Of a stretch of 64,000 bases of DNA, positions 1 through 64,000 are shown one piece after another. The notes below the pieces were generated by a model. It did not search any database. It was not told the DNA's origin and worked only from the letters and a program-made list of their open reading frames with translations. Within the stretch, counting starts at the first letter, position 1. Each line of letters begins with the position of its first letter. A program made the position numbers and the translations under genes. The DNA is taken from contig NZ_QXXQ01000017.1 in NCBI RefSeq assembly GCF_003570715.1, positions 1-64,000 of the forward strand, read 5' to 3'. The stretch comes from Gemmobacter lutimaris (GTDB lineage: Bacteria > Pseudomonadota > Alphaproteobacteria > Rhodobacterales > Rhodobacteraceae).

Positions 1-3000
1 AATCCCTGACCCCCGCCCCGGTCCTGACCCTCGCCACCCACCCCGCCCCCGAAACGGGCGAGCCCGAAGCCCGCTCCCTCCCCGAAACCCCGCCCGAAAC
101 CCGAACAACCCCCCAAAACGCCGCCTACGTCATCTACACCTCAGGCTCCACAGGGAAACCAAAAGGCGTCTGCGTCGAGCACAGGGCGGCGGTGCGGCTG
201 TTTTCCACCACCGGGCCGCTGTTCGGTTTCGATGAAACCGATGTCTGGACGCTGTTCCATTCCTTCGCCTTCGACTTCTCGGTCTGGGAGGTGTTCGGGG
301 CGCTGCTTCATGGCGGGCGGCTTGTCATCGTGCCGCGTGTGGTGACGCGCGATCCGGGTGCCTTTGCGGATCTGATGCTGCGCGAAGGCGTGACGGTGCT
401 GAACCAGACGCCCTCGGCCTTCCAGCAACTGACCGCGCATTGCGCGCGCCAGCCGGTGCCGCCGGCCTTTGCGCTGCGGCATGTGATCTTTGGCGGCGAG
501 GCGCTGAACTGGGCCGCGCTTGCGCCGTGGTTCGCGGCTTACGGGGACCGGCAGCCAAAGCTCGTGAACATGTATGGTATCACCGAGACGACGGTGCATG
601 TGACGCATCTGGAACTGAGCGCCGATCCGGGACGGCCCGCCGACATCGGGGTGGCGCTGCCCGATCTGCAAATCCGGCTGCTGGATACCGGTTTGCAGCC
701 GGTGCCGCCCGGTATTCCGGGCGAGATCTGCGTGGCGGGGCCGGGGGTGACGCGCGGCTATCTGAACCGCGCCGATCTGACGGCCGATCGCTTCGTGCCC
801 GATCCCTGGGGCGCGCCGGGCAGCCGGATGTATCGTTCGGGCGATGTGGCGCGGCAGCGGGCGGATGGCGGCTTCGACTATGTCGGGCGGGCCGACGCGC
901 AGGTAAAGCTGCGCGGGTTCCGTATCGAGACGGGCGAGATCGAGGCGGCGCTGGCGGCTTTGCCAGGCATCGCGGCGGCCTGTGTGCGGCTGCGGGGAGA
1001 CCGGCTGGTGGCCTGGCTGGCGAGTGGCACGCCGCAAGAGCCGTTGGCCCTGCGCATGGCGTTGGCGCGCGATCTGCCCGATTACATGCTGCCCGCCGCC
1101 TTCGTGGTGCTGCCGGACCTGCCGCTGACCACCAATGGCAAGGTGAATGTGGCGGCGCTGCCGGACCCCGAGCCTGCGGCGGCAGAGCCGGGTTTCGTGC
1201 CGCCCGAGGGTGCGGCGGAACAGGCTTTGGCCGCGATCTGGGCCGAGGTTCTGGGGCGCGAGTCTGTGGGTGCGCTGGACAATTTCTTTGCCAGCGGCGG
1301 CGATTCCATGCGGGCGGTGACTCTGGCCGCCCGCGCGGCAGAGGCGGGGCTGCCCGTCACGGTCGAAGCGATCTTCCGTCACCAGACCCTGCGTGGACTG
1401 GCGGGTGCCGTGGGCCGCGCGGCGCCGGTGGCGGCGTATCTGCCGCCCGCCGATCTGCCCGCGCATCTGGAAACCGCATGGCCGATGACGCGGCTGCAAC
1501 TGGGGATGCTGTTCCATGGTGAGGTGGCGGCCGAGGCGGCGGTGTATCATGACGTCTTCAGCTTCCGCCTGAATCTGGGTTGGGACGAGCCCGCTTTCCG
1601 CGCCGCGCTGGGGGCGCTTGCCGTGCGGCATCCGGTATTGCGCAGCAGCTTTGACCTGCATGGGGCGGACGGGCCGATGCAGCAGGTGCACCGGGAGGTC
1701 GCGCTGCCGCTGGTGGTCAGCGATCTGTCGGGCATGGCGGAGCCTGACGCCGAAGCCGCGATTGCGGCGGATATTGCCGCCGAAAAGGCGCGGCCATTCG
1801 CGATCAGCGCCCCACCCCTGCTGCGCCTGATGATGCATCTGCGCGGGGCTGCGGATGTGCAGATCACGCTCGGGTTCCACCATGCCATTCTGGACGGGTG
1901 GAGCGTGGCCGCCATGCAGGTGGAGCTGATGCAGCTTTGGCAGCAGGCGCGCGCCGGTCAGATCGCAGGGCTGCCGCCTTTGGCGGCGACCCCGGCGCTG
2001 GCGGCGGTGGCGGAACAGGCGGCGTTGCGCGCGCCCGGGGCGCGGGCCTTCTGGGCGGCGCTGCTGGAGGATGCCGAGGTGCTGCGCCTGCCGCCGCCCG
2101 CCCCGGATGCGCCGCCGGGCCGGGTGGGGCTGCGCTTCGGGCCGGAGGTTCTGGCTGATCTGCGCGCGCTGGCCGACCGGCTGGGCCTGCCGCTGCGCAG
2201 CCTGTTGCTGACCGCGCATCTGAAGATGCTGGCGCTTTGGGGCGGGACCGCGGATGTGGTGTCCGGCCTCGTGACCCATACACGGCCCGAGGCGCGCGAT
2301 GCCGAAAAGATGCTGGGCCTGTTCCTCAATACCCTGCCGGTCCGGCTGCGGCTCGGGCAGGAAAGCTGGCAGGATCTGGCCCGCGCGACCTTCGCGGCCG
2401 AAGTGGATCTGGCGGCGCATCGCCATTACCCGCTGGCCGCCATCGTAGAGGCGAATGGCCATGTGCCGCCCTTCGATGTGATGTTCAATTTCATTCATTT
2501 CCATGTGCAGGACGCGCTGGCCGGCATGGCCGGGGTCGATGGCACGCCCGCGCTGCGCGGCATGACGGCTTTCGAGGCGACGAATTTCGCGCTCGGGGTG
2601 CATGCGGTGCTGGGAGGCGACGGGCTGGTGGTGGATTTCGCCCATGATCCGGCGCGGCTTGACGCCGGTCTGGCGGGTCGGATGGCCGAAAGCTATGGCG
2701 CGATCCTGCGGGCCATGCTGGCCGATCCGGCCGCGCCGCATCGCGTGGCGGCGCTGATCCCGGCAGAGGACCGGGCGTTGCTGGCCCGGTGGAACCGGAC
2801 CGAAACGCGCTATCCGCAGGCCGGGCAAACGCTGGTCGGGATCATCGAGGACCGGATTGCCGCGGAAGGCGACCGGACTGCGCTGCGGTTCGGGGGCGAA
2901 AGCCTCGGCTTTGCTGCGCTGAATGCGCGGGCCAACCGGCTGGCCCATGCCTTGCGGGCGCGGGGTGTCGGGCCGGACAGCCGCGTCGGGCTGGCGGTGG

Positions 3001-4604
3001 ACCGTTCCTTCGAGATGATGGTGGCGGTGCTGGCGATCCTGAAGGCGGGCGGGGCCTGGGTGCCGCTGCCGCCGGATTATCCGCCCGCGCGGCTGGCGAT
3101 GATCCTTGAGGATGCGGCGCCGGTTCTGGTGCTGGCACAGCCGCATCTCGCCGATCTGCCGGGGGTGGAGGTCATGCTGATCGGGCCGGAGCACGCGCCG
3201 CAAGACATGCCCGACCACAACCCCGAGCCGCTGGCCGGGCCCGAGGATACCGCCTATGTCATCTTCACCTCCGGTTCCACCGGGCGGCCCAAGGGGGTGG
3301 CGGTGCCGCATCGGGCCATCGTCAACCGGCTGCTGTGGATGGCGGCGGCCTATGACCTTGGCCCCGGGGACCGGGTGTTGCAGAAAACCCCGCTGGGCTT
3401 TGATGTCTCGGTATGGGAGCTGATCCTGCCGCTGATGACCGGGGCGGTCATGGTCATCGCGGAACCGGAAGGCCACCGCGACCCGGCCTATCTGGAGCGT
3501 GTGATCCGCGACGAGGCGGTGACCGCGCTGCATTTCGTGCCACCGATGCTGGAGGCGTTCCTCGACCGTGCGGCGCCGCGCGCGCTGCCCTCGCTGCGCT
3601 GCGTGGTCTGTTCGGGGCAGGCGCTGCCACGCGCGACGCAGGCCACCTTCCACCGGGCGCATCCGGGGGTGGGGCTGCATAACCTTTATGGTCCGACCGA
3701 GGCGGCGGTGGATGTGACGGCCTGGACCTGTGCGCCCGGGGATGCGGGCGATAAGGTGCCGATCGGCCACGCCATCGCCAATGTGCGGATGTATGTGCTG
3801 GATGCCGCGCTGGACCCGGTGCCGCCGGGGGTGGCGGGGCATCTCTATATCGGCGGGGTCGCGCTGGCGCGCGGCTATGTCGGGCGCCCCGATCTGACGG
3901 CAGCGGTCTTCCTGCCCGACCCGTTCGGCCCGCCCGGCGCGCGCATGTATCGCACCGGCGATCTGGCGCGCTTCCGCCCCGACGGGGCGCTGGATTACCT
4001 TGGCCGGGCCGACGATCAGGTGAAGATCCGTGGCTTCCGGGTGGAGCCGGGCGAGGTAGAGGCCGCCCTGCGCGCGGCGGGGGCCGATCAGGCGGTGGTT
4101 CTGGCCGCGCCGGGGCTGGATGGCACGATGCGCCTGCTGGCATGGGTGGCGGGCGATGCACCACCTGACACCCTGCGTGCGGCGCTGGCGCGACATCTGC
4201 CCGCGCATATGCTGCCCGAGGCGATCACGCCGCTGGCTGCGCTGCCGGTGACGGCCAATGGCAAGGCGGACCGCAAGGCCCTGCCCATGCCCGAGACGGC
4301 CCCCGCCGCCCCGCGCATCGCACCCCGCAGCCCCTCCGAAGCAACCATCGCCGCAATCTGGGCGCGGCTTCTGGGCCAGCCGCAGGTGGGTGTGACCGAC
4401 AGCTTCTTTGCCATCGGCGGGCATTCCATCCTTGCCCTGCGCCTGCTGGCGGAGCTTCAGCGCGAAACCGGCGTTGTGCTGTCGCTGCGGCTGTTTCTGG
4501 CCGATCCCACGGTGGCGGGGCTGGCTGTTGCCATGGATGCGCTGACGGGGCTGACCGCCCCACCCGAAGACGACACTGCCGAGACGGAGACGATCCTGCT
4601 ATGA
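1..4604 (+). CDS. Nonribosomal peptide synthetase, A(Thr)-T-C-A(Ser)-T, 5' end outside window
   Basis: The reading frame is open from base 3, so the protein begins before the window and is cut inside its first adenylation domain. The A3 core YTSGSTGKPKGV lies at about 135-170. The pocket residues of the first A domain read D-F-W-N-I-G-M-V-H-K, the textbook threonine code. A carrier domain follows (GGDS, serine near 1305), then a condensation domain with HHAILDGWS near 1878. A second A domain (A3 near 3258) has pocket D-V-W-H-V-S-L-V-D-K, the serine code, and a second carrier (GGHS near 4425) ends the protein. Both A domains keep the A10 lysine (NGK). There is no epimerase or thioesterase here. 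The acidic, then hydrophobic C-terminus (ending TETILL) suits docking to the next protein, whose ATG overlaps this stop as ATGA. Upstream modules, if any, cannot be seen. Confidence 0.95.
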   Translation, partial: SLTPAPVLTLATHPAPETGEPEARSLPETPPETRTTPQNAAYVIYTSGSTGKPKGVCVEHRAAVRLFSTTGPLFGFDETDVWTLFHSFAFDFSVWEVFGALLHGGRLVIVPRVVTRDPGAFADLMLREGVTVLNQTPSAFQQLTAHCARQPVPPAFALRHVIFGGEALNWAALAPWFAAYGDRQPKLVNMYGITETTVHVTHLELSADPGRPADIGVALPDLQIRLLDTGLQPVPPGIPGEICVAGPGVTRGYLNRADLTADRFVPDPWGAPGSRMYRSGDVARQRADGGFDYVGRADAQVKLRGFRIETGEIEAALAALPGIAAACVRLRGDRLVAWLASGTPQEPLALRMALARDLPDYMLPAAFVVLPDLPLTTNGKVNVAALPDPEPAAAEPGFVPPEGAAEQALAAIWAEVLGRESVGALDNFFASGGDSMRAVTLAARAAEAGLPVTVEAIFRHQTLRGLAGAVGRAAPVAAYLPPADLPAHLETAWPMTRLQLGMLFHGEVAAEAAVYHDVFSFRLNLGWDEPAFRAALGALAVRHPVLRSSFDLHGADGPMQQVHREVALPLVVSDLSGMAEPDAEAAIAADIAAEKARPFAISAPPLLRLMMHLRGAADVQITLGFHHAILDGWSVAAMQVELMQLWQQARAGQIAGLPPLAATPALAAVAEQAALRAPGARAFWAALLEDAEVLRLPPPAPDAPPGRVGLRFGPEVLADLRALADRLGLPLRSLLLTAHLKMLALWGGTADVVSGLVTHTRPEARDAEKMLGLFLNTLPVRLRLGQESWQDLARATFAAEVDLAAHRHYPLAAIVEANGHVPPFDVMFNFIHFHVQDALAGMAGVDGTPALRGMTAFEATNFALGVHAVLGGDGLVVDFAHDPARLDAGLAGRMAESYGAILRAMLADPAAPHRVAALIPAEDRALLARWNRTETRYPQAGQTLVGIIEDRIAAEGDRTALRFGGESLGFAALNARANRLAHALRARGVGPDSRVGLAVDRSFEMMVAVLAILKAGGAWVPLPPDYPPARLAMILEDAAPVLVLAQPHLADLPGVEVMLIGPEHAPQDMPDHNPEPLAGPEDTAYVIFTSGSTGRPKGVAVPHRAIVNRLLWMAAAYDLGPGDRVLQKTPLGFDVSVWELILPLMTGAVMVIAEPEGHRDPAYLERVIRDEAVTALHFVPPMLEAFLDRAAPRALPSLRCVVCSGQALPRATQATFHRAHPGVGLHNLYGPTEAAVDVTAWTCAPGDAGDKVPIGHAIANVRMYVLDAALDPVPPGVAGHLYIGGVALARGYVGRPDLTAAVFLPDPFGPPGARMYRTGDLARFRPDGALDYLGRADDQVKIRGFRVEPGEVEAALRAAGADQAVVLAAPGLDGTMRLLAWVAGDAPPDTLRAALARHLPAHMLPEAITPLAALPVTANGKADRKALPMPETAPAAPRIAPRSPSEATIAAIWARLLGQPQVGVTDSFFAIGGHSILALRLLAELQRETGVVLSLRLFLADPTVAGLAVAMDALTGLTAPPEDDTAETETILL

Positions 4605-7600
4605 CCATCGCCGATATTCTGCGCGAGGCCCAGGGGGCCGGGGTCCGCCTCTGGCTGAAGGATGGCGCGCTGGCCGTGACGGCGCGCGGCGGTGTGCCGC
4701 CCGCGCTGCTGGAACGGATTCGCGCCCAGAAAGGCCAGATAACCGACTGGCTGGCCCGGCTGGCCGAGGATGCCGCGACGCAGGAAGATGCCATCCTGCC
4801 CGGCCCCCCCGTGGCGGCGGAGCCGCTGGCCTTCTCGCAATCGCGGCTCTGGGTGATCGAGCAGATGGAGGCGGCGGCGGGGCTTTACGCCGTGCCCATG
4901 GTGCTGGCGGTGACCGGCGCGCTGGACCATGCGGCCTTGGCCCGCGCGGTTTCGGCACTGGTGGAGCGTCACCACGCGCTGCGCACGGTGTTCCGCGAAA
5001 GCGACGCCGGCACGCTTCAGCATCTGTTGCCGCCCGCGCCGGTGGACCTGCACTTTACCGATCTGTCACAGGCGGCGGATGCGGCGGCGCAAGTTGCCGC
5101 GCTGGGGCAGGCCGAGGCGCGGCACCGCTTCGACCTTGCGGCCGAGCCGAAGCTGCGCGCCCGGCTGGTGCGGCTGGCGGCCGAGGAGCATGTGCTGTTC
5201 CTGACGCTGCATCACATCGCCACCGACGGCTGGTCGAACGCGATCCTGCTGGAGGAACTGGCGCAGCTTTACGCGGGTCATGTGCTGCCCGCCCCTGCGG
5301 TGCAGTTTGCCGATTACGCGCGCTGGCAGCGCCGCCTGCTGGCACGGCGCGGCGCGGCACTGGCGGATTGGTGGGCCGAAACGCTCGCCGGGGTGCCGGA
5401 TGTCCACGACCTGCCGACCGACAAGCCGCGCCCGCCGGTTTTGGGCAGCGCGGGCGCGCGGCTGGTGGCGCGGCTCGACCCCGATCTGGCGCAGCGCCTG
5501 CGGGCCTTCGCGCGGGCCGAAGGCGTCAGCCTGTTCACCCTGCTGCATGCGGCCCATGTCGCGCTTCTGCACCGCTGGTCGGGGGCCGACGATCTGGTGA
5601 TCGGCACGCCGGTCGCCGGGCGGGAGCGGGCGGAACTGAAAAGCCTCGTGGGGTTTCTGGTCAATACCGTGCCCCTGCGCGCGCGCCCCGCGCCGGACCT
5701 GCCGTTCCGCGCCTTCCTGAAGGATTGCGCCCGCCGCGTGGCCGAGGCGTTTTCGCATCAGGATTTGCCCTTTGAACTGATCGTCGAGCGGCTGAACCCG
5801 CCACGCAGCCTGTCCTGCGCGCCGCTGGTGCAATTGGCCTTCTCGCTCAGCCAGCCGGAGCCGGAGGTGCCCGCGCTGCCGCAGGGTCTGCATTTCCGCC
5901 CGCTGGACCCCGATCTGACCCCGGCGAAATACGAGGTGTCGCTCGCGGTGCTGGACGGGGCCGATACGATCCATCTGGACTGGACCTATGCCACCGACCT
6001 GTTCACCGCCGAAGGGATTTCCCGGCTGAACCGGGGCTTCCTGTCGCTGCTGGAAGGTGTGGCTTCCGCCCCGGAAACGCTCTTGGGCGATCTGCCGGTG
6101 GTTTCCCCGGCCGAGGCGGAACGGCTGCTGGATCTGGGCCGGGGCGAGGTGATCGCGCTGGACAATCCCCCCACGCCCTTCCGCCAGTTCGAACACTGGG
6201 CGGCTGCCACCCCCGAGGCGCTGGCGCTGATCGACGGCGATTGCCGCCTGACCTATGCCGAGGTGAATGCCGCCGCCAACCGGCTGGCGCGGCATCTGCA
6301 CCGGCTGGGCCTTGGCCCGGACGATCCGGTCGGCGTGGCCACCGGGCGCTGTGCGGAAATGGTCATTGCGTTGCTGGCGGCGAACAAGGCCGGGGCTGCG
6401 CCCGCGCAACTGCCGGTCGATGCCCCGCCGGAACGTCTGCGCCGCATGGTCGAGGATTGCGGGGCAAAGCTGGTGCTGACCACCCGCGCGCGCGCCGAAG
6501 GGTTGGGCCTGCCCGATATGCTGGCCATCGACGAGGATGCCGCATGGCGGGCGAACAGCCCCGAAAACCCCGATCTGTCGCAGGGTGAGATTGCCTATAT
6601 CGTCTTTACCTCGGGCACCACGGGCCAGCCCAAGGGGGCGCTGAACACCCATCTGGGTCTGCATAACCTTTGTCTGTTCCAGACCCGGCTGAGCAAGATC
6701 ACCCGCCAGTCGCTGCATACCGTTTCCGCCAATCCGGCCTTTGATGCGATCATCTGGGAAATCTGGCCCACGCTGACCGTGGGCGGCACGCTGGGCTTTC
6801 AGCCCGATGCGGTGCTGCGCGACCGCGATCTGTTGCAGGCGGCGACCGACCGGCTTCAGCCGACGCATTTCTGGCTGCCCACCGGGCTGATGGAGGCGAT
6901 GTGCGCCGCCGGGCTGGACCTGCCTGCCTCGGTCGAATGGGTCTCGACCGGCGGCGACCGGCTGCAAGGCTATTGCCTGCCGCGCGACCGGGGGTTGCCG
7001 TTGCTGAACATCTATGGCCCCTCCGAAGCCTCGGTCTTTACCGTGCATCACGTCCTTGGCCCGGACGAGATCGGGCCTCCGCCCATCGGGCGGCCGAACA
7101 GCAATACCAACTGCTATATCCTCGATGCGCGCGGCCATCTGGTGCCCGAGGGCATCGTGGGAGAATTGTGCCTGTCCGGCCCCTATGTCGGGCCGGGTTA
7201 TGTGAACCGGCCCGAACTGACGGCGGAACGCTATGTGCCCAATCCTTTCGCCACGCCGGGGCACGAGATCCTCTATCGCACCGGCGATCTGGCGCGCTGG
7301 CGGCCCGACGGGCTGATCGACTGTCTGGGGCGCAACGACTTTCAGGTGAAGATCCGGGGTTACCGGATCGAACCGCAGGAGGTGGCGGCCGAATTGCTGC
7401 GCCAGCCGGGTATCCGCGCGGCCTTTGTCGATCTGGCTGTGCGCAGCGACAAACGGCTGGTGGCCTTTTGCGTGGCCGCGCCGGGGCAGGACCGTCACAG
7501 CCTTCAGGAACGCGCGCAAGCCGCGCTGGCGCAGGTCTTGCCGAGCTACATGCTGCCCGACCGTTTCGTCTGGCTGGATGACCTGCCGCTGACCGAACGC

Positions 7601-8650
7601 GGCAAGGTGGATCGCCGCGCGCTGGCGGCGGTGGATGGCGGCGGGCCGCGTCAGGTGAATACCGCCAGCCCGCGCGATGTGACCGAGCACCGGCTTTACG
7701 ACATCTGGTCGGGGGTTCTGCTGCATCCCGACATCGGCCTGCGCGACAATTTCTTCGACATTGGCGGCAATTCCCTGTCGGCCATCAAGACCGTGCACCA
7801 GATCAACGCGGCCTTCGGCACGACGCTGGCCACGACCGAGATCATCGCCCACCCCACCATCGAGGCGCTGGCCGCGCTGATCCGGGGCGGCAAGGGGCGG
7901 TCACATTCGGTCAATCCGGTCTGCTTCCGGCCCGGCGACGGGCAGGCGAATGTGATCTGCATTCACCCGGCGGGCGGCACGGCCTACGGCTATCTGTCGC
8001 TGGCACGGGTCTTGCCCGCGGATCTGGGCGTCTGGGGGGTGCAGTCGGTCGGCGTGGACCCGGACGAGTCCTTCCTGCCCGACATCGGCGCCATGGCCGA
8101 TCATTATATCGGGCTGGTCGAACATCTGCTGGACAGGCCCTGTGTGCTGACCGGCGCCTCTTTCGGCGGTTTCGTCGCCTATGAGATGGTGCGGCGGCTG
8201 GAACAGCGCGGCATCACCCATGTCACCGCCGTTCTGCTGGATGCGATGGGCACCGACGATCCTTCCGTGCGGGAGGATACCCGCACCTCGGACGCGGCAG
8301 AATTCCGCCAGAAGCTGATCACCTATAACGGCATGTATCCGGGCATCGAGGACGCACAGGTCACGCAGTATCACGCGCTTTACAACCACAACACGCTGTG
8401 TTCGCGTCAGTGGGAGTTCAAGCCCACGCGCGGGCGTGTCGTGCTGGTGCAGGCCATCGACGGGCGCAACCGGATGCAACTGCGGCTGCTGCGGTTCTTC
8501 TGGCAGTTGCGGGCGCAGGGGCCGTTCCTGTTCAAGGTCACCGGCGGCGATCATTCCACCCTGCTGGAAGGTGCCGATGTGGAACGGATCGGGCGGATCA
8601 TCGTGCAGGTTCTGGACGGGCGGCTGCTGCCGCCGGAGGGGATGAAATGA
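4601..8650 (+). CDS. Nonribosomal peptide synthetase, docking-C-A-T-TE
   Basis: This 1349-residue single-module NRPS starts with a TubC-type docking domain (residues about 1-56, with LREAQGAGVRLWLKDG). A condensation domain (HHIATDGWS near residue 204, the pattern of LCL domains), an A domain (A3 FTSGTTGQPKG near 666), a carrier (GGNSL, serine 1058) and a C-terminal thioesterase (GASFGG, serine 1187; GGDHS, histidine 1318) follow. My reading of the pocket is D-A-W-F-S-G-I-V-F-K. It matches no canonical code. It is hydrophobic and loosely leucine-like, so I leave the substrate open. The docking domain implies it accepts the chain from the Thr/Ser NRPS upstream, and the TE implies release or cyclisation there, although another synthetase gene follows. 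Start and stop are both ATGA overlaps with the neighbours. Confidence 0.95.
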   Translation: MTIADILREAQGAGVRLWLKDGALAVTARGGVPPALLERIRAQKGQITDWLARLAEDAATQEDAILPGPPVAAEPLAFSQSRLWVIEQMEAAAGLYAVPMVLAVTGALDHAALARAVSALVERHHALRTVFRESDAGTLQHLLPPAPVDLHFTDLSQAADAAAQVAALGQAEARHRFDLAAEPKLRARLVRLAAEEHVLFLTLHHIATDGWSNAILLEELAQLYAGHVLPAPAVQFADYARWQRRLLARRGAALADWWAETLAGVPDVHDLPTDKPRPPVLGSAGARLVARLDPDLAQRLRAFARAEGVSLFTLLHAAHVALLHRWSGADDLVIGTPVAGRERAELKSLVGFLVNTVPLRARPAPDLPFRAFLKDCARRVAEAFSHQDLPFELIVERLNPPRSLSCAPLVQLAFSLSQPEPEVPALPQGLHFRPLDPDLTPAKYEVSLAVLDGADTIHLDWTYATDLFTAEGISRLNRGFLSLLEGVASAPETLLGDLPVVSPAEAERLLDLGRGEVIALDNPPTPFRQFEHWAAATPEALALIDGDCRLTYAEVNAAANRLARHLHRLGLGPDDPVGVATGRCAEMVIALLAANKAGAAPAQLPVDAPPERLRRMVEDCGAKLVLTTRARAEGLGLPDMLAIDEDAAWRANSPENPDLSQGEIAYIVFTSGTTGQPKGALNTHLGLHNLCLFQTRLSKITRQSLHTVSANPAFDAIIWEIWPTLTVGGTLGFQPDAVLRDRDLLQAATDRLQPTHFWLPTGLMEAMCAAGLDLPASVEWVSTGGDRLQGYCLPRDRGLPLLNIYGPSEASVFTVHHVLGPDEIGPPPIGRPNSNTNCYILDARGHLVPEGIVGELCLSGPYVGPGYVNRPELTAERYVPNPFATPGHEILYRTGDLARWRPDGLIDCLGRNDFQVKIRGYRIEPQEVAAELLRQPGIRAAFVDLAVRSDKRLVAFCVAAPGQDRHSLQERAQAALAQVLPSYMLPDRFVWLDDLPLTERGKVDRRALAAVDGGGPRQVNTASPRDVTEHRLYDIWSGVLLHPDIGLRDNFFDIGGNSLSAIKTVHQINAAFGTTLATTEIIAHPTIEALAALIRGGKGRSHSVNPVCFRPGDGQANVICIHPAGGTAYGYLSLARVLPADLGVWGVQSVGVDPDESFLPDIGAMADHYIGLVEHLLDRPCVLTGASFGGFVAYEMVRRLEQRGITHVTAVLLDAMGTDDPSVREDTRTSDAAEFRQKLITYNGMYPGIEDAQVTQYHALYNHNTLCSRQWEFKPTRGRVVLVQAIDGRNRMQLRLLRFFWQLRAQGPFLFKVTGGDHSTLLEGADVERIGRIIVQVLDGRLLPPEGMK

Positions 8651-11600
8651 GCGCGCTGGTTCTTGCCTTCCGCGAAAACGTGGCCCGCGCGCCGGGGCAT
8701 CCGGCCATTCTGGGCGGCCCGGATTATGCGGCGCTGGATGCGGCATCCGACAATTTCGCCCGCCATCTCTGCGCGGAAGGGCTGCGGCCGGGGCAGGTGG
8801 TGGCGCTGCGCATGGCGCGGTCCACCCGGCTGGTCATCGCCATTCTGGGTGTGTTGAAGGCGGGCGGCGTGGTCTTTCCGGTCGGCACCGCGCAGCCGCC
8901 CGCGCGTCTGGCGATGCTGCTGGAGGAAGCGGCCGCCACGCTGGTGCTGACCGATGCCGGGCTGGCACCGCTGCCGCAAGGCGCCTGGCGGGGGATGGAA
9001 GCTGCGGACTTTGACGCGCCTGCCGGGGATCTGCCCCTGCCGGCGCTGACCCGCGATCCGGGGCAGGCGGCCTTCCTGTTTCACAGCTCCGGCACCACCG
9101 GGCGGCCCAAGGTCATGGCCATTGCCGAACCCGGCCTGCTGCGCATGGCACGGCAGCCGGACTATTGCGAGATCGGCCCGCAGTCGCGGGTGGCGCATCT
9201 GGCAAATCCCGCCTTCGACGCGCTGAGCTTCGAGATCTGGGGCGCGCTGCTGAACGGGGCGACTCTGGTGCCTTTCAATGCGGCCGAAGTGCTGGACCTC
9301 GACCGTTTCGCGGCGCGGCTGGTGGCGGACGGGGTGACGACGGCGTTCCTCACCACCTCGTATTTCAACCTTCTGGCCAGCGAAAAGCCCGAGGCTCTGC
9401 TGGGGCTGCGCGATGTGCTGTTCGGGGGCGAGCAGGCGAATGCCGGGCTGCTGCACCGGCTGCTGGCGGCGCATCCGGCGACCCAATGCCGGTTGACCAA
9501 TTGCTATGGCCCGACGGAATGCACCACTTTCGCGCTGTGGCACCGCATTGACCCGGCGCTTTGGGCACGGGCGGATCATCCGGCCAGTGTGCCGGTGGGG
9601 CGCCCGCTGCGCGAAACCACGGTTGCGATCCTGAGCGATACGCGCCACCCCGTGCCAGAAGGGGACTGGGGCGAAATCTGGCTGGGCGGTTCGGGCCTGT
9701 CTCTGGGCTATGCTGGCCGGGCCGAGGAAACGGCGGCGCGGTTCCGGCCGGGGCCAGACGGCTCGCGGCTGTTCCGCACCGGCGATCAGGGCCGGATCGT
9801 GGCGGGGCTTGTGGAATGCGGCGGGCGGCTGGACGATCAGGTGAAGCTGCGGGGCCAGCGGATCGAACTGCCGGAAATCGAGGCGCAGCTTCTGGCCGTG
9901 CCGGGCGTGGAACAGGCCGCCGTGCTGCTGGAGGAGGCGCAGCTTGTGGCCCATGTCGCGGCCCCCGGCCAGACTGCGGCCTGGTTGCGGCTGGCGCTGG
10001 CCGAACGGCTGCCCGGTTATATGCTGCCCGCCCGGATTGCGCTGCATGACCGGCTGCCGCTGACCGAGAACGGCAAGACCGACCGCGCCGCCCTGCGCGC
10101 CCTGCCGCTGCCCGAGGGGCTCAGCTTCGTGGCGCAGGGCGGCGACAGCCTGTCGGCGGCGCGGCTGATGCTGCGCCTGCGGGCCGAGGGGCGCGCGGTT
10201 GACCTGTCCGACCTGTTGTCCGACCGCCCGCTGGAGGCGGTTCTGGCAGAGGCCCGCCCGGTCGAGGCGGAGCCGCTGCCCGCGCCGCAAGAGGATTACC
10301 CCGCCGCTGCGGAACAGCGCAGGCTCTGGCTGATGCAGCAGGTTTTGCCCGGCTCCACCGCCTATTCCATCCCGCTGCGGTTCGATTTCGCCGGGGCCAT
10401 CGACGAACCGGCAATGCAGGCGGCGCTGAATGCGCTGCTGGCGCGCCATGCCGCGCTGCGTTCAGTCTTTGTTGAAACCGGGGCCGGGCTGCGGGTCCGC
10501 ATCGCGCCGCCGCGCGCCGTTGCGCTGGAACAGGTGGCTGAGGCCGAGGCGTTCTTCGCCCGGCCCTTCGATCTGGCCGAAGGCTGTCTGCTGCGTGCGG
10601 GGGTGTCGGGGCGAAGCCTGCTGCTGTGCCTGCATCATATCGTCGTCGATGGCGCGGGGCTGAACCTGTTGCTGGCCGATCTGGCGGCGCTCTATCGCGG
10701 CGAGGTGCCTAAGGCGGCGCCGGGCGATTATTCCGCCTATCCGGCGCTTCAGGCCGCACGGCAGGCCAGCACGGATTACGCCGCGATGCGCAAGGCGCGC
10801 GTGACCGGACTTTTGGCCGCGCCAGAGCCCGAGGCGGACGCCTTCTATGCGCCCGAGGGTGCGACGGGCCGGATGCTGGGCTTCGATCTGTCGCCCGAAC
10901 TGACCCACCGCCTGAAGGCGCTGGCCGCGCGGCGGGGGCAGACGCTGTTTTCCCTGCTGCTGGCGGGCTTTGCCCTGTGCCAATGGCGCATGGGGCTGGG
11001 GCGGCATCTGTCCATCGGCCTGCCGGTCGGCCTGCGCCCGCCGGGGTTCGACACGACGGTGGGGATGTTCGTCAACACCCAGCTTTGCCGCTTTTGCATC
11101 GACCCCGGGGCCGCGACCGGCGACTGGCTGACCTCGGCGGAGGCGGAGGTCGCGGCAATGCGCGCGGCGCATGACCTCGCCTATGACCATCTGGTCGAGG
11201 ATCTGCGGGCAGCCGGGCAGCGTGGCGGGCTGTTCGACACGATGTTCGCGCTGGAAAACACCGAATACCGCCTGCCCGGCGTGCAGGCGCGCTTCCGCTA
11301 CCCCGAAAAGGTGGTGCCGCGCTTCCCGTTGACCTTGTTCGTGACGCCCGAGGGTGCGGGCGAGGGTGCCGGGATGTCGTGCCAGATCGAGCATGACCTG
11401 ACGCGCTTCGACCACGATTTCGCGCGGCAGATGGCGCAGGTCTATCCCGAGGTGCTGGCGGCACTGGTGGACCTGCCCGCGCGGCTGGAGGATCTGCGAC
11501 CCGCGCAAGACCTGCTGGCCCGGATCGAGGCCGACCGCCGCGCCGATCCGCAGGCGATTGCCGCGTCCCATGGGGCGGAACGGATCAGCCGCGCGGCGCT

Positions 11601-14600
11601 GGACCTGCGGGTGCAGGGGATTGCGGCACGGTTGCAGGCGGCGGGCGTGCGGCCCGGCGATCTGGTCGGCGTGTCCTTGCGGCCGGGGATCGGGCTGCTG
11701 GCCGCGGTTCTTGGCATCCTGCGCGCGGGCGCGGCCTATGTGCCGCTGGATCCGGATTACCCCGCCGACCGGCTGGCCATCGCCATCGAGGATACCGGCC
11801 TTGCCCATGTCATCACCGACGGCGCGGCGGCGCTGCCCGCCCATGTGACGCGCCATCCGCCCGAAGGCAGCGGCACCGCGCCGCTGCCCGCGTTCGACCC
11901 CGACCGCATCGCCTATGTCATCTTCACCTCGGGGTCTACCGGGCGGCCCAAGGGTGTGCCGATCCCGCATCGCGGGCTGGGCAATTACCTCGATCACGTT
12001 GCGGCGGCCTATTTCGGCTCTGGCCCGCTGGGGGCGGGGGTGGTCAGCACCTCGCTGAATTTCGACGCCACGGTGACCTCGCTTCTGGGGCCGCTGGCCG
12101 CCGGGCGGCGGGTCGATGTGCTGGCGGGGGAACTGATCCCGGCGCTGGCGGCGCTGGCCTTCGGGGCGGAGCCGCTGTTGTTCAAGGTCACGCCCGCCCA
12201 TGTCGCCGCCTTATTGGCGCACGGGCAGGGGCGGCAGGCCGACACGCCGCATCTGTTCATCGTCGGGGGCGAGCAACTGCCCGCGCCGACGGTCGGGCGG
12301 CTGCTGGATCTGCTGCCGGCTGCGCGGGTGGTCAACGAATATGGGCCGACCGAAACCGTGGTGGGCTGTGCGGTGGCCTGGGCGGAAAGGGGCAGCGTCC
12401 CCGAACATGGCGGCGCCATGGTGATCGGCCGCGCCATCCGGGGCATGCGCCTGTCGGTCCGCCGCGCGGATGGCAGCCCGGCGGCATGGGGGGAAACCGG
12501 CGAGCTGGTGATCGGCGGGATCGGCGTCGCGCCGGGTTATCTGCATCGCCCGGACCTCAGCGCCGAACGCTTCCGCCCTGATGCGGCGGGCGAGATCAGC
12601 TATCATACCGGCGACCGGGCGCTGCGGCTGCCCTCGGGCGATCTGGTGTTTCTGGGCCGCAATGACGACCAGATCAAGCTCAAGGGCTATCGGATCGAGC
12701 CGGGCGAGATCGAGGCCGCGATCCTGCATCGCCCGGATGTCGCGGCGGCGGCCGTGGTGGTGCGGGGCGAGCATCTGCTGGCCTATATCGCACCCGAAGG
12801 GGTGGATCTTGCGGCGCTGGAGGCGCATCTGGCGGCGACGCTCCCCGCCCATATGCGGCCTGCGCGTCTGATCGCCTGCGCGGCACTGCCGCTGTCGCCC
12901 TCGGGCAAGGTGGACCGTGCGGCGCTGCCCGCGCCGGAAGTGGCGCAGCCTGTTGCCAAGGCGCCCGCCACGCAGACGCTGGCGCATCTGTCACAGGTCT
13001 TTGCCGAGGTGCTGGGGCAGGAGATCCCGCCTGACCTGCATTTCTTCGATGCAGGCGCCGGTTCGCTGGCGCTGATGCGGGTGCATGGGCTGCTGCGGGA
13101 TGTGGCGCCCGATCTGGCCATGGTGGATTTCTTCCGCTTCCCGACGCTTGCGGACCTCGCCGCCCATATCGACCAGACGGCGGCGCCAGTGGCGCCCGCG
13201 CCGGTGCTGCGTGCGCGGGCCGAGGGGCGTATCGCGATCATCGGCATGGCAGTCGGCCTGCCGGGGGCCGCCGATCTGGCCGCCTTTGCCGCGCTGATCC
13301 GCTCGGGCGCCGAGGCGATCCGCGTCGCGCCCTCTGACCGGCCCGGCCATGTGAATGCGGTTTCCATGCTGGACCGCCCGGCCGGGTTCGACCCCGGCTG
13401 TTTCGGGCTGAGCCCGCGCGACGCCCTGTTGATGGACCCGCAGCAACGCCAGTTGCTGATGGGTGCGGTGCAGGCGCTGGATCATGCCGGGATCGACCCG
13501 GCCCTTGCGGGGCTGGTCGGGCTTGTGCTTTCCAGCAGCGAAAGCAGCTATTACCGCGCCCTGCTGCGCGATACCGCGCATGGCATCGGCGATGCGGCGC
13601 TGGCGATGATCCATGAGAAGGACTTCCTCGCCACCCGCATCGCGCATCTTCTGGGCCTGCATGGCCCGGCGCTGACCGTGCAGACCGCCTGTTCCAGCTC
13701 GCTCGTCGCGGTGCATCAGGCCTGTGGCCTGTTGCGCAATGGCGAGGCCGAGGTCTGTATCGCGGGCGGCGTGGCCGTCGATCTGGAGGCGGCGGCGGGC
13801 TATTCCTGGCAGGAGGGGCATATCCATTCCGCCGATGGCCATTGCGCGCCCTTCTCGGATCAGGCGAAGGGCACGGTTCCGGCAAGCGGCTGGGGCCTTC
13901 TGGTGCTGAAACCGCTGGCGGCGGCCGAGGCGGCGGGCGACCGCATCCTTGGCGTGATCGAGGGCAGCGCCATCAACAATGACGGGCGGCGCAAGGCCGG
14001 TTTCGCCGCGCCTTCGGTGCAGGGCCAGCAGGCGGTGATTGCGGCGGCACTGGCGGCGGCGGGGGCCGGGCCATCCGACATCGGCTATGTCGAGGCGCAT
14101 GGCACCGCCACGGCACTTGGCGACCCGATCGAGGTCGAGGCGCTGGCAGGGGTATTCACCGGACAACCGGCCGGGGCCATCGGTCTGGGTTCGGTCAAAA
14201 GCCAGATCGGCCATCTGGGGGCCGGGGCCGGGGTCGCGGGGCTGATCCGCGCGGTTCTGGGCCGGATGCAGGGCAGCCTGCCGCCGACCCATGGCTTTGC
14301 CGCGCCGCATCCGGCGCTGGATTTCGCGCGCCTGCCTTTCGCCGTGGCGCGTCACCTGCGCCCATGGCCTGCGGATCGCCCGCTGGCCGGGGTGTCGAGC
14401 TTTGGCATCGGCGGCACCAATGCGCATGTCGTGCTTGGCCCGGCGCCGGAACGGCGGCCCGCCGTGCCGTCGCCCCTGCATCTGCTGTGCCTTGCCGCGC
14501 ATTCCGAAACCGCGCTGCGGGCGCGGATGATGGCGGTGGCCGATCACCTCGCCGGGGGGGGCGATCTGGCGGCCGTGGCGGCGGGGCTGCGGCGTGGGCT

Positions 14601-16962
14601 GCGCGATGGCCTGCCGTGGCGCGCGGCGGTCGTCGCGGATACGGCAGATGCCGCGGTGGCGGGGCTGGATCTGGCGCAGCCCCGGCGCGTTACCGACTGG
14701 TCCGGCGCGGTGCCGCAGACGGTCGAAGCTCTGGCACGCGCCTGGGTCGAGGGGATGCCGACCCGGCATCTGCCCCCGGCGGCGGGTATCGCGGCCTGGG
14801 ATCTGCCGCCCTATGCTTTCGACCTGACGGATTACATCCATCCCGCGCTGTCGGGCGAGGCTTCGCCCGCGCGGCTGCCTTTCGAGGATTGGTTCCTGCA
14901 ACCCGTCTGGCGGCGCTGCGCCGCCGTGCCCGTTGCGGCAAAGCGGCCGGTTTGCCGGCCGGGCACCCCGTTGCCCGAGGCGTCCGAACTGGTGCTGGAT
15001 CTGCGCGACAGCCCCGATCCGGCCTCGGCGCTGCTGGCCCTGCTGGGGGCCGAGGGGCGGCGCCTGCGCGACGCGGGGAGGATGCTCTGGGTTCTGGTCA
15101 GCGAGGCTTTCGGGCCAGAGGGCACCACCGATCCCGACCGCGCGATGCTGGCCGGGCTGATGCGGGCGGCGGCGGCGGAACTGCCGGGGTTGCGGCTGGG
15201 TCTGGTGGATGGGGCGGCGCCCGATCTGCTGCCCCCCGCCGATCCCGCGCCTTTCCGCCAGATCGCCCTGCGCGGGGGCCGCCTGTTCGAGGCAGCGCTG
15301 ATGCCCACCGAAACACCACCTGAAGCCGACCTGCCGCCGGGGCTTTATCTGATGACCGGCGGCAGTGGCGGCATGGCCAGCGCCATGGCCGAGACGCTGA
15401 CCACCGATCCGGGGCGCGAGGTCTGGCTGCTGTCGCGGCGCGGAACCGGGGTTCAGGGCCCGCGCATCCGGCATATCGCGGCGGATGTGACCGATGACAC
15501 CGCCATGGCCGCGCTCGCCGCCGATCTGGCGGGGCAGGGGCGGCGCCTTGCCGGGGTGATCCATGCCGCCGGTCTGGCCGGGGGCCGCGCGCTGCCGCTG
15601 TTGCAGCCCGAGGCTTTCGCCACGACGCTGGCGCCCAAACGCGACGGTGCGCGGGCGATCCTTCGGCATCTGGCGCCGCTGACCGACGGGTTCATCCTGC
15701 TTTGCAGCTCGCTTTCCGCGCAGCGGCCCGCGCCGGGGCAGGCGGATTATGCCGCCGCGAATGCCTGGCTGGACGGGCTTGCCGACAGCCAGCCGGGGGG
15801 GGCAGGGCCAAAGGTGATCTCGGTCGGCTGGCCGGCCTGGCAGGGCACTGGCATGTCGGCGCGGCTGGAAGGTCGCATGGCCGATCTGGCCGGGCGGCTG
15901 GAGGCGGGGGCGATCTCGGTCGGGGAGGGCATGCAGGTGCTGCGCCGCGCCGTGGCGCTTGGCCTGCCGCACCTGATGGTGGCGCCGCTGCCGCCCGACC
16001 TGCCCATGCTGCTGGACCCCGAGCCGCCGCGCGCGCCTGCCGCGCCCGATCTGGCGCAGATCTTCGCCGGGTTCCTCGGGGTCGATCGCGTCGATCCCGA
16101 GGCCTCTTTCTTCGATCTGGGCGGGGATTCCCTGCTGGCGCTCGATCTGCTGGACGCGGTGGAGCAACAATTGGGCACGAAGCCGCCCGCCGCGCTGTTG
16201 TCGGGGCGGTTGAGCCTGCGCGATCTGGCGGCGGCATTGGCCCCGTCGGAAGCTGTGCCCGGCGCGCCCATATGCCTGCGGCCCGGTGCGGCGCCGCCGC
16301 TGGTTCTGCTGCATCCGGTGGGCGGCGATGTCGCCTCTTACCGCGCGCTGGCACAGGCGATGCGGGGGGGCGCGGCGATGCTGGCGCTGGATGATCCGGC
16401 TTTCCACAGCGCCGAGCTACCGGAAGCCACCCTGCGCGAACAGGCCAGCGCGCTGCTGGCGCGGCTGCCTGACGGGCCGGTCTGGCTCGGCGGCTGGTCC
16501 TATGGCGGGGTGCTGGCCTGCGAAATGGCGGCGCAGGCGCCTGACCGCGTGCTGGGCCTTGCCCTGATCGACCCGCCGTCCCCGCATCAGGCCGACCGGC
16601 CGGAGGAGGGCGATTTTCTGGCCGAGATCACCCATCGCCGTGCGCTTGGCCTGGCAGACGGGGAAGAGCCCGCGGCGCAGCCCTATCTTCAGGCGCTGTC
16701 CCGCGTCTGGGCGCGCAATGTCCGGGCGCTGGCCAGCCATGTGCCGGGGGCGCCGCTGCATTGCCCGGCCCGGCTGTGGCTGGCGGAAGGGCAGGGCCAG
16801 ATCGCCCTGCGCCGCGCGGCGTGGGAGGCGCTGCTGCCCGGCCTTGCCACTACGGTTCTGCCCGGCGATCACTTCTCGATCCTTCAGGGGACAGGCGCCG
16901 GGACGCTGGCCGAAGGGATTGCGCAACTGATGACGACAGCCAGCAGGAGTGCGGCAGAATGA
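8647..16962 (+). CDS. Hybrid NRPS-PKS, A-T-C-A(Asn-like)-T-KS-KR-T-TE, no AT domain
   Basis: I start this 2771-residue protein at the ATG overlapping the previous stop (ATGA), because A-domain homology begins there. It opens with an A domain and no C domain. Its pocket D-A-F-F-L-G-C-T-F-K suggests a branched aliphatic residue. A shortened carrier follows (GGDSL, serine about 501), then C (HHIVVDGAG near 662). A second A domain has pocket D-A-T-K-I-G-E-V-G-K, one change from the asparagine code, and is followed by a carrier (FFDAGAGSL near 1473). The ketosynthase has Cys 1682, His 1818 and His 1856. No acyltransferase follows: a linker of about 150 residues keeps only AT-flanking sequence before a ketoreductase (TGGSGGMAS near 2233, Tyr 2368). 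A carrier (GGDSL, serine 2495) and a thioesterase (GWSYGG, serine 2618; GDH, histidine 2742) end it. Malonyl loading must come from an AT encoded elsewhere. Confidence 0.95.
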   Translation: MSALVLAFRENVARAPGHPAILGGPDYAALDAASDNFARHLCAEGLRPGQVVALRMARSTRLVIAILGVLKAGGVVFPVGTAQPPARLAMLLEEAAATLVLTDAGLAPLPQGAWRGMEAADFDAPAGDLPLPALTRDPGQAAFLFHSSGTTGRPKVMAIAEPGLLRMARQPDYCEIGPQSRVAHLANPAFDALSFEIWGALLNGATLVPFNAAEVLDLDRFAARLVADGVTTAFLTTSYFNLLASEKPEALLGLRDVLFGGEQANAGLLHRLLAAHPATQCRLTNCYGPTECTTFALWHRIDPALWARADHPASVPVGRPLRETTVAILSDTRHPVPEGDWGEIWLGGSGLSLGYAGRAEETAARFRPGPDGSRLFRTGDQGRIVAGLVECGGRLDDQVKLRGQRIELPEIEAQLLAVPGVEQAAVLLEEAQLVAHVAAPGQTAAWLRLALAERLPGYMLPARIALHDRLPLTENGKTDRAALRALPLPEGLSFVAQGGDSLSAARLMLRLRAEGRAVDLSDLLSDRPLEAVLAEARPVEAEPLPAPQEDYPAAAEQRRLWLMQQVLPGSTAYSIPLRFDFAGAIDEPAMQAALNALLARHAALRSVFVETGAGLRVRIAPPRAVALEQVAEAEAFFARPFDLAEGCLLRAGVSGRSLLLCLHHIVVDGAGLNLLLADLAALYRGEVPKAAPGDYSAYPALQAARQASTDYAAMRKARVTGLLAAPEPEADAFYAPEGATGRMLGFDLSPELTHRLKALAARRGQTLFSLLLAGFALCQWRMGLGRHLSIGLPVGLRPPGFDTTVGMFVNTQLCRFCIDPGAATGDWLTSAEAEVAAMRAAHDLAYDHLVEDLRAAGQRGGLFDTMFALENTEYRLPGVQARFRYPEKVVPRFPLTLFVTPEGAGEGAGMSCQIEHDLTRFDHDFARQMAQVYPEVLAALVDLPARLEDLRPAQDLLARIEADRRADPQAIAASHGAERISRAALDLRVQGIAARLQAAGVRPGDLVGVSLRPGIGLLAAVLGILRAGAAYVPLDPDYPADRLAIAIEDTGLAHVITDGAAALPAHVTRHPPEGSGTAPLPAFDPDRIAYVIFTSGSTGRPKGVPIPHRGLGNYLDHVAAAYFGSGPLGAGVVSTSLNFDATVTSLLGPLAAGRRVDVLAGELIPALAALAFGAEPLLFKVTPAHVAALLAHGQGRQADTPHLFIVGGEQLPAPTVGRLLDLLPAARVVNEYGPTETVVGCAVAWAERGSVPEHGGAMVIGRAIRGMRLSVRRADGSPAAWGETGELVIGGIGVAPGYLHRPDLSAERFRPDAAGEISYHTGDRALRLPSGDLVFLGRNDDQIKLKGYRIEPGEIEAAILHRPDVAAAAVVVRGEHLLAYIAPEGVDLAALEAHLAATLPAHMRPARLIACAALPLSPSGKVDRAALPAPEVAQPVAKAPATQTLAHLSQVFAEVLGQEIPPDLHFFDAGAGSLALMRVHGLLRDVAPDLAMVDFFRFPTLADLAAHIDQTAAPVAPAPVLRARAEGRIAIIGMAVGLPGAADLAAFAALIRSGAEAIRVAPSDRPGHVNAVSMLDRPAGFDPGCFGLSPRDALLMDPQQRQLLMGAVQALDHAGIDPALAGLVGLVLSSSESSYYRALLRDTAHGIGDAALAMIHEKDFLATRIAHLLGLHGPALTVQTACSSSLVAVHQACGLLRNGEAEVCIAGGVAVDLEAAAGYSWQEGHIHSADGHCAPFSDQAKGTVPASGWGLLVLKPLAAAEAAGDRILGVIEGSAINNDGRRKAGFAAPSVQGQQAVIAAALAAAGAGPSDIGYVEAHGTATALGDPIEVEALAGVFTGQPAGAIGLGSVKSQIGHLGAGAGVAGLIRAVLGRMQGSLPPTHGFAAPHPALDFARLPFAVARHLRPWPADRPLAGVSSFGIGGTNAHVVLGPAPERRPAVPSPLHLLCLAAHSETALRARMMAVADHLAGGGDLAAVAAGLRRGLRDGLPWRAAVVADTADAAVAGLDLAQPRRVTDWSGAVPQTVEALARAWVEGMPTRHLPPAAGIAAWDLPPYAFDLTDYIHPALSGEASPARLPFEDWFLQPVWRRCAAVPVAAKRPVCRPGTPLPEASELVLDLRDSPDPASALLALLGAEGRRLRDAGRMLWVLVSEAFGPEGTTDPDRAMLAGLMRAAAAELPGLRLGLVDGAAPDLLPPADPAPFRQIALRGGRLFEAALMPTETPPEADLPPGLYLMTGGSGGMASAMAETLTTDPGREVWLLSRRGTGVQGPRIRHIAADVTDDTAMAALAADLAGQGRRLAGVIHAAGLAGGRALPLLQPEAFATTLAPKRDGARAILRHLAPLTDGFILLCSSLSAQRPAPGQADYAAANAWLDGLADSQPGGAGPKVISVGWPAWQGTGMSARLEGRMADLAGRLEAGAISVGEGMQVLRRAVALGLPHLMVAPLPPDLPMLLDPEPPRAPAAPDLAQIFAGFLGVDRVDPEASFFDLGGDSLLALDLLDAVEQQLGTKPPAALLSGRLSLRDLAAALAPSEAVPGAPICLRPGAAPPLVLLHPVGGDVASYRALAQAMRGGAAMLALDDPAFHSAELPEATLREQASALLARLPDGPVWLGGWSYGGVLACEMAAQAPDRVLGLALIDPPSPHQADRPEEGDFLAEITHRRALGLADGEEPAAQPYLQALSRVWARNVRALASHVPGAPLHCPARLWLAEGQGQIALRRAAWEALLPGLATTVLPGDHFSILQGTGAGTLAEGIAQLMTTASRSAAE

Positions 16963-18227
16963 CCGGGCATCTGTCCTTCAATGCGGCCGACAACCTTGAT
17001 GCCGCCGAAATCGACCGGATCAACGCCGAATTCTACGGCCGCTTCAACTATCCTTGGCGCGCGCTGAGCCTGACCGGCCATGCCGACCCCACCTTCGCCC
17101 CGCGCTTTCTGTGTCAGGAGGCCGGGGATTTCGACGGCGCGGCGCTGCCCCCGGACGGCGAGATCTGGGTGGCGGGCTGCGGCACCAATCAGGCGGTGAT
17201 CACGGCGCTCCGCTTTCCGGGCGCGCGGGTGCTGGGCACCGATCTTTCGGCGCGGTCGCTGGCGCTGGCCGAGGCTTCGGCCCGCGATCTGGGGCTGACC
17301 AACCTTCGGCTGGAACAGGCGAGCCTGAACGATGCCCCGCATGAAGCGCGTTTTGACCATGTGATCTGCACCGGCGTCATCCATCACAATGCCGACCCGG
17401 CGCAACCGCTGGCACGGCTGGCGCGGGCGCTGAAGCCGGGCGGCGTGATGGAGCTGATGGTCTACAATTACTATCACCGCATCCAGACCACCGCCTTTCA
17501 GAAGGCGATCCGCCTGCTTTCCGGGGCCGGGGGGCGCGGCGGGCTGATCGAGGCGGAACTGCCGATGGCGCAGGAAATGGTGGCGGATTTTCCGCTGCCC
17601 GGCACCATGGCCGATTTCCTTGCCGCGCAGCGGGGACTGCCGGAACCGGCGGTGGCGGATTCGTTGCTTCAGCCGGTGGAATTCAGCTATTCCGTCGAAA
17701 CCCTTGCCGCGCTTTGTGCCGGGGCAGGGCTGGTGCTGTGGCAGCCTTGCGTGAATCAGTTCGACCGGCTGTCGGGCCAGTTCGGATGGGAGCCGCCGCT
17801 GACCGGCGCCTCTGCCGCAGCCTTCAACCGGCTGCCGGATCTGGAACGCTGGCAGGTGGCGAACCTGCTGATGCAGGAGCGGTCGCCGATGCTGTGGTTC
17901 TACATCGGCCACGGGCCGAAGCGCCGCACGCGGGCCGAGGTGAATGCAGATTTCCTGCGTCGCAGCTTTGCCCCGGCGCGGTGCGAGGTGGTGTCGCATG
18001 TGTTGGGGGCGGAGGGGCATTATCAGCCCAGCCCGCGCCGCGCCGCGCTGCCCGCCCCGGCGCTGCCCGCCGATCCGCAGGCGCGGGCGGTTTATCTGGC
18101 CTGTGACGGGCAGCGCAGCATGGCCGAGGTGCTGGCCGGTCTGGGGCCGATGCCCGATGAAGCCGGGCTGACCCGGCTGCGCCAGATGCTGACAACCCCG
18201 GCCTTTCCCTATCTGCTGGCCACATGA
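16959..18227 (+). CDS. SAM-dependent methyltransferase, probable tailoring enzyme
   Basis: This is a class I methyltransferase fold of 422 residues. The SAM-binding loop reads WVAGCGTNQ near residue 70, followed by a GTDLSARSLALA acidic-loop region and an ICTGVIHH segment. The C-terminal part of about 200 residues is not a motif I can name; it may bind the substrate. The start is the ATG overlapping the preceding stop (ATGA), and the next gene overlaps its stop in the same way. It is therefore co-translated with the synthetases and most likely methylates the peptide/polyketide or one of its building blocks. O-, N- or C-methylation cannot be told from the sequence. Confidence 0.85.
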   Translation: MTGHLSFNAADNLDAAEIDRINAEFYGRFNYPWRALSLTGHADPTFAPRFLCQEAGDFDGAALPPDGEIWVAGCGTNQAVITALRFPGARVLGTDLSARSLALAEASARDLGLTNLRLEQASLNDAPHEARFDHVICTGVIHHNADPAQPLARLARALKPGGVMELMVYNYYHRIQTTAFQKAIRLLSGAGGRGGLIEAELPMAQEMVADFPLPGTMADFLAAQRGLPEPAVADSLLQPVEFSYSVETLAALCAGAGLVLWQPCVNQFDRLSGQFGWEPPLTGASAAAFNRLPDLERWQVANLLMQERSPMLWFYIGHGPKRRTRAEVNADFLRRSFAPARCEVVSHVLGAEGHYQPSPRRAALPAPALPADPQARAVYLACDGQRSMAEVLAGLGPMPDEAGLTRLRQMLTTPAFPYLLAT

Positions 18228-18895
18228 CGCGCATTGCCCTTTCCTCCGACGCGCCCTTCGCGCTGCCCGGCCTGATCTGGGCGGAACTGCCGCTGGATGC
18301 GCTGCCGCCCGATCCGCAGGGGCTGACGGTCACCACCGATCCGGGCGGGGCGTTCCGGATTGCGCTGCCGGACGACCTGCGGCCTGCCGTGGCGAAACGG
18401 CGGCGCGAGTTTCTGGCCGGGCGGCTGGCGGCGGCGCAGGCGCTGCGGCGGCTCGAGGCGGCGGAGCATGTTGGCCGTTCCGACCGCGCCCCGGTCTGGC
18501 CCCCCGGTGTCGCCGGGTCGATCAGCCATGATGACCGACGCGCCGTGGCGGTCGTCTCGCGCCACTATCGCCAGTTGGGGGTGGATTGCGAACAGCCGAT
18601 CCCCGAAACAGAGGCGCCCGCGCTGGCGCGGCAGATCCTCGCCCCCGGCGATACCGCCGCACGGCCTGCGGGCCTTGGCTTCGCCGCCTTCCTGACCCTC
18701 GTCTTTTCCGCCAAGGAAGCCTTTTACAAGGCGGTGGCGGCCGAGGTCGGCCGGATGCTGGAATTTCACGAAGTCACGGTGGCGGGCATGGCTGCCGACC
18801 GGCTGCATCTGGCCTTTGGCGGCGATGTCAGCGATGTTCGGTGGCATCTGGGCCCTGCGGGCTGCACCACCCTTTGCGCAAGGAACCCGGCATGA
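18224..18895 (+). CDS. 4'-phosphopantetheinyl transferase (EntD/Sfp superfamily)
   Basis: This 223-residue enzyme should convert the five visible carrier domains of the cluster from apo to holo form by attaching phosphopantetheine from coenzyme A to the conserved serine. Visible family motifs are RRREFLAGR (about residue 60), GSISHDD, GVDCEQ with the magnesium-binding acids, and FSAKEAFYKA near the C-terminus. The length and the SISH/KEAFYK spacing fit the EntD branch used by siderophore and other peptide clusters. It is coupled by ATGA overlaps to the methyltransferase before it and the exporter after it. A dedicated PPTase makes the cluster less dependent on host factors. Confidence 0.92.
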   Translation: MTRIALSSDAPFALPGLIWAELPLDALPPDPQGLTVTTDPGGAFRIALPDDLRPAVAKRRREFLAGRLAAAQALRRLEAAEHVGRSDRAPVWPPGVAGSISHDDRRAVAVVSRHYRQLGVDCEQPIPETEAPALARQILAPGDTAARPAGLGFAAFLTLVFSAKEAFYKAVAAEVGRMLEFHEVTVAGMAADRLHLAFGGDVSDVRWHLGPAGCTTLCARNPA

Positions 18896-20493
18896 ACCGC
18901 CTGCTGTCCACCCTGTTCCGCGCCGCGCCGGGCGGGGCCGCGCTTTCGGTGCTGGCAAGCCTTGCCAGCGGGGCCGGCGCCGCGATCATGGCCATCGTCA
19001 TCAGCCGCGCGCTGGAGGCCGAAAGCCGCAGCCTTGCGCTTGCCGTCGCCTTCTTTACCGCCGCCGCCGTGCATTTCAGCCTGCGTGTGCTGTCCGAGGT
19101 CTGGCTGATCCGGCTGGCGCAGAAGGTGCTGCTGGACCTGCGGCTGACGCTGGCGCGGCGCCTGCTGGCGACCCCGCAGATCCGCTTGCAGGAAATCGGG
19201 CGGCAACCGCTGCTGACCATCCTGACCCGCGACATGGACAGTTTCGTCGGCGCAGTGCAGCTTGTGCCGCTGCTGATCGGCAACCTGCTGCTGATCCTTG
19301 GCTGCTTCGGCTATCTCGCCTGGGTGGACTGGCAGATCTGCGCGGCGGTCTTTGCCTGCCTTCTGGTCGGGGCCAGCCTGTTCAAACTGGCCGAGCGGCG
19401 CCCGATCGCCCGCATCTTCCGCCTGCGAGAGGAAATCGACCAGCTTTACATCCGCCAGCGCGCGCTGATCGAGGGCGCGAAAGAGCTGCAACTGAACAGC
19501 CCGCGCGGCGCGCATTACATCGACCGGGTGATCGGCCCTGCCGCCGCCGGGGTGGCGCGCAGCTATGTGGGCGCGATGTCGGCCTATATCTGGGTGGTGA
19601 ACATCGGCAACAGCCTGTTCTATCTGGTCATCGGGGTCGTGCTGTTCCTGATGCCGGGGCTGACCGGACGCGACATGCTGCCTGCGGTGCTGCTCATGCT
19701 CTATCTCGTGCGGCCGGTCAGCGAGGTGATGATCAGCCTGCCCGCCCTGCGGCAATCCGCCGTGGCGCTGGAACGCATCGAACAGCTTTCCGCCGATCTG
19801 GACCCGGCCGCGACGCTTCCGCCGCCGATGCCGGTGCAGGATCACATCGCGCTGCGCGGCGTGACCCACAGCTATGCGCGGGACTCCGAGGACGGGGTGT
19901 TCACGCTCGGCCCCATCGACCTGACGCTGCGGCGGGGCGAGGTGGTGTTTCTGGTCGGTGGCAATGGCAGCGGCAAGACCACGCTGGCGATGCTGCTGTG
20001 CGGGCTTTACCACCCCGAGGGCGGCGGTATCGCGGTGGATGGCCAGCCGGTGACCGAGGCCACGCTTGCCAGCTATCGGCAGGCGTTTTCGGCGGTCTTT
20101 GCCGATTTCCACCTGTTCGAGCAATTGCCGGGCAGCGACGACCCGGGAATGGAGGCAAAGGCCCGCAGCCTGATCGCGGATCTGCGCATGGCGCACAAGG
20201 TGACGGTGCGGAACGGATGCCTCAGCACCACCGATCTTTCGACGGGGCAGCGCAAGCGGCTTGCGCTGGTCTCGGCCTATCTGGAGGACCGGCCGGTCTA
20301 TCTGTTCGACGAATGGGCCGCCGATCAGGACCCGGTGTTCAAGGCGGTATTCTATACCGAACTGCTGCCCGAGCTGAAGGCACGCGGCAAGGCGGTGCTG
20401 GTCATCACCCATGACGACGCCTATTTCGGCTGCGCCGACCGGGTGGTGAAGCTGGCCGATGGCCGGATCGTCACCGATGCGGAGGGCGCGTGA
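18892..20493 (+). CDS. Cyclic peptide ABC exporter, PvdE/SyrD type (fused TMD-NBD)
   Basis: This 533-residue half-transporter has about six hydrophobic segments in residues 1-300, then an ATPase domain. Walker A is GGNGSGKTT near 360, the signature is LSTGQRKRLAL (LSTGQ rather than LSGGQ, as in PvdE and SyrD), and Walker B is YLFDEWAADQDP. In known members the protein dimerises in the inner membrane and moves peptide siderophores or lipopeptides to the periplasm. I start it at the ATG overlapping the PPTase stop; longer in-frame extensions upstream run through the PPTase gene and are not supported. Its presence suggests the product is exported. Confidence 0.92.
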   Translation: MNRLLSTLFRAAPGGAALSVLASLASGAGAAIMAIVISRALEAESRSLALAVAFFTAAAVHFSLRVLSEVWLIRLAQKVLLDLRLTLARRLLATPQIRLQEIGRQPLLTILTRDMDSFVGAVQLVPLLIGNLLLILGCFGYLAWVDWQICAAVFACLLVGASLFKLAERRPIARIFRLREEIDQLYIRQRALIEGAKELQLNSPRGAHYIDRVIGPAAAGVARSYVGAMSAYIWVVNIGNSLFYLVIGVVLFLMPGLTGRDMLPAVLLMLYLVRPVSEVMISLPALRQSAVALERIEQLSADLDPAATLPPPMPVQDHIALRGVTHSYARDSEDGVFTLGPIDLTLRRGEVVFLVGGNGSGKTTLAMLLCGLYHPEGGGIAVDGQPVTEATLASYRQAFSAVFADFHLFEQLPGSDDPGMEAKARSLIADLRMAHKVTVRNGCLSTTDLSTGQRKRLALVSAYLEDRPVYLFDEWAADQDPVFKAVFYTELLPELKARGKAVLVITHDDAYFGCADRVVKLADGRIVTDAEGA

Positions 20494-21224
20494 TGGCCTC
20501 GCCCTGGCTTCTGGAGATTGCCAAGCCGCAGGCGCGGCGCAGGCTCTACCTCTTTCCCTATCTGGGCGGCAATCCGGCGGCTTTCGTGGGCTGGTCGGCG
20601 GCGCTGGGGCCTGACATCGCGCTTTCCGTCGTCAACCTGCCGGGCCGCGGGCTGCGGCTGAAGGAGCCACCGCTGACCGAGATGCGCCCCGCCGCCATGC
20701 AGATCGCGGCCGCCATCGCCAGTGATGCGGGGGCGGCGGAGTTCGCCTTTTTCGGGCATTCCATGGGCGCGGTTCTGGCCTTCGAGGTCTTGCGCATCTG
20801 CACCATGATGCAGTTGCGCCGCCCCGGTCTGATGGTCGCCTCCGGCTGTCGCTGGCCCGGCGCGCTGGACCGCGACGACCTGCACCTGCTGGACGATGCG
20901 CAGTTCCGGGACCGGCTGGCCGGGCTGGGCGGCACCCCGCCCGAGGTGCTGGGCAATGCCGAGATGATGCGGCTGCTCACCCCGATGCTGCGCGCCGATT
21001 TCGCCATGCTGAACGGCTACAGCTACCGCGCCATGCCGCGCCTGCCGGTGCCGATCCATGCTTTCGCTGCGCCGGACGACCCGGAGGTGCCCGCCGAAAC
21101 CGTGCCGCGCTGGCTGGAAGAAAGCACCGAGCCGGGCGCGGTGCACTGGTTTTCCGGCGGGCATTTCTTTCTGCATGATACGGCTATGACCGTCCCGGCC
21201 CGCCTGAGGGAGTTGTGGGGATGA
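20493..21224 (+). CDS. Type II (editing) thioesterase
   Basis: This 243-residue alpha/beta hydrolase has the GHSMGA nucleophile elbow (serine near residue 89), an FPYLGGNPAAF oxyanion segment near the N-terminus, and a C-terminal GGHFFLHD histidine. That is the layout of GrsT/RifR-type stand-alone thioesterases, which remove stalled or wrongly primed groups from carrier domains. The start is either the GTG at 20490 (GTGA overlap) or the ATG at 20493 (TGATG overlap); I chose the ATG. With the two TE domains on the synthetases this is the third thioesterase in the cluster. Confidence 0.92.
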   Translation: MASPWLLEIAKPQARRRLYLFPYLGGNPAAFVGWSAALGPDIALSVVNLPGRGLRLKEPPLTEMRPAAMQIAAAIASDAGAAEFAFFGHSMGAVLAFEVLRICTMMQLRRPGLMVASGCRWPGALDRDDLHLLDDAQFRDRLAGLGGTPPEVLGNAEMMRLLTPMLRADFAMLNGYSYRAMPRLPVPIHAFAAPDDPEVPAETVPRWLEESTEPGAVHWFSGGHFFLHDTAMTVPARLRELWG

Positions 21225-22585
21225 ACGGCGGCTTCGATCAACTGGCCAGCTCGGCCCGCGCGGCGGGCGACCGGCTGCTGCATGCCCGACCGATGGTGGC
21301 GCGGCAGGCAGGGCTGGCGCATCTGGTCGCGCTGGTCACGCCCGCACCGGCGGAGGGCGAAGGCCCCGATGGCCCGCTGTTCGGTGTGCCGGTCACGGTC
21401 AAGGACAGCTATGAAACCGCCGGGCTGCGCACCACGGCCAGCCATCCGCCGCTGGCCGGTCACATCCCCGCGCGCGACGCGGCGCTGGTGGCGCGGCTGC
21501 GGGCCAGCGGCGCGGTGATCCTTGGCAAGACCAACCTGTCGCAGCTTTGCGGCGACATCCAATGCGCCAGCCCGGTTTTCGGCACCGCCCTGAACCCGTG
21601 GGACACGACCCGCACCCCCGGCGGCAGCAGCGGGGGCGGGGCGGTGGCGGTGCTGACCGGCCTGTCACGGCTGGATCTGGGCAGCGATCTGGCCGGATCG
21701 CTGCGCATTCCGGCAGCTTTCTGCGGGGTGGCCGCGCTGAAAGCGGGGCCGGAGGTCTTTGACATGGCGGGCCATATCCCGCCGCTGGAGGGCGCCGCGC
21801 CGCCGCCGTTCCAAAGCGGCGGCTTCCTCACCCGCGATTGCGCCGATCTGGCCGCCGGTTTCGCCGCCCTGTCCGGCCAGCCAGCCGCAACCGCCCCGCA
21901 AGGTCCGCTGCGGCTGGGACTGGTGACCGGCGCACCGCTGCCGCTGTGCCCGCGCACGCAACAGGCGATGCGCCGCGCGACCGAATGGCTGGCGGAGGAG
22001 GGCGCGCAGACCCGCCCCGCGCCGCTGGATTTTCGCACCGCCTGGCAGGGTTATGGCGGGTTGCTCATGGCCGCCGCCGCGCCGCATCTGCGCGGCTGGC
22101 AAAGGCTGGCGCTGCGGTTGCTGGCGCTGGCCGCACCGCGTCGCCCGCTGCGGCAGGCCCTGTTGCGCGGGCTGGCCGGGATACCGGCGGGGCAGGCCGA
22201 AGCCGCGCGCGAGGCCACGGTTGCCGCCATCGACCGGCATCTGGAAACCACCGATGCGCTGCTATGCCCGGTGACCGCCGTAACCGCCTTCGCGCAACTG
22301 CCGCCACCCCGCCTGCCACTGGCGCAGCGCAGTATCCCGGCCGGGACGCATCGCATCCCCTATCAGGAGGCCGGTATCGGCTTCACCACGCCGTTCTCGC
22401 TGTCCGGTCATCCGGTCGTCGTGATCCCGGTCGATCTGGTCGATGGCCTGCCGGTTGGCCTCCAGATCATTGGCCGCCGGGGGGCCGAGGCCGCGCTGAT
22501 CGCGCTGGCGGCCCGGATCGAGGCGGTGTTTGATCGTCACCGCCCGCCGCTGTGGCAGCAATGGCAAACCCGTTTCCCCCAATAG
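21221..22585 (+). CDS. Amidase-signature family hydrolase
   Basis: The 454-residue protein shows the full amidase-signature triad: the lysine in VTVKDSYE near residue 67, the first serine in the glycine/serine-rich PGGSSGGG loop, and the nucleophilic serine in GSDLAGSLRIPA. Family members hydrolyse amide bonds or transfer acyl groups. Within a biosynthetic operon it could trim or cyclise the product, act as an acyl transferase in the manner of ClbL in colibactin biosynthesis, or detoxify an intermediate; the sequence does not decide. The start is the ATG overlapping the thioesterase stop (ATGA), with a GTG two codons earlier as the alternative. Confidence 0.88.
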   Translation: MNGGFDQLASSARAAGDRLLHARPMVARQAGLAHLVALVTPAPAEGEGPDGPLFGVPVTVKDSYETAGLRTTASHPPLAGHIPARDAALVARLRASGAVILGKTNLSQLCGDIQCASPVFGTALNPWDTTRTPGGSSGGGAVAVLTGLSRLDLGSDLAGSLRIPAAFCGVAALKAGPEVFDMAGHIPPLEGAAPPPFQSGGFLTRDCADLAAGFAALSGQPAATAPQGPLRLGLVTGAPLPLCPRTQQAMRRATEWLAEEGAQTRPAPLDFRTAWQGYGGLLMAAAAPHLRGWQRLALRLLALAAPRRPLRQALLRGLAGIPAGQAEAAREATVAAIDRHLETTDALLCPVTAVTAFAQLPPPRLPLAQRSIPAGTHRIPYQEAGIGFTTPFSLSGHPVVVIPVDLVDGLPVGLQIIGRRGAEAALIALAARIEAVFDRHRPPLWQQWQTRFPQ

Positions 22586-22606
22586 AACCGCAAGGAGTTG
22601 CATGAA

Positions 22607-22804
22607 ATGACTGTAGAACCGCAATATCTGGTCGTGATGAATCATGAGGAGCAATATTCGCTTTGGCCGAAGGGGCGCGATCTGCCCGCGGGCTGGACAG
22701 CGACGGGCTTTGGCGGCGACAAGCAGGCCTGTCTCGACCATATCAATGCCGTCTGGACCGACATGCGCCCGCTGTCGCTGCGCAAGGCGATGGGCGACGC
22801 CTGA
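22607..22804 (+). CDS. MbtH-like protein
   Basis: This 65-residue protein carries the MbtH signature: NHEEQYSLWP at the start, LPAGW in the middle, and VWTDMRPLSLRKA at the end, with the invariant tryptophans. Such proteins bind adenylation domains and improve their solubility or activity, so it probably serves one or more of the five A domains here. AAGGAG at 22592-22597 lies nine bases before the chosen ATG, which decides against the in-frame TTG at 22598. It is the last gene of the operon, about 20 bases after the amidase, and is followed by about 110 bases without a gene. Confidence 0.93.
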   Translation: MTVEPQYLVVMNHEEQYSLWPKGRDLPAGWTATGFGGDKQACLDHINAVWTDMRPLSLRKAMGDA

Positions 22805-22916
22805 TCGCTGCATCTCCGTAACGCTGGGTCACACCACGCCGAAGCATCTGGACAGGCCGCCGAAAATAGCCTGACCTTTCTCAAGGGCGGGGAGGCCCGG
22901 TCAAGGGAGGGCAGCC

Positions 22917-24569
22917 ATGTCGGGCACGGGCGGGGCCGCATATGATTATGTGATCGTCGGCGGCGGTTCCGCGGGCTGTGTGCTGGCGGCACGGCTGTCC
23001 GAAGACCCGGCGCGCAGCGTCTGCCTGCTGGAGGCGGGCGGGCGCGGCGATCATCTGCTGATCCGGGCGCCCGCCGGGGCGGTGGCCATGCTGCCCGGAT
23101 ATGGCCGCATCTCGAACTGGGCCTACCAGACCGTGCCGCAGCCGGGGCTGAATGGCCGCAAGGGCTATCAACCGCGCGGCCGCGCTCTGGGCGGATCCAG
23201 TGCGATCAATGCGATGCTCTATGTCCGGGGGCATCGGACAGATTACGATGGCTGGGCCGACGCAGGCTGCGACGGCTGGTCATGGGACGACTGCCTGCCC
23301 TATTTCAAACGGGCCGAGAACAATGCGGCGGGGGCCAGTGCCTTTCACGGCGACAGCGGCCCCTTGCAGGTGTCGGACCAGAAGGCGCCGCGCCCGATCT
23401 CGCGCGCCTTTGTCCGTGCCGCCACCGAATGCCAGCACAGGGAAAGCCCCGATTTCAACACCGGCGACACCGAAGGCGCCGGGCTGTATCAGGTCACCCA
23501 GTTCCATGATACGGCCCGCAATGGCGAGCGCTGTTCGGCGGCGGCGGCCTATCTGCATCCGGCTCTGGGCAAGCGCGCCAATCTGACCGTCCTTACCGGC
23601 GCCCATGCGACACGGGTGCTGACCGAGGGGAAGCGCGCGACGGGCGTTGCTTACCGCAGGGGCGGGCAGAATCACCGGGTCACCGCGCGGCAAGAGGTGA
23701 TCCTTGCCGGTGGGGCCTTCAACTCGCCCCAGCTTCTGATGCTCTCGGGCATCGGGCCGGCCGATGCGCTGCGTCCGCACGGCATCGGGATCGTGCATGA
23801 CCTGCCGGGGGTGGGGCAGAACCTTCAGGATCATCTGGATTTCACACTGGCGTTCCGCACGCGGGACACCGACAATTTCGGCATCGGCCTGACCGCGACG
23901 CGAAACCTGATCCGCCATGCGCTGCAATGGCGGCGCGACGGCCAGTCGATGATCGCCACCCCCTTTGCCGAGGGCGGCGCCTTCCTGAAAACCGACCCGG
24001 CGCTGGACCGGCCGGACATCCAGCTTCATTTCGTCATCGCACTGGCCGATGATCACGCGCGCAAGCTGCACCTCGGGCACGGGTTTTCCTGCCATGTCTG
24101 TGCCTTGCGCCCGCACAGCCGGGGTGCGGTTTTCCTGCAAAGCGCCGATCCACTGGCCGCGCCGGGCATCGACCCGCGCTTCCTGTCCGACCCGCGCGAT
24201 CTGGCGACCACGATCCGGGGCGCAAGGATGACGCGCGAGATCCTGATGGCACCGGCTCTGGCGCGCTATCGCCGGCGGGAAATGTTCGGCCTGACCGACG
24301 GGATGCGCGATCAGGACTGGGAACGCCATATCCGCGCGCGGGCCGATACGATCTATCACCCGGTCGGCACCTGCAAGATGGGGCGTGATGACATGGCCGT
24401 GGTCGATCCGGCGCTGCGGGTGCACGGGATGCAGGGGCTGCGGGTCGTCGATGCCTCGATCATGCCGACACTGATCGGCGGCAATACCAACGCCCCCACC
24501 ATCATGATCGCCGAACGCGCGGCCGACATGATCCGGGGGATCGAGCCTGCCGCACCGGCAGCGCAATAA
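22917..24569 (+). CDS. GMC-family FAD-dependent oxidoreductase (alcohol/choline dehydrogenase type)
   Basis: This 550-residue flavoprotein has the N-terminal FAD dinucleotide fold ([13 protein letters not shown] near residue 13, ending in LLEAG), the GMC signature [13 protein letters not shown] near 95, and a C-terminal histidine/asparagine active-site region (HPVGTCKMG, then GGNTNAPT). GMC enzymes oxidise primary alcohols. The nearest well-known relatives are choline and alkanol dehydrogenases, and the substrate is not evident. A clear ribosome site (AGGGAGG at 22903-22909) fixes the start. An acyl-CoA synthetase follows after 13 bases, suggesting alcohol-to-acid-to-CoA-ester flow. Whether it belongs to the peptide cluster is uncertain. 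Confidence 0.9.
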
Positions 24570-24582
24570 GAGGGAGGACGGG

Positions 24583-26208
24583 ATGTTCGGAACGATGATG
24601 TGGCAATCGCTGACCACCGGATCGCTGATTGCACATGCAGAGAAATATCACGCCCGGACCGAGGTGGTCTCGGTCGAGGCGGATGGCAGCACGCTCCGGT
24701 CGTCCTGGGGCGAGGTCGCGGCCAATGCGCGGCGGATCAAATCGGTGCTGGACGGGCTGGGCGTGGCGGAAGGCGCCCGCTGCGCCACGATCGCCTGGAA
24801 TAACCGCCGCCATCTGGAGCTTTACTTCGGCATTGGCAGCGGCGGGCGCGTCACCCATACCATCAACCCGCGCCTGACGCCCGAACAGTTGATCTATATC
24901 GTGGATCATGCCGCCGACGAGGTGCTGTTCTTCGACCGCACCTTTCTATCCGCCGTGGCCAAGCTGCGGCCGCATCTGAAATCGGTGCGGCATGTCGTGC
25001 TGATGGGCCCGGCAGAGGCCGAGGCAGCGGGCATGATCGAGGGGCTGCTGTTCTACGACGACCTGCTGGCGGCGGGTGATCCCGCCGCACCCTGGCCAGA
25101 CCTGAACGAAAATGCCCCGGCCGCGCTGTGCTATACCTCGGGCACCACCGGGCATCCAAAGGGCGTGCTGTATTCCCATCGTTCGCTGGTGCTGCACAGC
25201 CTTGGCGGCAACCAGCCCGACGGGCTGAACGTCGCCGCACGCGATACGGTGATGCCGGTCGTGCCGATGTTCCACGTCAACGCCTGGGGCGTGCCCTATA
25301 TCGCGGCGGCGGTCGGGGCCAAGCTGGTGATGCCGGGGCCGAAGCTGGATGGCGAAAGCCTTGCCCGGCTGATCGACGCCGAACAGGTCACGCTGTCGCT
25401 GGGCGTGCCGACGATCTGGATGGGTCTGCTGGCCGGGCTGAAATCCACCGGCATCAAACCCGCCTCGATGAAACGCACCGTCGTTGGCGGTTCGGCGCTG
25501 CCGCCCTCGATGCTGCGCGAATTCCGCGACAGCTATGGCGTGGATCTGATCCATGCCTGGGGCATGACGGAAACCTCGCCGCTGGGCACGCTGAACCAGT
25601 TGCTGCAACGCCACACCGCGCTGGATGCCGAGGCACAATCCCGCCTGCGCGAAGGTCAGGGGCGCCCGCCCTGGGGCGTCGATCTGCGCATCGTGGACGA
25701 GACCGGCGCCGAACTGCCGCGTGACGGGGTGGCGCAGGGCGAATTGCAGATCCGCGGGCACTGGATCGTCGAAAGCTATTTCGGGCAGCAGGACTCTGCC
25801 CTGACAGCCGACGGCTGGTTCGATACCGGCGATGTGGCGACACTGGATGCCGACGGCTATCTGGTGATCCGCGACCGCTCCAAGGACATCATCAAATCGG
25901 GGGGCGAGTGGATTTCCACGGTCGAGCTGGAAAACATCGCCATTGCACATCCGAAAATCGCCAATGCCGCCGCCATCGCCGCCCGTCATCCGAAATGGGA
26001 TGAGCGCCCGGTGGTGCTGGCGGTGCCGGTTGCCGGAGAAACCCCGACAGAGGCGGAAATCAGGGCCTTCTATGACGGCAAGGTCGCGCATTGGCAGGTG
26101 CCCGACCGGGTGATCTTTGTCGAAACGCTGCCCCTGGGCGCCACCGGCAAGGTGGTCAAGGCAAAGCTGCGCGCGCTTTATGGCGATGTGCTGATCGCCG
26201 GGGACTGA
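24583..26208 (+). CDS. Medium/long-chain acyl-CoA synthetase (AMP-forming)
   Basis: This 541-residue member of the ANL superfamily has the P-loop YTSGTTGHPKGV near residue 185, GMTETSPLGT near 320, the WFDTGDVATLD hinge region and the catalytic lysine in ATGKVVK near the C-terminus. It resembles the AlkK/FadD-like group that activates fatty acids by adenylation and CoA transfer. It has no carrier domain and is not an NRPS module. AGGGAGG lies five bases before the ATG, and it sits directly behind the GMC oxidoreductase, probably in one transcript. It could equally belong to general alkanol/fatty acid use or supply an acyl group to the peptide pathway. Confidence 0.9.
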   Translation: MFGTMMWQSLTTGSLIAHAEKYHARTEVVSVEADGSTLRSSWGEVAANARRIKSVLDGLGVAEGARCATIAWNNRRHLELYFGIGSGGRVTHTINPRLTPEQLIYIVDHAADEVLFFDRTFLSAVAKLRPHLKSVRHVVLMGPAEAEAAGMIEGLLFYDDLLAAGDPAAPWPDLNENAPAALCYTSGTTGHPKGVLYSHRSLVLHSLGGNQPDGLNVAARDTVMPVVPMFHVNAWGVPYIAAAVGAKLVMPGPKLDGESLARLIDAEQVTLSLGVPTIWMGLLAGLKSTGIKPASMKRTVVGGSALPPSMLREFRDSYGVDLIHAWGMTETSPLGTLNQLLQRHTALDAEAQSRLREGQGRPPWGVDLRIVDETGAELPRDGVAQGELQIRGHWIVESYFGQQDSALTADGWFDTGDVATLDADGYLVIRDRSKDIIKSGGEWISTVELENIAIAHPKIANAAAIAARHPKWDERPVVLAVPVAGETPTEAEIRAFYDGKVAHWQVPDRVIFVETLPLGATGKVVKAKLRALYGDVLIAGD

Positions 26209-26340
26209 AGCGCAGGGCAGGGGGCAGGAAACAAGGATTTCAAATACGAGTTACTGGCCCTAGACTGTCAACCGGCGGGCAGGGCCTTTCCAACAGGACG
26301 AAGACCCCCCGGACCCGCCCTATCGCGCCGGAGACTGGCC

Positions 26341-26994
26341 ATGACCACCGACCCCCTGACCGGACGCCCCGCGTCTTCGCCCTGCATGGCGGCCGAGTTC
26401 GAACCTGCCGATGCCTCGGACGTGCCGCGCTGGCGCAAGGTGGAACGACTTCGCCTGCGGGCGGAACGCGATGCGCTGCGTGTCAGTGCCCGCCAGACCA
26501 TCGGGGCGGCGCTGTGCCGGCATCTGGCGGCGCTGCTGTCATCGCGCCTGTCGGCCGGCGCCGTCTTTTCCGCCTACTGGCCGATCAAGGGCGAGCCGGA
26601 CCTGCGCCCCCTGATGCAGGACTTGCACAGGGAGGGCATACGCATCGCGCTGCCGGTGGTGGAAACCCGTTTCGCCCCGCTGGTGTTTCGCCAATGGACA
26701 CCCGATACCGCCATGGTGCGGGGCGACTGGAACATTCCCGTTCCACCTGCGGAGAATGCCCGGCTGCTGCCCGATGTGGCGCTGGCCCCGCTGGTGGGCT
26801 GGGATGAGGCCGGGTATCGGCTGGGCTATGGCGGCGGCTATTTCGACCGCACGCTGGCCGCGCTGCACCCCTCGCCTCTGGTGATCGGGGTCGGCCTGCA
26901 ATCCGCCCGGCTGGCCACAATCCATCCGCAGCCACATGACATTCCTCTGGACCTGATCGTGACCGAGGCCGGGGTTCAGGTCGATCACGGCTGA
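26341..26994 (+). CDS. 5-formyltetrahydrofolate cyclo-ligase family protein
   Basis: The 217-residue protein ends in the family hallmark GYGGGYFDRTLA (near residue 163), and the middle matches the fold as well (SAYWPIKGEPDLRPL). The enzyme converts 5-formyl-THF to 5,10-methenyl-THF using ATP. The first 30 residues are an extension before the usual start of the family (RWRKVERLRLR), so the true start may lie further in. It stands alone: about 130 bases separate it from the acyl-CoA synthetase, and it converges with the RTX gene, with only about 11 bases between the two stops. Confidence 0.9.
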   Translation: MTTDPLTGRPASSPCMAAEFEPADASDVPRWRKVERLRLRAERDALRVSARQTIGAALCRHLAALLSSRLSAGAVFSAYWPIKGEPDLRPLMQDLHREGIRIALPVVETRFAPLVFRQWTPDTAMVRGDWNIPVPPAENARLLPDVALAPLVGWDEAGYRLGYGGGYFDRTLAALHPSPLVIGVGLQSARLATIHPQPHDIPLDLIVTEAGVQVDHG

Positions 26995-27005
26995 CAAGGC
27001 CCGCG

Positions 27006-29993
27006 TCAATACTGCAAATAGAAGACGAAACTGGGCTGAAGCCTTGTGTCGAAAACGAAGTCACGCGCGGTCAGATCCTCGCGTTCGATACCTGCCAGAA
27101 AAATCCGGGCCGAAATGTATTGTGTCTCTGCGGAAATCCACAAACCTTTGTCGGACTCTTCAAAGACCAGAAAGTCCAAAGTCGGCACACCAAACCAGTA
27201 GATGTTCAGCAGGTCCACGCCGGGTTCGTAATCACGGATCACATCCGACCCCGTTTCCGCTTCGAAAAAGAAGACGTCCGCCCCCGCCCCGCCTGTCATC
27301 GTGTCATCGCCCGCGCGGCCTGACAGCAGGTTGTCTGCGGCAGAGCCGATGATGCGGTCATTGCCACCGCCGGTTATCACCTGTTCGATACCGGACAGCC
27401 GGTCGCGCCCTTCACCGATGGCAAGGCCCCGCGCACCCAGATCGACCATCATATCGTCTTTGGTGCTGAAGGCGACGCAATCGACCCCCGCGCCGCCGAC
27501 CAATGTATCGTCGCCTTTACCCCCGACCAGAAAGTCATCTCCGCCGCGCCCGTCGATCCTGTCATCGCCGCCCAGACCGGCGAGCAGGTCATTCCCGTCG
27601 CTGCCGGTGAACCTGTCGTTCCCGCGCCCGCCGATCACCCCCTCGATGCCGAAATAGCTGTCGCCCGCCGCCGTGCCGGCAAGGCCACGTCCCTCGGTCA
27701 GATCAACCCCGACCGGGCGGCGGTCTGTCGAAAAATCCAGCAGGTCAAGCCCGTCACCGCCATCAATGCTGTCGGCGCCTGCCCCGCCGGTCAGCCGGTC
27801 GTCGTCGTCGCCGCCATCAAGGGTATCGCGCCCCGCCCCGCCAAAAAGCTTGTCCCAGCCAGGGCCGGAAGACAGCAGATCATTGCCATCCCTGCCGACC
27901 AGCAGGTCATCGGCCGTGGCACTGAAGAACACATTGTCCGCAGAATCGCCGAGCATCCGCGCAAGAACGGTGCCGATGGCCACATGGGCTTCGATGCTGC
28001 GAAACATCTGGTGGTTTGTTGGTCCGATGCTGGTGGCTTCCAGATCGAAGTTCCAGATGAAATGCGATGGCAATGAGCCCCCGATAAAAGACCATTCCCC
28101 CATGACCGCAATATCCTGGCCCGATCCACCATCCATGATCGGCCCAGAGCCGGACAACGTATCGTCGCCCGCCCCACCATATTTGCTACCCGACGCCTCG
28201 ATATAGTCATTACCCGCGCCGCCGTAAAACTGCCCGCTTTGCCATACGGTGTCCGGAAAATCATGCATCACCTCGGACGAAACAATGCGGTCATCGCCCG
28301 CGCCACCATAGGCAATGGCCTTTCGTGGATCGGCGCTCTCACGATGCAGCCCGACGCGGATCAGATCATCCCCCGCACCACCGTAAAGCCGGGTCCGTTC
28401 GATCTGCCCCGCAATGGTATGGCTTCCGTCCAGCGTGTCGTTGCCCTGCCCGCCATAGATCGCATGCCGCCCGCCAGCCCCGATCAGCAGATCATCCCCC
28501 AACCCGCCCGAGAGTGTGGTATCATCCGGCGACAGCAGCACCCGGTCATCGCCCGCCCCGGCATCGTGCTGACCGCCATTCTGCAACCAGATCGCATCGT
28601 CGCCCGCAGTCAGCGGCCCCTTCAGCATCTTGTCGGGCAGGAAATCGAAACGGGCCAGCGACAGCCCGCCCTTGCCATCAAAGACGCCCTCTTCGATCAG
28701 GTGCCAGACGTAAAGAATACCTGTGTTGCTCAGCACCACATTCCAGTCCGTATCAGAATAGGGCCAGTATCCCATGTCGATGACATCACGGCTGGCCTCA
28801 CCTTCCGGCGTCAGAATGCGTCCGGTCATCCGCGGATAGTCAACGTCCCACAGCAGGATGTTGCCATCGTCCAGCGCAATCACATGCAGCGGGTCCGCGG
28901 CGGTCAGCTTTCCGAGCTCGGGCACCCGTTTGCGCGCCATCAATTCGGTGCCGTCACTGTCGTAAAGCGCCATGTAACGATCACCTTCAACATCCAGATC
29001 GGAAGTCGCATTGCTGAACACGGCGACCCGACCGTCCGAAAGCACAAGGACTTTCTCCACCGAGGACCATTCGCCGGGCTGGTTGGGATCGAAGGCGCTT
29101 GTGACGGGCTTGCCATTGGCATTGAAGAACTGAAGCCCATGACGCAGGTCCGCATCGCGGTCCGGGCTGTGAACACCCCAGTTGACGACAAAACCGCCGT
29201 TATCCAGCGCGGTCACCTCCATCCGCAGTTCTTCATGCCTTACTTTTGCGGTGAAGGTGGTCGTGCGCAGAACCGTGCCGTCGCTGTCGTAAAGCGTCAG
29301 AACGGCGGGGGCGTTGACATGCTTCTTCGGATTGAATGTGCTTATTGTGGAAAATGTGGTCCAGCTCAGCATGCGCCCGGTTTCAAGCGCGATCGCCCCC
29401 ACATCCTTGGCGATATTGCCCTTGAACGGCCCGGCGTCGAGTGGCCGGGGATCGCCCAGCCGGTTGCCGTCGGGATCGACGAACTGCACTTGATAATGCC
29501 GCCCCGAAGTGGAGGTCACCGCATAGGCGCCGTCCTTCAGCACCAGCACATCCCTTGCCACCTCCCAGCCCGCGTATGGATCCTTCGGCAGGACCTGTTC
29601 ATCCTCGACCGGGTTGCCCGCAGCATCGAACCGGCGGAACAAGGGTGTAAAGTGATAATCGTAATAGGGTGGATCCCGGCGGGGAAACTGGCCAAGGCTT
29701 GACCAGCTGATCACAAAGCCGCCATCCGGCAGGGCGGCGGCATAGGGTGCCGTCTGTTCGTAAAGCGTGGTCTGCGTAACAAGGAACGCCTCGCCCTGCG
29801 GCTGACCGTCGGCCCCGACAATCCGCGCATAGATATCGCCGGTTGGACGCACATCCTCAAGCATGCGGGTCCAGACCACCAGCATCCGGCCCTCGGTCAG
29901 AGGCACCATCTTCATGTAGCGTTCACTCAGGTAGTCTTGCGTGTCGATCTCGGTCAGCGGGCCGGTCAGGAAAGGCAGATCGAACGCAACCAT
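27006..29993 (-). CDS. RTX (haemolysin-type) calcium-binding repeat protein
   Basis: This is a 995-residue predicted secreted protein without a Sec signal peptide. Residues about 20-470 carry repeated blade-like segments (LPDGGFVISW, LDNGGFVVNW, DGRVAVFS) suggesting a beta-propeller. Residues about 478-910 hold roughly twenty glycine/aspartate nonapeptides of the GGxGxDxL type (for example GGAGDDTL, GGKGDDTL), which bind calcium and fold outside the cell. A final ADVFFFEAETGSDVI block precedes a C-terminus typical of type I secretion substrates. GGAG lies seven bases before the ATG. No HlyB-type transporter is encoded beside it: the adjacent ABC genes are of the MacB/Lol kind. The enzyme activity or binding target is unknown. 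Confidence 0.88.
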   Translation of the reverse strand: MVAFDLPFLTGPLTEIDTQDYLSERYMKMVPLTEGRMLVVWTRMLEDVRPTGDIYARIVGADGQPQGEAFLVTQTTLYEQTAPYAAALPDGGFVISWSSLGQFPRRDPPYYDYHFTPLFRRFDAAGNPVEDEQVLPKDPYAGWEVARDVLVLKDGAYAVTSTSGRHYQVQFVDPDGNRLGDPRPLDAGPFKGNIAKDVGAIALETGRMLSWTTFSTISTFNPKKHVNAPAVLTLYDSDGTVLRTTTFTAKVRHEELRMEVTALDNGGFVVNWGVHSPDRDADLRHGLQFFNANGKPVTSAFDPNQPGEWSSVEKVLVLSDGRVAVFSNATSDLDVEGDRYMALYDSDGTELMARKRVPELGKLTAADPLHVIALDDGNILLWDVDYPRMTGRILTPEGEASRDVIDMGYWPYSDTDWNVVLSNTGILYVWHLIEEGVFDGKGGLSLARFDFLPDKMLKGPLTAGDDAIWLQNGGQHDAGAGDDRVLLSPDDTTLSGGLGDDLLIGAGGRHAIYGGQGNDTLDGSHTIAGQIERTRLYGGAGDDLIRVGLHRESADPRKAIAYGGAGDDRIVSSEVMHDFPDTVWQSGQFYGGAGNDYIEASGSKYGGAGDDTLSGSGPIMDGGSGQDIAVMGEWSFIGGSLPSHFIWNFDLEATSIGPTNHQMFRSIEAHVAIGTVLARMLGDSADNVFFSATADDLLVGRDGNDLLSSGPGWDKLFGGAGRDTLDGGDDDDRLTGGAGADSIDGGDGLDLLDFSTDRRPVGVDLTEGRGLAGTAAGDSYFGIEGVIGGRGNDRFTGSDGNDLLAGLGGDDRIDGRGGDDFLVGGKGDDTLVGGAGVDCVAFSTKDDMMVDLGARGLAIGEGRDRLSGIEQVITGGGNDRIIGSAADNLLSGRAGDDTMTGGAGADVFFFEAETGSDVIRDYEPGVDLLNIYWFGVPTLDFLVFEESDKGLWISAETQYISARIFLAGIEREDLTARDFVFDTRLQPSFVFYLQY

Positions 29994-30148
29994 TTGTTAC
30001 TCCATCAAAGACAACGTGTCGTTGCGGCCCTCGCGGGGCGCACCGCACGCCACGCGAGCATTGGCCGCAACCTCCGCCCGTTCAAGTGTTTTCGTCAGAC
30101 CGGCCGACAGCACACGCCCGCCCGCAGCCGGCCCGCCGGAAAAGCGCA

Positions 30149-31333
30149 TCAGCCGCGCGCCCGCAAGGCGGCTGTCAGCGGCAGGCGGGTTGCGGCAAGG
30201 GCGGGCAGGGCACCGCCCAGAAGGCCCGTCACCAGCCCCAGCAAACCGGCGCTCAGCATCACCTGCGGGGTGACGGCAAGCTGGAACCCGATCCGCGTAT
30301 TGCCCGCGCCCAGCGTGCTGGCCTGCCAGCCGTTGAACAGCAGCCAGGACAGCCCCGTGCCCAGAGCCACCCCCGCCAGCGCCAGCACCGCCGCCTCGGC
30401 CCATGTCGCCAGAAAGGTCGGCACCCGGCCAAAGCCGATGGCGCGCAGCGTGGCAATCTCGACCGTCCGGTCCGCAACGGAGGACATCATGGTATTCAGC
30501 GCGCCCGCCGCCGCCCCCACAGCCATCAGCAGCGCAAGGGGCCAGCCGAACATACGGATCAGATCGGCTGTGCGACCGGACTGCCCGGCATAAAGATCAG
30601 GCTCGGGCAGGGCAGTCAGCGGCAGGGCGGTGATCCTGTCCAGCGCCTGCCGCAAGGTGGCAATCCCGGCCGGATCGACCAGCCGCAGCCGCAGGCTTTG
30701 CACCTCGCCCTGCCGGTCGAAAGCGGCGCGCACCGTATCCAGATCAGCCCAGATTTCGGATTCAAACGCTGACCCGCCTGCGCTGAACAGACCGACGACC
30801 GTCCAGTCCAGCGTGCCCAGCCGCACGGTCCGGCCAAGGGCAAAAGCCGGAATATCGCGCGCAAGCGTTTCGCCCACCACGATTTCGCGCATGCCGGGGG
30901 CGAAGATCCGTCCGTCCGTCAGCGTCACCCCGTCCCGCAGGCCGGGCCCGGCTTGATCCATTCCGCGCAGCGCAAGCGATGTCGCGGCGGCCTCGGTCGT
31001 CACCACGATCTCGCGCGAGGCGATCAAGTGCCCCGCCGCATCGCGGGCCGCGCCAATGTCCCCGCCAAGGGCCATGATCCCGCGCAGCGCCTCGGACGAA
31101 ATCTCGGACCCGGTTTCCTGATTGGTGCCGCCGCCCAGAACCACCGCAACCAAGGGCGATCCGGTGCCGGTCAACACCTTTTCGAACCCGGCCGCCATGG
31201 ACAGAAACCCCGCCAGAACACCGACAACCAGCGCGACCGACAGCATCATGGACAGCGAAATCGCCATCCGCCGCCGCAGACCGGCCAGATTGGCCCGCAT
31301 CATGACAAGAAATTGCCTGACAAGACTGGACAT
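30149..31333 (-). CDS. ABC transporter permease, FtsX/MacB-like (second permease)
   Basis: This 394-residue permease has one N-terminal membrane helix (about residues 24-46), a large periplasmic domain (about 50-275) and three C-terminal helices. The last region carries the FtsX-type cytoplasmic segment VEIATLRAIGFGR near 305. This topology is that of LolC/MacB-like mechanotransmission permeases. It is the last gene of the export operon, four bases after its sister permease; a gap of 155 bases separates it from the RTX gene on the same strand. Together with the other permease, the ATPase and the adaptor it should form a cell-envelope export complex. Confidence 0.87.
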   Translation of the reverse strand: MSSLVRQFLVMMRANLAGLRRRMAISLSMMLSVALVVGVLAGFLSMAAGFEKVLTGTGSPLVAVVLGGGTNQETGSEISSEALRGIMALGGDIGAARDAAGHLIASREIVVTTEAAATSLALRGMDQAGPGLRDGVTLTDGRIFAPGMREIVVGETLARDIPAFALGRTVRLGTLDWTVVGLFSAGGSAFESEIWADLDTVRAAFDRQGEVQSLRLRLVDPAGIATLRQALDRITALPLTALPEPDLYAGQSGRTADLIRMFGWPLALLMAVGAAAGALNTMMSSVADRTVEIATLRAIGFGRVPTFLATWAEAAVLALAGVALGTGLSWLLFNGWQASTLGAGNTRIGFQLAVTPQVMLSAGLLGLVTGLLGGALPALAATRLPLTAALRARG

Positions 31334-31337
31334 GGGA

Positions 31338-32480
31338 TTACCTCGTTCTGAAAGCGGCGGTGACGGGAATGCGCATCGCGCGGATGGCGGGGATCAGGCC
31401 GGTTGCAAGGCCAAGCCCAAGGATCAGGACCAGGGCCACGCCCAGCGTCTGCACCGGCAGCACCAGACCAAGGCCCGGCCCGATCATCACCGTGGCCAGC
31501 TTTGCCAGCGCCAGCCCGGCCAGCCCGCCGGTCAGGAAGATGAACAGCGTCTCGCCCAGAACCAGCGCAAGCAGCCGCCCTTGCGAAAAGCCAAGCGTTT
31601 TCAGCACGCCGATTTCAAACCGGCGTTCGCGCACCGCAAGCATCTGGGTATTGATGACGATCATCAGCAGGGTGACGAAGGCCGCGCCCACCACCAGATC
31701 AATGATCAGGCCCACATCGGCATATTGGCGCATGAAGGCCTGAAGGAACTGCTTTTCCGATTGCGTCCTGGTTGGCGCGGCAGAGTTGGCAAACAGCGCG
31801 TCGATCTGCCGGGCCAGATCGGCAGCCTTGATGCCGGGCGCGGGGCGCAGCACAAACGCCTCTACCCGGTCGGTTCCGCGTGTGCGCAGCGCATTGACGT
31901 AATCATAGCGGGCAATCACGAAATGGGTGTCGCTGGCGGGGGATGCGCCCTCGAAAATACCGGCGATTTCAAAGCGCCAGTCCCGGCTACCCTCTTTATT
32001 CGGGGTGGCGGGCACGGTCACGGTGATGCGCTGTCCGACGCGCCAGCCCTGCACCTCGGCCAGCGTTCGCCCGACCAGAACCCGGTCGCGGCCCGTGGCA
32101 AGGGCGGCCATCAATACGGGCGTCAGCCCCAGCTCGGTCCCGCTGACTTGCACCATGGTCGCGGGATCGACCGCGCTGATCGCAACAATGTTGCTTTCCC
32201 TAACGGCATAGCCGCGCAGGCGGGTCATCCAGCTTACCGCCGCGATGCCCGGCTCGGCCGCCAGCCGCGACAGATGCGCCATCGGCAGCGATTGCCCGCG
32301 CCCGGCCGCACTGGCCACGCCCAGCACATCGTCGCTGGCCGATCCGGCCGCCATGTTGCCCTGTTCAAAACTGGCGGTCAGACCATGGATCAGAAAGGCA
32401 ATGGCCACGCAGAGCATCAGCAGCACGGTCCGCAGCGGCTTGCGCCAGGCATTGCGTCTGGCAAGACGGAAATATCCCAT
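31338..32480 (-). CDS. ABC transporter permease, FtsX/MacB-like (first permease)
   Basis: This permease of about 380 residues has the same design as its neighbour: an N-terminal helix (LRTVLLMLCVAIAFLIHG), a long periplasmic domain, and three C-terminal helices with the FtsX segment RRFEIGVLKTLGFSQ. The two permeases differ in sequence, so the transporter is probably a heterodimer. The start is either the ATG at 32480, overlapping the ATPase stop as TGATG, or a GTG three bases upstream; I chose the ATG. Tight coupling to the ATPase supports one complex. Confidence 0.87.
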   Translation of the reverse strand: MGYFRLARRNAWRKPLRTVLLMLCVAIAFLIHGLTASFEQGNMAAGSASDDVLGVASAAGRGQSLPMAHLSRLAAEPGIAAVSWMTRLRGYAVRESNIVAISAVDPATMVQVSGTELGLTPVLMAALATGRDRVLVGRTLAEVQGWRVGQRITVTVPATPNKEGSRDWRFEIAGIFEGASPASDTHFVIARYDYVNALRTRGTDRVEAFVLRPAPGIKAADLARQIDALFANSAAPTRTQSEKQFLQAFMRQYADVGLIIDLVVGAAFVTLLMIVINTQMLAVRERRFEIGVLKTLGFSQGRLLALVLGETLFIFLTGGLAGLALAKLATVMIGPGLGLVLPVQTLGVALVLILGLGLATGLIPAIRAMRIPVTAAFRTR

Positions 32481-33187
32481 CACGCGGCCTTCCGTTCTTC
32501 GACGAACTGGCCCTTGTCCAGATGCAGGGTGCGCCGGGCATGGGTGGCGGCCTGCGGATCATGCGTCACCATGACGATGGTCTTGCCAAGCTCGCGGTTG
32601 AGAAAGCGCAACATGTCCAGCACGTCATCGGCGGACTTGCGGTCCAGATCGCCCGTCGGCTCGTCACACAGCAGCAGGGCAGGATCGGTGACAATGGCGC
32701 GGGCAATGCCCACGCGCTGTTGCTGGCCGCCCGACATCAGGGCGGGATATTGCCTGCCACGCCCCGCAAGCCCCACCAGCTCCAGCACCTTTTCCACCCG
32801 CGCCCGCCGGTCGCCCGCCGCGATGGGCTTGAGAAGCAAGGGCAGTTCCACATTCTCGGCCGCCGTCAGCATGGGCAGCAGGTTATAGAACTGGAACACG
32901 ATGCCCATGTTATGCGCCCGCCACGCGGACCGCGCGCTTTCGCCCATGCTGTCAAGCCGCGCGCCGCCAATCTGCAAGGTGCCGCCATCCGGGCTGTCGA
33001 TCCCCGCCAGCATGTTCAGCAGTGTCGATTTGCCAGAACCGGACGGCCCCATGATGGCGACAAAATCGCCCCGCGGTATGGTCAGGTCCAGCCCCGAGAA
33101 AACAGGCACCGTTTCGGTGCCGATGCGAAAGCCCTTTCGCACGCCTTGCAGCGTGATCCATGGGGTAAGGTCCGGGGTAGTGGTCAT
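32480..33187 (-). CDS. ABC transporter ATP-binding protein, LolD/MacB type
   Basis: This 235-residue ATPase shows Walker A GPSGSGKST (near residue 48), the Q-loop VFQFYNLLPMLTA typical of the LolD/MacB/FtsE group, the signature MSGGQQQRVGIARA, Walker B LLLCDEPTGDLD and the switch histidine in VMVTHDP. It should power the two FtsX-like permeases encoded directly downstream. Its ATG overlaps the adaptor stop by four bases (ATGA). Confidence 0.93.
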   Translation of the reverse strand: MTTTPDLTPWITLQGVRKGFRIGTETVPVFSGLDLTIPRGDFVAIMGPSGSGKSTLLNMLAGIDSPDGGTLQIGGARLDSMGESARSAWRAHNMGIVFQFYNLLPMLTAAENVELPLLLKPIAAGDRRARVEKVLELVGLAGRGRQYPALMSGGQQQRVGIARAIVTDPALLLCDEPTGDLDRKSADDVLDMLRFLNRELGKTIVMVTHDPQAATHARRTLHLDKGQFVEERKAA

Positions 33188-34233
33188 TCACCTGCTCCTT
33201 CTGTTCCGGTGAAAATGCGAAGACGCGCCGCCATGGCCGGGCGAATGCCGGCAGGCGGGCCGGTCAGGGACATGCGCAGGGAAACGGTGCCCTTCTCGGC
33301 CGAAATCACCGGCGCGATGCGCAGGATTTCAACCTTGAAGGGCTGGTCGGGATAGCCGTCCAGCGTGGCCTCGCCCCGCAGGCCGGGGCGCAGACCGGCA
33401 ATGCCGGTTTCGGCCACGTCGGCGTCGATCACCATGCGGGTCGTGTCGGTGATGGTGGCAAGGCTGTCACCCGCCCGCACCCCCTCGGCACGGGCCAGCA
33501 CCGTGTCGCCGACATGCGCGTTCAGCCGGGTTACCGTGCCGGCAATCGGGGCGCGGATCGTCAGATCGGCCACCCGCTCCGCCGCGATCCGCACGGCCAG
33601 AGCGGCCTCGTCAACCGCCTGCCGGGCCATCAGGACCGCATTGGCCGCCAGATCACGCCGGCTCCGGGCCTCGTCCACCTGAGCCCTGGCCACCGCCTGA
33701 CTGGCGGCAAGCGCTGTCTGCCGCGCAAGGGCAGCCTCGGCTTGTTTCAGCTCGATCTCGCGGGCGGCAAGGGCCAGCTCCGCCGCAGTTCGCCCGGCTT
33801 GCGCCTGCTCCAGCCCGAACCCCGCCGCAGCGTCGGCCAGCGTGATCAGAACCTGCCCCGCTGCGACCCTGTCGCCCGTCTGCACCGGAACAGCGATGAT
33901 GCGCCCTTCGGTCCGGGAAAAAACCGTGGTTTCATTCGGGGCGACGACATAGCCCGAGCCGGTAATCTCTTGCCTGACCGGCCCGGGCGCGGGCATCGCC
34001 ATGGCAACCGGCAGTCCGGCCATGGCTTCCGGCGCGGTCGGTGGCGCCTCCCGCCACGACAGGGAATTCCCTGCCGCAAGGGCCGTCAACGCCGCGGAGG
34101 CAAGCGCGGCTGCAAGCAGGGTCCATCGCCAGACAGGCCGGCCCGGCGAAGGACGTGTTTCAGGCGATGCCGTCAGGGTCAGGGACCGCAGCGCATCGGC
34201 AAATCGGGGTGAGGTATGCTCAAGGGTGTCCAT
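33184..34233 (-). CDS. Periplasmic adaptor (HlyD/MacA-type membrane fusion protein)
   Basis: I start this 349-residue protein at MDTLEHTS (34233), since a further-upstream ATG adds only unsupported residues. A single membrane helix lies at about residues 36-56, followed by a lipoyl half-motif region (GSGYVVAPNETTVFSRTEGRI), a long alanine-rich coiled coil (about 150-230), a second lipoyl half (IRAPIAGTVTRLNAHVGD) and a beta-barrel. Adaptors of this class link an inner-membrane transporter to an outer-membrane channel or pass substrate through the periplasm. It is the first gene of the adaptor-ATPase-permease-permease operon. No TolC-like gene is in the window. Confidence 0.9.
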   Translation of the reverse strand: MDTLEHTSPRFADALRSLTLTASPETRPSPGRPVWRWTLLAAALASAALTALAAGNSLSWREAPPTAPEAMAGLPVAMAMPAPGPVRQEITGSGYVVAPNETTVFSRTEGRIIAVPVQTGDRVAAGQVLITLADAAAGFGLEQAQAGRTAAELALAAREIELKQAEAALARQTALAASQAVARAQVDEARSRRDLAANAVLMARQAVDEAALAVRIAAERVADLTIRAPIAGTVTRLNAHVGDTVLARAEGVRAGDSLATITDTTRMVIDADVAETGIAGLRPGLRGEATLDGYPDQPFKVEILRIAPVISAEKGTVSLRMSLTGPPAGIRPAMAARLRIFTGTEGAGE

Positions 34234-34317
34234 GCCCCGAGACTGGCGGTCCGGGGCGTCGCTTGCGCCCTGAAACACGATTTCGGAGGTGCGAAATCGC
34301 GATTCAGGCCGCGCCGC

Positions 34318-35382
34318 TCAGGGGGAAGGCGGCCTCAGCCGGGTCTCGCGCCGCCGGGTCTCGCGCCATTGCACCGGGGCCATATCCGTTACCCGGCGAA
34401 ACTCGCGGTTGAAGTTCGATTTGGTCTGGAACCCCACATCAAACATGATCTCGGTCACCGGCTTGTCCGAGGTCGCCAGCAGGTCGCAGGCTTCGGCAAT
34501 GCGGAATCCGTTCACATATTGCGAGACGTTCTTGCCGGTGCTGCGGTTGATCGCCCCCGAAATCTGCCGAGCCGGGATCAGCGTCTTTCGGGCCAGCCTG
34601 TCCAGCGTCAGTTCGGCATCGTGGTAAAGCTTCCGCCCCTCCAGTTGGGCGGTGATAGTGGCCATGATCTCCCGATCCCCCTCGACCGGCCCCGCGGCCG
34701 GCGCGTCGCGGTCTTCCTCCACCGGCGAGGGGCTGCGGCTGGCAATGGTGGCCGCCACCGACAGCGCGATCAGACCCGCCAGATTGCCCATGGTAATCAG
34801 GATGATCGCCTGCGACCCGCGCCCCTGTGCAATGTCGAGAAAGACATACAGATCCAGCAGCGCCGACAGCAGAAGCATCACGGCGGCAAAGATGATCGAC
34901 CGATAGGCGGGGGTCGCATTCTCTAAGGGCATCAGGCGCAGCGCATCGGCCCCCGGCCGCATCAGGAACAGGATGGCCGCGGCATAAATCACAAACACCG
35001 CAACCAGTGCCATATCCACCGCATCGCGCCAGAACAGCATCAACCCCACGATCAGCGCCGCCGGCAGGGCATGCAGGACAAGTTGCCTGCCCAATGGCAA
35101 CGGGCTTTTCCGCACCAGCAGCGAAACCCCGCCATAGGCCAGCGGCGGAAGCAGGGCCGCCACCACCGGCAACAGATACATCGCCCCCTGAACCTCGTAT
35201 CCCCAGCGCAAACCTGACAGGACAGATTGCAGGATACTGGCTCCGATCAGCGCCAGAAACGGCAGGTTCGCGGGTTTACCGCCAGCGCGCAGCCTGTCAT
35301 CGCGGCGGATGACCTCGATCAGAAGAACAAGAAGCAGAAGGGCGACGACAAACGGCAGGGGTATTGATGGCATGGCAGGCAT
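34318..35382 (-). CDS. AraC-family regulator with N-terminal membrane domain
   Basis: This 354-residue protein has about seven hydrophobic helices in residues 5-215 and an AraC-type DNA-binding domain at the C-terminus (about 245-345). The latter is recognised by LDRLARKTLIPARQISGAIN and the second helix-turn-helix region with IMFDVGFQTKSNFNREFRR. Membrane-tethered AraC proteins are thought to sense the envelope or a membrane-soluble signal. It lies 84 bases upstream of the efflux operon on the same strand, so it probably controls that operon or is its first gene. No good ribosome site is visible before the ATG, and the ATG at 35373 is an alternative start. Confidence 0.85.
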   Translation of the reverse strand: MPAMPSIPLPFVVALLLLVLLIEVIRRDDRLRAGGKPANLPFLALIGASILQSVLSGLRWGYEVQGAMYLLPVVAALLPPLAYGGVSLLVRKSPLPLGRQLVLHALPAALIVGLMLFWRDAVDMALVAVFVIYAAAILFLMRPGADALRLMPLENATPAYRSIIFAAVMLLLSALLDLYVFLDIAQGRGSQAIILITMGNLAGLIALSVAATIASRSPSPVEEDRDAPAAGPVEGDREIMATITAQLEGRKLYHDAELTLDRLARKTLIPARQISGAINRSTGKNVSQYVNGFRIAEACDLLATSDKPVTEIMFDVGFQTKSNFNREFRRVTDMAPVQWRETRRRETRLRPPSP

Positions 35383-36018
35383 TACATTGGCGTTCCGCCG
35401 ATCATGCCCGGTTCAGCCCGCAGATGCGACCTCGATCATGTTTCAGGACGTGTTTTCGTCCCCCCTGAATCCGGCACCATCCTGATTTGATGATCCCGTC
35501 CGGGGTAGCGACATCTCCGAAAGGATCACGGCGCAGGGGGCGCCCCGTTCCATGTAAACCGTGTCCAATTTCTGGCTTCATCCTGAAAACCATCAAGCAT
35601 AAATACTACATAACTATCCTTATCCGCAAAAAGTCACGCCCTGCCAGGTTCTCGTCACTGCCCCCTGGGAGTCTGGGCAAGGTCCGCAGTCTGGATCTCG
35701 CCAGCATCAACCGCATGCGCATGCATGAGCATGGCCACCTTGTCACGATGGACGCAGCCGGAAACGTGCTTTGGTCGGTGCCGGAAAGCGGCGCGATTCC
35801 GGGATCGCGGCGGCGCCTGCTTTCGGACGGAACGCTTCAGATCGTAACACCGGATTTCGCCACGATGATCAGGCAGAACCGTTAGCCTTCGCCCCCACCC
35901 AAACGTCGGGCCCCGGCATGACACGGGACAAACCGGCATGACGCAGGGGCCGGCTTCATGTCATGCTCGGTCTGCGGGGCAATCTCCCGCACCGGCCTTA
36001 CTGACGGAAAGATCTTGC
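35383..36018 (+). other. Intergenic region between divergent araC-type and PLD genes
   Basis: About 635 bases lie between the divergent regulator and the phospholipase gene. A stretch near 35590-35640 is clearly richer in A and T than anything nearby, as expected for promoters or a relic of inserted DNA. One short reading frame at 35715-35885 is listed separately. I see no tRNA, no convincing terminator hairpin and no repeat. Confidence 0.5.
35715..35885 (+). CDS. Possible small protein, unknown function
   Basis: This 56-residue reading frame starts MRMHEHGHLVTMDAAGNVLW and ends in a TPDFATMIRQNR-like tail. The frame stays open upstream to 35487, but that part is basic and of unlike composition, so I prefer the internal ATG. 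The segment DAAGNVLWSVPESG looks like a real protein strand pattern, but no family is recognised and no strong ribosome site precedes it. It may be non-coding or the remnant of a longer gene. Confidence 0.3.
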   Translation: MRMHEHGHLVTMDAAGNVLWSVPESGAIPGSRRRLLSDGTLQIVTPDFATMIRQNR

Positions 36019-37431
36019 ATGGTCGCCCTTCTGCTGCATGTGATGATTTCGGGATTTGTCGCCGTGCACATCCTGTTGCGGCGGCATCGCCAGCCTGAAG
36101 CCCGCGCCGCATGGCTGCTGATCGTCGTCCTGCTGCCCTATCTGGGGGCGCTGAGTTATCTGTTGCTGGGCCAGACCAGTATCGGCCGCAGACGCGCGCT
36201 GGTGATGGAGCGGACCTTCGCCGCCCTGCCCCGTCCCGACGCCCCGGACACCCTGCCCCGCGTTTCAGACCGGGCGGCGGAAATGCTGCGCGCCGGACGG
36301 GCCATTTCGGGCTATCCGGCGACAAGCGGCAATGCGGCCCGTCTGATGGCGGATTCCGATGTGGCCATCACCACCATGATCGCCGACATCGACGCCGCCC
36401 GGCATCATGTCCATGTCCTGTTCTACATCTGGCTGGACGATGGCAACGGCACGCGCATGGCCGAGGCGTTGATCCGTGCCGCCGGGCGTGGGGTCGCCTG
36501 CCGGATCATGGTCGATGATCTCGGCTCGCGCGGGTTCGTGAAATCCGCCCTCTGGCAGCGCATGGCCAAGGCCGGGGTGCAGGGTCGCACCGCCCTGCCG
36601 GTCGGCAACCCGCTTCTGCGCATGCTCAAGGGCCGCATCGACCTGCGCAACCACCGCAAGCTTCTGGTGATCGACAATGCGATCACCTATTGCGGCAGCC
36701 AGAACTGTGCCGATCCCGCCTTTCTGCCCAAGGCACGGTTCGGGCCATGGGTGGATGTGATGCTGCGCCTCACCGGCCCCGTGGTGCGGCAGAACCAGCA
36801 CCTGTTTGCAAGCGACTGGATGGGCAACGGCGGCGATGACATCACGCCCCTGCTGCGCACGGCGGCGCCCCCGCCGGAAGGCAATCTGACCGCGCAGGTC
36901 ATTGCCACCGGACCCACCTTTCACGCCTCGGCGATGGCCGAGATGTTCACCAGCCTCGCCTATGCGGCGCAGCGCCGTCTCTTCATCACGACGCCCTATT
37001 ATGTGCCGACACAGGCGCTGCAATCCGCGATCTGCGCGGCGGCGCGCCGGGGGGTGGCGGTCACACTGGTCCTGCCCGCGCGCAACGATGATTTCGCCGT
37101 GGGCGCAACCAGCCGCAGCCATTACGAAAGCCTGCTGGAGGCGGGGGTGAGGATCCACGAATTCCTGCCGGGCCTCCTGCATGCCAAGACCCTGACGCTG
37201 GACGATGAAATGACCCTGATCGGGTCCGCCAACATGGATCGCCGCAGTTTCGACCTGAATTACGAAAACAACATCCTGCTGGTTGATCCGGCGATCACGC
37301 AGGCGATGCGTGCCCGGCAGGAAAGCTATCTGCTGCAATCGCGGCAGATCACCCCCGATGAAACAGGCGGCTGGGGCATCGGCCTGCGGCTCATGCACAA
37401 CATCCTTGCCATCGTCGGGCCGGTTCTCTGA
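36019..37431 (+). CDS. Cardiolipin synthase-like phospholipase D
   Basis: The 470-residue protein has two N-terminal membrane segments (about residues 3-22 and 34-52) and two PLD domains. The first HKD motif is NHRKLLVIDNA followed by GSQN (about 215-230); the second is LHAKTLTLDDEM followed by GSANMD (about 390-410). This is the architecture of bacterial cardiolipin synthases, which join two phosphatidylglycerols in the inner membrane. I start at MVALLLHVMISG because the membrane segment starts there; an in-frame ATG at 35938 would add 27 residues lacking homology-like character. It is monocistronic and converges with the next gene. Confidence 0.9.
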   Translation: MVALLLHVMISGFVAVHILLRRHRQPEARAAWLLIVVLLPYLGALSYLLLGQTSIGRRRALVMERTFAALPRPDAPDTLPRVSDRAAEMLRAGRAISGYPATSGNAARLMADSDVAITTMIADIDAARHHVHVLFYIWLDDGNGTRMAEALIRAAGRGVACRIMVDDLGSRGFVKSALWQRMAKAGVQGRTALPVGNPLLRMLKGRIDLRNHRKLLVIDNAITYCGSQNCADPAFLPKARFGPWVDVMLRLTGPVVRQNQHLFASDWMGNGGDDITPLLRTAAPPPEGNLTAQVIATGPTFHASAMAEMFTSLAYAAQRRLFITTPYYVPTQALQSAICAAARRGVAVTLVLPARNDDFAVGATSRSHYESLLEAGVRIHEFLPGLLHAKTLTLDDEMTLIGSANMDRRSFDLNYENNILLVDPAITQAMRARQESYLLQSRQITPDETGGWGIGLRLMHNILAIVGPVL

Positions 37432-37446
37432 CCGTGCGGCAGCCCG

Positions 37447-39009
37447 TCATATCGGCCCGTCATAGCGGATAGCGCGGGCCAGCCAGCACCCCAGCACCAG
37501 CCCCTCGATCCCGCCATCGGGGTCGCGACGGATGCGCAGCGTCCATTCGCCGGGTGCCGCCGCATCCATCGCGCGGCGACAGGTGACCGTCCACAGGTCT
37601 TCGGCCAGCGGATACATCCGTTCCATCGGGCCCCGGCCGAAAATCCCGTCAAAGCCGATATAGGCCGCGCCGTCGCGGGCCTCGATCTCCAGCCCGGCGC
37701 CGATCGTGGCGGAATGATAGCGCCCGGCGATTCCGCTGGCATCGACATGCGCCACCGGCACAAGCGGCACCGCGCGAACGGTCAGGTTTTCAGCCGGACG
37801 CGCCATCACCAGACCGTCGTCCTCGCGCCGCAGCAGGATCCCCGGCGCCTCGGCGCGGCAGTCGCCGCTTACGCTCAACAGCACGGGAGACACCGCGTAA
37901 TGCAGCCGCACACCGCCCGGCGTATCGGTGGTGCGCAGGAACAGGTCATTCTCGCGGTCCAGCCACAGCCCACCCCAGCCCTGCGCAGCCTGCGGGGCGG
38001 CAGGCTCCGGCAAACCCAGCGCGGCGGCCAGCAGCCCCTCGGCCGCCCGCAGCGCACTGGCCTCGTGGTTGAAGATCACCACGACCGACAGCCGTTCCGC
38101 CGCGACATGCAGCCGGTAGGAACAAAAGCCCCGCAACCCGCCGCCATGTCCCGTCACTTCATGGCCGGCATGCAGATAGCGGCGCAGGCCAAAGCCATAG
38201 GGCGCGGGCCTGCCATCGGCGAAGGTGACAGGCGCCGAGATCCGCCGGTAAAGCCCGGCCGGATCGTCGCGCGTCGTGTCGATGTGCCGCTCCCATGCCA
38301 GCATGTCGTCCAGCGAGGCCATGACCCCGGCATCGCCAAACCATGTGATCGCGGTTTCGGCAGGCAGGAAGCCCACCTCGTCATTGCCTTCGTAGCCTGT
38401 CACGCCGTCGATGCGCGCGCTTGTGTCGGCGCCCAGACAGGCAGTCGGCATTCCGGCGGGCCGCAGGATGCGTTCTGACAGAAGCGTGTCGAAATCGCGG
38501 CCGGTCGCCCGCATGATCAGTTCGGCCAGCAGCCGGAAATTGCCGTTGCTGTAGGAATAATACGCCCCCGGTGCGAAATGCCCGTCCCGCGCGGTGGCCA
38601 GAAGCGCCAGCCCCTGTGCCGCCGAACACCGGCCTTCCGGCACCGCGCCTTGCAGCACGCTGACCGCCCAGTAGTCACGCAGCCCCGACTGGTTGTGGCA
38701 AAGCTGCGCAATGCTGGGCAGCGGCCCCTCGAACCGGGGCAGCAGATCAGGCAACAGCGGCGCCAGTTCCTCGGGGTCATCGAACAGGTCCAGCAGCAGC
38801 GCGCAGGTCATCTGTTTCGAGATCGAACAGATGGGCATGCGCCGCGCCGCCGTCATCGGCAACCGTGTCACCATGTCGGCATAGCCCCAGGCCCGCCGCG
38901 CAATCACCTGCCCGTCCTTCACCACACCGGCAACCCCCGCCGGGCCGCGATACTGCCCCGGCAGCAAATCCAGCGCGCGGTCCAGCGCCCGCATGTCGAT
39001 CCCGGTCAT
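37447..39009 (-). CDS. Serine beta-lactamase-fold hydrolase, D-aminopeptidase-like
   Basis: This protein of about 520 residues has the penicillin-binding/class C beta-lactamase triad: SISK near residue 63 (nucleophile in S-x-x-K), YSN (Y-x-N) near 152, and HGG near 290. The long C-terminal part with two beta-barrel-like domains matches the D-aminopeptidase (DAP) family, which removes N-terminal D-residues from peptides. No signal peptide is visible, so it is probably cytoplasmic. The start is either 39009 or 39024; with 39009 the gene begins four bases after the L,D-transpeptidase-like gene. A role in recycling cell-wall D-amino acids or D-residue peptides is inference. Confidence 0.8.
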   Translation of the reverse strand: MTGIDMRALDRALDLLPGQYRGPAGVAGVVKDGQVIARRAWGYADMVTRLPMTAARRMPICSISKQMTCALLLDLFDDPEELAPLLPDLLPRFEGPLPSIAQLCHNQSGLRDYWAVSVLQGAVPEGRCSAAQGLALLATARDGHFAPGAYYSYSNGNFRLLAELIMRATGRDFDTLLSERILRPAGMPTACLGADTSARIDGVTGYEGNDEVGFLPAETAITWFGDAGVMASLDDMLAWERHIDTTRDDPAGLYRRISAPVTFADGRPAPYGFGLRRYLHAGHEVTGHGGGLRGFCSYRLHVAAERLSVVVIFNHEASALRAAEGLLAAALGLPEPAAPQAAQGWGGLWLDRENDLFLRTTDTPGGVRLHYAVSPVLLSVSGDCRAEAPGILLRREDDGLVMARPAENLTVRAVPLVPVAHVDASGIAGRYHSATIGAGLEIEARDGAAYIGFDGIFGRGPMERMYPLAEDLWTVTCRRAMDAAAPGEWTLRIRRDPDGGIEGLVLGCWLARAIRYDGPI

Positions 39010-39013
39010 CGCC

Positions 39014-39547
39014 TTATCCCGCATCCCGGAAGCAGACCCGGCTTTCCGGCCCCGCCAGTGCCAGAAACTCCAGCAGGTCGGCGCGGTTCAGGGCCGCGCA
39101 TCCCGCCGTAGGGGTATACCCCTCGCGCGCCAGATGCAGGAAAATGGCGCTGCCCGCCCCCGGCACAACCGGATCGTCATTCTGCCCCAGCACCACAACG
39201 ATGTCGTAAAGGTCGTCCGCCCGCCACATCTCTTCATGGCTGGCGGCGAAGGGGCGCTTTACGGGGCGGTTGTATTCGGGATGCTCCGGCGCGTCGCACC
39301 AGCCGTCATCGGGTGCGATCGCCGCCAGCGGCAACACCGTGGCAGGCGCCGCCAGCCTGTCGGCCCGCCACAACACCCGCCGGATCGGCCAGCAGCCCAG
39401 CGGGCTGATGCCATCCCCCTCGGCCGTCTTCACCGCGATACCGCCGCGGCCTGCCGCCGCGCGCCAGACCCTTTCCCCGAAACGGGCCTGCCAAACGCCC
39501 GCCTGCCCCGTCACGATCAGATCCAATCGTCGCGCTCCTTCATCCAT
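39014..39547 (-). CDS. L,D-transpeptidase (YkuD-fold) family protein
   Basis: The 177-residue protein ends in the YkuD-like catalytic region FLHLAREGYTPTAGCAAL: histidine near residue 137, glycine-cysteine near 149. This form of the usual SHGC motif is common in small YkuD proteins of the COG3786 kind. The conserved segment GDGISPLGCWPIRR near the middle also fits. Such enzymes form or exchange L,D-crosslinks in peptidoglycan, but no signal peptide is seen here, so export or function is unclear. It is the first gene of a pair with the D-aminopeptidase-like gene, so both may act on peptides with D-residues. About 130 bases without a gene separate it from the next unit. Confidence 0.75.
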   Translation of the reverse strand: MDEGARRLDLIVTGQAGVWQARFGERVWRAAAGRGGIAVKTAEGDGISPLGCWPIRRVLWRADRLAAPATVLPLAAIAPDDGWCDAPEHPEYNRPVKRPFAASHEEMWRADDLYDIVVVLGQNDDPVVPGAGSAIFLHLAREGYTPTAGCAALNRADLLEFLALAGPESRVCFRDAG

Positions 39548-39676
39548 CCGCAGGTATCGCCGTCACGACTGCCCTGCCAGACCGTCATGAATCAGCTTTA
39601 CCGCAACCAGCGCGGCCGAGACATAGGTGAAAGGATAGAGGAGTCCGGCCAGCCCCGTGTCCAGAAACGGTGCCGC

Positions 39677-40861
39677 TCAGCCCGCCAGTGCGGTCCAGCG
39701 CCCGCCCGCTTCCCAGCTGTCGGCGCAGGCGTCGATGAAGGTCATCCCGCGCAGCCCGTCCGCCGCACCGGACAGCACCAGCGGCGCCAGCCCCAGATCG
39801 GTCCCTGACCGGCGGCTGGCGACCAGAACCCCCGCCTCGGCGTAAAGATTGGCCCAGGCGTCGGTCAGCGTCTCGCCATGGCCGCGCGGCAGGTGGATCA
39901 GATGCTCCGCCTCCGGCAGCACGCCCTGACGCGCGCCACGCAGGAAGATGCGTTCCTCCTGCTCCAGCGGGATCAAGCGCAGGCGTTCCGGCGTTTCCTG
40001 ATCCCATTCCAGCGCGCCCCTGTCGCCCCAGATGCGGATGCGCAGCCCGCAATACTGCCCGATGGTCGCGTTACTCAGATGCAGCAACCCCGGCGCACCA
40101 TTGGTCAGCCGCAAGCCGATATGCGCGGTATCCGGCTGCGGCTTCGCCCCGCCGCAGACGAACATGTCGGCCCGCACCTCGGCCACATCCAACCCGGTCA
40201 TCGTATGCAGCAGGTGATAGGCATGTGTCCCGATGTCACCCACGATGGAGCTGCGTCCCACCACCGACGGATCTTGACGCCAGCCGATATTGCCCGCCTC
40301 CTGCGCCGCGAAGTTCCAGTCTTGCAGATATTCGACATGAACCTGCCGGATCCTGCCGATCTCGCCCCGCGCGATCAGCGCCCGTGCCTGCCGCACCATG
40401 GCGTGATGCGAGAAGGGATAGGTCATGGTCAGGCTGACGCCAGTGGCCCGCTGCACCTCGACCAGCATCCGTGCATCCGCGGTGACCGAGGTCATCGGCT
40501 TGTCGAGGATCACGTCGATGCCCGCCCGCAGGAAGGCCGCCGCGATGTCGGCATGGCTGTTGTTCGGCGTGCAGATCGACACCGCCTCGATCCCGTCCGG
40601 TCGGGCGGCCTCGGTCGCGGCCATCAGCCGATAATCGCTGTAACTGCGATCCGCCGCGATGCACCAGTCGCGGGCCGAAGCGGCGGCATTCTCCGGCCGG
40701 GTCGAAAGCGCGCCCGCCACCACCTCCCAGTGGTTCGACAGCCGCGCACCCGAGAAATGCCACGCCCCCACCAGACCGCCGCGCCCGCCGCCCACAAACC
40801 CCAGCCGCAGACGACGGCCCAGCGGCGGCAACCGCAGATCACTTTTGTCAGTAAAGCTCAT
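39677..40861 (-). CDS. Gfo/Idh/MocA family dehydrogenase (paralogue 1)
   Basis: The 394-residue protein has a nucleotide-binding loop ([16 protein letters not shown] near residue 20), the EKP-like catalytic segment as DKPMTS near 121, and the [10 protein letters not shown] motif near 210. The family oxidises or reduces sugar and cyclitol hydroxyls with NAD(P). It is the last gene of the minus-strand operon that begins with the PhyH dioxygenase and encodes the ABC importer, ten bases after the ATPase gene. It shares long similar stretches with the dehydrogenase at 45322-46476, so the two look like an older duplication with separate substrates. The exact substrate is unknown. Confidence 0.88.
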
Positions 40862-40871
40862 TCCGCGCCCC

Positions 40872-41651
40872 TCAGATCGTGCCGCCGAGCGAGCCTTCCA
40901 GATCCGCCAGTTCCTGCCCGCCGGCCATCATGTCCTGCAAGCCCGGCGCATCCACCTCGCCACGCAGCGCGGTCCCCAGCGTCTGCCCCCGGTTCAGCAC
41001 GGTGAACCGGTCGCCGACCGCCATGGCATGCCGCACGTTATGGGTGATGAACACCACACCGATCCCCTGCTTGCGCACCCGGTCAATGGTGCCCAGCACA
41101 TTCGCCGTCTGCCGCACACCCAGGGCCGAGGTCGGCTCGTCCAGGATCAGCACCTTGGCGCCGAAATAGACGGCGCGGGCAATGGCGACGGTCTGGCGCT
41201 CGCCACCCGACAGGGTGCCGACCGCCTGATCGGGGCCACGCAGGTTGATGCCCATTTTCCGCATCTCGGTCATGGTGATGGCGTCGGCCTTGGCCAGATC
41301 CAGCGTGCGCAGCGGCCAGATGCCCTTTTCCGGCTCGCGCCCCATCCAGAAATTGCGGCTGACACTCATCAGCGGGATCATCGCCAGATCCTGATAGACA
41401 GTGGCAATCCCCGCCGTCATGGCGTCACGCGGGCTTTCAAAGATGACGGGCTTGCCCTCCACCCGCATCTCGCCCTCGCTGGGGCGGAACACGCCCGACA
41501 TGGTCTTGATGAAAGTCGATTTTCCGGCACCGTTATCGCCCAGCAGGCAATGGCATTCCCCGGCGCGCACATCGAAGGACACCCCGTTCAGCGCGATGAC
41601 ATGGCCGAAGTGCTTCTTGATGTTGCGCATGTCTACGATGGGCGTGGTCAT
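40872..41651 (-). CDS. Sugar/cyclitol ABC importer ATPase, single-domain FrcA-like
   Basis: The 259-residue ATPase shows Walker [13 protein letters not shown] near residue 39, the signature [15 protein letters not shown] near 150, and Walker [16 protein letters not shown]2 importers of ribose or inositol usually have a fused double ATPase of about 500 residues; this one has a single domain like rhizobial FrcA, so it should work as a homodimer. Its ATG overlaps the permease stop (TGATG). A longer open frame upstream runs through the permease gene and is not part of it. Confidence 0.92.
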
Positions 41652-42772
41652 CAGCGTTCCCCCGTGATGATGCGGCGGATGTAGGTGTTCATGATGACCG
41701 CGATCAGCAGGATCATCCCGAGGAACACCCGGAAAAGCGAGCTTTCGGCATTGGCGAAGAACAGCCCTTGTTGCACCACGCCGAAGATCACGGCCCCCAG
41801 CGCCGCCCCGATGACCGAGCCATAACCGCCGGTCAGCAGCGCGCCGCCGATCACCACGCAGATGATCGCCTCGAACTCCTTCAGCAGGCCCCGGTCGGCC
41901 GCGGCCGAGCCGAACTCCATCACCTGACACATCGAAAAGACGCAGGCACAGAAGGCCGAGAACATGAACATCAGGATCTTCACGCGGTTCACCGGCACAC
42001 CGACATAGCGCGCGGCCTGCGCGTCGCCGCCGCTGGCGAAGACCCAGTTGCCGAATTTGGTGCGGGTCAGCAACCAGTGGCCGAAGATCACCAGCACGAT
42101 GGCCCAGACCACCAGCATGGGGATGCCGTCCACTACCGGCTGCCCGGCCCGGTTGCCCCGCGTGAAGGTGGCGATCCAGCCCGCATCGCCCATCCATTGA
42201 AACAGGCCCGTCAGGATCTTGCCGCCGAAAACCGGCCCCAGCCAGTCGCCCTCCGCCCGGTCCGACACACCGCTGATGATGGTCTGCCGGGTAAAATAGA
42301 CCGATCCCCAGATCGTCAGCCCGCGCAGGATGTATAGCGAGGCCAGCGTCACGATGAACGAGGGCAGCCCGGTGCGGATCACCAGCCAGCCGTTCACCGC
42401 GCCTATGGCCATGCAGAAGGCGAAGGTGGCCAGAATGGCCAGCCACAGCGGCCAGCCCAGTTGCACCGAAAGGATGGCCATGAGAACGCCGGAAAAGCCG
42501 ATCATCGAGCCGGTCGACAGGTCGAACTCGCCCGAAATCATCAGAAGGCAGGCCCCGACCGCGATGACCATGAATTGCGCCGAAACCACTGTCCAGTTCA
42601 TCACCCCTTCGGCGGCGAACATGCCGCTGTCCCCGGCGATCAGCCCGAACAGGATGAACACAAGGATCGTGCCGCAGATCCCGCCCAGTTCCGGGCGGAT
42701 CAGCATGCGGCGCAGCGGAGAGACATCTTTTATGCGTTCGTCACCGGCGGCGCCGGATGTGGTGTCGGTCAT
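41651..42772 (-). CDS. Sugar/cyclitol ABC importer permease (CUT2/RbsC-like)
   Basis: This permease of about 373 residues has eight to ten hydrophobic helices and the CUT2 signatures [15 protein letters not shown] (near residue 80) and [14 protein letters not shown] (near 245). I start it at the ATG at 42772 because GAGG lies six bases ahead; upstream in-frame ATGs lack such a site. An extended region of about 55 residues between helices ([13 protein letters not shown] onward) is longer than in RbsC and is probably periplasmic. It works with the single-domain ATPase and the binding protein encoded on either side. Confidence 0.92.
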
Positions 42773-42853
42773 TCTTGGCCTCATTGCCGTCAGAGGAAAG
42801 GCGTGCGGGTGGGGAGCATTCACCCGCACGCGGTCGCCACGGGGGCGGGTCGC

Positions 42854-43798
42854 TTAGCGGAACTCGCCCGCCAGCGATTCAACCAGTTCGATATTGTCCT
42901 TGGTCACGAAACCCGGACCCGTGAAGATCGAATTGGCCGGGGCCACACCATAGCGCACATAGTTGGTCAGCACCTGAATCGGGACCGAGCCTTGCAGGAA
43001 GGGCTGCTGGTCAATGGCGAAATTGATGGTGCCATCCTTGATCCCGCCCGAGATTTCCGAAGACAGGTCGAAGGTGCCGAAATAGATCTCGCCATCCAGC
43101 CCCATATCCTTGACCGCACGGATCGAAGGCTCGGCCGAATTGGGGCCAAGCGTCAGGATCGCGCCGGTATCGGGGTTGGCGGTCAGATAAGCTTTGACCT
43201 TGTTCTGCACTTCCGACGGGTCGATGCCGGAATCGATCATCTGGTTGCCCAGATCGACGCCAAGCGCATCGGCAAAGCCGCGGCAGCGTTCAACCGAGGC
43301 CGGGTTGGTGATATAGTGGTTCACGCACAGGAACGAGGATACACCCGCCTCTTTCGCCCGTTTGCCCGCACCCAGACCCGCCTCGTATTCCGGCTGGCCA
43401 ACATGCATCAGCGCGCCAAGCTTCTGGCTTTCCTCGACGGTGCCCGAGTTCACGGTGACCACCGGGATGCCCTTGGCCACCGCATCCTTGATCGGGCCCT
43501 CCAGCACGTTGTAATCGGCGATGGTGACGATGATCCCGTCCACGCCAGCGGCCGAAGCCTGCTGCACGATCCGCGCCATATCGGCCAGATCGCCGGTCGG
43601 CGGATTGCGGTATTCGGTTTCCACGCCCATCTGCTCGTTCGTGACCTTGATCGCGTTCTTGATCACGTTGAACCAGCTGTCGCTGTCGGGGCCATGGCTG
43701 ATCCAGACGAATTTCTCGCCCTCGGCATGGGCTGCCCCGGCCAGTGCCGTGGTCGCAAGCAAGGCCGCTGCGGCCACGGTGTGCAACATTTTCTTCAT
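42854..43798 (-). CDS. Periplasmic sugar/cyclitol-binding protein of the CUT2 importer
   Basis: The 314-residue protein begins with a Sec signal peptide (MKKMLHTVAAAALLATTALAGAA-type; predicted cleavage after AHA near residue 25). A type I periplasmic binding fold follows, with typical segments SAAGVDGIIVTIAD, GIPVVTVNSG and GAILTLGPNSA. GGAGGAG just before ATG 43798 fixes the start and rejects the ATG at 43855. The neighbouring inositol-type catabolic genes suggest a cyclitol or related polyol as ligand, but the binding residues cannot be assigned by eye. Confidence 0.92.
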   Translation of the reverse strand: MKKMLHTVAAAALLATTALAGAAHAEGEKFVWISHGPDSDSWFNVIKNAIKVTNEQMGVETEYRNPPTGDLADMARIVQQASAAGVDGIIVTIADYNVLEGPIKDAVAKGIPVVTVNSGTVEESQKLGALMHVGQPEYEAGLGAGKRAKEAGVSSFLCVNHYITNPASVERCRGFADALGVDLGNQMIDSGIDPSEVQNKVKAYLTANPDTGAILTLGPNSAEPSIRAVKDMGLDGEIYFGTFDLSSEISGGIKDGTINFAIDQQPFLQGSVPIQVLTNYVRYGVAPANSIFTGPGFVTKDNIELVESLAGEFR

Positions 43799-43864
43799 AG
43801 GTTTCTCCTCCCTTTTGGTCGTTCGTTCGCGTCGCGGCGCCGGATGTGCCGGCAAGACCGCCGC

Positions 43865-44974
43865 TCAGGCCCGGCGTTTACGGGCCTGATCTTCCAGCGC
43901 GGTTTCCAGCCGCGCCTGATCCCATCCTTCCGCCACCGCGCGCGCCAGCAGATCCTGCTGGGTTTCCGGGGCCAGCCCGCCGATCGGCGGGTCGGTGTCC
44001 AGATTGGTCGGGAAGGGATAGCCGTCCGCGGTCGCCGCAATGACGGCACGGCGCCCTTCGGGCGAAAGCGCGGCCAGATGCGGATAGACCGCGCGCACCA
44101 TCGCGGTGCGGTCAAGGTTTTCCATATGCCGCGCAAAGGCCGAGGCGGTCTGGATCAGGTTGACCATCCGCACCACATCGGCCGTCCGGTTCTCGCCCGC
44201 CGCATGGAACAGCGCCGGGCTGAAGAAGATCGCATCGCCCTTTTCCAGCGGCAACTGAACGTGATGCGCCTCGAAATAATCGCGGAACTCGGGGCGGGTC
44301 GCGGCGATATAGCCATGCAGGTAGCGTTGCGAATGCGGCAGAAGCTTGGTCGTGCCGCTTTCCACCGGCATGTCGCAATGCGCCACCCCGCCTTGCAGGA
44401 TCAGCGTCGGCCCCGTCGCATGGATATGGTCGGGGTAAAGCGCCATCTGGTCGGGCGACATGAAGCCCAGATGATAGTCGCGGTGCGGCGCCTGCGCCTT
44501 GCCACCGGGACGCACCTGATTGACCTGGGTCGCAAGCTGGTAGCCGGGCCCAAGCCAGGCGCGGCAGGCAATGTCGATCACCGGATTGGCCATGTAGCGC
44601 GCATAAACCGCCGGATCATGCAGACACAGCTTTTGCAGGCTGTTCCAGATCCGGTCATTCGCGCCCGCCTTGGCGAAATGGTCGCCCGCCGCGATCCCTT
44701 CTGCCCGCTCCTGCGCGATGATGGCGCGGAACGCTTCGGTGGCGCTGTCGATGGCGCCCATGTCGGCGAAGGCCCGCTTGATGACAAAGACCCCCGGCCC
44801 CTGCCCGATGACCCCCGCCCATTCCGGCGCAATCGCCTCGGTCACACTGGCCCCGTCATAGATCGGGATGTTTTTCTGGATGGCCATGGCCGAAGGGCAC
44901 ATTGCCATTGTCGTCTCGGTCTCTGCATCGCTGCGAAAGGCGGCAAGGCTGATACCGGATACGAAATCTTTCAT
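43865..44974 (-). CDS. Phytanoyl-CoA dioxygenase (PhyH) family Fe(II)/2-oxoglutarate oxygenase
   Basis: The 369-residue protein has the iron-binding HxD at His164/Asp166 (APHRDYH), a distal histidine near 257 (ALFHAAGEN) and a downstream arginine for 2-oxoglutarate. It therefore looks like an active oxygenase rather than a degenerate one. GGAGGAG ahead of ATG 44974 supports the start. It is the first gene of the operon that continues with the binding protein, permease, ATPase and a dehydrogenase, and an inverted-repeat operator lies about 110 bases upstream. An oxygenase leading a cyclitol uptake operon could oxidise or O-demethylate the imported compound (for example a methyl-inositol). That substrate is my inference only. 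Confidence 0.85.
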   Translation of the reverse strand: MKDFVSGISLAAFRSDAETETTMAMCPSAMAIQKNIPIYDGASVTEAIAPEWAGVIGQGPGVFVIKRAFADMGAIDSATEAFRAIIAQERAEGIAAGDHFAKAGANDRIWNSLQKLCLHDPAVYARYMANPVIDIACRAWLGPGYQLATQVNQVRPGGKAQAPHRDYHLGFMSPDQMALYPDHIHATGPTLILQGGVAHCDMPVESGTTKLLPHSQRYLHGYIAATRPEFRDYFEAHHVQLPLEKGDAIFFSPALFHAAGENRTADVVRMVNLIQTASAFARHMENLDRTAMVRAVYPHLAALSPEGRRAVIAATADGYPFPTNLDTDPPIGGLAPETQQDLLARAVAEGWDQARLETALEDQARKRRA

Positions 44975-45081
44975 GCTGTCTCCTCCCGGATCGCGGGCGC
45001 AATCCTGCGACGCGGGATTCCCCGGCCTCCTCCGCCGCGAAACCCGTGATGTCAGTTGAAAAATTGCAAGCTTACCAGTGC

Positions 45082-45097
45082 TGCAATGAGTATTGCG
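45082..45097. promoter_or_regulatory. Inverted-repeat operator, TGCAAT-N4-ATTGCG (probable RpiR site 1)
   Basis: The site reads TGCAATGAGTATTGCG, matching 11 of the 12 defined positions of the perfect repeat TGCAAT-N4-ATTGCA found at 51184 and 56601. It overlaps the candidate -10 box of the PhyH/ABC operon. Confidence 0.65.
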
Positions 45098-45116
45098 AAC
45101 GCGTTGCAGGAGTCAA
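45089..45116 (-). promoter_or_regulatory. Candidate sigma-70-type promoter for the PhyH/ABC operon
   Basis: On the minus strand TTGACT (45111-45116) is followed after 16 bases by AATACT (45089-45094), giving 5/6 and 4/6 matches to the standard -35 and -10 boxes. The -10 box lies inside the inverted repeat at 45082-45097, as expected for repression by a bound regulator. Confidence 0.5.
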
Positions 45117-45321
45117 CAGCTATTTCGGTCCGGTCACGAATTGCACCGCGTGGTCTGTCATAGTGTGATCCGCGCAGGCCCTGCCGCGCCGGAGCCAACG
45201 GCGGCCTTCGTCAGACGCCCCCCGGCCATACCACCGCGATCTCGGAAGAAAGACTGCCGAAGGCCGCAAAATGGCCTTCGGAATGCCCCGCAGCTTCATG
45301 TCGGGGGCAACGCCGGATGCG

Positions 45322-46476
45322 CTACACCGCGACCGGCCGCAGCCAGGGCTGATCCGTGGCACCGGCGCTGTCCACCACCGCCTCGACAAAGGCCACGCCC
45401 TTCAGCCCGTCCCATGCCGTCGGCAGGTTGCGCCCGATGGCATCAGGTTCGCGCCCCTCGGCCCGCGCCCGGATCGCCTCGGCAAAGCCCGCGTAAAGAT
45501 TGGCGAAAGCCTCCAGATACCCTTCGGGATGGCCCGGCGGGGTGCGGGTGCGGGCTTGCGCATCCTCCGACAGACCCGCCGCGCCGCGTTTGATCACCTG
45601 CACCCGGCCCTCCAGCGGTGTGAGGATCAACTCGTTCGGCTGTTCCTGATACCACTGCACCGAGCCCGTCTCGCCAAAGACCCGCAGCCGCACGCCGTTG
45701 GAATTTCCAATGGCCACCTGAGATGACCAGAGCAAGCCCCGCGCGCCGCCCTGATAGCGCAGCATCACATGCGCATTATCATCCAGCGCCCGGCCGCCCA
45801 CGAAGGTCGCCAGATCGGCGGTCAGGCTGTCCAGCGTCAACCCGCTGACAAACCCCGCCAGATGATAGGCATGGGTGCCGATATCGCCGATGGACCCGCC
45901 GCGCCCGTTCTTCACCGGATCGGTGCGCCATACCGCCTGCGCATTGCCCTGCTGTTCGATGGCCGTCGCCATCCATTCCAGCGGATATTCCACCTGCACC
46001 GTGCGCACCGCGCCGATTTCGCCCGCCGCGACCCGCACGCGCGCCTCGTGCACCATCGGGTAACCCGAATAGGTATAGGTCACCCCGACAAAGCGCCCGC
46101 TGTCGCGCGCCAGTTGTTCCAGCGCCACCGCATCTGCCAGTGTGGCGGTCAGCGGCTTTTCACAGATCACGTCGAAGCCCGCCTCGATCAGCGCCTTCGC
46201 AATCGGGTAATGGGTGAAATTCGGCGTGCAGATCGCCACCGCCTCAACCCGGTCGGGCCGCGCGGCCTCTGCCGCGATCATCTCCTGCCATGTCCCGTAG
46301 CTGCGCGCGGGGTCAAGCCCCTGCGAAAGCGCGAAGGTGCGGCCGCGCTCCGGGTCCACATCGAAGGCGCCCGCCACAAGCTGCCACTGGCCATCCAGCC
46401 GCGCCGCGAGCCGGTGGATATGGCCGATATAGGCGCCCTGCCCGCCGCCCACCATGCCAAGCCGCAAGGGTCTCAT
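45322..46476 (-). CDS. Gfo/Idh/MocA family dehydrogenase (paralogue 2)
   Basis: The 384-residue protein has LGMVGGGQGAYIGHIH at the N-terminus, CEKPLTATLADA near residue 117 with the catalytic lysine, and [13 protein letters not shown] near 200. It is similar over its length to the protein at 39677-40861 and less similar to IolG. It is the last gene of the iolD operon, its ATG overlapping the preceding stop by four bases. A likely job is NAD(P)-dependent oxidation of a second cyclitol stereoisomer or a keto-sugar intermediate; the substrate is not known. Confidence 0.88.
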   Translation of the reverse strand: MRPLRLGMVGGGQGAYIGHIHRLAARLDGQWQLVAGAFDVDPERGRTFALSQGLDPARSYGTWQEMIAAEAARPDRVEAVAICTPNFTHYPIAKALIEAGFDVICEKPLTATLADAVALEQLARDSGRFVGVTYTYSGYPMVHEARVRVAAGEIGAVRTVQVEYPLEWMATAIEQQGNAQAVWRTDPVKNGRGGSIGDIGTHAYHLAGFVSGLTLDSLTADLATFVGGRALDDNAHVMLRYQGGARGLLWSSQVAIGNSNGVRLRVFGETGSVQWYQEQPNELILTPLEGRVQVIKRGAAGLSEDAQARTRTPPGHPEGYLEAFANLYAGFAEAIRARAEGREPDAIGRNLPTAWDGLKGVAFVEAVVDSAGATDQPWLRPVAV

Positions 46477-47537
46477 GCCTCATCCTCCAGCCCGAGCATC
46501 GCCCGGTTGGCGCGGCGATCCGCACCGGATTTCACGAAATCGTCGAAGGCGCGATCCGACACGCCGATGATGTGATCCGCGATGAACCGCGCGCCTTCGC
46601 GGGCGCCGTCCTCGGGGTTCTTGACGAAACATTCCCATTCCAGCACCGCCCAGCCGTCATAGCCATGCGTTGTCAGCTTGGTGAAGATCGCGCCGAAATC
46701 CACCTGCCCGTCGCCGGGGCTGCGGAAGCGACCCGCGCGTTTCGCCCAAGGCATATAGCCGCCATAGGCGCCGGATTTGCCATCGGGGCGGAACTCGGCA
46801 TCCTTCACATGGAAGGCGCGGATGCGGTCGTGGTAATGGTCAATGAAGGCCAGATAATCCAGCGCCTGAAGCACGAAATGGCTGGGATCATACATCAGAT
46901 TGGCGCGGGGGTGGCCTTTCACCTTCTCAAGGAAATACTCCCATGAATGGCCGTCGTGCAGATCCTCGCAAGGGTGGATCTCATAGCAGACATCCACGCC
47001 ATGCGCGTCGAAATCGTCAAGGATCGGGGTCCAACGTTTCGCCAGCTCGTCAAACCCCTCCTCCACCAGCCCCTCGGGCCATTGCGGATAAGGGTAAAGA
47101 TAGGGCCACAGCAGCGCACCCGAAAAGGTCACATGCCGGTCAATGCCCAGCCGGGCCGAGGCACGCGCGGCAAAGCGCAACTGCTCCTCCGCCCAGGCCC
47201 GTCGCGCCTTCGGATTGCCGCGCACCGGCGCGGGCGCGAAACTGTCCATGACCGCATCATGCGCCGGATGCACCGCCACCAGTTGCCCGGTGATATGCGA
47301 GGCAAATTCGGTGATCTGCAAACCATGGTCGGCCAGCATCCCGCGCAACTCATCGCAATAGGTGTCGCTTTCGGCAGCCAGCTTCATGTCGATCAATCGG
47401 GTGTCCCATGTCGGGATCTGCACCCCCTTGAACCCCTTGCCCGCCGCCCATGCGGCCAAACCCGGCAGGCTGTCATAGGGCGCCTGATCCGCCGCGAACT
47501 GGGCCAGAAACACCCCCGGCCCCTTGATGGTGCGCAT
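46473..47537 (-). CDS. Sugar phosphate isomerase/epimerase-like TIM-barrel protein
   Basis: This protein of about 354 residues belongs to the xylose isomerase-like TIM-barrel (AP endonuclease 2) superfamily. Metal-site features include YEIHPCEDLHDG near residue 195, MYDPSHFVLQ near 225 and HVKDAEF near 255, ending in VLEWECFVKNP. Members isomerise, epimerise or dehydrate sugars and cyclitols. I start at MRTIKGPG (47537), one base after the SDR stop; an ATG at 47588 lies inside the SDR gene. It is a second TIM-barrel enzyme beside iolE and may replace a missing step such as IolB isomerisation, though it is not an IolB homologue by sequence. Confidence 0.85.
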   Translation of the reverse strand: MRTIKGPGVFLAQFAADQAPYDSLPGLAAWAAGKGFKGVQIPTWDTRLIDMKLAAESDTYCDELRGMLADHGLQITEFASHITGQLVAVHPAHDAVMDSFAPAPVRGNPKARRAWAEEQLRFAARASARLGIDRHVTFSGALLWPYLYPYPQWPEGLVEEGFDELAKRWTPILDDFDAHGVDVCYEIHPCEDLHDGHSWEYFLEKVKGHPRANLMYDPSHFVLQALDYLAFIDHYHDRIRAFHVKDAEFRPDGKSGAYGGYMPWAKRAGRFRSPGDGQVDFGAIFTKLTTHGYDGWAVLEWECFVKNPEDGAREGARFIADHIIGVSDRAFDDFVKSGADRRANRAMLGLEDEA

Positions 47538-47538
47538 C

Positions 47539-48351
47539 TCAGCCCTCCAGCTTTGCCGCAGGCACCGGCGCCTCGTCAAAGCCACCATAGACCGACTGGT
47601 CGAAGGGGATGACCGCGCCGGTCATCATGCCGCAGTCATCCGAGGCCATCCACAGCACTGCCCGCGCCACCTCGGCCGGGTCGAGGATACGGCCAAAGGG
47701 CTTTTCTGCGGCCTTGCGGTCGATGAAGGTCGGGTCGCCCGTCTCCGACAGCACCAGCTTGCGCTCGTGGTCCGAGTTCATCCAGCCGATGTCGAGCTGA
47801 TTGACATGGATCCGGTTGCGCATCAGCGCGAAACCCGCGTGCCGGGTCAGCGTGGCCAGCGCCCCTTTCGAGGTGGCATAGGGCGCAAGGAACGGCTGCC
47901 CCGCCAGACCGGAAACCGATCCGATATTGACGATGCGCCCCTCGATCCCCTCGCGGATCATCACCTTCGCCGCGTCCTGAATCAGAAAGAACGGCGCGCG
48001 GGTGTTGACGGCCATCATGCGGTCAAACAACTCGGGGCTGGTGTTCAGCATATTGCCCCGGTCGGTCAGCCCGGCGGCATTGACCAGAATATCCACCCTG
48101 CCAAAGCGCGCATCCGCTGCCGCAACGATACCGCGCACATCGTCCATGTTGCCCAGATCGGCGGCCAGCATCTCGACCGGAACGCCGGTCGCGGCGGTGA
48201 TGTCTTCCGCCACCGCGCGGCCCTTCTCGACCCCGCGCCCGACGATCACGATGCCGCCCGCCCCGGCCGCCGCAAAGACCCGCGCGATGGCCGCGCCCAG
48301 CCCCTGCGTGCCGCCCGTGACAATGGCGATCTTGCCGTCGATGCGGTTCAT
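47539..48351 (-). CDS. Short-chain dehydrogenase/reductase
   Basis: This 270-residue classical SDR has the cofactor loop TGGTQGLGAAIA (near residue 13), the NAAGLTD motif near 90, the catalytic serine in NIGSVSG near 145, and YATSK near 160. It should oxidise or reduce a hydroxyl/keto group of a polyol with NAD(P). It is the third gene of the iolD operon, and its ATG overlaps the iolE stop (ATGA). The substrate is probably a cyclitol or an open-chain intermediate of its breakdown. Confidence 0.9.
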   Translation of the reverse strand: MNRIDGKIAIVTGGTQGLGAAIARVFAAAGAGGIVIVGRGVEKGRAVAEDITAATGVPVEMLAADLGNMDDVRGIVAAADARFGRVDILVNAAGLTDRGNMLNTSPELFDRMMAVNTRAPFFLIQDAAKVMIREGIEGRIVNIGSVSGLAGQPFLAPYATSKGALATLTRHAGFALMRNRIHVNQLDIGWMNSDHERKLVLSETGDPTFIDRKAAEKPFGRILDPAEVARAVLWMASDDCGMMTGAVIPFDQSVYGGFDEAPVPAAKLEG

Positions 48352-49241
48352 GGCATGACCTCGTAACCCGCCGCCGCCATGACGCGCAGCAGCTCCGCAT
48401 GCCCTTTCTTCGCCATCTCCAGCGGGGGAGAGACCTTCGGGTCTTGCTCTGCCTCCACCACGAACCAGCCCTCATAGCCTTTCGCCGCCAGCGCCTTCAC
48501 GATGGCCTCGAAATCCAGACTGCCATCCCCCGGCACGGTAAAGGCACCCTTCACCACCGCATCGAGGAAGCTTTCGCGCGTGCGGTCCAGCGCGTCGATC
48601 ACCGGGCGACGGATATCCTTTGTATGAACGTGCGTGATGCGCGCATGGTGGTTTTCGATCACCCGCATCACATCGCCCCCGGCAAAGGCCATATGCCCCG
48701 CATCGAACAACAGCGGCACCGAGGAATGCTGCATCAGCAGATCCAGTTCCGCCTCGGTCTCGATCACCGCCGCCATGTGGTGATGGTAGGAAACCGGCAT
48801 CCCCTGCCCCGCGCACCAATCGGCAAAATCGCTCATCTTGCGGCCATAGGCGGCAATCTCTGCCTCGGTCAGCTTCGGCTTCGTCGCCAGCGGCGCCGAT
48901 TTCACCCCCTGAATGCTGCGCGCGGTTTCGCCATAGACGATGCAGGGCGCCCCCGCTGCCTTGAAGAAGGCAAGTTGCTGCGCGATCCGTTCCTTTTCCA
49001 CCTCGATATCGCCATCCAGCAGCAGGCCGGAAAACCAGCCGCCACAGACCGAAATCCCGTATTTCGCCAGAACCGGCCCCAGCGCGCCCATGTCCATCGG
49101 GAAGCGGCGGCCCGTCTCCATCCCGGTATAGCCCGCGACCGAGGCCTGCCGCAGGCATTCCTCAAGGCTCACATCATCGCTCAATTCCGCCAGATCGTCG
49201 TTCCACCACGCGATCGGCGCAATGCCCAGTCTTGCCTTCAT
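48348..49241 (-). CDS. iolE: Inosose dehydratase (IolE-like)
   Basis: The 297-residue TIM-barrel protein opens with RLGIAPIAWWNDD, the IolE start pattern, and has YHHHMAAVIE, LFDAGHMAFAGGD, HVHTKDIR and the closing VVEAEQDP. The known reaction is dehydration of scyllo-inosose to a cyclohexane-dione that IolD opens. Its position four bases after iolD supports the call. The start is the ATG at 49241, directly after the iolD stop; a longer open frame overlaps iolD. Confidence 0.88.
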   Translation of the reverse strand: MKARLGIAPIAWWNDDLAELSDDVSLEECLRQASVAGYTGMETGRRFPMDMGALGPVLAKYGISVCGGWFSGLLLDGDIEVEKERIAQQLAFFKAAGAPCIVYGETARSIQGVKSAPLATKPKLTEAEIAAYGRKMSDFADWCAGQGMPVSYHHHMAAVIETEAELDLLMQHSSVPLLFDAGHMAFAGGDVMRVIENHHARITHVHTKDIRRPVIDALDRTRESFLDAVVKGAFTVPGDGSLDFEAIVKALAAKGYEGWFVVEAEQDPKVSPPLEMAKKGHAELLRVMAAAGYEVMP

Positions 49242-49245
49242 CCGT

Positions 49246-51117
49246 TCACACTCCAACGCGCTGGTTCGCGCGAATTGCATCCTGCGCCTTGCGCGCCGCG
49301 CGCACCTTCTCGAATGTCGAGATTTCCGGCACACCCACATCCCAGTCGGCATCGCCCGGCACCCAGGCATGGGCGTCCGACACAATGGAAATGACGGTCG
49401 GCCCGTCGTTCTGCAACGCCCATTTCACCGCCTCCTCCAGATCGGCGAGGCTGTCCACCTTGCGGGCCTTTGCACCCATCGCCTCGGCATGTCTGGCGAA
49501 ATCGACATGCAGCGGCGCATCCCGGTTCTGCACCCGGCAATCCGTCAGCAGGTTGTTGAACCCCGGCACGCCCTTGAACTGTTGCAGCCGGTTGATGACC
49601 GCATAGCCGCCATTGTCGCAAACCACGACGACCATGCGATGCCCGGTCAGCGCAGCGGAATAGATATCTGAATTCATCATCATATAGGTGCCGTCGCCCA
49701 GCATCACGATGGGCGTGCCACCAGTCGCACCGGGGCCTTCCTGCGCCATGGCACAGCCCCAGCCCGCCGCGATCTCATAGCCCATGCAGGAAAAGCCGAA
49801 CTCGCAATCGAAAGTATTGGGGCTTTTCACCCGCCAGCCCTTCGTCACCTCGCCCGGCGTGCCGCCTGCCGCCGCGATCAGCGTGTCATCCGGCCCGGCC
49901 ACCTTGTTCAGCACCCCCACCACCTGCGCATAGGACGGCACGGCGGCATTGGTCGGGCGCTGGTGATCATCCACAAGCGCGTTCCATTCGGCAAACAGCC
50001 GTTGCGCGCGGGTCATCAGACCGGCCTCTGCCGCCCAATCGCCAAGCGCCGCATCCAGATCGGCCAGCGCCTCTTTCGCATCGCCCACCACCGACAGAGC
50101 CCGGTGCTTCACCGCATCGAACCGCGCCGCATTGACCGAGATGAACTTCGCATCCTGAGCAAAGGCCGTCCACGACCCGGTGGTGAAATCCTGAAGCCGC
50201 GTGCCGATGGCAAGGATCACATCGGCCTCTTTCGCCAGCGCATTGGCCGAGGTGGACCCCACGATCCCGATGGGCCCGGCATGGACCGGATGGTAATGCG
50301 TCAATGCCCCCTTGCCCGCGATGGTTTCCACCACCGGAATCCCGCGCCGCGCCGCGAAATCGGCCAGCTCTGCCTCGGCCAGCGAATAGCGCACTCCGCC
50401 GCCCGAGATGATCAGCGGTTTCTTCGCCCCCTTCAGCGCCGCCGCCGCCCCGGCCACGGCGTCACGGTCAGGCCGCGGACGCGGGATTTTCCAGACCTTC
50501 GGCTCAAAGAACACTTCCGGGTAATCGAAGGCCCTTTCCTGCGTGTCCTGCGCCAGCCCGATGAAGGCCGGGCCGCAATCGGCAGGGTCCAGCATGGTGG
50601 CAATCGCCTGCGGCAGCGAGGAGATGATCTGTTCCGGCAGCGTGATCCGGTCCCAGTAGCGCACAACCGGCTTGAAGGCATCGTTCACCGTCACCGTCGG
50701 GTCGCCGAAATGTTCCACCTGCTGCAACACCGGGTCGGGCAGCCGGTTGGCGAAAGTATCGCCCGCCAGCAACAGCACCGGCAGCCGGTTGGTCATCGCC
50801 ACACCCGCCGCCGTCACCATATTGGCCGCCCCCGGCCCGATCGAGGTTGCCGCCACCATGATCTGCCGCCGCCGCTTGGCCTTGGCAAAGCCGATGGCCG
50901 CCAGCGCCATGCTTTGCTCGTTCTGGCCGCGCCAAGTCGGCAACTGGTCCTGCACCTGCTCCAGCGCCTCTGACAGGCAGGTCACATTGCCATGGCCGAA
51001 GATCCCGAACACCCCCGCGAAAAGCGGAACGCGGGTGCCGTCGATCTCGGTGAACTGGTTGCACAGATAGCGCACAAGAGCCTGAGCCATGGTCAGGCGC
51101 ACGGTGGTCCGGGACAT
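49246..51117 (-). CDS. iolD: 3D-(3,5/4)-trihydroxycyclohexane-1,2-dione acylhydrolase (IolD)
   Basis: This 623-residue thiamine diphosphate enzyme has the IolD pattern: MAQALVRYL and PLFAGVFGIFGHGN at the N-terminus, GQNEQSMA with the cofactor-activating glutamate near residue 67, and the ThDP motif GDGTYMMMNSDIYSA near 470. It hydrolyses the ring of the diketone produced by IolE, yielding 5-deoxy-glucuronate. GGAGGAGG before ATG 51117 marks the start. It is the first gene of the five-gene minus operon and is divergent from iolG, with one operator between them. Confidence 0.93.
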   Translation of the reverse strand: MSRTTVRLTMAQALVRYLCNQFTEIDGTRVPLFAGVFGIFGHGNVTCLSEALEQVQDQLPTWRGQNEQSMALAAIGFAKAKRRRQIMVAATSIGPGAANMVTAAGVAMTNRLPVLLLAGDTFANRLPDPVLQQVEHFGDPTVTVNDAFKPVVRYWDRITLPEQIISSLPQAIATMLDPADCGPAFIGLAQDTQERAFDYPEVFFEPKVWKIPRPRPDRDAVAGAAAALKGAKKPLIISGGGVRYSLAEAELADFAARRGIPVVETIAGKGALTHYHPVHAGPIGIVGSTSANALAKEADVILAIGTRLQDFTTGSWTAFAQDAKFISVNAARFDAVKHRALSVVGDAKEALADLDAALGDWAAEAGLMTRAQRLFAEWNALVDDHQRPTNAAVPSYAQVVGVLNKVAGPDDTLIAAAGGTPGEVTKGWRVKSPNTFDCEFGFSCMGYEIAAGWGCAMAQEGPGATGGTPIVMLGDGTYMMMNSDIYSAALTGHRMVVVVCDNGGYAVINRLQQFKGVPGFNNLLTDCRVQNRDAPLHVDFARHAEAMGAKARKVDSLADLEEAVKWALQNDGPTVISIVSDAHAWVPGDADWDVGVPEISTFEKVRAARKAQDAIRANQRVGV

Positions 51118-51165
51118 CTCGCCTCCTCCTGCGGATGGGTTTGGCAGGAGACTACGGAATGTCCA

Positions 51166-51199
51166 TTGACATTACAATAGTTCTGCAATGAATATTGCA
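51166..51199. promoter_or_regulatory. Divergent promoter region between iolD and iolG
   Basis: A perfect TTGACA lies at 51166-51171 on the plus strand, about 12 bases before the inverted repeat, nearly the same geometry as upstream of the PhyH gene. The -10 box for iolG is not clear by eye. For iolD, TTGTGC and TATTGT with 17 bases between them flank the repeat on the minus strand. Both promoters could be shut by one protein bound at 51184-51199. Confidence 0.45.
51184..51199. promoter_or_regulatory. Inverted-repeat operator, perfect TGCAAT-N4-ATTGCA (probable RpiR site 2)
   Basis: The site reads TGCAATGAATATTGCA, a perfect 6-4-6 inverted repeat between the divergent iolD and iolG operons, 25 bases before the iolG start and 67 bases from the iolD start. 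Confidence 0.72.
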
Positions 51200-51223
51200 C
51201 AACGCTTTCGGGAGGAGAACGAA

Positions 51224-52231
51224 ATGCTCAGGATCGCCGTCCTCGGCTGTGGCCGCATCGGGCGCATGCACGCCGAAAACATCGCCCGCCATCCGCGCGC
51301 AGCGCTTGCCGGGGTTTATGACACATACAACCCCGCTGCCGTCGAAGTATCGGAAAAGCTTGGTGTTCCCCGCTTCGAATCGGCCGAAACCGTCTTCGCA
51401 TCGACGGCGGTGGATGCCGTGCTGATCGCCACATCGACCGCCACCCATGTCGATTACATCGAACAGGCCGTTGCGGCAGGCAAGCCCATCCTTTGCGAAA
51501 AGCCCATAGACCTGTCGCTGGACCGGGTGAACGTCTGCGCTGCCCGTATCGCCGATACCCGCCTGCCCATCATGCTTGGCTTCGTGCGCCGCTTCGATGC
51601 CGGTCACGCCGCCGTGCGCCGCGCCATCGCCGATGGCACGCTGGGCGAGTTGCATCAGATCGTCATCACCTCGCGCGATCCGGGCATGGCACCCGATGCC
51701 TATATCGAGGTCTCGGGCGGCATCTTCCGCGACATGACAATCCATGATTTCGACATGGCCCGTTTCATGCTGGGCGAAGAAGTGACCGAAGTCACCGCCA
51801 CTGGCGCCCGCCTCGTCGATCCGGCGCTGATGGAACGCTGCAACGATTACGACACCGTCACCGTCGTGCTGAAAACCGCCAGCGGCAAACAGGCGGTCAT
51901 CGTGAACTCGCGCCGCGCCGTCTATGGCTATGACCAGCGGGTCGAGGCGTTTGGTTCAGGCGGCATGGCCATCTCTGAAAACCGCCGCATGAACAATATG
52001 CAGCTTTACGGGGCCGATTTCACGGCACAGGGCGCGGTGCTGCAAAATTTCTTCATCGACCGCTATGCCGAGGCTTTCGCGGCAGAGATTGACGCCTTCG
52101 TCGATGCGGTGGAAACCGGCACCCCGGTCGCGGTCGGGTTCGAGGATGGCCGTCTCGCCCTGCTTCTGGCCGAGGCCGCGATCCGTTCGGTCGCCGAGGG
52201 GCGCAGCGTGCGCACAAGCGAACTGGGCTGA
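51224..52231 (+). CDS. iolG: Inositol 2-dehydrogenase (IolG-like)
   Basis: The 335-residue Gfo/Idh/MocA protein has IAVLGCGRIGRMHAENIA at the N-terminus, the catalytic lysine in CEKPID near residue 97, and IHDFDMARFMLGEE near 175. The overall pattern, including SGGIFRDMTIHD, is that of inositol 2-dehydrogenases, which oxidise myo-inositol to scyllo-inosose with NAD. GGAGGAG at 51211-51217 decides for the ATG at 51224; an in-frame ATG at 51188 lies inside the operator and has no ribosome site. It leads the five-gene plus operon. Confidence 0.9.
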   Translation: MLRIAVLGCGRIGRMHAENIARHPRAALAGVYDTYNPAAVEVSEKLGVPRFESAETVFASTAVDAVLIATSTATHVDYIEQAVAAGKPILCEKPIDLSLDRVNVCAARIADTRLPIMLGFVRRFDAGHAAVRRAIADGTLGELHQIVITSRDPGMAPDAYIEVSGGIFRDMTIHDFDMARFMLGEEVTEVTATGARLVDPALMERCNDYDTVTVVLKTASGKQAVIVNSRRAVYGYDQRVEAFGSGGMAISENRRMNNMQLYGADFTAQGAVLQNFFIDRYAEAFAAEIDAFVDAVETGTPVAVGFEDGRLALLLAEAAIRSVAEGRSVRTSELG

Positions 52232-52233
52232 CC

Positions 52234-53664
52234 ATGTATCGCCCGTTCGGCCTGTTCATCAATGGCGGCTGGCACCAGCCTGCCGCCACCGCGCCGGTGA
52301 TCTCGCCCGTCACCGGGAAATCGCTGGGCGAGGCACCCGCCGCCACCCTGCCCGAAACACAGGCTGCGCTGGACGCCGCCGCCCGCGCCCTGCCCGCCCT
52401 GCGCGCCATGGGCGGCTTTGCCCGCGCCGAGGCATTGCATCGCGCGGCGGATGCGATGCTCGCCCGCGCCGAGGAAGGCGCGCGCATGATCGCCACCGAA
52501 ACCGGCAAGCCCCTTGCGCAGGCCGGGCGGGAATGGGCGCTCGCCTGCGACCAGTTCCGCTGGTATGCCGAGGAAGCCCGCCGCATCTATGGCCGCATTG
52601 TCGAAAGCCGCGTGCCCGGCGGCCGGTTCGAGGTGACACAGGAACCCGTCGGCGTGGTTGGCGCCTTCACCGCCTGGAATTTCCCTGCCGCCCTGCCCGC
52701 CCGCAAGCTCGCCCCCGCGCTGGCGGCAGGCTGCCCGGTAGTGTTGCGCCCCTCGTCGCAGACGCCCGGCGTCGCCATGGTCATGGTGGATTGCCTGCGC
52801 GCGGCCGGTTTGCCCGATGGCGCGGTGAACCTCGTGGTCGGATCGACTGCCGCCACCTATGCCCCGATCATGGCCGATACCCGCGTCCGCAAGGTCAGCC
52901 TCACCGGATCGACCCGGGTGGGCCAGCAGATGATCCGCGACGCCGCCGCCACGGTCAAGAAAGTGTCCATGGAACTGGGTGGCAACGCCCCCGCAATCAT
53001 CCACGACGATGCCGATCTGGACGCCGCGCTGGATCTTTGCGTGCCGACGAAATTCGCCAATTGCGGGCAGGTCTGCGTGACGCCCGACCGGTTCTTCGTG
53101 CATGACAGTCTGCATGATGCCTTCGTCGAAGGCTTCGTTGCCCGCGCCGCGAAGATCCGGCTGGGCGACGGGCTGGACCCGGAAACCGGCATGGGCCCGC
53201 TGATCAATGCGGCCCGCCTGACCGAGATCGACGCGGTGGTGCAAGAGGCCGTGGCGGCAGGGGCCACGCTGGCGCATGGCGGCAGGCGTGCTCCGGAATA
53301 CAACACCGGCTTTTTCTACCAACCGACCGTGCTGACCGACGTGACCGACGACATGCGGGTCTTTGCCGAAGAAAACTTCGGCCCCGTCGCCGCCATCACC
53401 CGTTTCACGACCGAGGACGAGGCGCTGGCCCGCGCCAATGCCAGCGACATGGGCCTGTCGGCCTATGCCTTCACCCGGTCGCCCGACCGCGCGCGGCGCA
53501 TGGTGGCGGGGCTGAAGGCGGGCATGGTGGGAATCAACAGCTTCGCCCTCGCCGCCTCCGAGGCGCCCTTCGGTGGCACCAACCATTCCGGCATGGGCCG
53601 CGAGGGCGGCAGCGAGGGGATCGGCGATTACCTCGATACCAAGCTGGCGCAGATCGTGTTCTAG
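52234..53664 (+). CDS. NAD(P)-dependent aldehyde dehydrogenase, succinate-semialdehyde dehydrogenase-like
   Basis: The 476-residue ALDH has the general acid/base glutamate in MELGGNAPAII near residue 248, the catalytic cysteine in FANCGQVCVTPDR near 282, and AFTAWNFPAAL near 145. The N-terminal FGLFINGGWH and overall length match the succinate-semialdehyde/glycolaldehyde group rather than the CoA-acylating MmsA/IolA group. It therefore probably oxidises a free semialdehyde released by the HpaI-type aldolase encoded next. It starts two bases after iolG; the aldolase follows after ten bases with its own GGGAGG site. Confidence 0.9.
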   Translation: MYRPFGLFINGGWHQPAATAPVISPVTGKSLGEAPAATLPETQAALDAAARALPALRAMGGFARAEALHRAADAMLARAEEGARMIATETGKPLAQAGREWALACDQFRWYAEEARRIYGRIVESRVPGGRFEVTQEPVGVVGAFTAWNFPAALPARKLAPALAAGCPVVLRPSSQTPGVAMVMVDCLRAAGLPDGAVNLVVGSTAATYAPIMADTRVRKVSLTGSTRVGQQMIRDAAATVKKVSMELGGNAPAIIHDDADLDAALDLCVPTKFANCGQVCVTPDRFFVHDSLHDAFVEGFVARAAKIRLGDGLDPETGMGPLINAARLTEIDAVVQEAVAAGATLAHGGRRAPEYNTGFFYQPTVLTDVTDDMRVFAEENFGPVAAITRFTTEDEALARANASDMGLSAYAFTRSPDRARRMVAGLKAGMVGINSFALAASEAPFGGTNHSGMGREGGSEGIGDYLDTKLAQIVF

Positions 53665-53674
53665 GGAGGCGACG

Positions 53675-54484
53675 ATGCAGAACAGGCTGAAACAGATCTG
53701 GGCCGCAGGCCGCCCCGCCCTGAACGGCTGGCTGTCCATAGGCAACAGCTTCACCGCCGAGATCATGGCAGCACAGGGCTATGACAGCCTCACCGTCGAT
53801 CTTCAGCACGGCGCGCTGGATTACAGCGCGCTGCTGCCGATGTTGCAGGCGATGCGCGGCGCGGGCGTGGTGCCGATGGCGCGAGTGCCGTGGCGCGAAC
53901 CCGGCATCGTGATGAAGGCGCTGGACGCGGGCGCCATGGGCATCATCTGCCCCATGATCAATTCCGGCGCCGAAGCGGCGGAATTTGTAAGCTACCTGCG
54001 TTATCCGCCGCTGGGCCAGCGCAGTTTCGGCCCCACCCGCGCCGCGGTTGCCCATCCCGGCTACGGCCCCGCCGTCAATGACCAGATCCTTGCCCTTGCA
54101 ATGATCGAGACACAGGCGGGCATCGACAATCTGGAACAGATCGCGGCGACGCCCGGCCTTGACGGGCTTTACATCGGCCCGGCCGATCTGACGCTGGGCA
54201 CCCAGAACGGCCGCCTGCCCCCCGGCTTTGACCGGGAGGAGCCGGAAATGGTGGCGCTGATCCAGCGCATCCTCGCCGCCTGCAAGGCCAATGGCATCCG
54301 CGCCTGTCTCCATTGCGGCACCCCCGCCTATGCCGCCAAGGCCATCGGCTGGGGCTTTGATCTGACCACCGTGTCGGGCGATTCCCGGCTGCTGGCCGGG
54401 GCTGCCGCCGCCTCGGTCCGTGACTGGCGGCAATTGACCGGGGCAGAGCCGCTGCCCACCCCGGACCAGAAAGGGGGCTACTGA
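53675..54484 (+). CDS. HpcH/HpaI-family class II aldolase
   Basis: The 269-residue TIM-barrel enzyme shows VDLQHGALDY near residue 42, MARVPWRE near 70, the metal ligands in MIETQAG and GLYIGPADLTLG, and GIICPMINS. The family cleaves 4-hydroxy-2-oxoacids to pyruvate plus an aldehyde. In this operon it could cleave a non-phosphorylated 2-oxo-3-deoxy acid, giving an aldehyde for the preceding dehydrogenase; this is inference. GGGAGG at 53664-53669 selects ATG 53675. Confidence 0.9.
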   Translation: MQNRLKQIWAAGRPALNGWLSIGNSFTAEIMAAQGYDSLTVDLQHGALDYSALLPMLQAMRGAGVVPMARVPWREPGIVMKALDAGAMGIICPMINSGAEAAEFVSYLRYPPLGQRSFGPTRAAVAHPGYGPAVNDQILALAMIETQAGIDNLEQIAATPGLDGLYIGPADLTLGTQNGRLPPGFDREEPEMVALIQRILAACKANGIRACLHCGTPAYAAKAIGWGFDLTTVSGDSRLLAGAAAASVRDWRQLTGAEPLPTPDQKGGY

Positions 54485-55449
54485 TGCCGCATCTTCTGGT
54501 GGCCGGAAAATTGCACCCGACGGGCGAGGCGATGCTGCACAGCCTTCAGGCGCAGGGTCTGGGGGTGGATTACGTCGAGGAGGTCTCGGAGCCCTCCTAC
54601 GCGCCACTGATCCACCGGGCCGATGCGCTGGTGATCCGCACCCAGCCGCTGACGGCCGCGACCGTGGCGCAGGCAGAACGGCTGCGCGTGGTGTCACGCC
54701 ATGGTGTCGGGTATGATTCCGTCGATCTGGCGGCACTGAACGCGCGCGGCATCGCGTTGACCATCGTGGGCGATGTCAACTCCGTCTCGGTGGCGGAACA
54801 CGCCATGATGCAGCTTCTGGCTGGCGCCAAACGTGCGCTGCGCGCTGACCGTTCCGTGCGCGCGCCAGATGGGTGGAACTGGCGCAACCGTCTGGAAGCG
54901 CAAGAGATTTCCGGGAAGAACCTGTTGATCCTTGGCTATGGCCGCATCGGGCGGCATCTGGCGCGGATGGCGGCGGGCTTTGACATGCAGGTGCGCGCCT
55001 GCGACCCCTTCCTTGAAGGCAAGGGATGGCCTGACGGGCGGGTGCGACCCGTGCCTCTGGACGAGGGGCTGCCATGGGCCGATTGCATCTCGGTCCATAT
55101 TCCGAAAAGCGACCGCCCTGTCATCGGCGCCGCCGAAATCGCCCGCATGAAGCGCGGGGTGATCCTTGCCAATACCGCGCGCGGCGGGGTGGTGGACGAG
55201 GCGGCCCTTGCGGCGGCGTTGGCTTCGGGCCAGATCGCCGCCGCCGGGGTGGATGTGTTCGACACCGAACCGCCCGCGGCCTCCCCTCTTCTGGCACAGG
55301 ACAACGCGATCCTGTCGCCGCATATCGCCGGGCTGACCGCCGACTGCGGCGAACGCATGGCCATTGCCGCAATCCAGAATGCCCTTCAGTGCCTAGACGG
55401 CACCATAGACCCTGATCTGATCGTCAACCGGAACATCCTTCATGTCTGA
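54484..55449 (+). CDS. D-isomer-specific 2-hydroxyacid dehydrogenase
   Basis: The 321-residue protein has the Rossmann loop LGYGRIGRHLA near residue 145 and the catalytic arginine (NTARGGVVDE), glutamate (VFDTEPPA) and histidine (LSPHIAGLT) in the standard order. It interconverts a 2-hydroxyacid and a 2-oxoacid with NAD(P). Next to an HpaI aldolase it may supply or remove the 2-oxoacid, or act as a glyoxylate/hydroxypyruvate-type reductase. Its ATG overlaps the aldolase stop (TGATG). Confidence 0.9.
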   Translation: MPHLLVAGKLHPTGEAMLHSLQAQGLGVDYVEEVSEPSYAPLIHRADALVIRTQPLTAATVAQAERLRVVSRHGVGYDSVDLAALNARGIALTIVGDVNSVSVAEHAMMQLLAGAKRALRADRSVRAPDGWNWRNRLEAQEISGKNLLILGYGRIGRHLARMAAGFDMQVRACDPFLEGKGWPDGRVRPVPLDEGLPWADCISVHIPKSDRPVIGAAEIARMKRGVILANTARGGVVDEAALAAALASGQIAAAGVDVFDTEPPAASPLLAQDNAILSPHIAGLTADCGERMAIAAIQNALQCLDGTIDPDLIVNRNILHV

Positions 55450-56563
55450 CAAACCCAAACTGCGCATCGGCCTGATCGGCACCGGCTTCATGGGCAAGAC
55501 CCATGTCTTCGGCTTCGCCACCGCCGCCAAGGTCTTCGACCTGCCGTTCGAGGTGGAGTTGCACACCGTCGCCGATGTGACGGAAAGTGCGGCCCGCAAG
55601 GCGGCCGAGGCCTGGGGCTTTGCCCATGCGACCGCCGACTGGCGGCAGATGGTGGCCGATCCGGCGATTGATCTGGTGGACATCACCGCCCCCAATGCGC
55701 TGCACAAGGACATGGCGCTGGCCGCGATCCGGGCGGGCAAGCATGTCTATTGCGAAAAGCCGCTGGCCCCTCTGGCCGCCGATGCGCAGGAAATGGCCCT
55801 CGCAGCCGAGGCAGCAGGCGTGCGCACGCAGGTCGGTTTCAACTATCTCTGCAACCCGATGCTCCACCTTGCGCACGACATGATCGCGGCGGGGGAGCTG
55901 GGCGAGATTCGCGCCTATCGCGGCGTCCATGCCGAGGATTACATGGCCGATGCCACCGGCCCCTTCACCTTCCGCCATGATCCGGCGGGCGGAGGGGCGC
56001 TGGCCGACATCGGCAGCCATGCGCTTGCCACCGCCGAATTCCTGCTGGGCCCGATCACCCGCGTGATGGGCGACTGCGTGACCGTGATCGACAGCCGCCC
56101 CGGCAGCGATGGCCAGCCACGGGCCGTCGAGGTCGATGACATCGGCCGCGCCTTCCTGCGGTTCGCCAATGGCGCGAGCGGCAGCATCGAGGCGAACTGG
56201 ATCGCCACCGGCCGCAAGATGCAGCATGACTTCGAGGTCTATGGCTCGAAAGGCGCGCTGGTCTTCAGTCAGGAACGCTTCAACGAACTGCATTTCTACG
56301 CGACCACCGATGCCGCCGGACGCCGGGGCTTCCGCCGGATCGAGGCCGCGCCGGATCATGCGCCCTATGGCGCCTTTTGCGTGGCGCCCGGCCATCAACT
56401 TGGCTTCAACGATCTGAAGGCAATCGAGGTGGCCGGGTATCTGGCTGCCATTGCCGGCAAACGGGCTGAACCCTTCGGTTTTCGTGCCGGATTGCGCATC
56501 CAGACCCTGATCGAGACGATCCAGAATTCGGCCCGCGCGGGCAGTTGGCTGGCCGTGCCCTGA
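55442..56563 (+). CDS. Gfo/Idh/MocA family dehydrogenase (fourth copy in the regulon)
   Basis: The 373-residue protein has IGLIGTGFMGKTHVFGF at the N-terminus, CEKPLAPLAADA near residue 105, and ADIGSHALATAEFL near 190. It is a third subtype, distinct from IolG and from the paralogue pair at 39677 and 45322, and resembles dehydrogenases for sugar-derived substrates. It overlaps the end of the hydroxyacid dehydrogenase gene by eight bases and ends the plus-strand operon. About 110 bases with an operator precede rpiR. Confidence 0.88.
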   Translation: MSDKPKLRIGLIGTGFMGKTHVFGFATAAKVFDLPFEVELHTVADVTESAARKAAEAWGFAHATADWRQMVADPAIDLVDITAPNALHKDMALAAIRAGKHVYCEKPLAPLAADAQEMALAAEAAGVRTQVGFNYLCNPMLHLAHDMIAAGELGEIRAYRGVHAEDYMADATGPFTFRHDPAGGGALADIGSHALATAEFLLGPITRVMGDCVTVIDSRPGSDGQPRAVEVDDIGRAFLRFANGASGSIEANWIATGRKMQHDFEVYGSKGALVFSQERFNELHFYATTDAAGRRGFRRIEAAPDHAPYGAFCVAPGHQLGFNDLKAIEVAGYLAAIAGKRAEPFGFRAGLRIQTLIETIQNSARAGSWLAVP

Positions 56564-56600
56564 CGGCGGCCAGTAAGTTGGAAATCATCGGATGGCCGTC

Positions 56601-56616
56601 TGCAATTTTCATTGCA
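56601..56616. promoter_or_regulatory. Inverted-repeat operator, perfect TGCAAT-N4-ATTGCA (probable RpiR site 3)
   Basis: The site reads TGCAATTTTCATTGCA and lies 57 bases before the rpiR start, suggesting autoregulation. A weaker partial repeat (TGCAAG-N5-related, from 56641) follows it. Confidence 0.7.
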
Positions 56617-56672
56617 GCCCCAATCCCTGCATGCCACATATGCAAGAATATTTATGCGATGGAGGCCGGATC

Positions 56673-57548
56673 ATGACAGAAATCGGGACAGAACCCCCGA
56701 AGGATTATGAAGCGCTGATCCGGCTGATCCATGAGCGCCATGACCGGATGAGCAAGACCTATCAGCAAATCTCGGTCTTTCTGACGCAGAATCCCAATGA
56801 TGTGGCGGTGCAATCGGTGAATGCCATTGCCGAACGCTGCGGCATCCATGCCTCCAGCTTCGTGCGGTTCGCACAATCGCTGGGCTACAAGGGTTTCAAG
56901 GAGTTGCAGCTGCTGTTCCAGAAGCGGCTTTCCACCGCCGCGCCGGGGTTCGAGGCGCGGGTGAAGGCGCTTGAGGAGGAGCTTCAGGGCCGCGAGGATG
57001 CCTCGGATTACGGCTTCCTGCGCGATCTGGTGGTGCGCGACATCGCCTCGCTGCAAAGCCTGCTGGATGACATCCCGCCAGAAAGCCTCGCCAGCGCCGC
57101 CGATCTGCTGCACGGGGCCGAGACGGTCTATCTGCTGGGCCAGTTGCGCTCCGCGCCGGTGGTGGAACTGCTGCGCTATGTCTTCACCATGCTGGGCAAG
57201 CGCTGCGTCCTGCTGGACAGCGGCGGCGGGCTGGCCACCCATATGGCCCGCACCATCACCGAACGCGATGTGCTGCTGGCGGTCTCGTTCCGGTTCTACG
57301 CCAATGAGGTGGTGAATATCGTCGAGGAAGCGGGTAGCCGCAACGTGCCCATCGTCGCGGTCACCGACAGCACGCTGAGCCCGCTGGCCAAATCGGCACG
57401 GGTGCTGTTTGCGGTGCCCGAACACGATTATTCCTTTTCACGCTCGCTGGCCGCGCCGATGTGTCTGGTTCAGGCGCTGTCGGTCGCGCTGGCCTCGCGC
57501 GTGCAGCGGGGCGCCGCGCCGCGCATTCCCACGGTCACGGGGGCCTGA
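56673..57548 (+). CDS. RpiR-family transcriptional regulator of the cyclitol regulon
   Basis: The 291-residue protein has an N-terminal HTH_6 domain (about residues 12-90, with AIAERCGIHASSFVRFAQSLGYKGFKELQ) and a C-terminal SIS sugar-phosphate isomerase-like domain (about 120-250, with VYLLGQLRSAPVVELLRYV). This is the plan of RpiR regulators, including rhizobial IolR. GGAGG at 56661-56665 fixes the start at 56673. It lies downstream of the iolG operon, behind a copy of the inverted repeat shared by all three transcription units, and is the only regulator in the catabolic region. Whether it represses or activates, and its ligand, are inference. Confidence 0.9.
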   Translation: MTEIGTEPPKDYEALIRLIHERHDRMSKTYQQISVFLTQNPNDVAVQSVNAIAERCGIHASSFVRFAQSLGYKGFKELQLLFQKRLSTAAPGFEARVKALEEELQGREDASDYGFLRDLVVRDIASLQSLLDDIPPESLASAADLLHGAETVYLLGQLRSAPVVELLRYVFTMLGKRCVLLDSGGGLATHMARTITERDVLLAVSFRFYANEVVNIVEEAGSRNVPIVAVTDSTLSPLAKSARVLFAVPEHDYSFSRSLAAPMCLVQALSVALASRVQRGAAPRIPTVTGA

Positions 57549-57635
57549 CCCCCCTGCCCCGCCAGCCCTGCGAGGCAAAGCTCGCACCGGATGGCAGCAT
57601 CCTCCGGCAACGAATTGATTTTCCGCCACTATGCA

Positions 57636-57674
57636 AAAGACCCGGCGCCTGCCGATGCAGCGCGCCGGGTCTTT
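57636..57674. terminator. Bidirectional Rho-independent terminator between rpiR and parB
   Basis: A perfect 13-bp stem (AAAGACCCGGCGC, 57636-57648, with its complement at 57662-57674) encloses a 13-base loop. With A residues on one side and TTT on the other it can work in both directions for the converging rpiR and parB transcripts. Confidence 0.8.
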
Positions 57675-57687
57675 CCTGTGGTCAAAC

Positions 57688-57703
57688 CTTCCCCGCGGGG
57701 AAG
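57688..57703. repeat. Probable parS site 1
   Basis: The perfect 16-bp palindrome CTTCCCCGCGGGGAAG lies just beyond the 3' end of parB. It is one of four copies clustered in 2.2 kb around parAB, which is the usual appearance of centromere sites for a ParB protein. Confidence 0.72.
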
Positions 57704-57704
57704 A

Positions 57705-58793
57705 TCAGGAGATTTCAGCCAGCAGCCGCGTCAGCGCCGCCTCCAGCTTGCGCCGGTCGAACGCCGAGAAATCGCGGTCCAGCCGGATTTCCAGCCGGCC
57801 GTTGGCCGCCGTGCATTTCGCGGTGCCCAGCGGGGTCGGCACCTGAAAGGTGGTCTTGGCCTTGGTCGCGGGTTTCGGTGGCACGGCGGCCCCGCCCTTG
57901 CCCGGCGCCGCCTCGTCTTCGGCCTCGGCGCCAAGCGCCTTGCGCAGCACGTCGATTTCATCGGTGACGGACCGGTTGTCCCAGCCGCGCAGCACGGCAC
58001 GGATCTGCGGCACCAGTTCCGGCCGCTCGTCGATGGCGGCTGCAAGCTGCAAGCCCAGCGACCGCGGGATATGCGGGGCAAAACGCAGGTCATCGCCCAG
58101 CCTGTCCATCACGCGGATGAATTGCCGGATATAGCTGCGCTTCTGATAGCCCGCCGATTTGAACAGCTCGGCCACAGCGCGGTCGGCATCGTTTTCGGCG
58201 GTCTGCGGGTCGCGGGCATAGTTCAGCGCCAGCATCGCCATTTCGGCAAAAGAGATGTCCTTGCGCACAAGGTTCTCGTCCACCATCCGGCGATACAGCG
58301 CCTCCAGATCTTCCCCGCGGGGAAGAATCCCTGCCGGAATGCGCCCCCAGCTTTCGGCATCCCCCGTCTCTTCCAGAAGCTGCCGATAGGCCGCCAGACG
58401 GCGGAAGCCCTGCACCAGTTCGTATTTGCCATCCGCCCGCGCCTCGACCCGGATCGGGTTCGACAGGCCCAGATCGCGGATCGAGGCGACCAGCTCGGCC
58501 AGTTCCATATCGTCGCCCTTGGCACGGTCGCGGACCAGCTTCCACGTCTCCACCGCGTCCAGATCGACCAGATCGACGATCAGGCCCAGCTTTTTCATCC
58601 GCACATGCTCGGCCGCCAGCGCGTCATTCTCGGCGCGGATCTGTGCCTCGACCGCGCGGCGGTCACGCAGCGATTCCGCGTTCTCTGATATGGCAGTCGC
58701 CATGGGAGAGCGGCGCGGCGCTGGCGCCTCTGCCTCAGTGGTCGGCTCGTCGGCCTCCGGCAGGTCGATGTCGAAGGTGCGGCGCTTCTTCAT
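57705..58793 (-). CDS. parB: ParB-like centromere-binding partition protein
   Basis: The 362-residue protein has the ParB/Srx-like nuclease-fold region at about residues 95-160 (SNPIRVEARADGKYELVQGFRRLAAYRQL) and the second box VDENLVRKDISFAEMAML near 168, followed by the helix-turn-helix portion (KRSYIRQFIRVMDRLGDDL). It should load onto parS and stimulate the ParA ATPase to separate replicon copies. Its ATG overlaps the parA stop (ATGA). One of the parS-like palindromes lies inside the gene, where it encodes LPRGED. Confidence 0.9.
   Translation of the reverse strand: MKKRRTFDIDLPEADEPTTEAEAPAPRRSPMATAISENAESLRDRRAVEAQIRAENDALAAEHVRMKKLGLIVDLVDLDAVETWKLVRDRAKGDDMELAELVASIRDLGLSNPIRVEARADGKYELVQGFRRLAAYRQLLEETGDAESWGRIPAGILPRGEDLEALYRRMVDENLVRKDISFAEMAMLALNYARDPQTAENDADRAVAELFKSAGYQKRSYIRQFIRVMDRLGDDLRFAPHIPRSLGLQLAAAIDERPELVPQIRAVLRGWDNRSVTDEIDVLRKALGAEAEDEAAPGKGGAAVPPKPATKAKTTFQVPTPLGTAKCTAANGRLEIRLDRDFSAFDRRKLEAALTRLLAEIS
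58310..58325. repeat. Probable parS site 2 (inside parB)
   Basis: A second perfect copy of CTTCCCCGCGGGGAAG lies within parB. Confidence 0.72.
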
Positions 58794-60097
58794 TGCTCAT
58801 CCTCCATCTTCGCCCAGGCATCCAGAAAACAGGCTCGGAATTCTTCGTAGGCGCGATCAAAGGAGGCGCGGGCGCGGCGCCAGGTCTCGCGCGTCATGGT
58901 GCGATAGTCGATTTCATAGACCGACGACAGGAAGCGCCCGGATTGTTCAACCGCGCGGGTCATCTCGATCGGTTCGTTGCAGACCGTATCGCCGAACACC
59001 TTGCGGAACGCCTCCAGCATCGCGCGGTGCAATTCGTTGCCCGGCTCGTAGCGCGTCATCAGGAAACGCAGGTCGAGAAAGGCTTTCGGCAGCCGCATCT
59101 TCCCCGCGGGGAAGGTTCCGTCGAACCCATGCGCCAGATCCTCCAGCGCCTCGGACAATTGCCCGATGAACGAGGTGGTGCTGTCATATTCCCAATAGCC
59201 GGGGCCGGACGGGATATACAGCACATCCGCCGCGAAGACCGCGTTCATCGACTGATAGCCAATGGCGGGCGGGCAATCGAACAGGATCAGATCATAGGCA
59301 TCGGCAGACAGCGCATCCAGATAGCGCGACACGGCGGCAAAGAACGACCAGTCGGGATTGAGGTGCCGGTATTGCGCGCTGGCAAATTCCACGAAGGCGG
59401 CATTGGCGCAGCTTGGCACGATGTCGATGGTGGGCCAGGCGGTCGGGCGTATGAAATCGGTCACGCGCAGATCGCCCAGACCCAGATCGCGGACCGAGGC
59501 GGGCAGGCGGCGCTGGGGCAGGGCGGTGCCGCTTTCGGCGGCCTGCGGCATGGCATTCATCCGGTCCGTCTCGCGCACCAGATCGCGGGCGATGATGCCC
59601 CAGACCGTCAGATCCTCGCTGACGTCATGCAGGCCCATCGAATGCGTCAGCGTGGCCTGCGGATCGAAGTCGACCACCAGCACCCGATAGCCATCCAGCG
59701 CCGCCGCATGGGCCATGTGCAGCGCCACGGTGGACTTGCCGGCCCCGCCCTTGAAATTGGAAATCGCCACCCGGATCGCCCGCTTGCCCGCCGGGCGCTT
59801 CGGCATCAGCGAGGTGCGGTTGATCTTCATCTTGCGCCGCAGTTCGTTGATCTCGGTCAGCGAGAACCAGCGCTGGCGCCCGTCCTCCTCGACTTCCCCG
59901 CCGGGAAGGTCGGGGTCGGCGGCAAGACGGCCGCGGAAGGTGGACTGGTTGATCTTGAAGATCAGTTCCGCCACCTCCCAGGATGAAAAGCGCCGCAGGG
60001 TCTTTTCATGCTCGGGCGAGAAAGTCTGACGGCGGATGAAGCCCTGCATCTTCAGCGATTGGGCCTGAAGGGCGGCGAGATCCTCGTGGGTATACAT
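58790..60097 (-). CDS. parA: ParA-like partition ATPase
   Basis: The 435-residue protein has an N-terminal extension of about 110 residues with a MerR/HTH-like segment (FSSWEVAELIFKINQSTFR). The deviant Walker A KGGAGKST follows near residue 117, then the switch region VVDFDPQATLT and Walker B DLILFDCPPAIG near 260. An N-terminal HTH is typical of plasmid ParA/RepA partition ATPases, which bind their own promoter as well as DNA nonspecifically. It is the first gene of the parAB operon, divergent from the replicase. Two parS-like palindromes lie inside the coding sequence. Confidence 0.92.
   Translation of the reverse strand: MYTHEDLAALQAQSLKMQGFIRRQTFSPEHEKTLRRFSSWEVAELIFKINQSTFRGRLAADPDLPGGEVEEDGRQRWFSLTEINELRRKMKINRTSLMPKRPAGKRAIRVAISNFKGGAGKSTVALHMAHAAALDGYRVLVVDFDPQATLTHSMGLHDVSEDLTVWGIIARDLVRETDRMNAMPQAAESGTALPQRRLPASVRDLGLGDLRVTDFIRPTAWPTIDIVPSCANAAFVEFASAQYRHLNPDWSFFAAVSRYLDALSADAYDLILFDCPPAIGYQSMNAVFAADVLYIPSGPGYWEYDSTTSFIGQLSEALEDLAHGFDGTFPAGKMRLPKAFLDLRFLMTRYEPGNELHRAMLEAFRKVFGDTVCNEPIEMTRAVEQSGRFLSSVYEIDYRTMTRETWRRARASFDRAYEEFRACFLDAWAKMEDEQ
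59099..59114. repeat. Probable parS site 3 (inside parA)
   Basis: A third perfect copy of CTTCCCCGCGGGGAAG lies within parA and encodes part of FPAGKM. Confidence 0.72.
59893..59908. repeat. Probable parS site 4 (inside parA, one mismatch)
   Basis: CTTCCCCGCCGGGAAG differs from the other three copies at one central base. It lies in the N-terminal part of parA. Confidence 0.6.
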
Positions 60098-60315
60098 GCT
60101 CGGTTCCGTTGACTGGACGTAGATTTCCTGTTTTTTCAGAAATACGCCGGATTTGCCTAAACCGCAAAAGCTAAGTTATTCTTGTTGGCAGAAAATCGGA
60201 AATCGCCCGATCCACTGGATTTCGCAGGCTTTTCAGACAGGCAACCGATTCGGATAGCGCGTGCCGGACCTGCGGATTGATCGCCAGGAAACGGTGGTGG
60301 AGCCACAAGCATTGG

Positions 60316-60391
60316 GGGGACATTTTCGCCACCCACGCCACAGGTTGAGGGGACATTCACGTCACGATAGGGTGACAGACAGGATGTCCCC
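60316..60391. repeat. Short GGGGACAT repeats, possible iterons or operator
   Basis: GGGGACATT occurs at 60316-60324 and 60349-60357, and GGGGACAT on the other strand at 60384-60391. Spacing is about 33 bases between each, roughly three helical turns, which is more regular than expected by chance. Confidence 0.4.
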
Positions 60392-60605
60392 TAATACCAG
60401 AAGAACCATTTCTTTCTTGAATAGAAGCCATCGAATATGCCGTCCGAAGGATCCGGCCAGAACCAGCCCCTTGACAGAATCGAGTGACAGGACGCTAATG
60501 CCGACAACGAAATGAAAAACGCCGGGCAGTAGCGGAAAGCATCCAGGGACAACGCTCTTTGGTCCGCGATCCAGAAGAACACCGAACTGCCGGCCAAGAA
60601 ACGAT

Positions 60606-60618
60606 GGGGGTGTCCCCC
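60606..60618. repeat. GGGGG-TGT-CCCCC palindrome overlapping the replicase leader
   Basis: A 5-3-5 inverted repeat ends one base before the GGAGG ribosome site (60619-60623) of the replicase. It contains the same TGTCCCC core as the upstream repeats, so it may be an operator for the initiator itself or a translation-limiting hairpin. Confidence 0.4.
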
Positions 60619-60629
60619 GGAGGCCAGGC

Positions 60630-61304
60630 ATGTTGATGAAGAAGGCGGTTGGCCGGGGTGGCGGCACGCGCAAATACGACCTACTGACCATTCTTGGCGT
60701 CCATGCGCTTGCACAGGGCAAGACCCTGCAACGCCAGACGCTGCGGCTTCTGTGTCTGATCACCGCGCGCTACAACTGGCAGAACGACCAGCTTTCGGTG
60801 GGTCAGGCCGAAATCGCGCGGCTCTGGTCCGTCGATACCCGCACGGTCAAACGCGAGATGGCGGCGCTGCGAGAGCGCGGCTGGCTGGTTGAGAAACGCC
60901 CGGCGGCGCGGGGGCGGGTCACGGTCTACGGTCTGGGGATCGCTCAGATCCTGCATGATACCCGCGCAAGCTGGGACATGGTCGGCCCCGATCTGGTGGC
61001 GCGGATGGATGCGCCCGAGGCCCCGCCGGAACCGGAGGCCGGGGGCAAGGTGATCCCCTTCCCGCAGCTGCCAATGCCGGAAGGGGAGGGGGCCTGGCCC
61101 CGCATTGCGCGGCGGCTGCAACAAAGTGATGCCGGGCTTTACCGTCTGTGGTTCGCCATGCTGGAGGGCATCGAAAGCGGGCATGAAGTGCTGATCAGCG
61201 CACCCTCTGCCTTTCATGCCGCCTATGTGCAGACGCATCACCTGCCGCTGCTGGAACGCGCCGTGCGGCAAGAGGAGCCGGGGTTGAGCCTGCGCTTTGT
61301 CTGA
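60630..61304 (+). CDS. DnaA-like plasmid replication initiator
   Basis: The 224-residue protein has an N-terminal winged-helix region (about residues 45-90, LSVGQAEIARLWSVDTRTVKREMAAL) and a C-terminal segment (about 150-222) that resembles domain I of DnaA, with LWFAMLEGIESGHEVLISAPSAFHAAYVQTHHLPLLERAV-type content. It lacks the AAA+ domain of true DnaA. This fits the DnaA-like replicases described for Rhodobacterales plasmids, and the divergent parAB supports the call. GGAGG at 60619-60623 marks the start; the ATG at 60636 is an alternative. It converges with the HAD gene, six bases away. Confidence 0.82.
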   Translation: MLMKKAVGRGGGTRKYDLLTILGVHALAQGKTLQRQTLRLLCLITARYNWQNDQLSVGQAEIARLWSVDTRTVKREMAALRERGWLVEKRPAARGRVTVYGLGIAQILHDTRASWDMVGPDLVARMDAPEAPPEPEAGGKVIPFPQLPMPEGEGAWPRIARRLQQSDAGLYRLWFAMLEGIESGHEVLISAPSAFHAAYVQTHHLPLLERAVRQEEPGLSLRFV

Positions 61305-61310
61305 GGCGGC

Positions 61311-61931
61311 TCAGGCCGGGGCGGTGAGGCTGCGGGTCAGATGTTCGACCGTGGCAAGCGCCGTGGCCTCGCGCACGTCCAGTGCGGGGATACCGGCGCG
61401 GCGGGCGGCTTCCATCCCCTGTGCGCTGTCCTCCAGCACCAGACAATCGGCCGGGGCGGTGCCAAGGCGGGCGGCGGCCAGCAGGAACATCGCCGGATCG
61501 GGCTTCGCGGCCGGAACATCGCTCAGCGTCACCACGGTATCGAACAGCGCATGCAGCCCGGCCCCGCGCAGGATGGCATGGACCACCGGCGCCTCGCCGT
61601 TGGAGGCGACGGCCGAGGGCCGCGCGCCCCAGGCGCGGGCCAGTGCCGCAACCGGCGGATTGGGAGCGCATTGGCCGGTGCGGGCGAGCTTTGCCGCCGC
61701 GTCGATGCTGTCGCGCACGGCGCGGTCGATGTCGATCGGGCTGCCGCTGTCGGCCACCCAGTCCGCGATCAGTTCGCGGCGCGCAAGCCCGCCGCGGGCG
61801 TGATAGAAGGCCAAGTCCAGCGCATCACCCTGCAAGGCAAAGGCCTCGGTGAAGGCGGCGAAATGCAGGTCGCCGGTCAGCACCAGCGTGCCGTCGCAAT
61901 CGAAGATCAGGGCCTTGGGCATCGGGGTCAT
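61311..61931 (-). CDS. HAD-superfamily phosphatase (beta-phosphoglucomutase/phosphoglycolate phosphatase-like)
   Basis: The 206-residue protein has the HAD nucleophile motif IFDCDGTLVLTGD near residue 8, motif II SNGEAP near 108, and VLEDSAQGMEAARRAG near 165 holding the conserved acidic residues, with a small alpha-helical cap between. It should dephosphorylate a small sugar phosphate or act as a mutase. Its ATG overlaps the histidine kinase stop (ATGA), so it is translated with the kinase; this coupling has no obvious functional reason. Confidence 0.88.
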   Translation of the reverse strand: MTPMPKALIFDCDGTLVLTGDLHFAAFTEAFALQGDALDLAFYHARGGLARRELIADWVADSGSPIDIDRAVRDSIDAAAKLARTGQCAPNPPVAALARAWGARPSAVASNGEAPVVHAILRGAGLHALFDTVVTLSDVPAAKPDPAMFLLAAARLGTAPADCLVLEDSAQGMEAARRAGIPALDVREATALATVEHLTRSLTAPA

Positions 61932-64000
61932 GTCGGTCGGTTTCCTTGCAGGCAGGCAGACAGTGCCGCCGTATCGAGCGGTTTGGGCAGGCGGAACAGC
62001 CTGCCGGGAAAGCGGGCGCCCAGCGGGTCGGCATCGGGCAGGTGGCCGGAGGTGACGATGACGCGCGTGCCCTCGGCCCGGCGCAGCGCCGCTTCGGCGA
62101 TAGCCCAACCAGAGGCCGCGCCGTCGAGGTGCAGATCGGTCAGCACGAGGTCGAAGGGCGGGCCCGTGGCGATCAGGCGTTGCGCTTCGGCCGCGGTGGC
62201 GGCTTCGGTCAGATCGGCCCCGGCCAGCAGGCGGCGCGCATGGGCGGCGTCAGGCGCGGCATCCTCGACCAGCAGCACGCGGCCCAGCGGGGGCAGGGCG
62301 GGTTCGGCGCTGGTGGCCAGCGGCAGCAGCAGGCGGACACTGGTGCCTTTGCCGGGTTCGGACCGGATGTCGATGTCGCCGCCCGACTGGCGGATGAAAC
62401 CGCAGACCATGGCAAGGCCCAGCCCGGTGCCGGTGCCATCGGGGCGGGCGGTGAAGAACGGCTCCATCGCCATGGCCAGCACCTCGGGCGTCATGCCGCG
62501 CCCGGTGTCGCTGACCTCGACCAGCGCGCGGCCCGAGGGGGCGGGGGCCAGCGTGACGGTGATCGCGCCAGCGCCGTCAATCGCCTGTGCGGCGTTGAGG
62601 CAGAGGTTCAACAGCGCGCTTTCCATCTGGCCGGGGTCGATCCGCACCGCGAGCGGGCGGGCGGAAGGGCAGAGGGTCAGGGCGATGCGGTCGTCAAGCG
62701 CCAGCGCGATCAGATCCTCCATCCCCTCGACCAGCGCGTTCAGGTCCACCACCTCCGGGTCCAGATGCAGGCGGCGGGCAAAGGCCAGCAGGCGCTGGGT
62801 CAGCGCGGTGCCCAGATCCAGCGCGGCGGCCAGCGTCTGATGCAGGCCGCCCGCACGTTCGGGCGGCGCGGTTTCCAGAAGGTGCAGGCTGGTCGAGATG
62901 GTTGACAGGATATTGCCGAAATCATGCGCGACCTCGCCCGCGATCTTGCCAAGCGCTTCGGTCCGCTGCACCTGTTGCAGCCGGTCCTCCAGCGCGCGGC
63001 GGGCGGAGACGTCGGTCAGCAGCATGACGGTGCCGCCGGTGGCGAGGCGGCTTTGGCGCAGATCGACCACGCGGCCATCGGCGTGATGCAGTTCGGCAAA
63101 GCCATCGGGGCCGGGAATGCGCTGCCAACCCGCGCCCGCCAGCAGCGCCGCCATGTCGGGGCGGCCGTCGAAAGCCCCGGCGGGCAGGCCCAGAACCGGG
63201 GCAAGGTGGCGGTTGTGGGCGACCAGCGCGCCTGCGTCTGACAGGATGGCCAGACCGTCGGACATGCCGTCGAACAGATTTTCGAACAGGGCGTTGCGCT
63301 GTGCAAGTTGCCGGTTGGAGCGGTCAAGCCGCAAGGTATTGGCGCGGAAGGCGCGGAAGGCGTGGAACAGCTTGCCGATCTCGTCGCCCGCATGTTCGCC
63401 GCGCGGCAGCCGCGAGGAACGGTCGCCCACCGCGAGGCGCATCATTGCGTCCGAAATGGCGCGCAGGTTGTCGGTGACATAGCCCGAAACGAACAATGCG
63501 GCCAGAAGCGCGACCACGGCGCTGATCAGGCCGACAATGACGATGATGCCCCGCGCGAAAGCGATGGCCGAGAGGGTGCGGGCGCGTTCGGCGGCAATTT
63601 GTGCCTGCGTGCGGGCCGTCACCTCGGCCGCGTGCAGGCTGACCGCCTCGGCCCCCAGCCGGATGCGCGCCAGCGCGGCTTCGGCGGCGATCTGGCGGGC
63701 GAGTTCGAGGCGGCGCAGTTCGAACAGGCCCGCGGGGCCTTCGGCGAGGGCGCGCATTTCATCCAGATAGGGGCGGTTGGCCGGGGTGGCGGCGATAGTG
63801 CGGATCAGGCGGAAATATTCGCGGTGATGTTCGCCCACGCTGACCAGATTGCTGGCCCGCCCCGCCCCCAGAAGGGCGCGGGTGATGCGTTGCAGGGTCA
63901 GCCAGTCCTGCGCGAAGGGCTCGGCCGCGGCGCGGGCGACGAGCTGGCGCTCGATCCCGGCGGTGCGGGCGTTGAGGCGCAGGATCTGGTCGGTGTAGCC
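61928..64000 (-). CDS. Hybrid sensor histidine kinase with receiver domain, 5' end outside window
   Basis: The frame is open to the last base, so the N-terminus is missing. From the window edge it shows a periplasmic-like helical segment, a membrane helix (about 63490-63560), a HAMP-type linker, a PAS-like region, the H-box GEVAHDFGNILSTIS, the N-box LNLCLNAAQAI, the G boxes DTGRGMT and GTGLGLAM, and a C-terminal receiver domain (LLVEDAAPDA, phosphoacceptor aspartate in LVLTDLHLD, lysine in RLPKPLD). No separate DNA-binding regulator is adjacent, so phosphate may pass to a distant partner. The signal is unknown. Confidence 0.9.
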   Translation of the reverse strand, partial: GYTDQILRLNARTAGIERQLVARAAAEPFAQDWLTLQRITRALLGAGRASNLVSVGEHHREYFRLIRTIAATPANRPYLDEMRALAEGPAGLFELRRLELARQIAAEAALARIRLGAEAVSLHAAEVTARTQAQIAAERARTLSAIAFARGIIVIVGLISAVVALLAALFVSGYVTDNLRAISDAMMRLAVGDRSSRLPRGEHAGDEIGKLFHAFRAFRANTLRLDRSNRQLAQRNALFENLFDGMSDGLAILSDAGALVAHNRHLAPVLGLPAGAFDGRPDMAALLAGAGWQRIPGPDGFAELHHADGRVVDLRQSRLATGGTVMLLTDVSARRALEDRLQQVQRTEALGKIAGEVAHDFGNILSTISTSLHLLETAPPERAGGLHQTLAAALDLGTALTQRLLAFARRLHLDPEVVDLNALVEGMEDLIALALDDRIALTLCPSARPLAVRIDPGQMESALLNLCLNAAQAIDGAGAITVTLAPAPSGRALVEVSDTGRGMTPEVLAMAMEPFFTARPDGTGTGLGLAMVCGFIRQSGGDIDIRSEPGKGTSVRLLLPLATSAEPALPPLGRVLLVEDAAPDAAHARRLLAGADLTEAATAAEAQRLIATGPPFDLVLTDLHLDGAASGWAIAEAALRRAEGTRVIVTSGHLPDADPLGARFPGRLFRLPKPLDTAALSACLQGNRPT

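Follow-up and report, generated by a model that had tools for sequence, protein, structure and literature searches.

A TGCAAY palindrome as predicted operator of an RpiR-family regulator in a second inositol gene cluster of Gemmobacter lutimaris

A 64,000-nt stretch of Gemmobacter lutimaris DNA (hereafter the window) carries iol genes, ABC transport genes and a gene for an RpiR-family regulator, which raises the question of which DNA sequence this regulator reads and how far its regulon extends. A first-pass annotation had proposed that one inverted repeat, TGCAAT-N4-ATTGCA, marks every control point of a cyclitol regulon and is a strong operator candidate of the RpiR protein. Here we explore the distribution of this palindrome in the window, in the remainder of the genome and in loci of related regulators. 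Among the matches listed in open PubMed Central, which includes few subscription papers, none concerned the TGCAAY operator or its RpiR.

The palindrome and the genes behind it

Three copies are found in the window, with coordinates and match quality as first annotated. O1 (TGCAATGAGTATTGCG, 45082..45097) has one mismatch and lies 107 bp upstream of the start of a PhyH dioxygenase gene; O2 (TGCAATGAATATTGCA, 51184..51199) is perfect and is common to the divergent genes iolD (at 66 bp) and iolG (at 24 bp); O3 (TGCAATTTTCATTGCA, 56601..56616), also perfect, lies 56 bp upstream of rpiR. The three sites serve four transcription units, namely PhyH/ABC, iolD-iolE, iolG-ALDH-HpcH and rpiR. At most one mismatch being allowed, these three copies compare with 0.14 expected, and three or more were obtained in none of 100 dinucleotide shuffles. 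A further copy at this stringency was not found in the window beyond 45082, 51184 and 56601, in line with the annotation, in which no other copy had been noticed. When up to three mismatches are tolerated, 15 sites are found versus 20.8 expected, no more than chance, hence only strong sites carry meaning.

The transcription units other than rpiR were inferred from gene order. The unit behind O1 (39677..44974, minus strand) encodes the PhyH dioxygenase, a sugar-binding protein, a permease, an ATPase and a Gfo/Idh/MocA oxidoreductase, permease and ATPase being named from sequence. On the minus strand behind O2 (45322..51117), TIGRFAM and Pfam hits identify iolD (TIGR04377) and iolE (TIGR04379), both above cut-off, followed by an SDR, a xylose-isomerase-like and a Gfo/Idh/MocA gene. 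The plus strand unit (51224..56563) consists of iolG (TIGR04380, above cut-off) and, by Pfam, genes for an aldehyde dehydrogenase, an HpcH/HpaI aldolase, a 2-hydroxyacid dehydrogenase and a Gfo/Idh/MocA protein. Neither iolB nor iolC is present in the window cluster. The regulator (56673..57548, plus strand) combines an N-terminal HTH_6 domain (PF01418, 50.2 bits, cut-off 28.3) with a C-terminal SIS domain (PF01380, 55.6 bits, cut-off 25), the architecture of the RpiR/MurR family; in its structure model (mean pLDDT 79.3) residues 60-69 form the recognition helix.

Putative promoters were located by a simple consensus scan. As the annotation had noted, O1 covers a candidate -10 box of the PhyH/ABC operon, AATACT at 45089-45094. 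O2 contains the putative -10 of iolG, with TTGACA at 51166-51171 as its -35, and O3 that of rpiR, which suggests autoregulation of rpiR via this site.

Conservation with orthologues of the regulator

Absence of the motif from orthologous loci, or a random frequency across the replicon, had been named beforehand as grounds for giving up the proposal; neither was encountered. TGCAAY-N4-RTTGCA, with at most one mismatch, occurs no further than 300 bp upstream of a recognised cluster gene in 62 of 70 loci that encode an RpiR orthologue, and loci with the motif span Rhodobacterales, Rhizobiales, Thalassospira and Pseudomonas gingeri. Across relatives the motif is looser than first written: the sixth half-site base can be either T or C, and C often replaces the outer T. 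Most sites outside recognised genes (112 of 141, at most one mismatch) fall within 300 bp upstream of such a gene, and seven control patterns of other sequence yielded 0 or 1 site upstream of recognised genes. The eight loci lacking such an upstream site include both dereplicated Acetobacteraceae loci; seven of the eight have looser candidate copies, NGCAAY-N4-RTTGCN, at some position in the retrieved stretch, and the 4-kb locus L190 has no copy of this form.

Upstream regions of iolD point the same way. Of 20 orthologous loci with iolD, 12 have TGCAAT-N4-ATTGCA, one mismatch being tolerated, in the 250 bp upstream of the gene, and when 36,864 combinations of half-site and spacer were ranked there, the top eight were the palindrome, its shifted registers and one-letter variants of these. 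TGGAAT-N4-ATTCCA was found in the same regions in 0 of 20 loci within one mismatch and in 5 within two. A second set of 47 dereplicated named loci (835 kb) contains 44 exact copies of TGCAAY-N4-RTTGCA, spread over 30 loci; 360 composition-matched palindromes reached a median of 0 loci, the best unrelated one 3, and exact TGGAAY-N4-RTTCCA was found in none. Upstream of rpiR itself (300 bp, one mismatch) TGCAAY-N4-RTTGCA is present in 6 of 23 family orthologues, a low share owed in part to loci in which rpiR belongs to an operon, and conservation at this position alone proved a poor test.

Of the sampled genomes of the family, 23 have the RpiR and 371 do not; an exact palindrome occurs at least once in 11 of the former and in 76 of the latter (Fisher p=0.007). 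Genomes with the RpiR contain 15 exact copies, 8 of them no more than 12 kb from rpiR and 7 away from the locus, these last as background would give. Since RpiR-free genomes also contain exact copies, a rare background exists, from which the copies at the locus stand out.

Two RpiR regulators and two operators in one genome

Outside the window, the 4.66 Mb genome holds a single perfect TGCAAT-N4-ATTGCA, at C45:246284, and six exact TGCAAY-type sites. Five of the six are inside open frames of 376-583 codons, as judged, without gene calling, from the length of the frame and the GC content at each codon position; the sixth, C45:246284 itself, lies amid small frames and was treated as background. 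Further sites with one mismatch are present outside the window, C23:178984 being one of them.

The first-pass statement that one RpiR regulator is present holds for the window; the whole genome encodes five above the Pfam cut-off. A second one adjoins an iolC-D-E-B cluster on contig C1 and comes with a GGAA-N6-TTCC motif, the very motif from which the window palindrome had rightly been said to differ. TGCAA-N6-TTGCA is absent from this cluster, which has TGGAAY sites instead, and neither operator type was found, with up to two mismatches, in the stretch surrounding the iolA candidate (C1:241102, the sole gene above the TIGR01722 cut-off). The annotation had asked whether hits elsewhere include iolB, iolC or iolA; they do not, and extension of the regulon to these genes is ruled out for the Gemmobacter lutimaris genome. 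The palindrome therefore marks the control points of the window cluster only, not of all inositol genes.

We call IolR type the RpiR encoded beside iolC-D-E-B, an assignment made from its motif and neighbours, together with its orthologues. At 30 loci of this type, scored for presence of sites in the locus irrespective of position, TGGAAT-N4-ATTCCA occurs within one mismatch in 28 and TGCAAT-N4-ATTGCA in 0. A single symmetric base pair separates the two operators, TGCAAT for the window RpiR and TGGAAT for the IolR type. TGGAAY-N4-RTTCCA is not found within one mismatch in the window, and in the 70 orthologue loci it occurs three times outside recognised genes, never upstream of one. Both regulators are present in 7 of 394 sampled genomes, each with its own operator type.

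The two RpiR proteins of G. lutimaris share 34% identity, and the window RpiR belongs to a clade of 23 (support 0.999) apart from 29 IolR-type proteins (support 0.867), so that it does not qualify as an IolR orthologue. The common clade of the two groups also takes in six other RpiR proteins, placed between them, and we therefore make no claim that one group arose from the other. In the recognition-helix region, residues 59, 62, 64 and 67 have no letter common to both groups and residue 60 only one P, while S61 and R65 are invariant in both; as the operator split follows the two clades, it cannot by itself name the causal residue.

The S. meliloti inositol regulator is reportedly named RpiR-like in the title of a cited paper. 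The window system resembles that of alphaproteobacterial IolR (Caulobacter crescentus CC1297, Sinorhizobium meliloti SMc01164) in that an inositol regulator is paired with a 16-bp palindrome of identical spacing, with a TG.AAY frame shared with GGAA-N6-TTCC, and placed upstream of iol genes (here iolD and iolG) and ABC transport genes. It differs in having C instead of G at the third half-site base and in the predicted control of a cluster without iolB and iolC. SpNanR (PDB 9DQN), likewise an HTH and SIS protein, has a recognition-helix arginine, Arg56, that aligns with R65 of the window RpiR. In the SpNanR-DNA structure this arginine contacts a base pair of the nanE site 5.5 bp from the dyad, the distance at which the switched base pair is found here. 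SpNanR differs in being an activator of sialic acid genes, with N-acetylmannosamine-6-phosphate as effector and TCTGAAAGTACTTTTAGA as recognition sequence.

Predicted mechanism and alternative readings

Judging from sequence comparison, the regulator encoded in the cluster very probably binds at the palindrome, and the operator proposal of the first-pass annotation gains support. With considerable confidence we predict that the protein encoded at 56673-57548 acts there as repressor of a self-contained second inositol/cyclitol regulon, which we read as separately controlled and whose cluster lacks iolB and iolC. A dimer would bind the two GCAAY half-sites and, positioned over the putative -10 boxes of PhyH/ABC, iolG and rpiR and beside the divergent iolD promoter, would block RNA polymerase; relief would come from a cyclitol breakdown product, presumably through its binding to the SIS domain. 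The separate IolR-type RpiR would run iolC-D-E-B via TGGAAY-N4-RTTCCA, and one symmetric base pair together with matching recognition-helix changes may keep the two circuits apart.

That control is by repression is predicted from the putative promoters. An RpiR protein that reads the same palindrome as inducer-dependent activator or dual regulator, like SpNanR, is improbable but has a precedent: the SpNanR report describes equal DNA binding with and without effector and activation of transcription (PMC12713135). Against it stand the three promoters whose putative -10 boxes are covered by sites, as is usual for repression, and the derepression of iol promoters upon iolR deletion in Caulobacter, described by Boutte et al. 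2008 (PMC2597717). In Caulobacter, mutating one GGAA-N6-TTCC site raises iolC-lacZ expression, a precedent for the operator reading, and mutating the second of two sites of this type made no difference in the medium employed, which speaks against it (PMC2597717). Less credible still, and in our view very unlikely, is that another shared regulator reads the palindrome and that its company with rpiR is mere synteny; the genome does offer other RpiR-type proteins, five being encoded in all, but the site goes with the window-type RpiR in several orders and where gene order is rearranged, Bradyrhizobium and Pseudomonas gingeri among them, and loci of the IolR type carry the TGGAAY version instead. 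Chance, or a bias of GC-rich genomes towards TGCA-rich words, has a negligible probability and was rejected on the shuffles, the iolD-upstream ranking, the composition-matched palindromes and the upstream counts of the 70 loci: the pattern is common in the genome with two mismatches (95 versus 9 for the reversed control) and exact copies occur in the 76 RpiR-free genomes mentioned above, but strong sites gather at promoters of the window locus and its orthologues and composition-matched palindromes do not.

For a regulator that occurs in many bacteria of soil, sea and plants, an operator and a regulon can now be predicted, and its targets in other genomes can be listed from them. The two regulators also form a natural pair of related proteins in one cell with sites one symmetric base pair apart, a direct test case for how RpiR proteins select their sites.

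More tentatively, and at slightly less than even chances for the whole, Alphaproteobacteria might run two inositol regulons insulated by this single symmetric operator base pair. The IolR-type RpiR (TGGAAY) would govern an iolB/iolC route, and the window RpiR (TGCAAY) a non-phosphorylating iolD-ALDH-HpcH route; the switched base pair would be the contact of the invariant arginine, so that its neighbours H59, S62 and V64 must have re-tuned it; and a window-type RpiR would give Bradyrhizobium an inositol operator. The last point bears on a remark of Boutte et al. 2008 that B. japonicum, in which IolR and its motif are missing, must rely on a different mechanism (PMC2597717). Bradyrhizobium accounts for 8 of 80 named loci (seven isolates and one metagenome bin, B. 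japonicum itself not included), and in each of the eight a site with no more than one mismatch occurs at least once outside recognised genes.

Palindromes and predicted promoters in the window

According to the first-pass annotation, the inverted repeat TGCAAT-N4-ATTGCA occurs at 45082-45097, 51184-51199 and 56601-56616, with no other copy noticed in the window. A window scan bore out both positions and exclusivity: at up to one mismatch these three sites stand alone, versus a mean of 0.14 in shuffled sequence, and three were reached in none of 100 shuffles. At up to three mismatches the count is at chance level. The exact palindrome is found three times genome-wide (4.66 Mb, 76 contigs), twice within the window and once at C45:246284.

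The first site (45082-45097) precedes the PhyH/ABC/Gfo operon by 107 bp. The second (51184-51199) is flanked by the divergent genes iolD, 66 bp away, and iolG, 24 bp away, and the third (56601-56616) is 56 bp ahead of rpiR (56673-57548, + strand). As far as gene order tells, the three sites would serve four transcription units. IolD, IolE and IolG of the cluster pass curated family cut-offs and the RpiR protein has HTH_6 and SIS domains. Promoters were predicted by means of a simple consensus scan, which placed a putative -10 box inside the palindrome for PhyH (-35 TTGACT, 45111-45116), iolG (-35 TTGACA, 51166-51171) and rpiR (-35 TTGGAA, 56578-56583); for iolD the overlap is limited to a weak putative -35. 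Such placement over predicted promoters is, as judged from sequence, repressor geometry. Additional TTGCA/TGCAA half-sites are found some 20 bp from the first site on either side (45063-45109), possibly for a tetramer.

Conservation among orthologous loci

Full orthologues of the window RpiR (at least 65% identity) were identified in 23 of 394 sampled family genomes, G. lutimaris included; one additional genome has a fragment at a contig end and the remaining matches among those listed show 29-36% identity. The exact palindrome is present in 87 genomes, 11 of the 23 with and 76 of the 371 without this regulator (Fisher p=0.007). The regulator-bearing genomes have 15 exact copies in all, of which eight are no further than 12 kb from rpiR; the remaining seven, C45:246284 included, look like background. 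Allowing TGCAAY-N4-RTTGCA, the 22 RpiR-bearing genomes other than G. lutimaris have 41 exact occurrences, and 21 of these, spread over 15 genomes, are at most 12 kb from rpiR.

For 20 of the 23 loci iolD was within the fetched stretch and its upstream 250 bp were scanned. TGCAAT-N4-ATTGCA was found at up to one mismatch in 12 and up to two in 16, as compared to none and five for TGGAAT-N4-ATTCCA. The top eight of 36,864 half-site/spacer combinations are the palindrome, its shifted registers or one-letter variants of these.

A wider set consisted of the best 80 of 193 loci from a scan of species genomes (68-83% identity), covering Rhizobiales (Rhizobium, Agrobacterium, Mesorhizobium, Bradyrhizobium, Ochrobactrum and relatives), Rhodobacterales, Thalassospira, Acetobacteraceae and Pseudomonas gingeri. 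Removal of 33 with an RpiR at least 90% identical to that of a first-set or kept locus left 47. Thirty of these contain exact TGCAAY-N4-RTTGCA, with 44 copies in total, and none contains exact TGGAAY-N4-RTTCCA; 360 composition-matched palindromes gave a median of 0 loci, the best unrelated one reaching three.

Both sets together gave 141 sites (up to one mismatch) that are not inside recognised genes, and 112 of these precede a recognised gene by no more than 300 bp. Such an upstream site is present in 62 of 70 loci (21/23 and 41/47). Of the control patterns, seven with a different sequence, TGGAAY included, gave 0 or 1 upstream sites, and two that keep the half-site but alter the spacer length by one base gave 6 and 3. 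The consensus is TTTGCAAY-RATY-RTTGCAAA, in which the outer letters are weak and the core is partly set by the site-selection procedure. The eight loci that lack an upstream site include both dereplicated Acetobacteraceae loci (L169, L190); the fetched stretch of seven includes looser candidate copies (NGCAAY-N4-RTTGCN), and the 4 kb stretch of L190 has none.

The earlier proposal that the palindrome is an operator holds, the element being real and conserved across 62/70 orthologous loci. It is most likely the operator of the local RpiR and, as to type, represents a variant within the class of RpiR operators already known.

Two regulators and their probable operators

Of five RpiR-type proteins above the Pfam cut-off in G. 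lutimaris, a second, IolR-type one is encoded at C1:136960-137790, upstream of and on the same strand as iolC. The genome has its iolB there rather than on the window contig, within the cluster iolC-iolD-iolE-iolB. All four products exceed the curated cut-offs of their families, and iolC encodes a kinase-aldolase fusion. Motif copies precede iolC (TGGAATATTTATTCCA) and the rpiR (TGGAACATATATTCCA), and correspond to the GGAA-N6-TTCC motif of Caulobacter and other alphaproteobacteria (Boutte et al. 2008, PMC2597717). In the Caulobacter mutations described there, altering one of two copies raised iolC promoter expression and altering the other left it unchanged in the medium of that experiment.

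IolR-type loci have TGGAAT-N4-ATTCCA at up to one mismatch in 28 of 30, and in a 29th (L114) by a separate scan; TGCAAT-N4-ATTGCA at up to one mismatch is found in 0/30. Seven of 394 genomes (G000, G068, G104, G112, G225, G247, G285) encode both regulators, the IolR-type defined by at least 63% identity to the G. lutimaris copy, and in all seven each regulator has its own operator type (TGCAAY-N4-RTTGCA or TGGAAY-N4-RTTCCA, up to one mismatch). The interest lies in such paired operators, which differ by one base pair per half-site, and in a second inositol regulon. The only same-genus genome sampled, G361, lacks the window-type RpiR and has an IolR-type one (77% identical), hence this second regulon is patchy.

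Invariant R65 of the window RpiR aligns with Arg56 of SpNanR, an RpiR protein with a DNA-bound structure. According to a preprint (PMC12713135), SpNanR no longer binds when Arg56 is lost; this residue touches the purine at nanE position 4, where a G to T change likewise abolishes binding. The contacted position, 5.5 bp from the dyad, corresponds to the third half-site base here, at which IolR-type sites have G and window-type ones C. R65 and S61 are retained in both groups. Window-type and IolR-type residues are, respectively, H and P/Q/A at 59, A (once P) and P at 60, S/T and A at 62, V and M/I at 64, A and C at 67, and K/R and S (27/29) at 76, which matches minor-groove Arg67 of SpNanR. Residues 60-69 form one helix in the predicted model (protein mean pLDDT 79.3). 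We infer from this comparison of two clades that these differences may cause the operator switch; SpNanR reads its own site largely indirectly.

Possible role and genomic setting

Among 60 loci with iolD, HpcH/HpaI aldolase is encoded in 51, 2-hydroxyacid dehydrogenase in 52 and both together with aldehyde dehydrogenase in 44; in the stretches fetched iolC is present in just two and iolB in one. This block without iolB and iolC suggests a non-phosphorylating branch after IolD. Going by enzyme families, we propose that neither IolB nor IolC would be needed: 5-deoxyglucuronate from IolD would be oxidised to 5-deoxyglucarate, a 2-keto acid would form from this, and its cleavage would yield malonate semialdehyde plus hydroxypyruvate. 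The existence of a separate regulator would then be explained by a distinct effector. No description of such a route was found among the papers listed in searches of the open PubMed Central library. Clusters iolG/iolE/iolD of this kind are found at 51224-56563 and in orthologous loci.

The sugar-binding protein at 42857-43855 matches rhizopine-binding family NF052284 (262.6 bits, below the cut-off of 420). Combined with the presence of a PhyH dioxygenase, this match gives a hint that the substrate is a methylated or amino cyclitol. In loci L125, L129, L141 and L142, too, the window-type RpiR has the PhyH/ABC block as a neighbour.

Proteins adjoining the cluster (57705-61304) are ParB-like, ParA-like and a weak match to DnaA N-terminal (below cut-off), hence the 80 kb contig C9 may be a plasmid. 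Orthologous locus L172 (Jiella pelagia) lies on a named plasmid.
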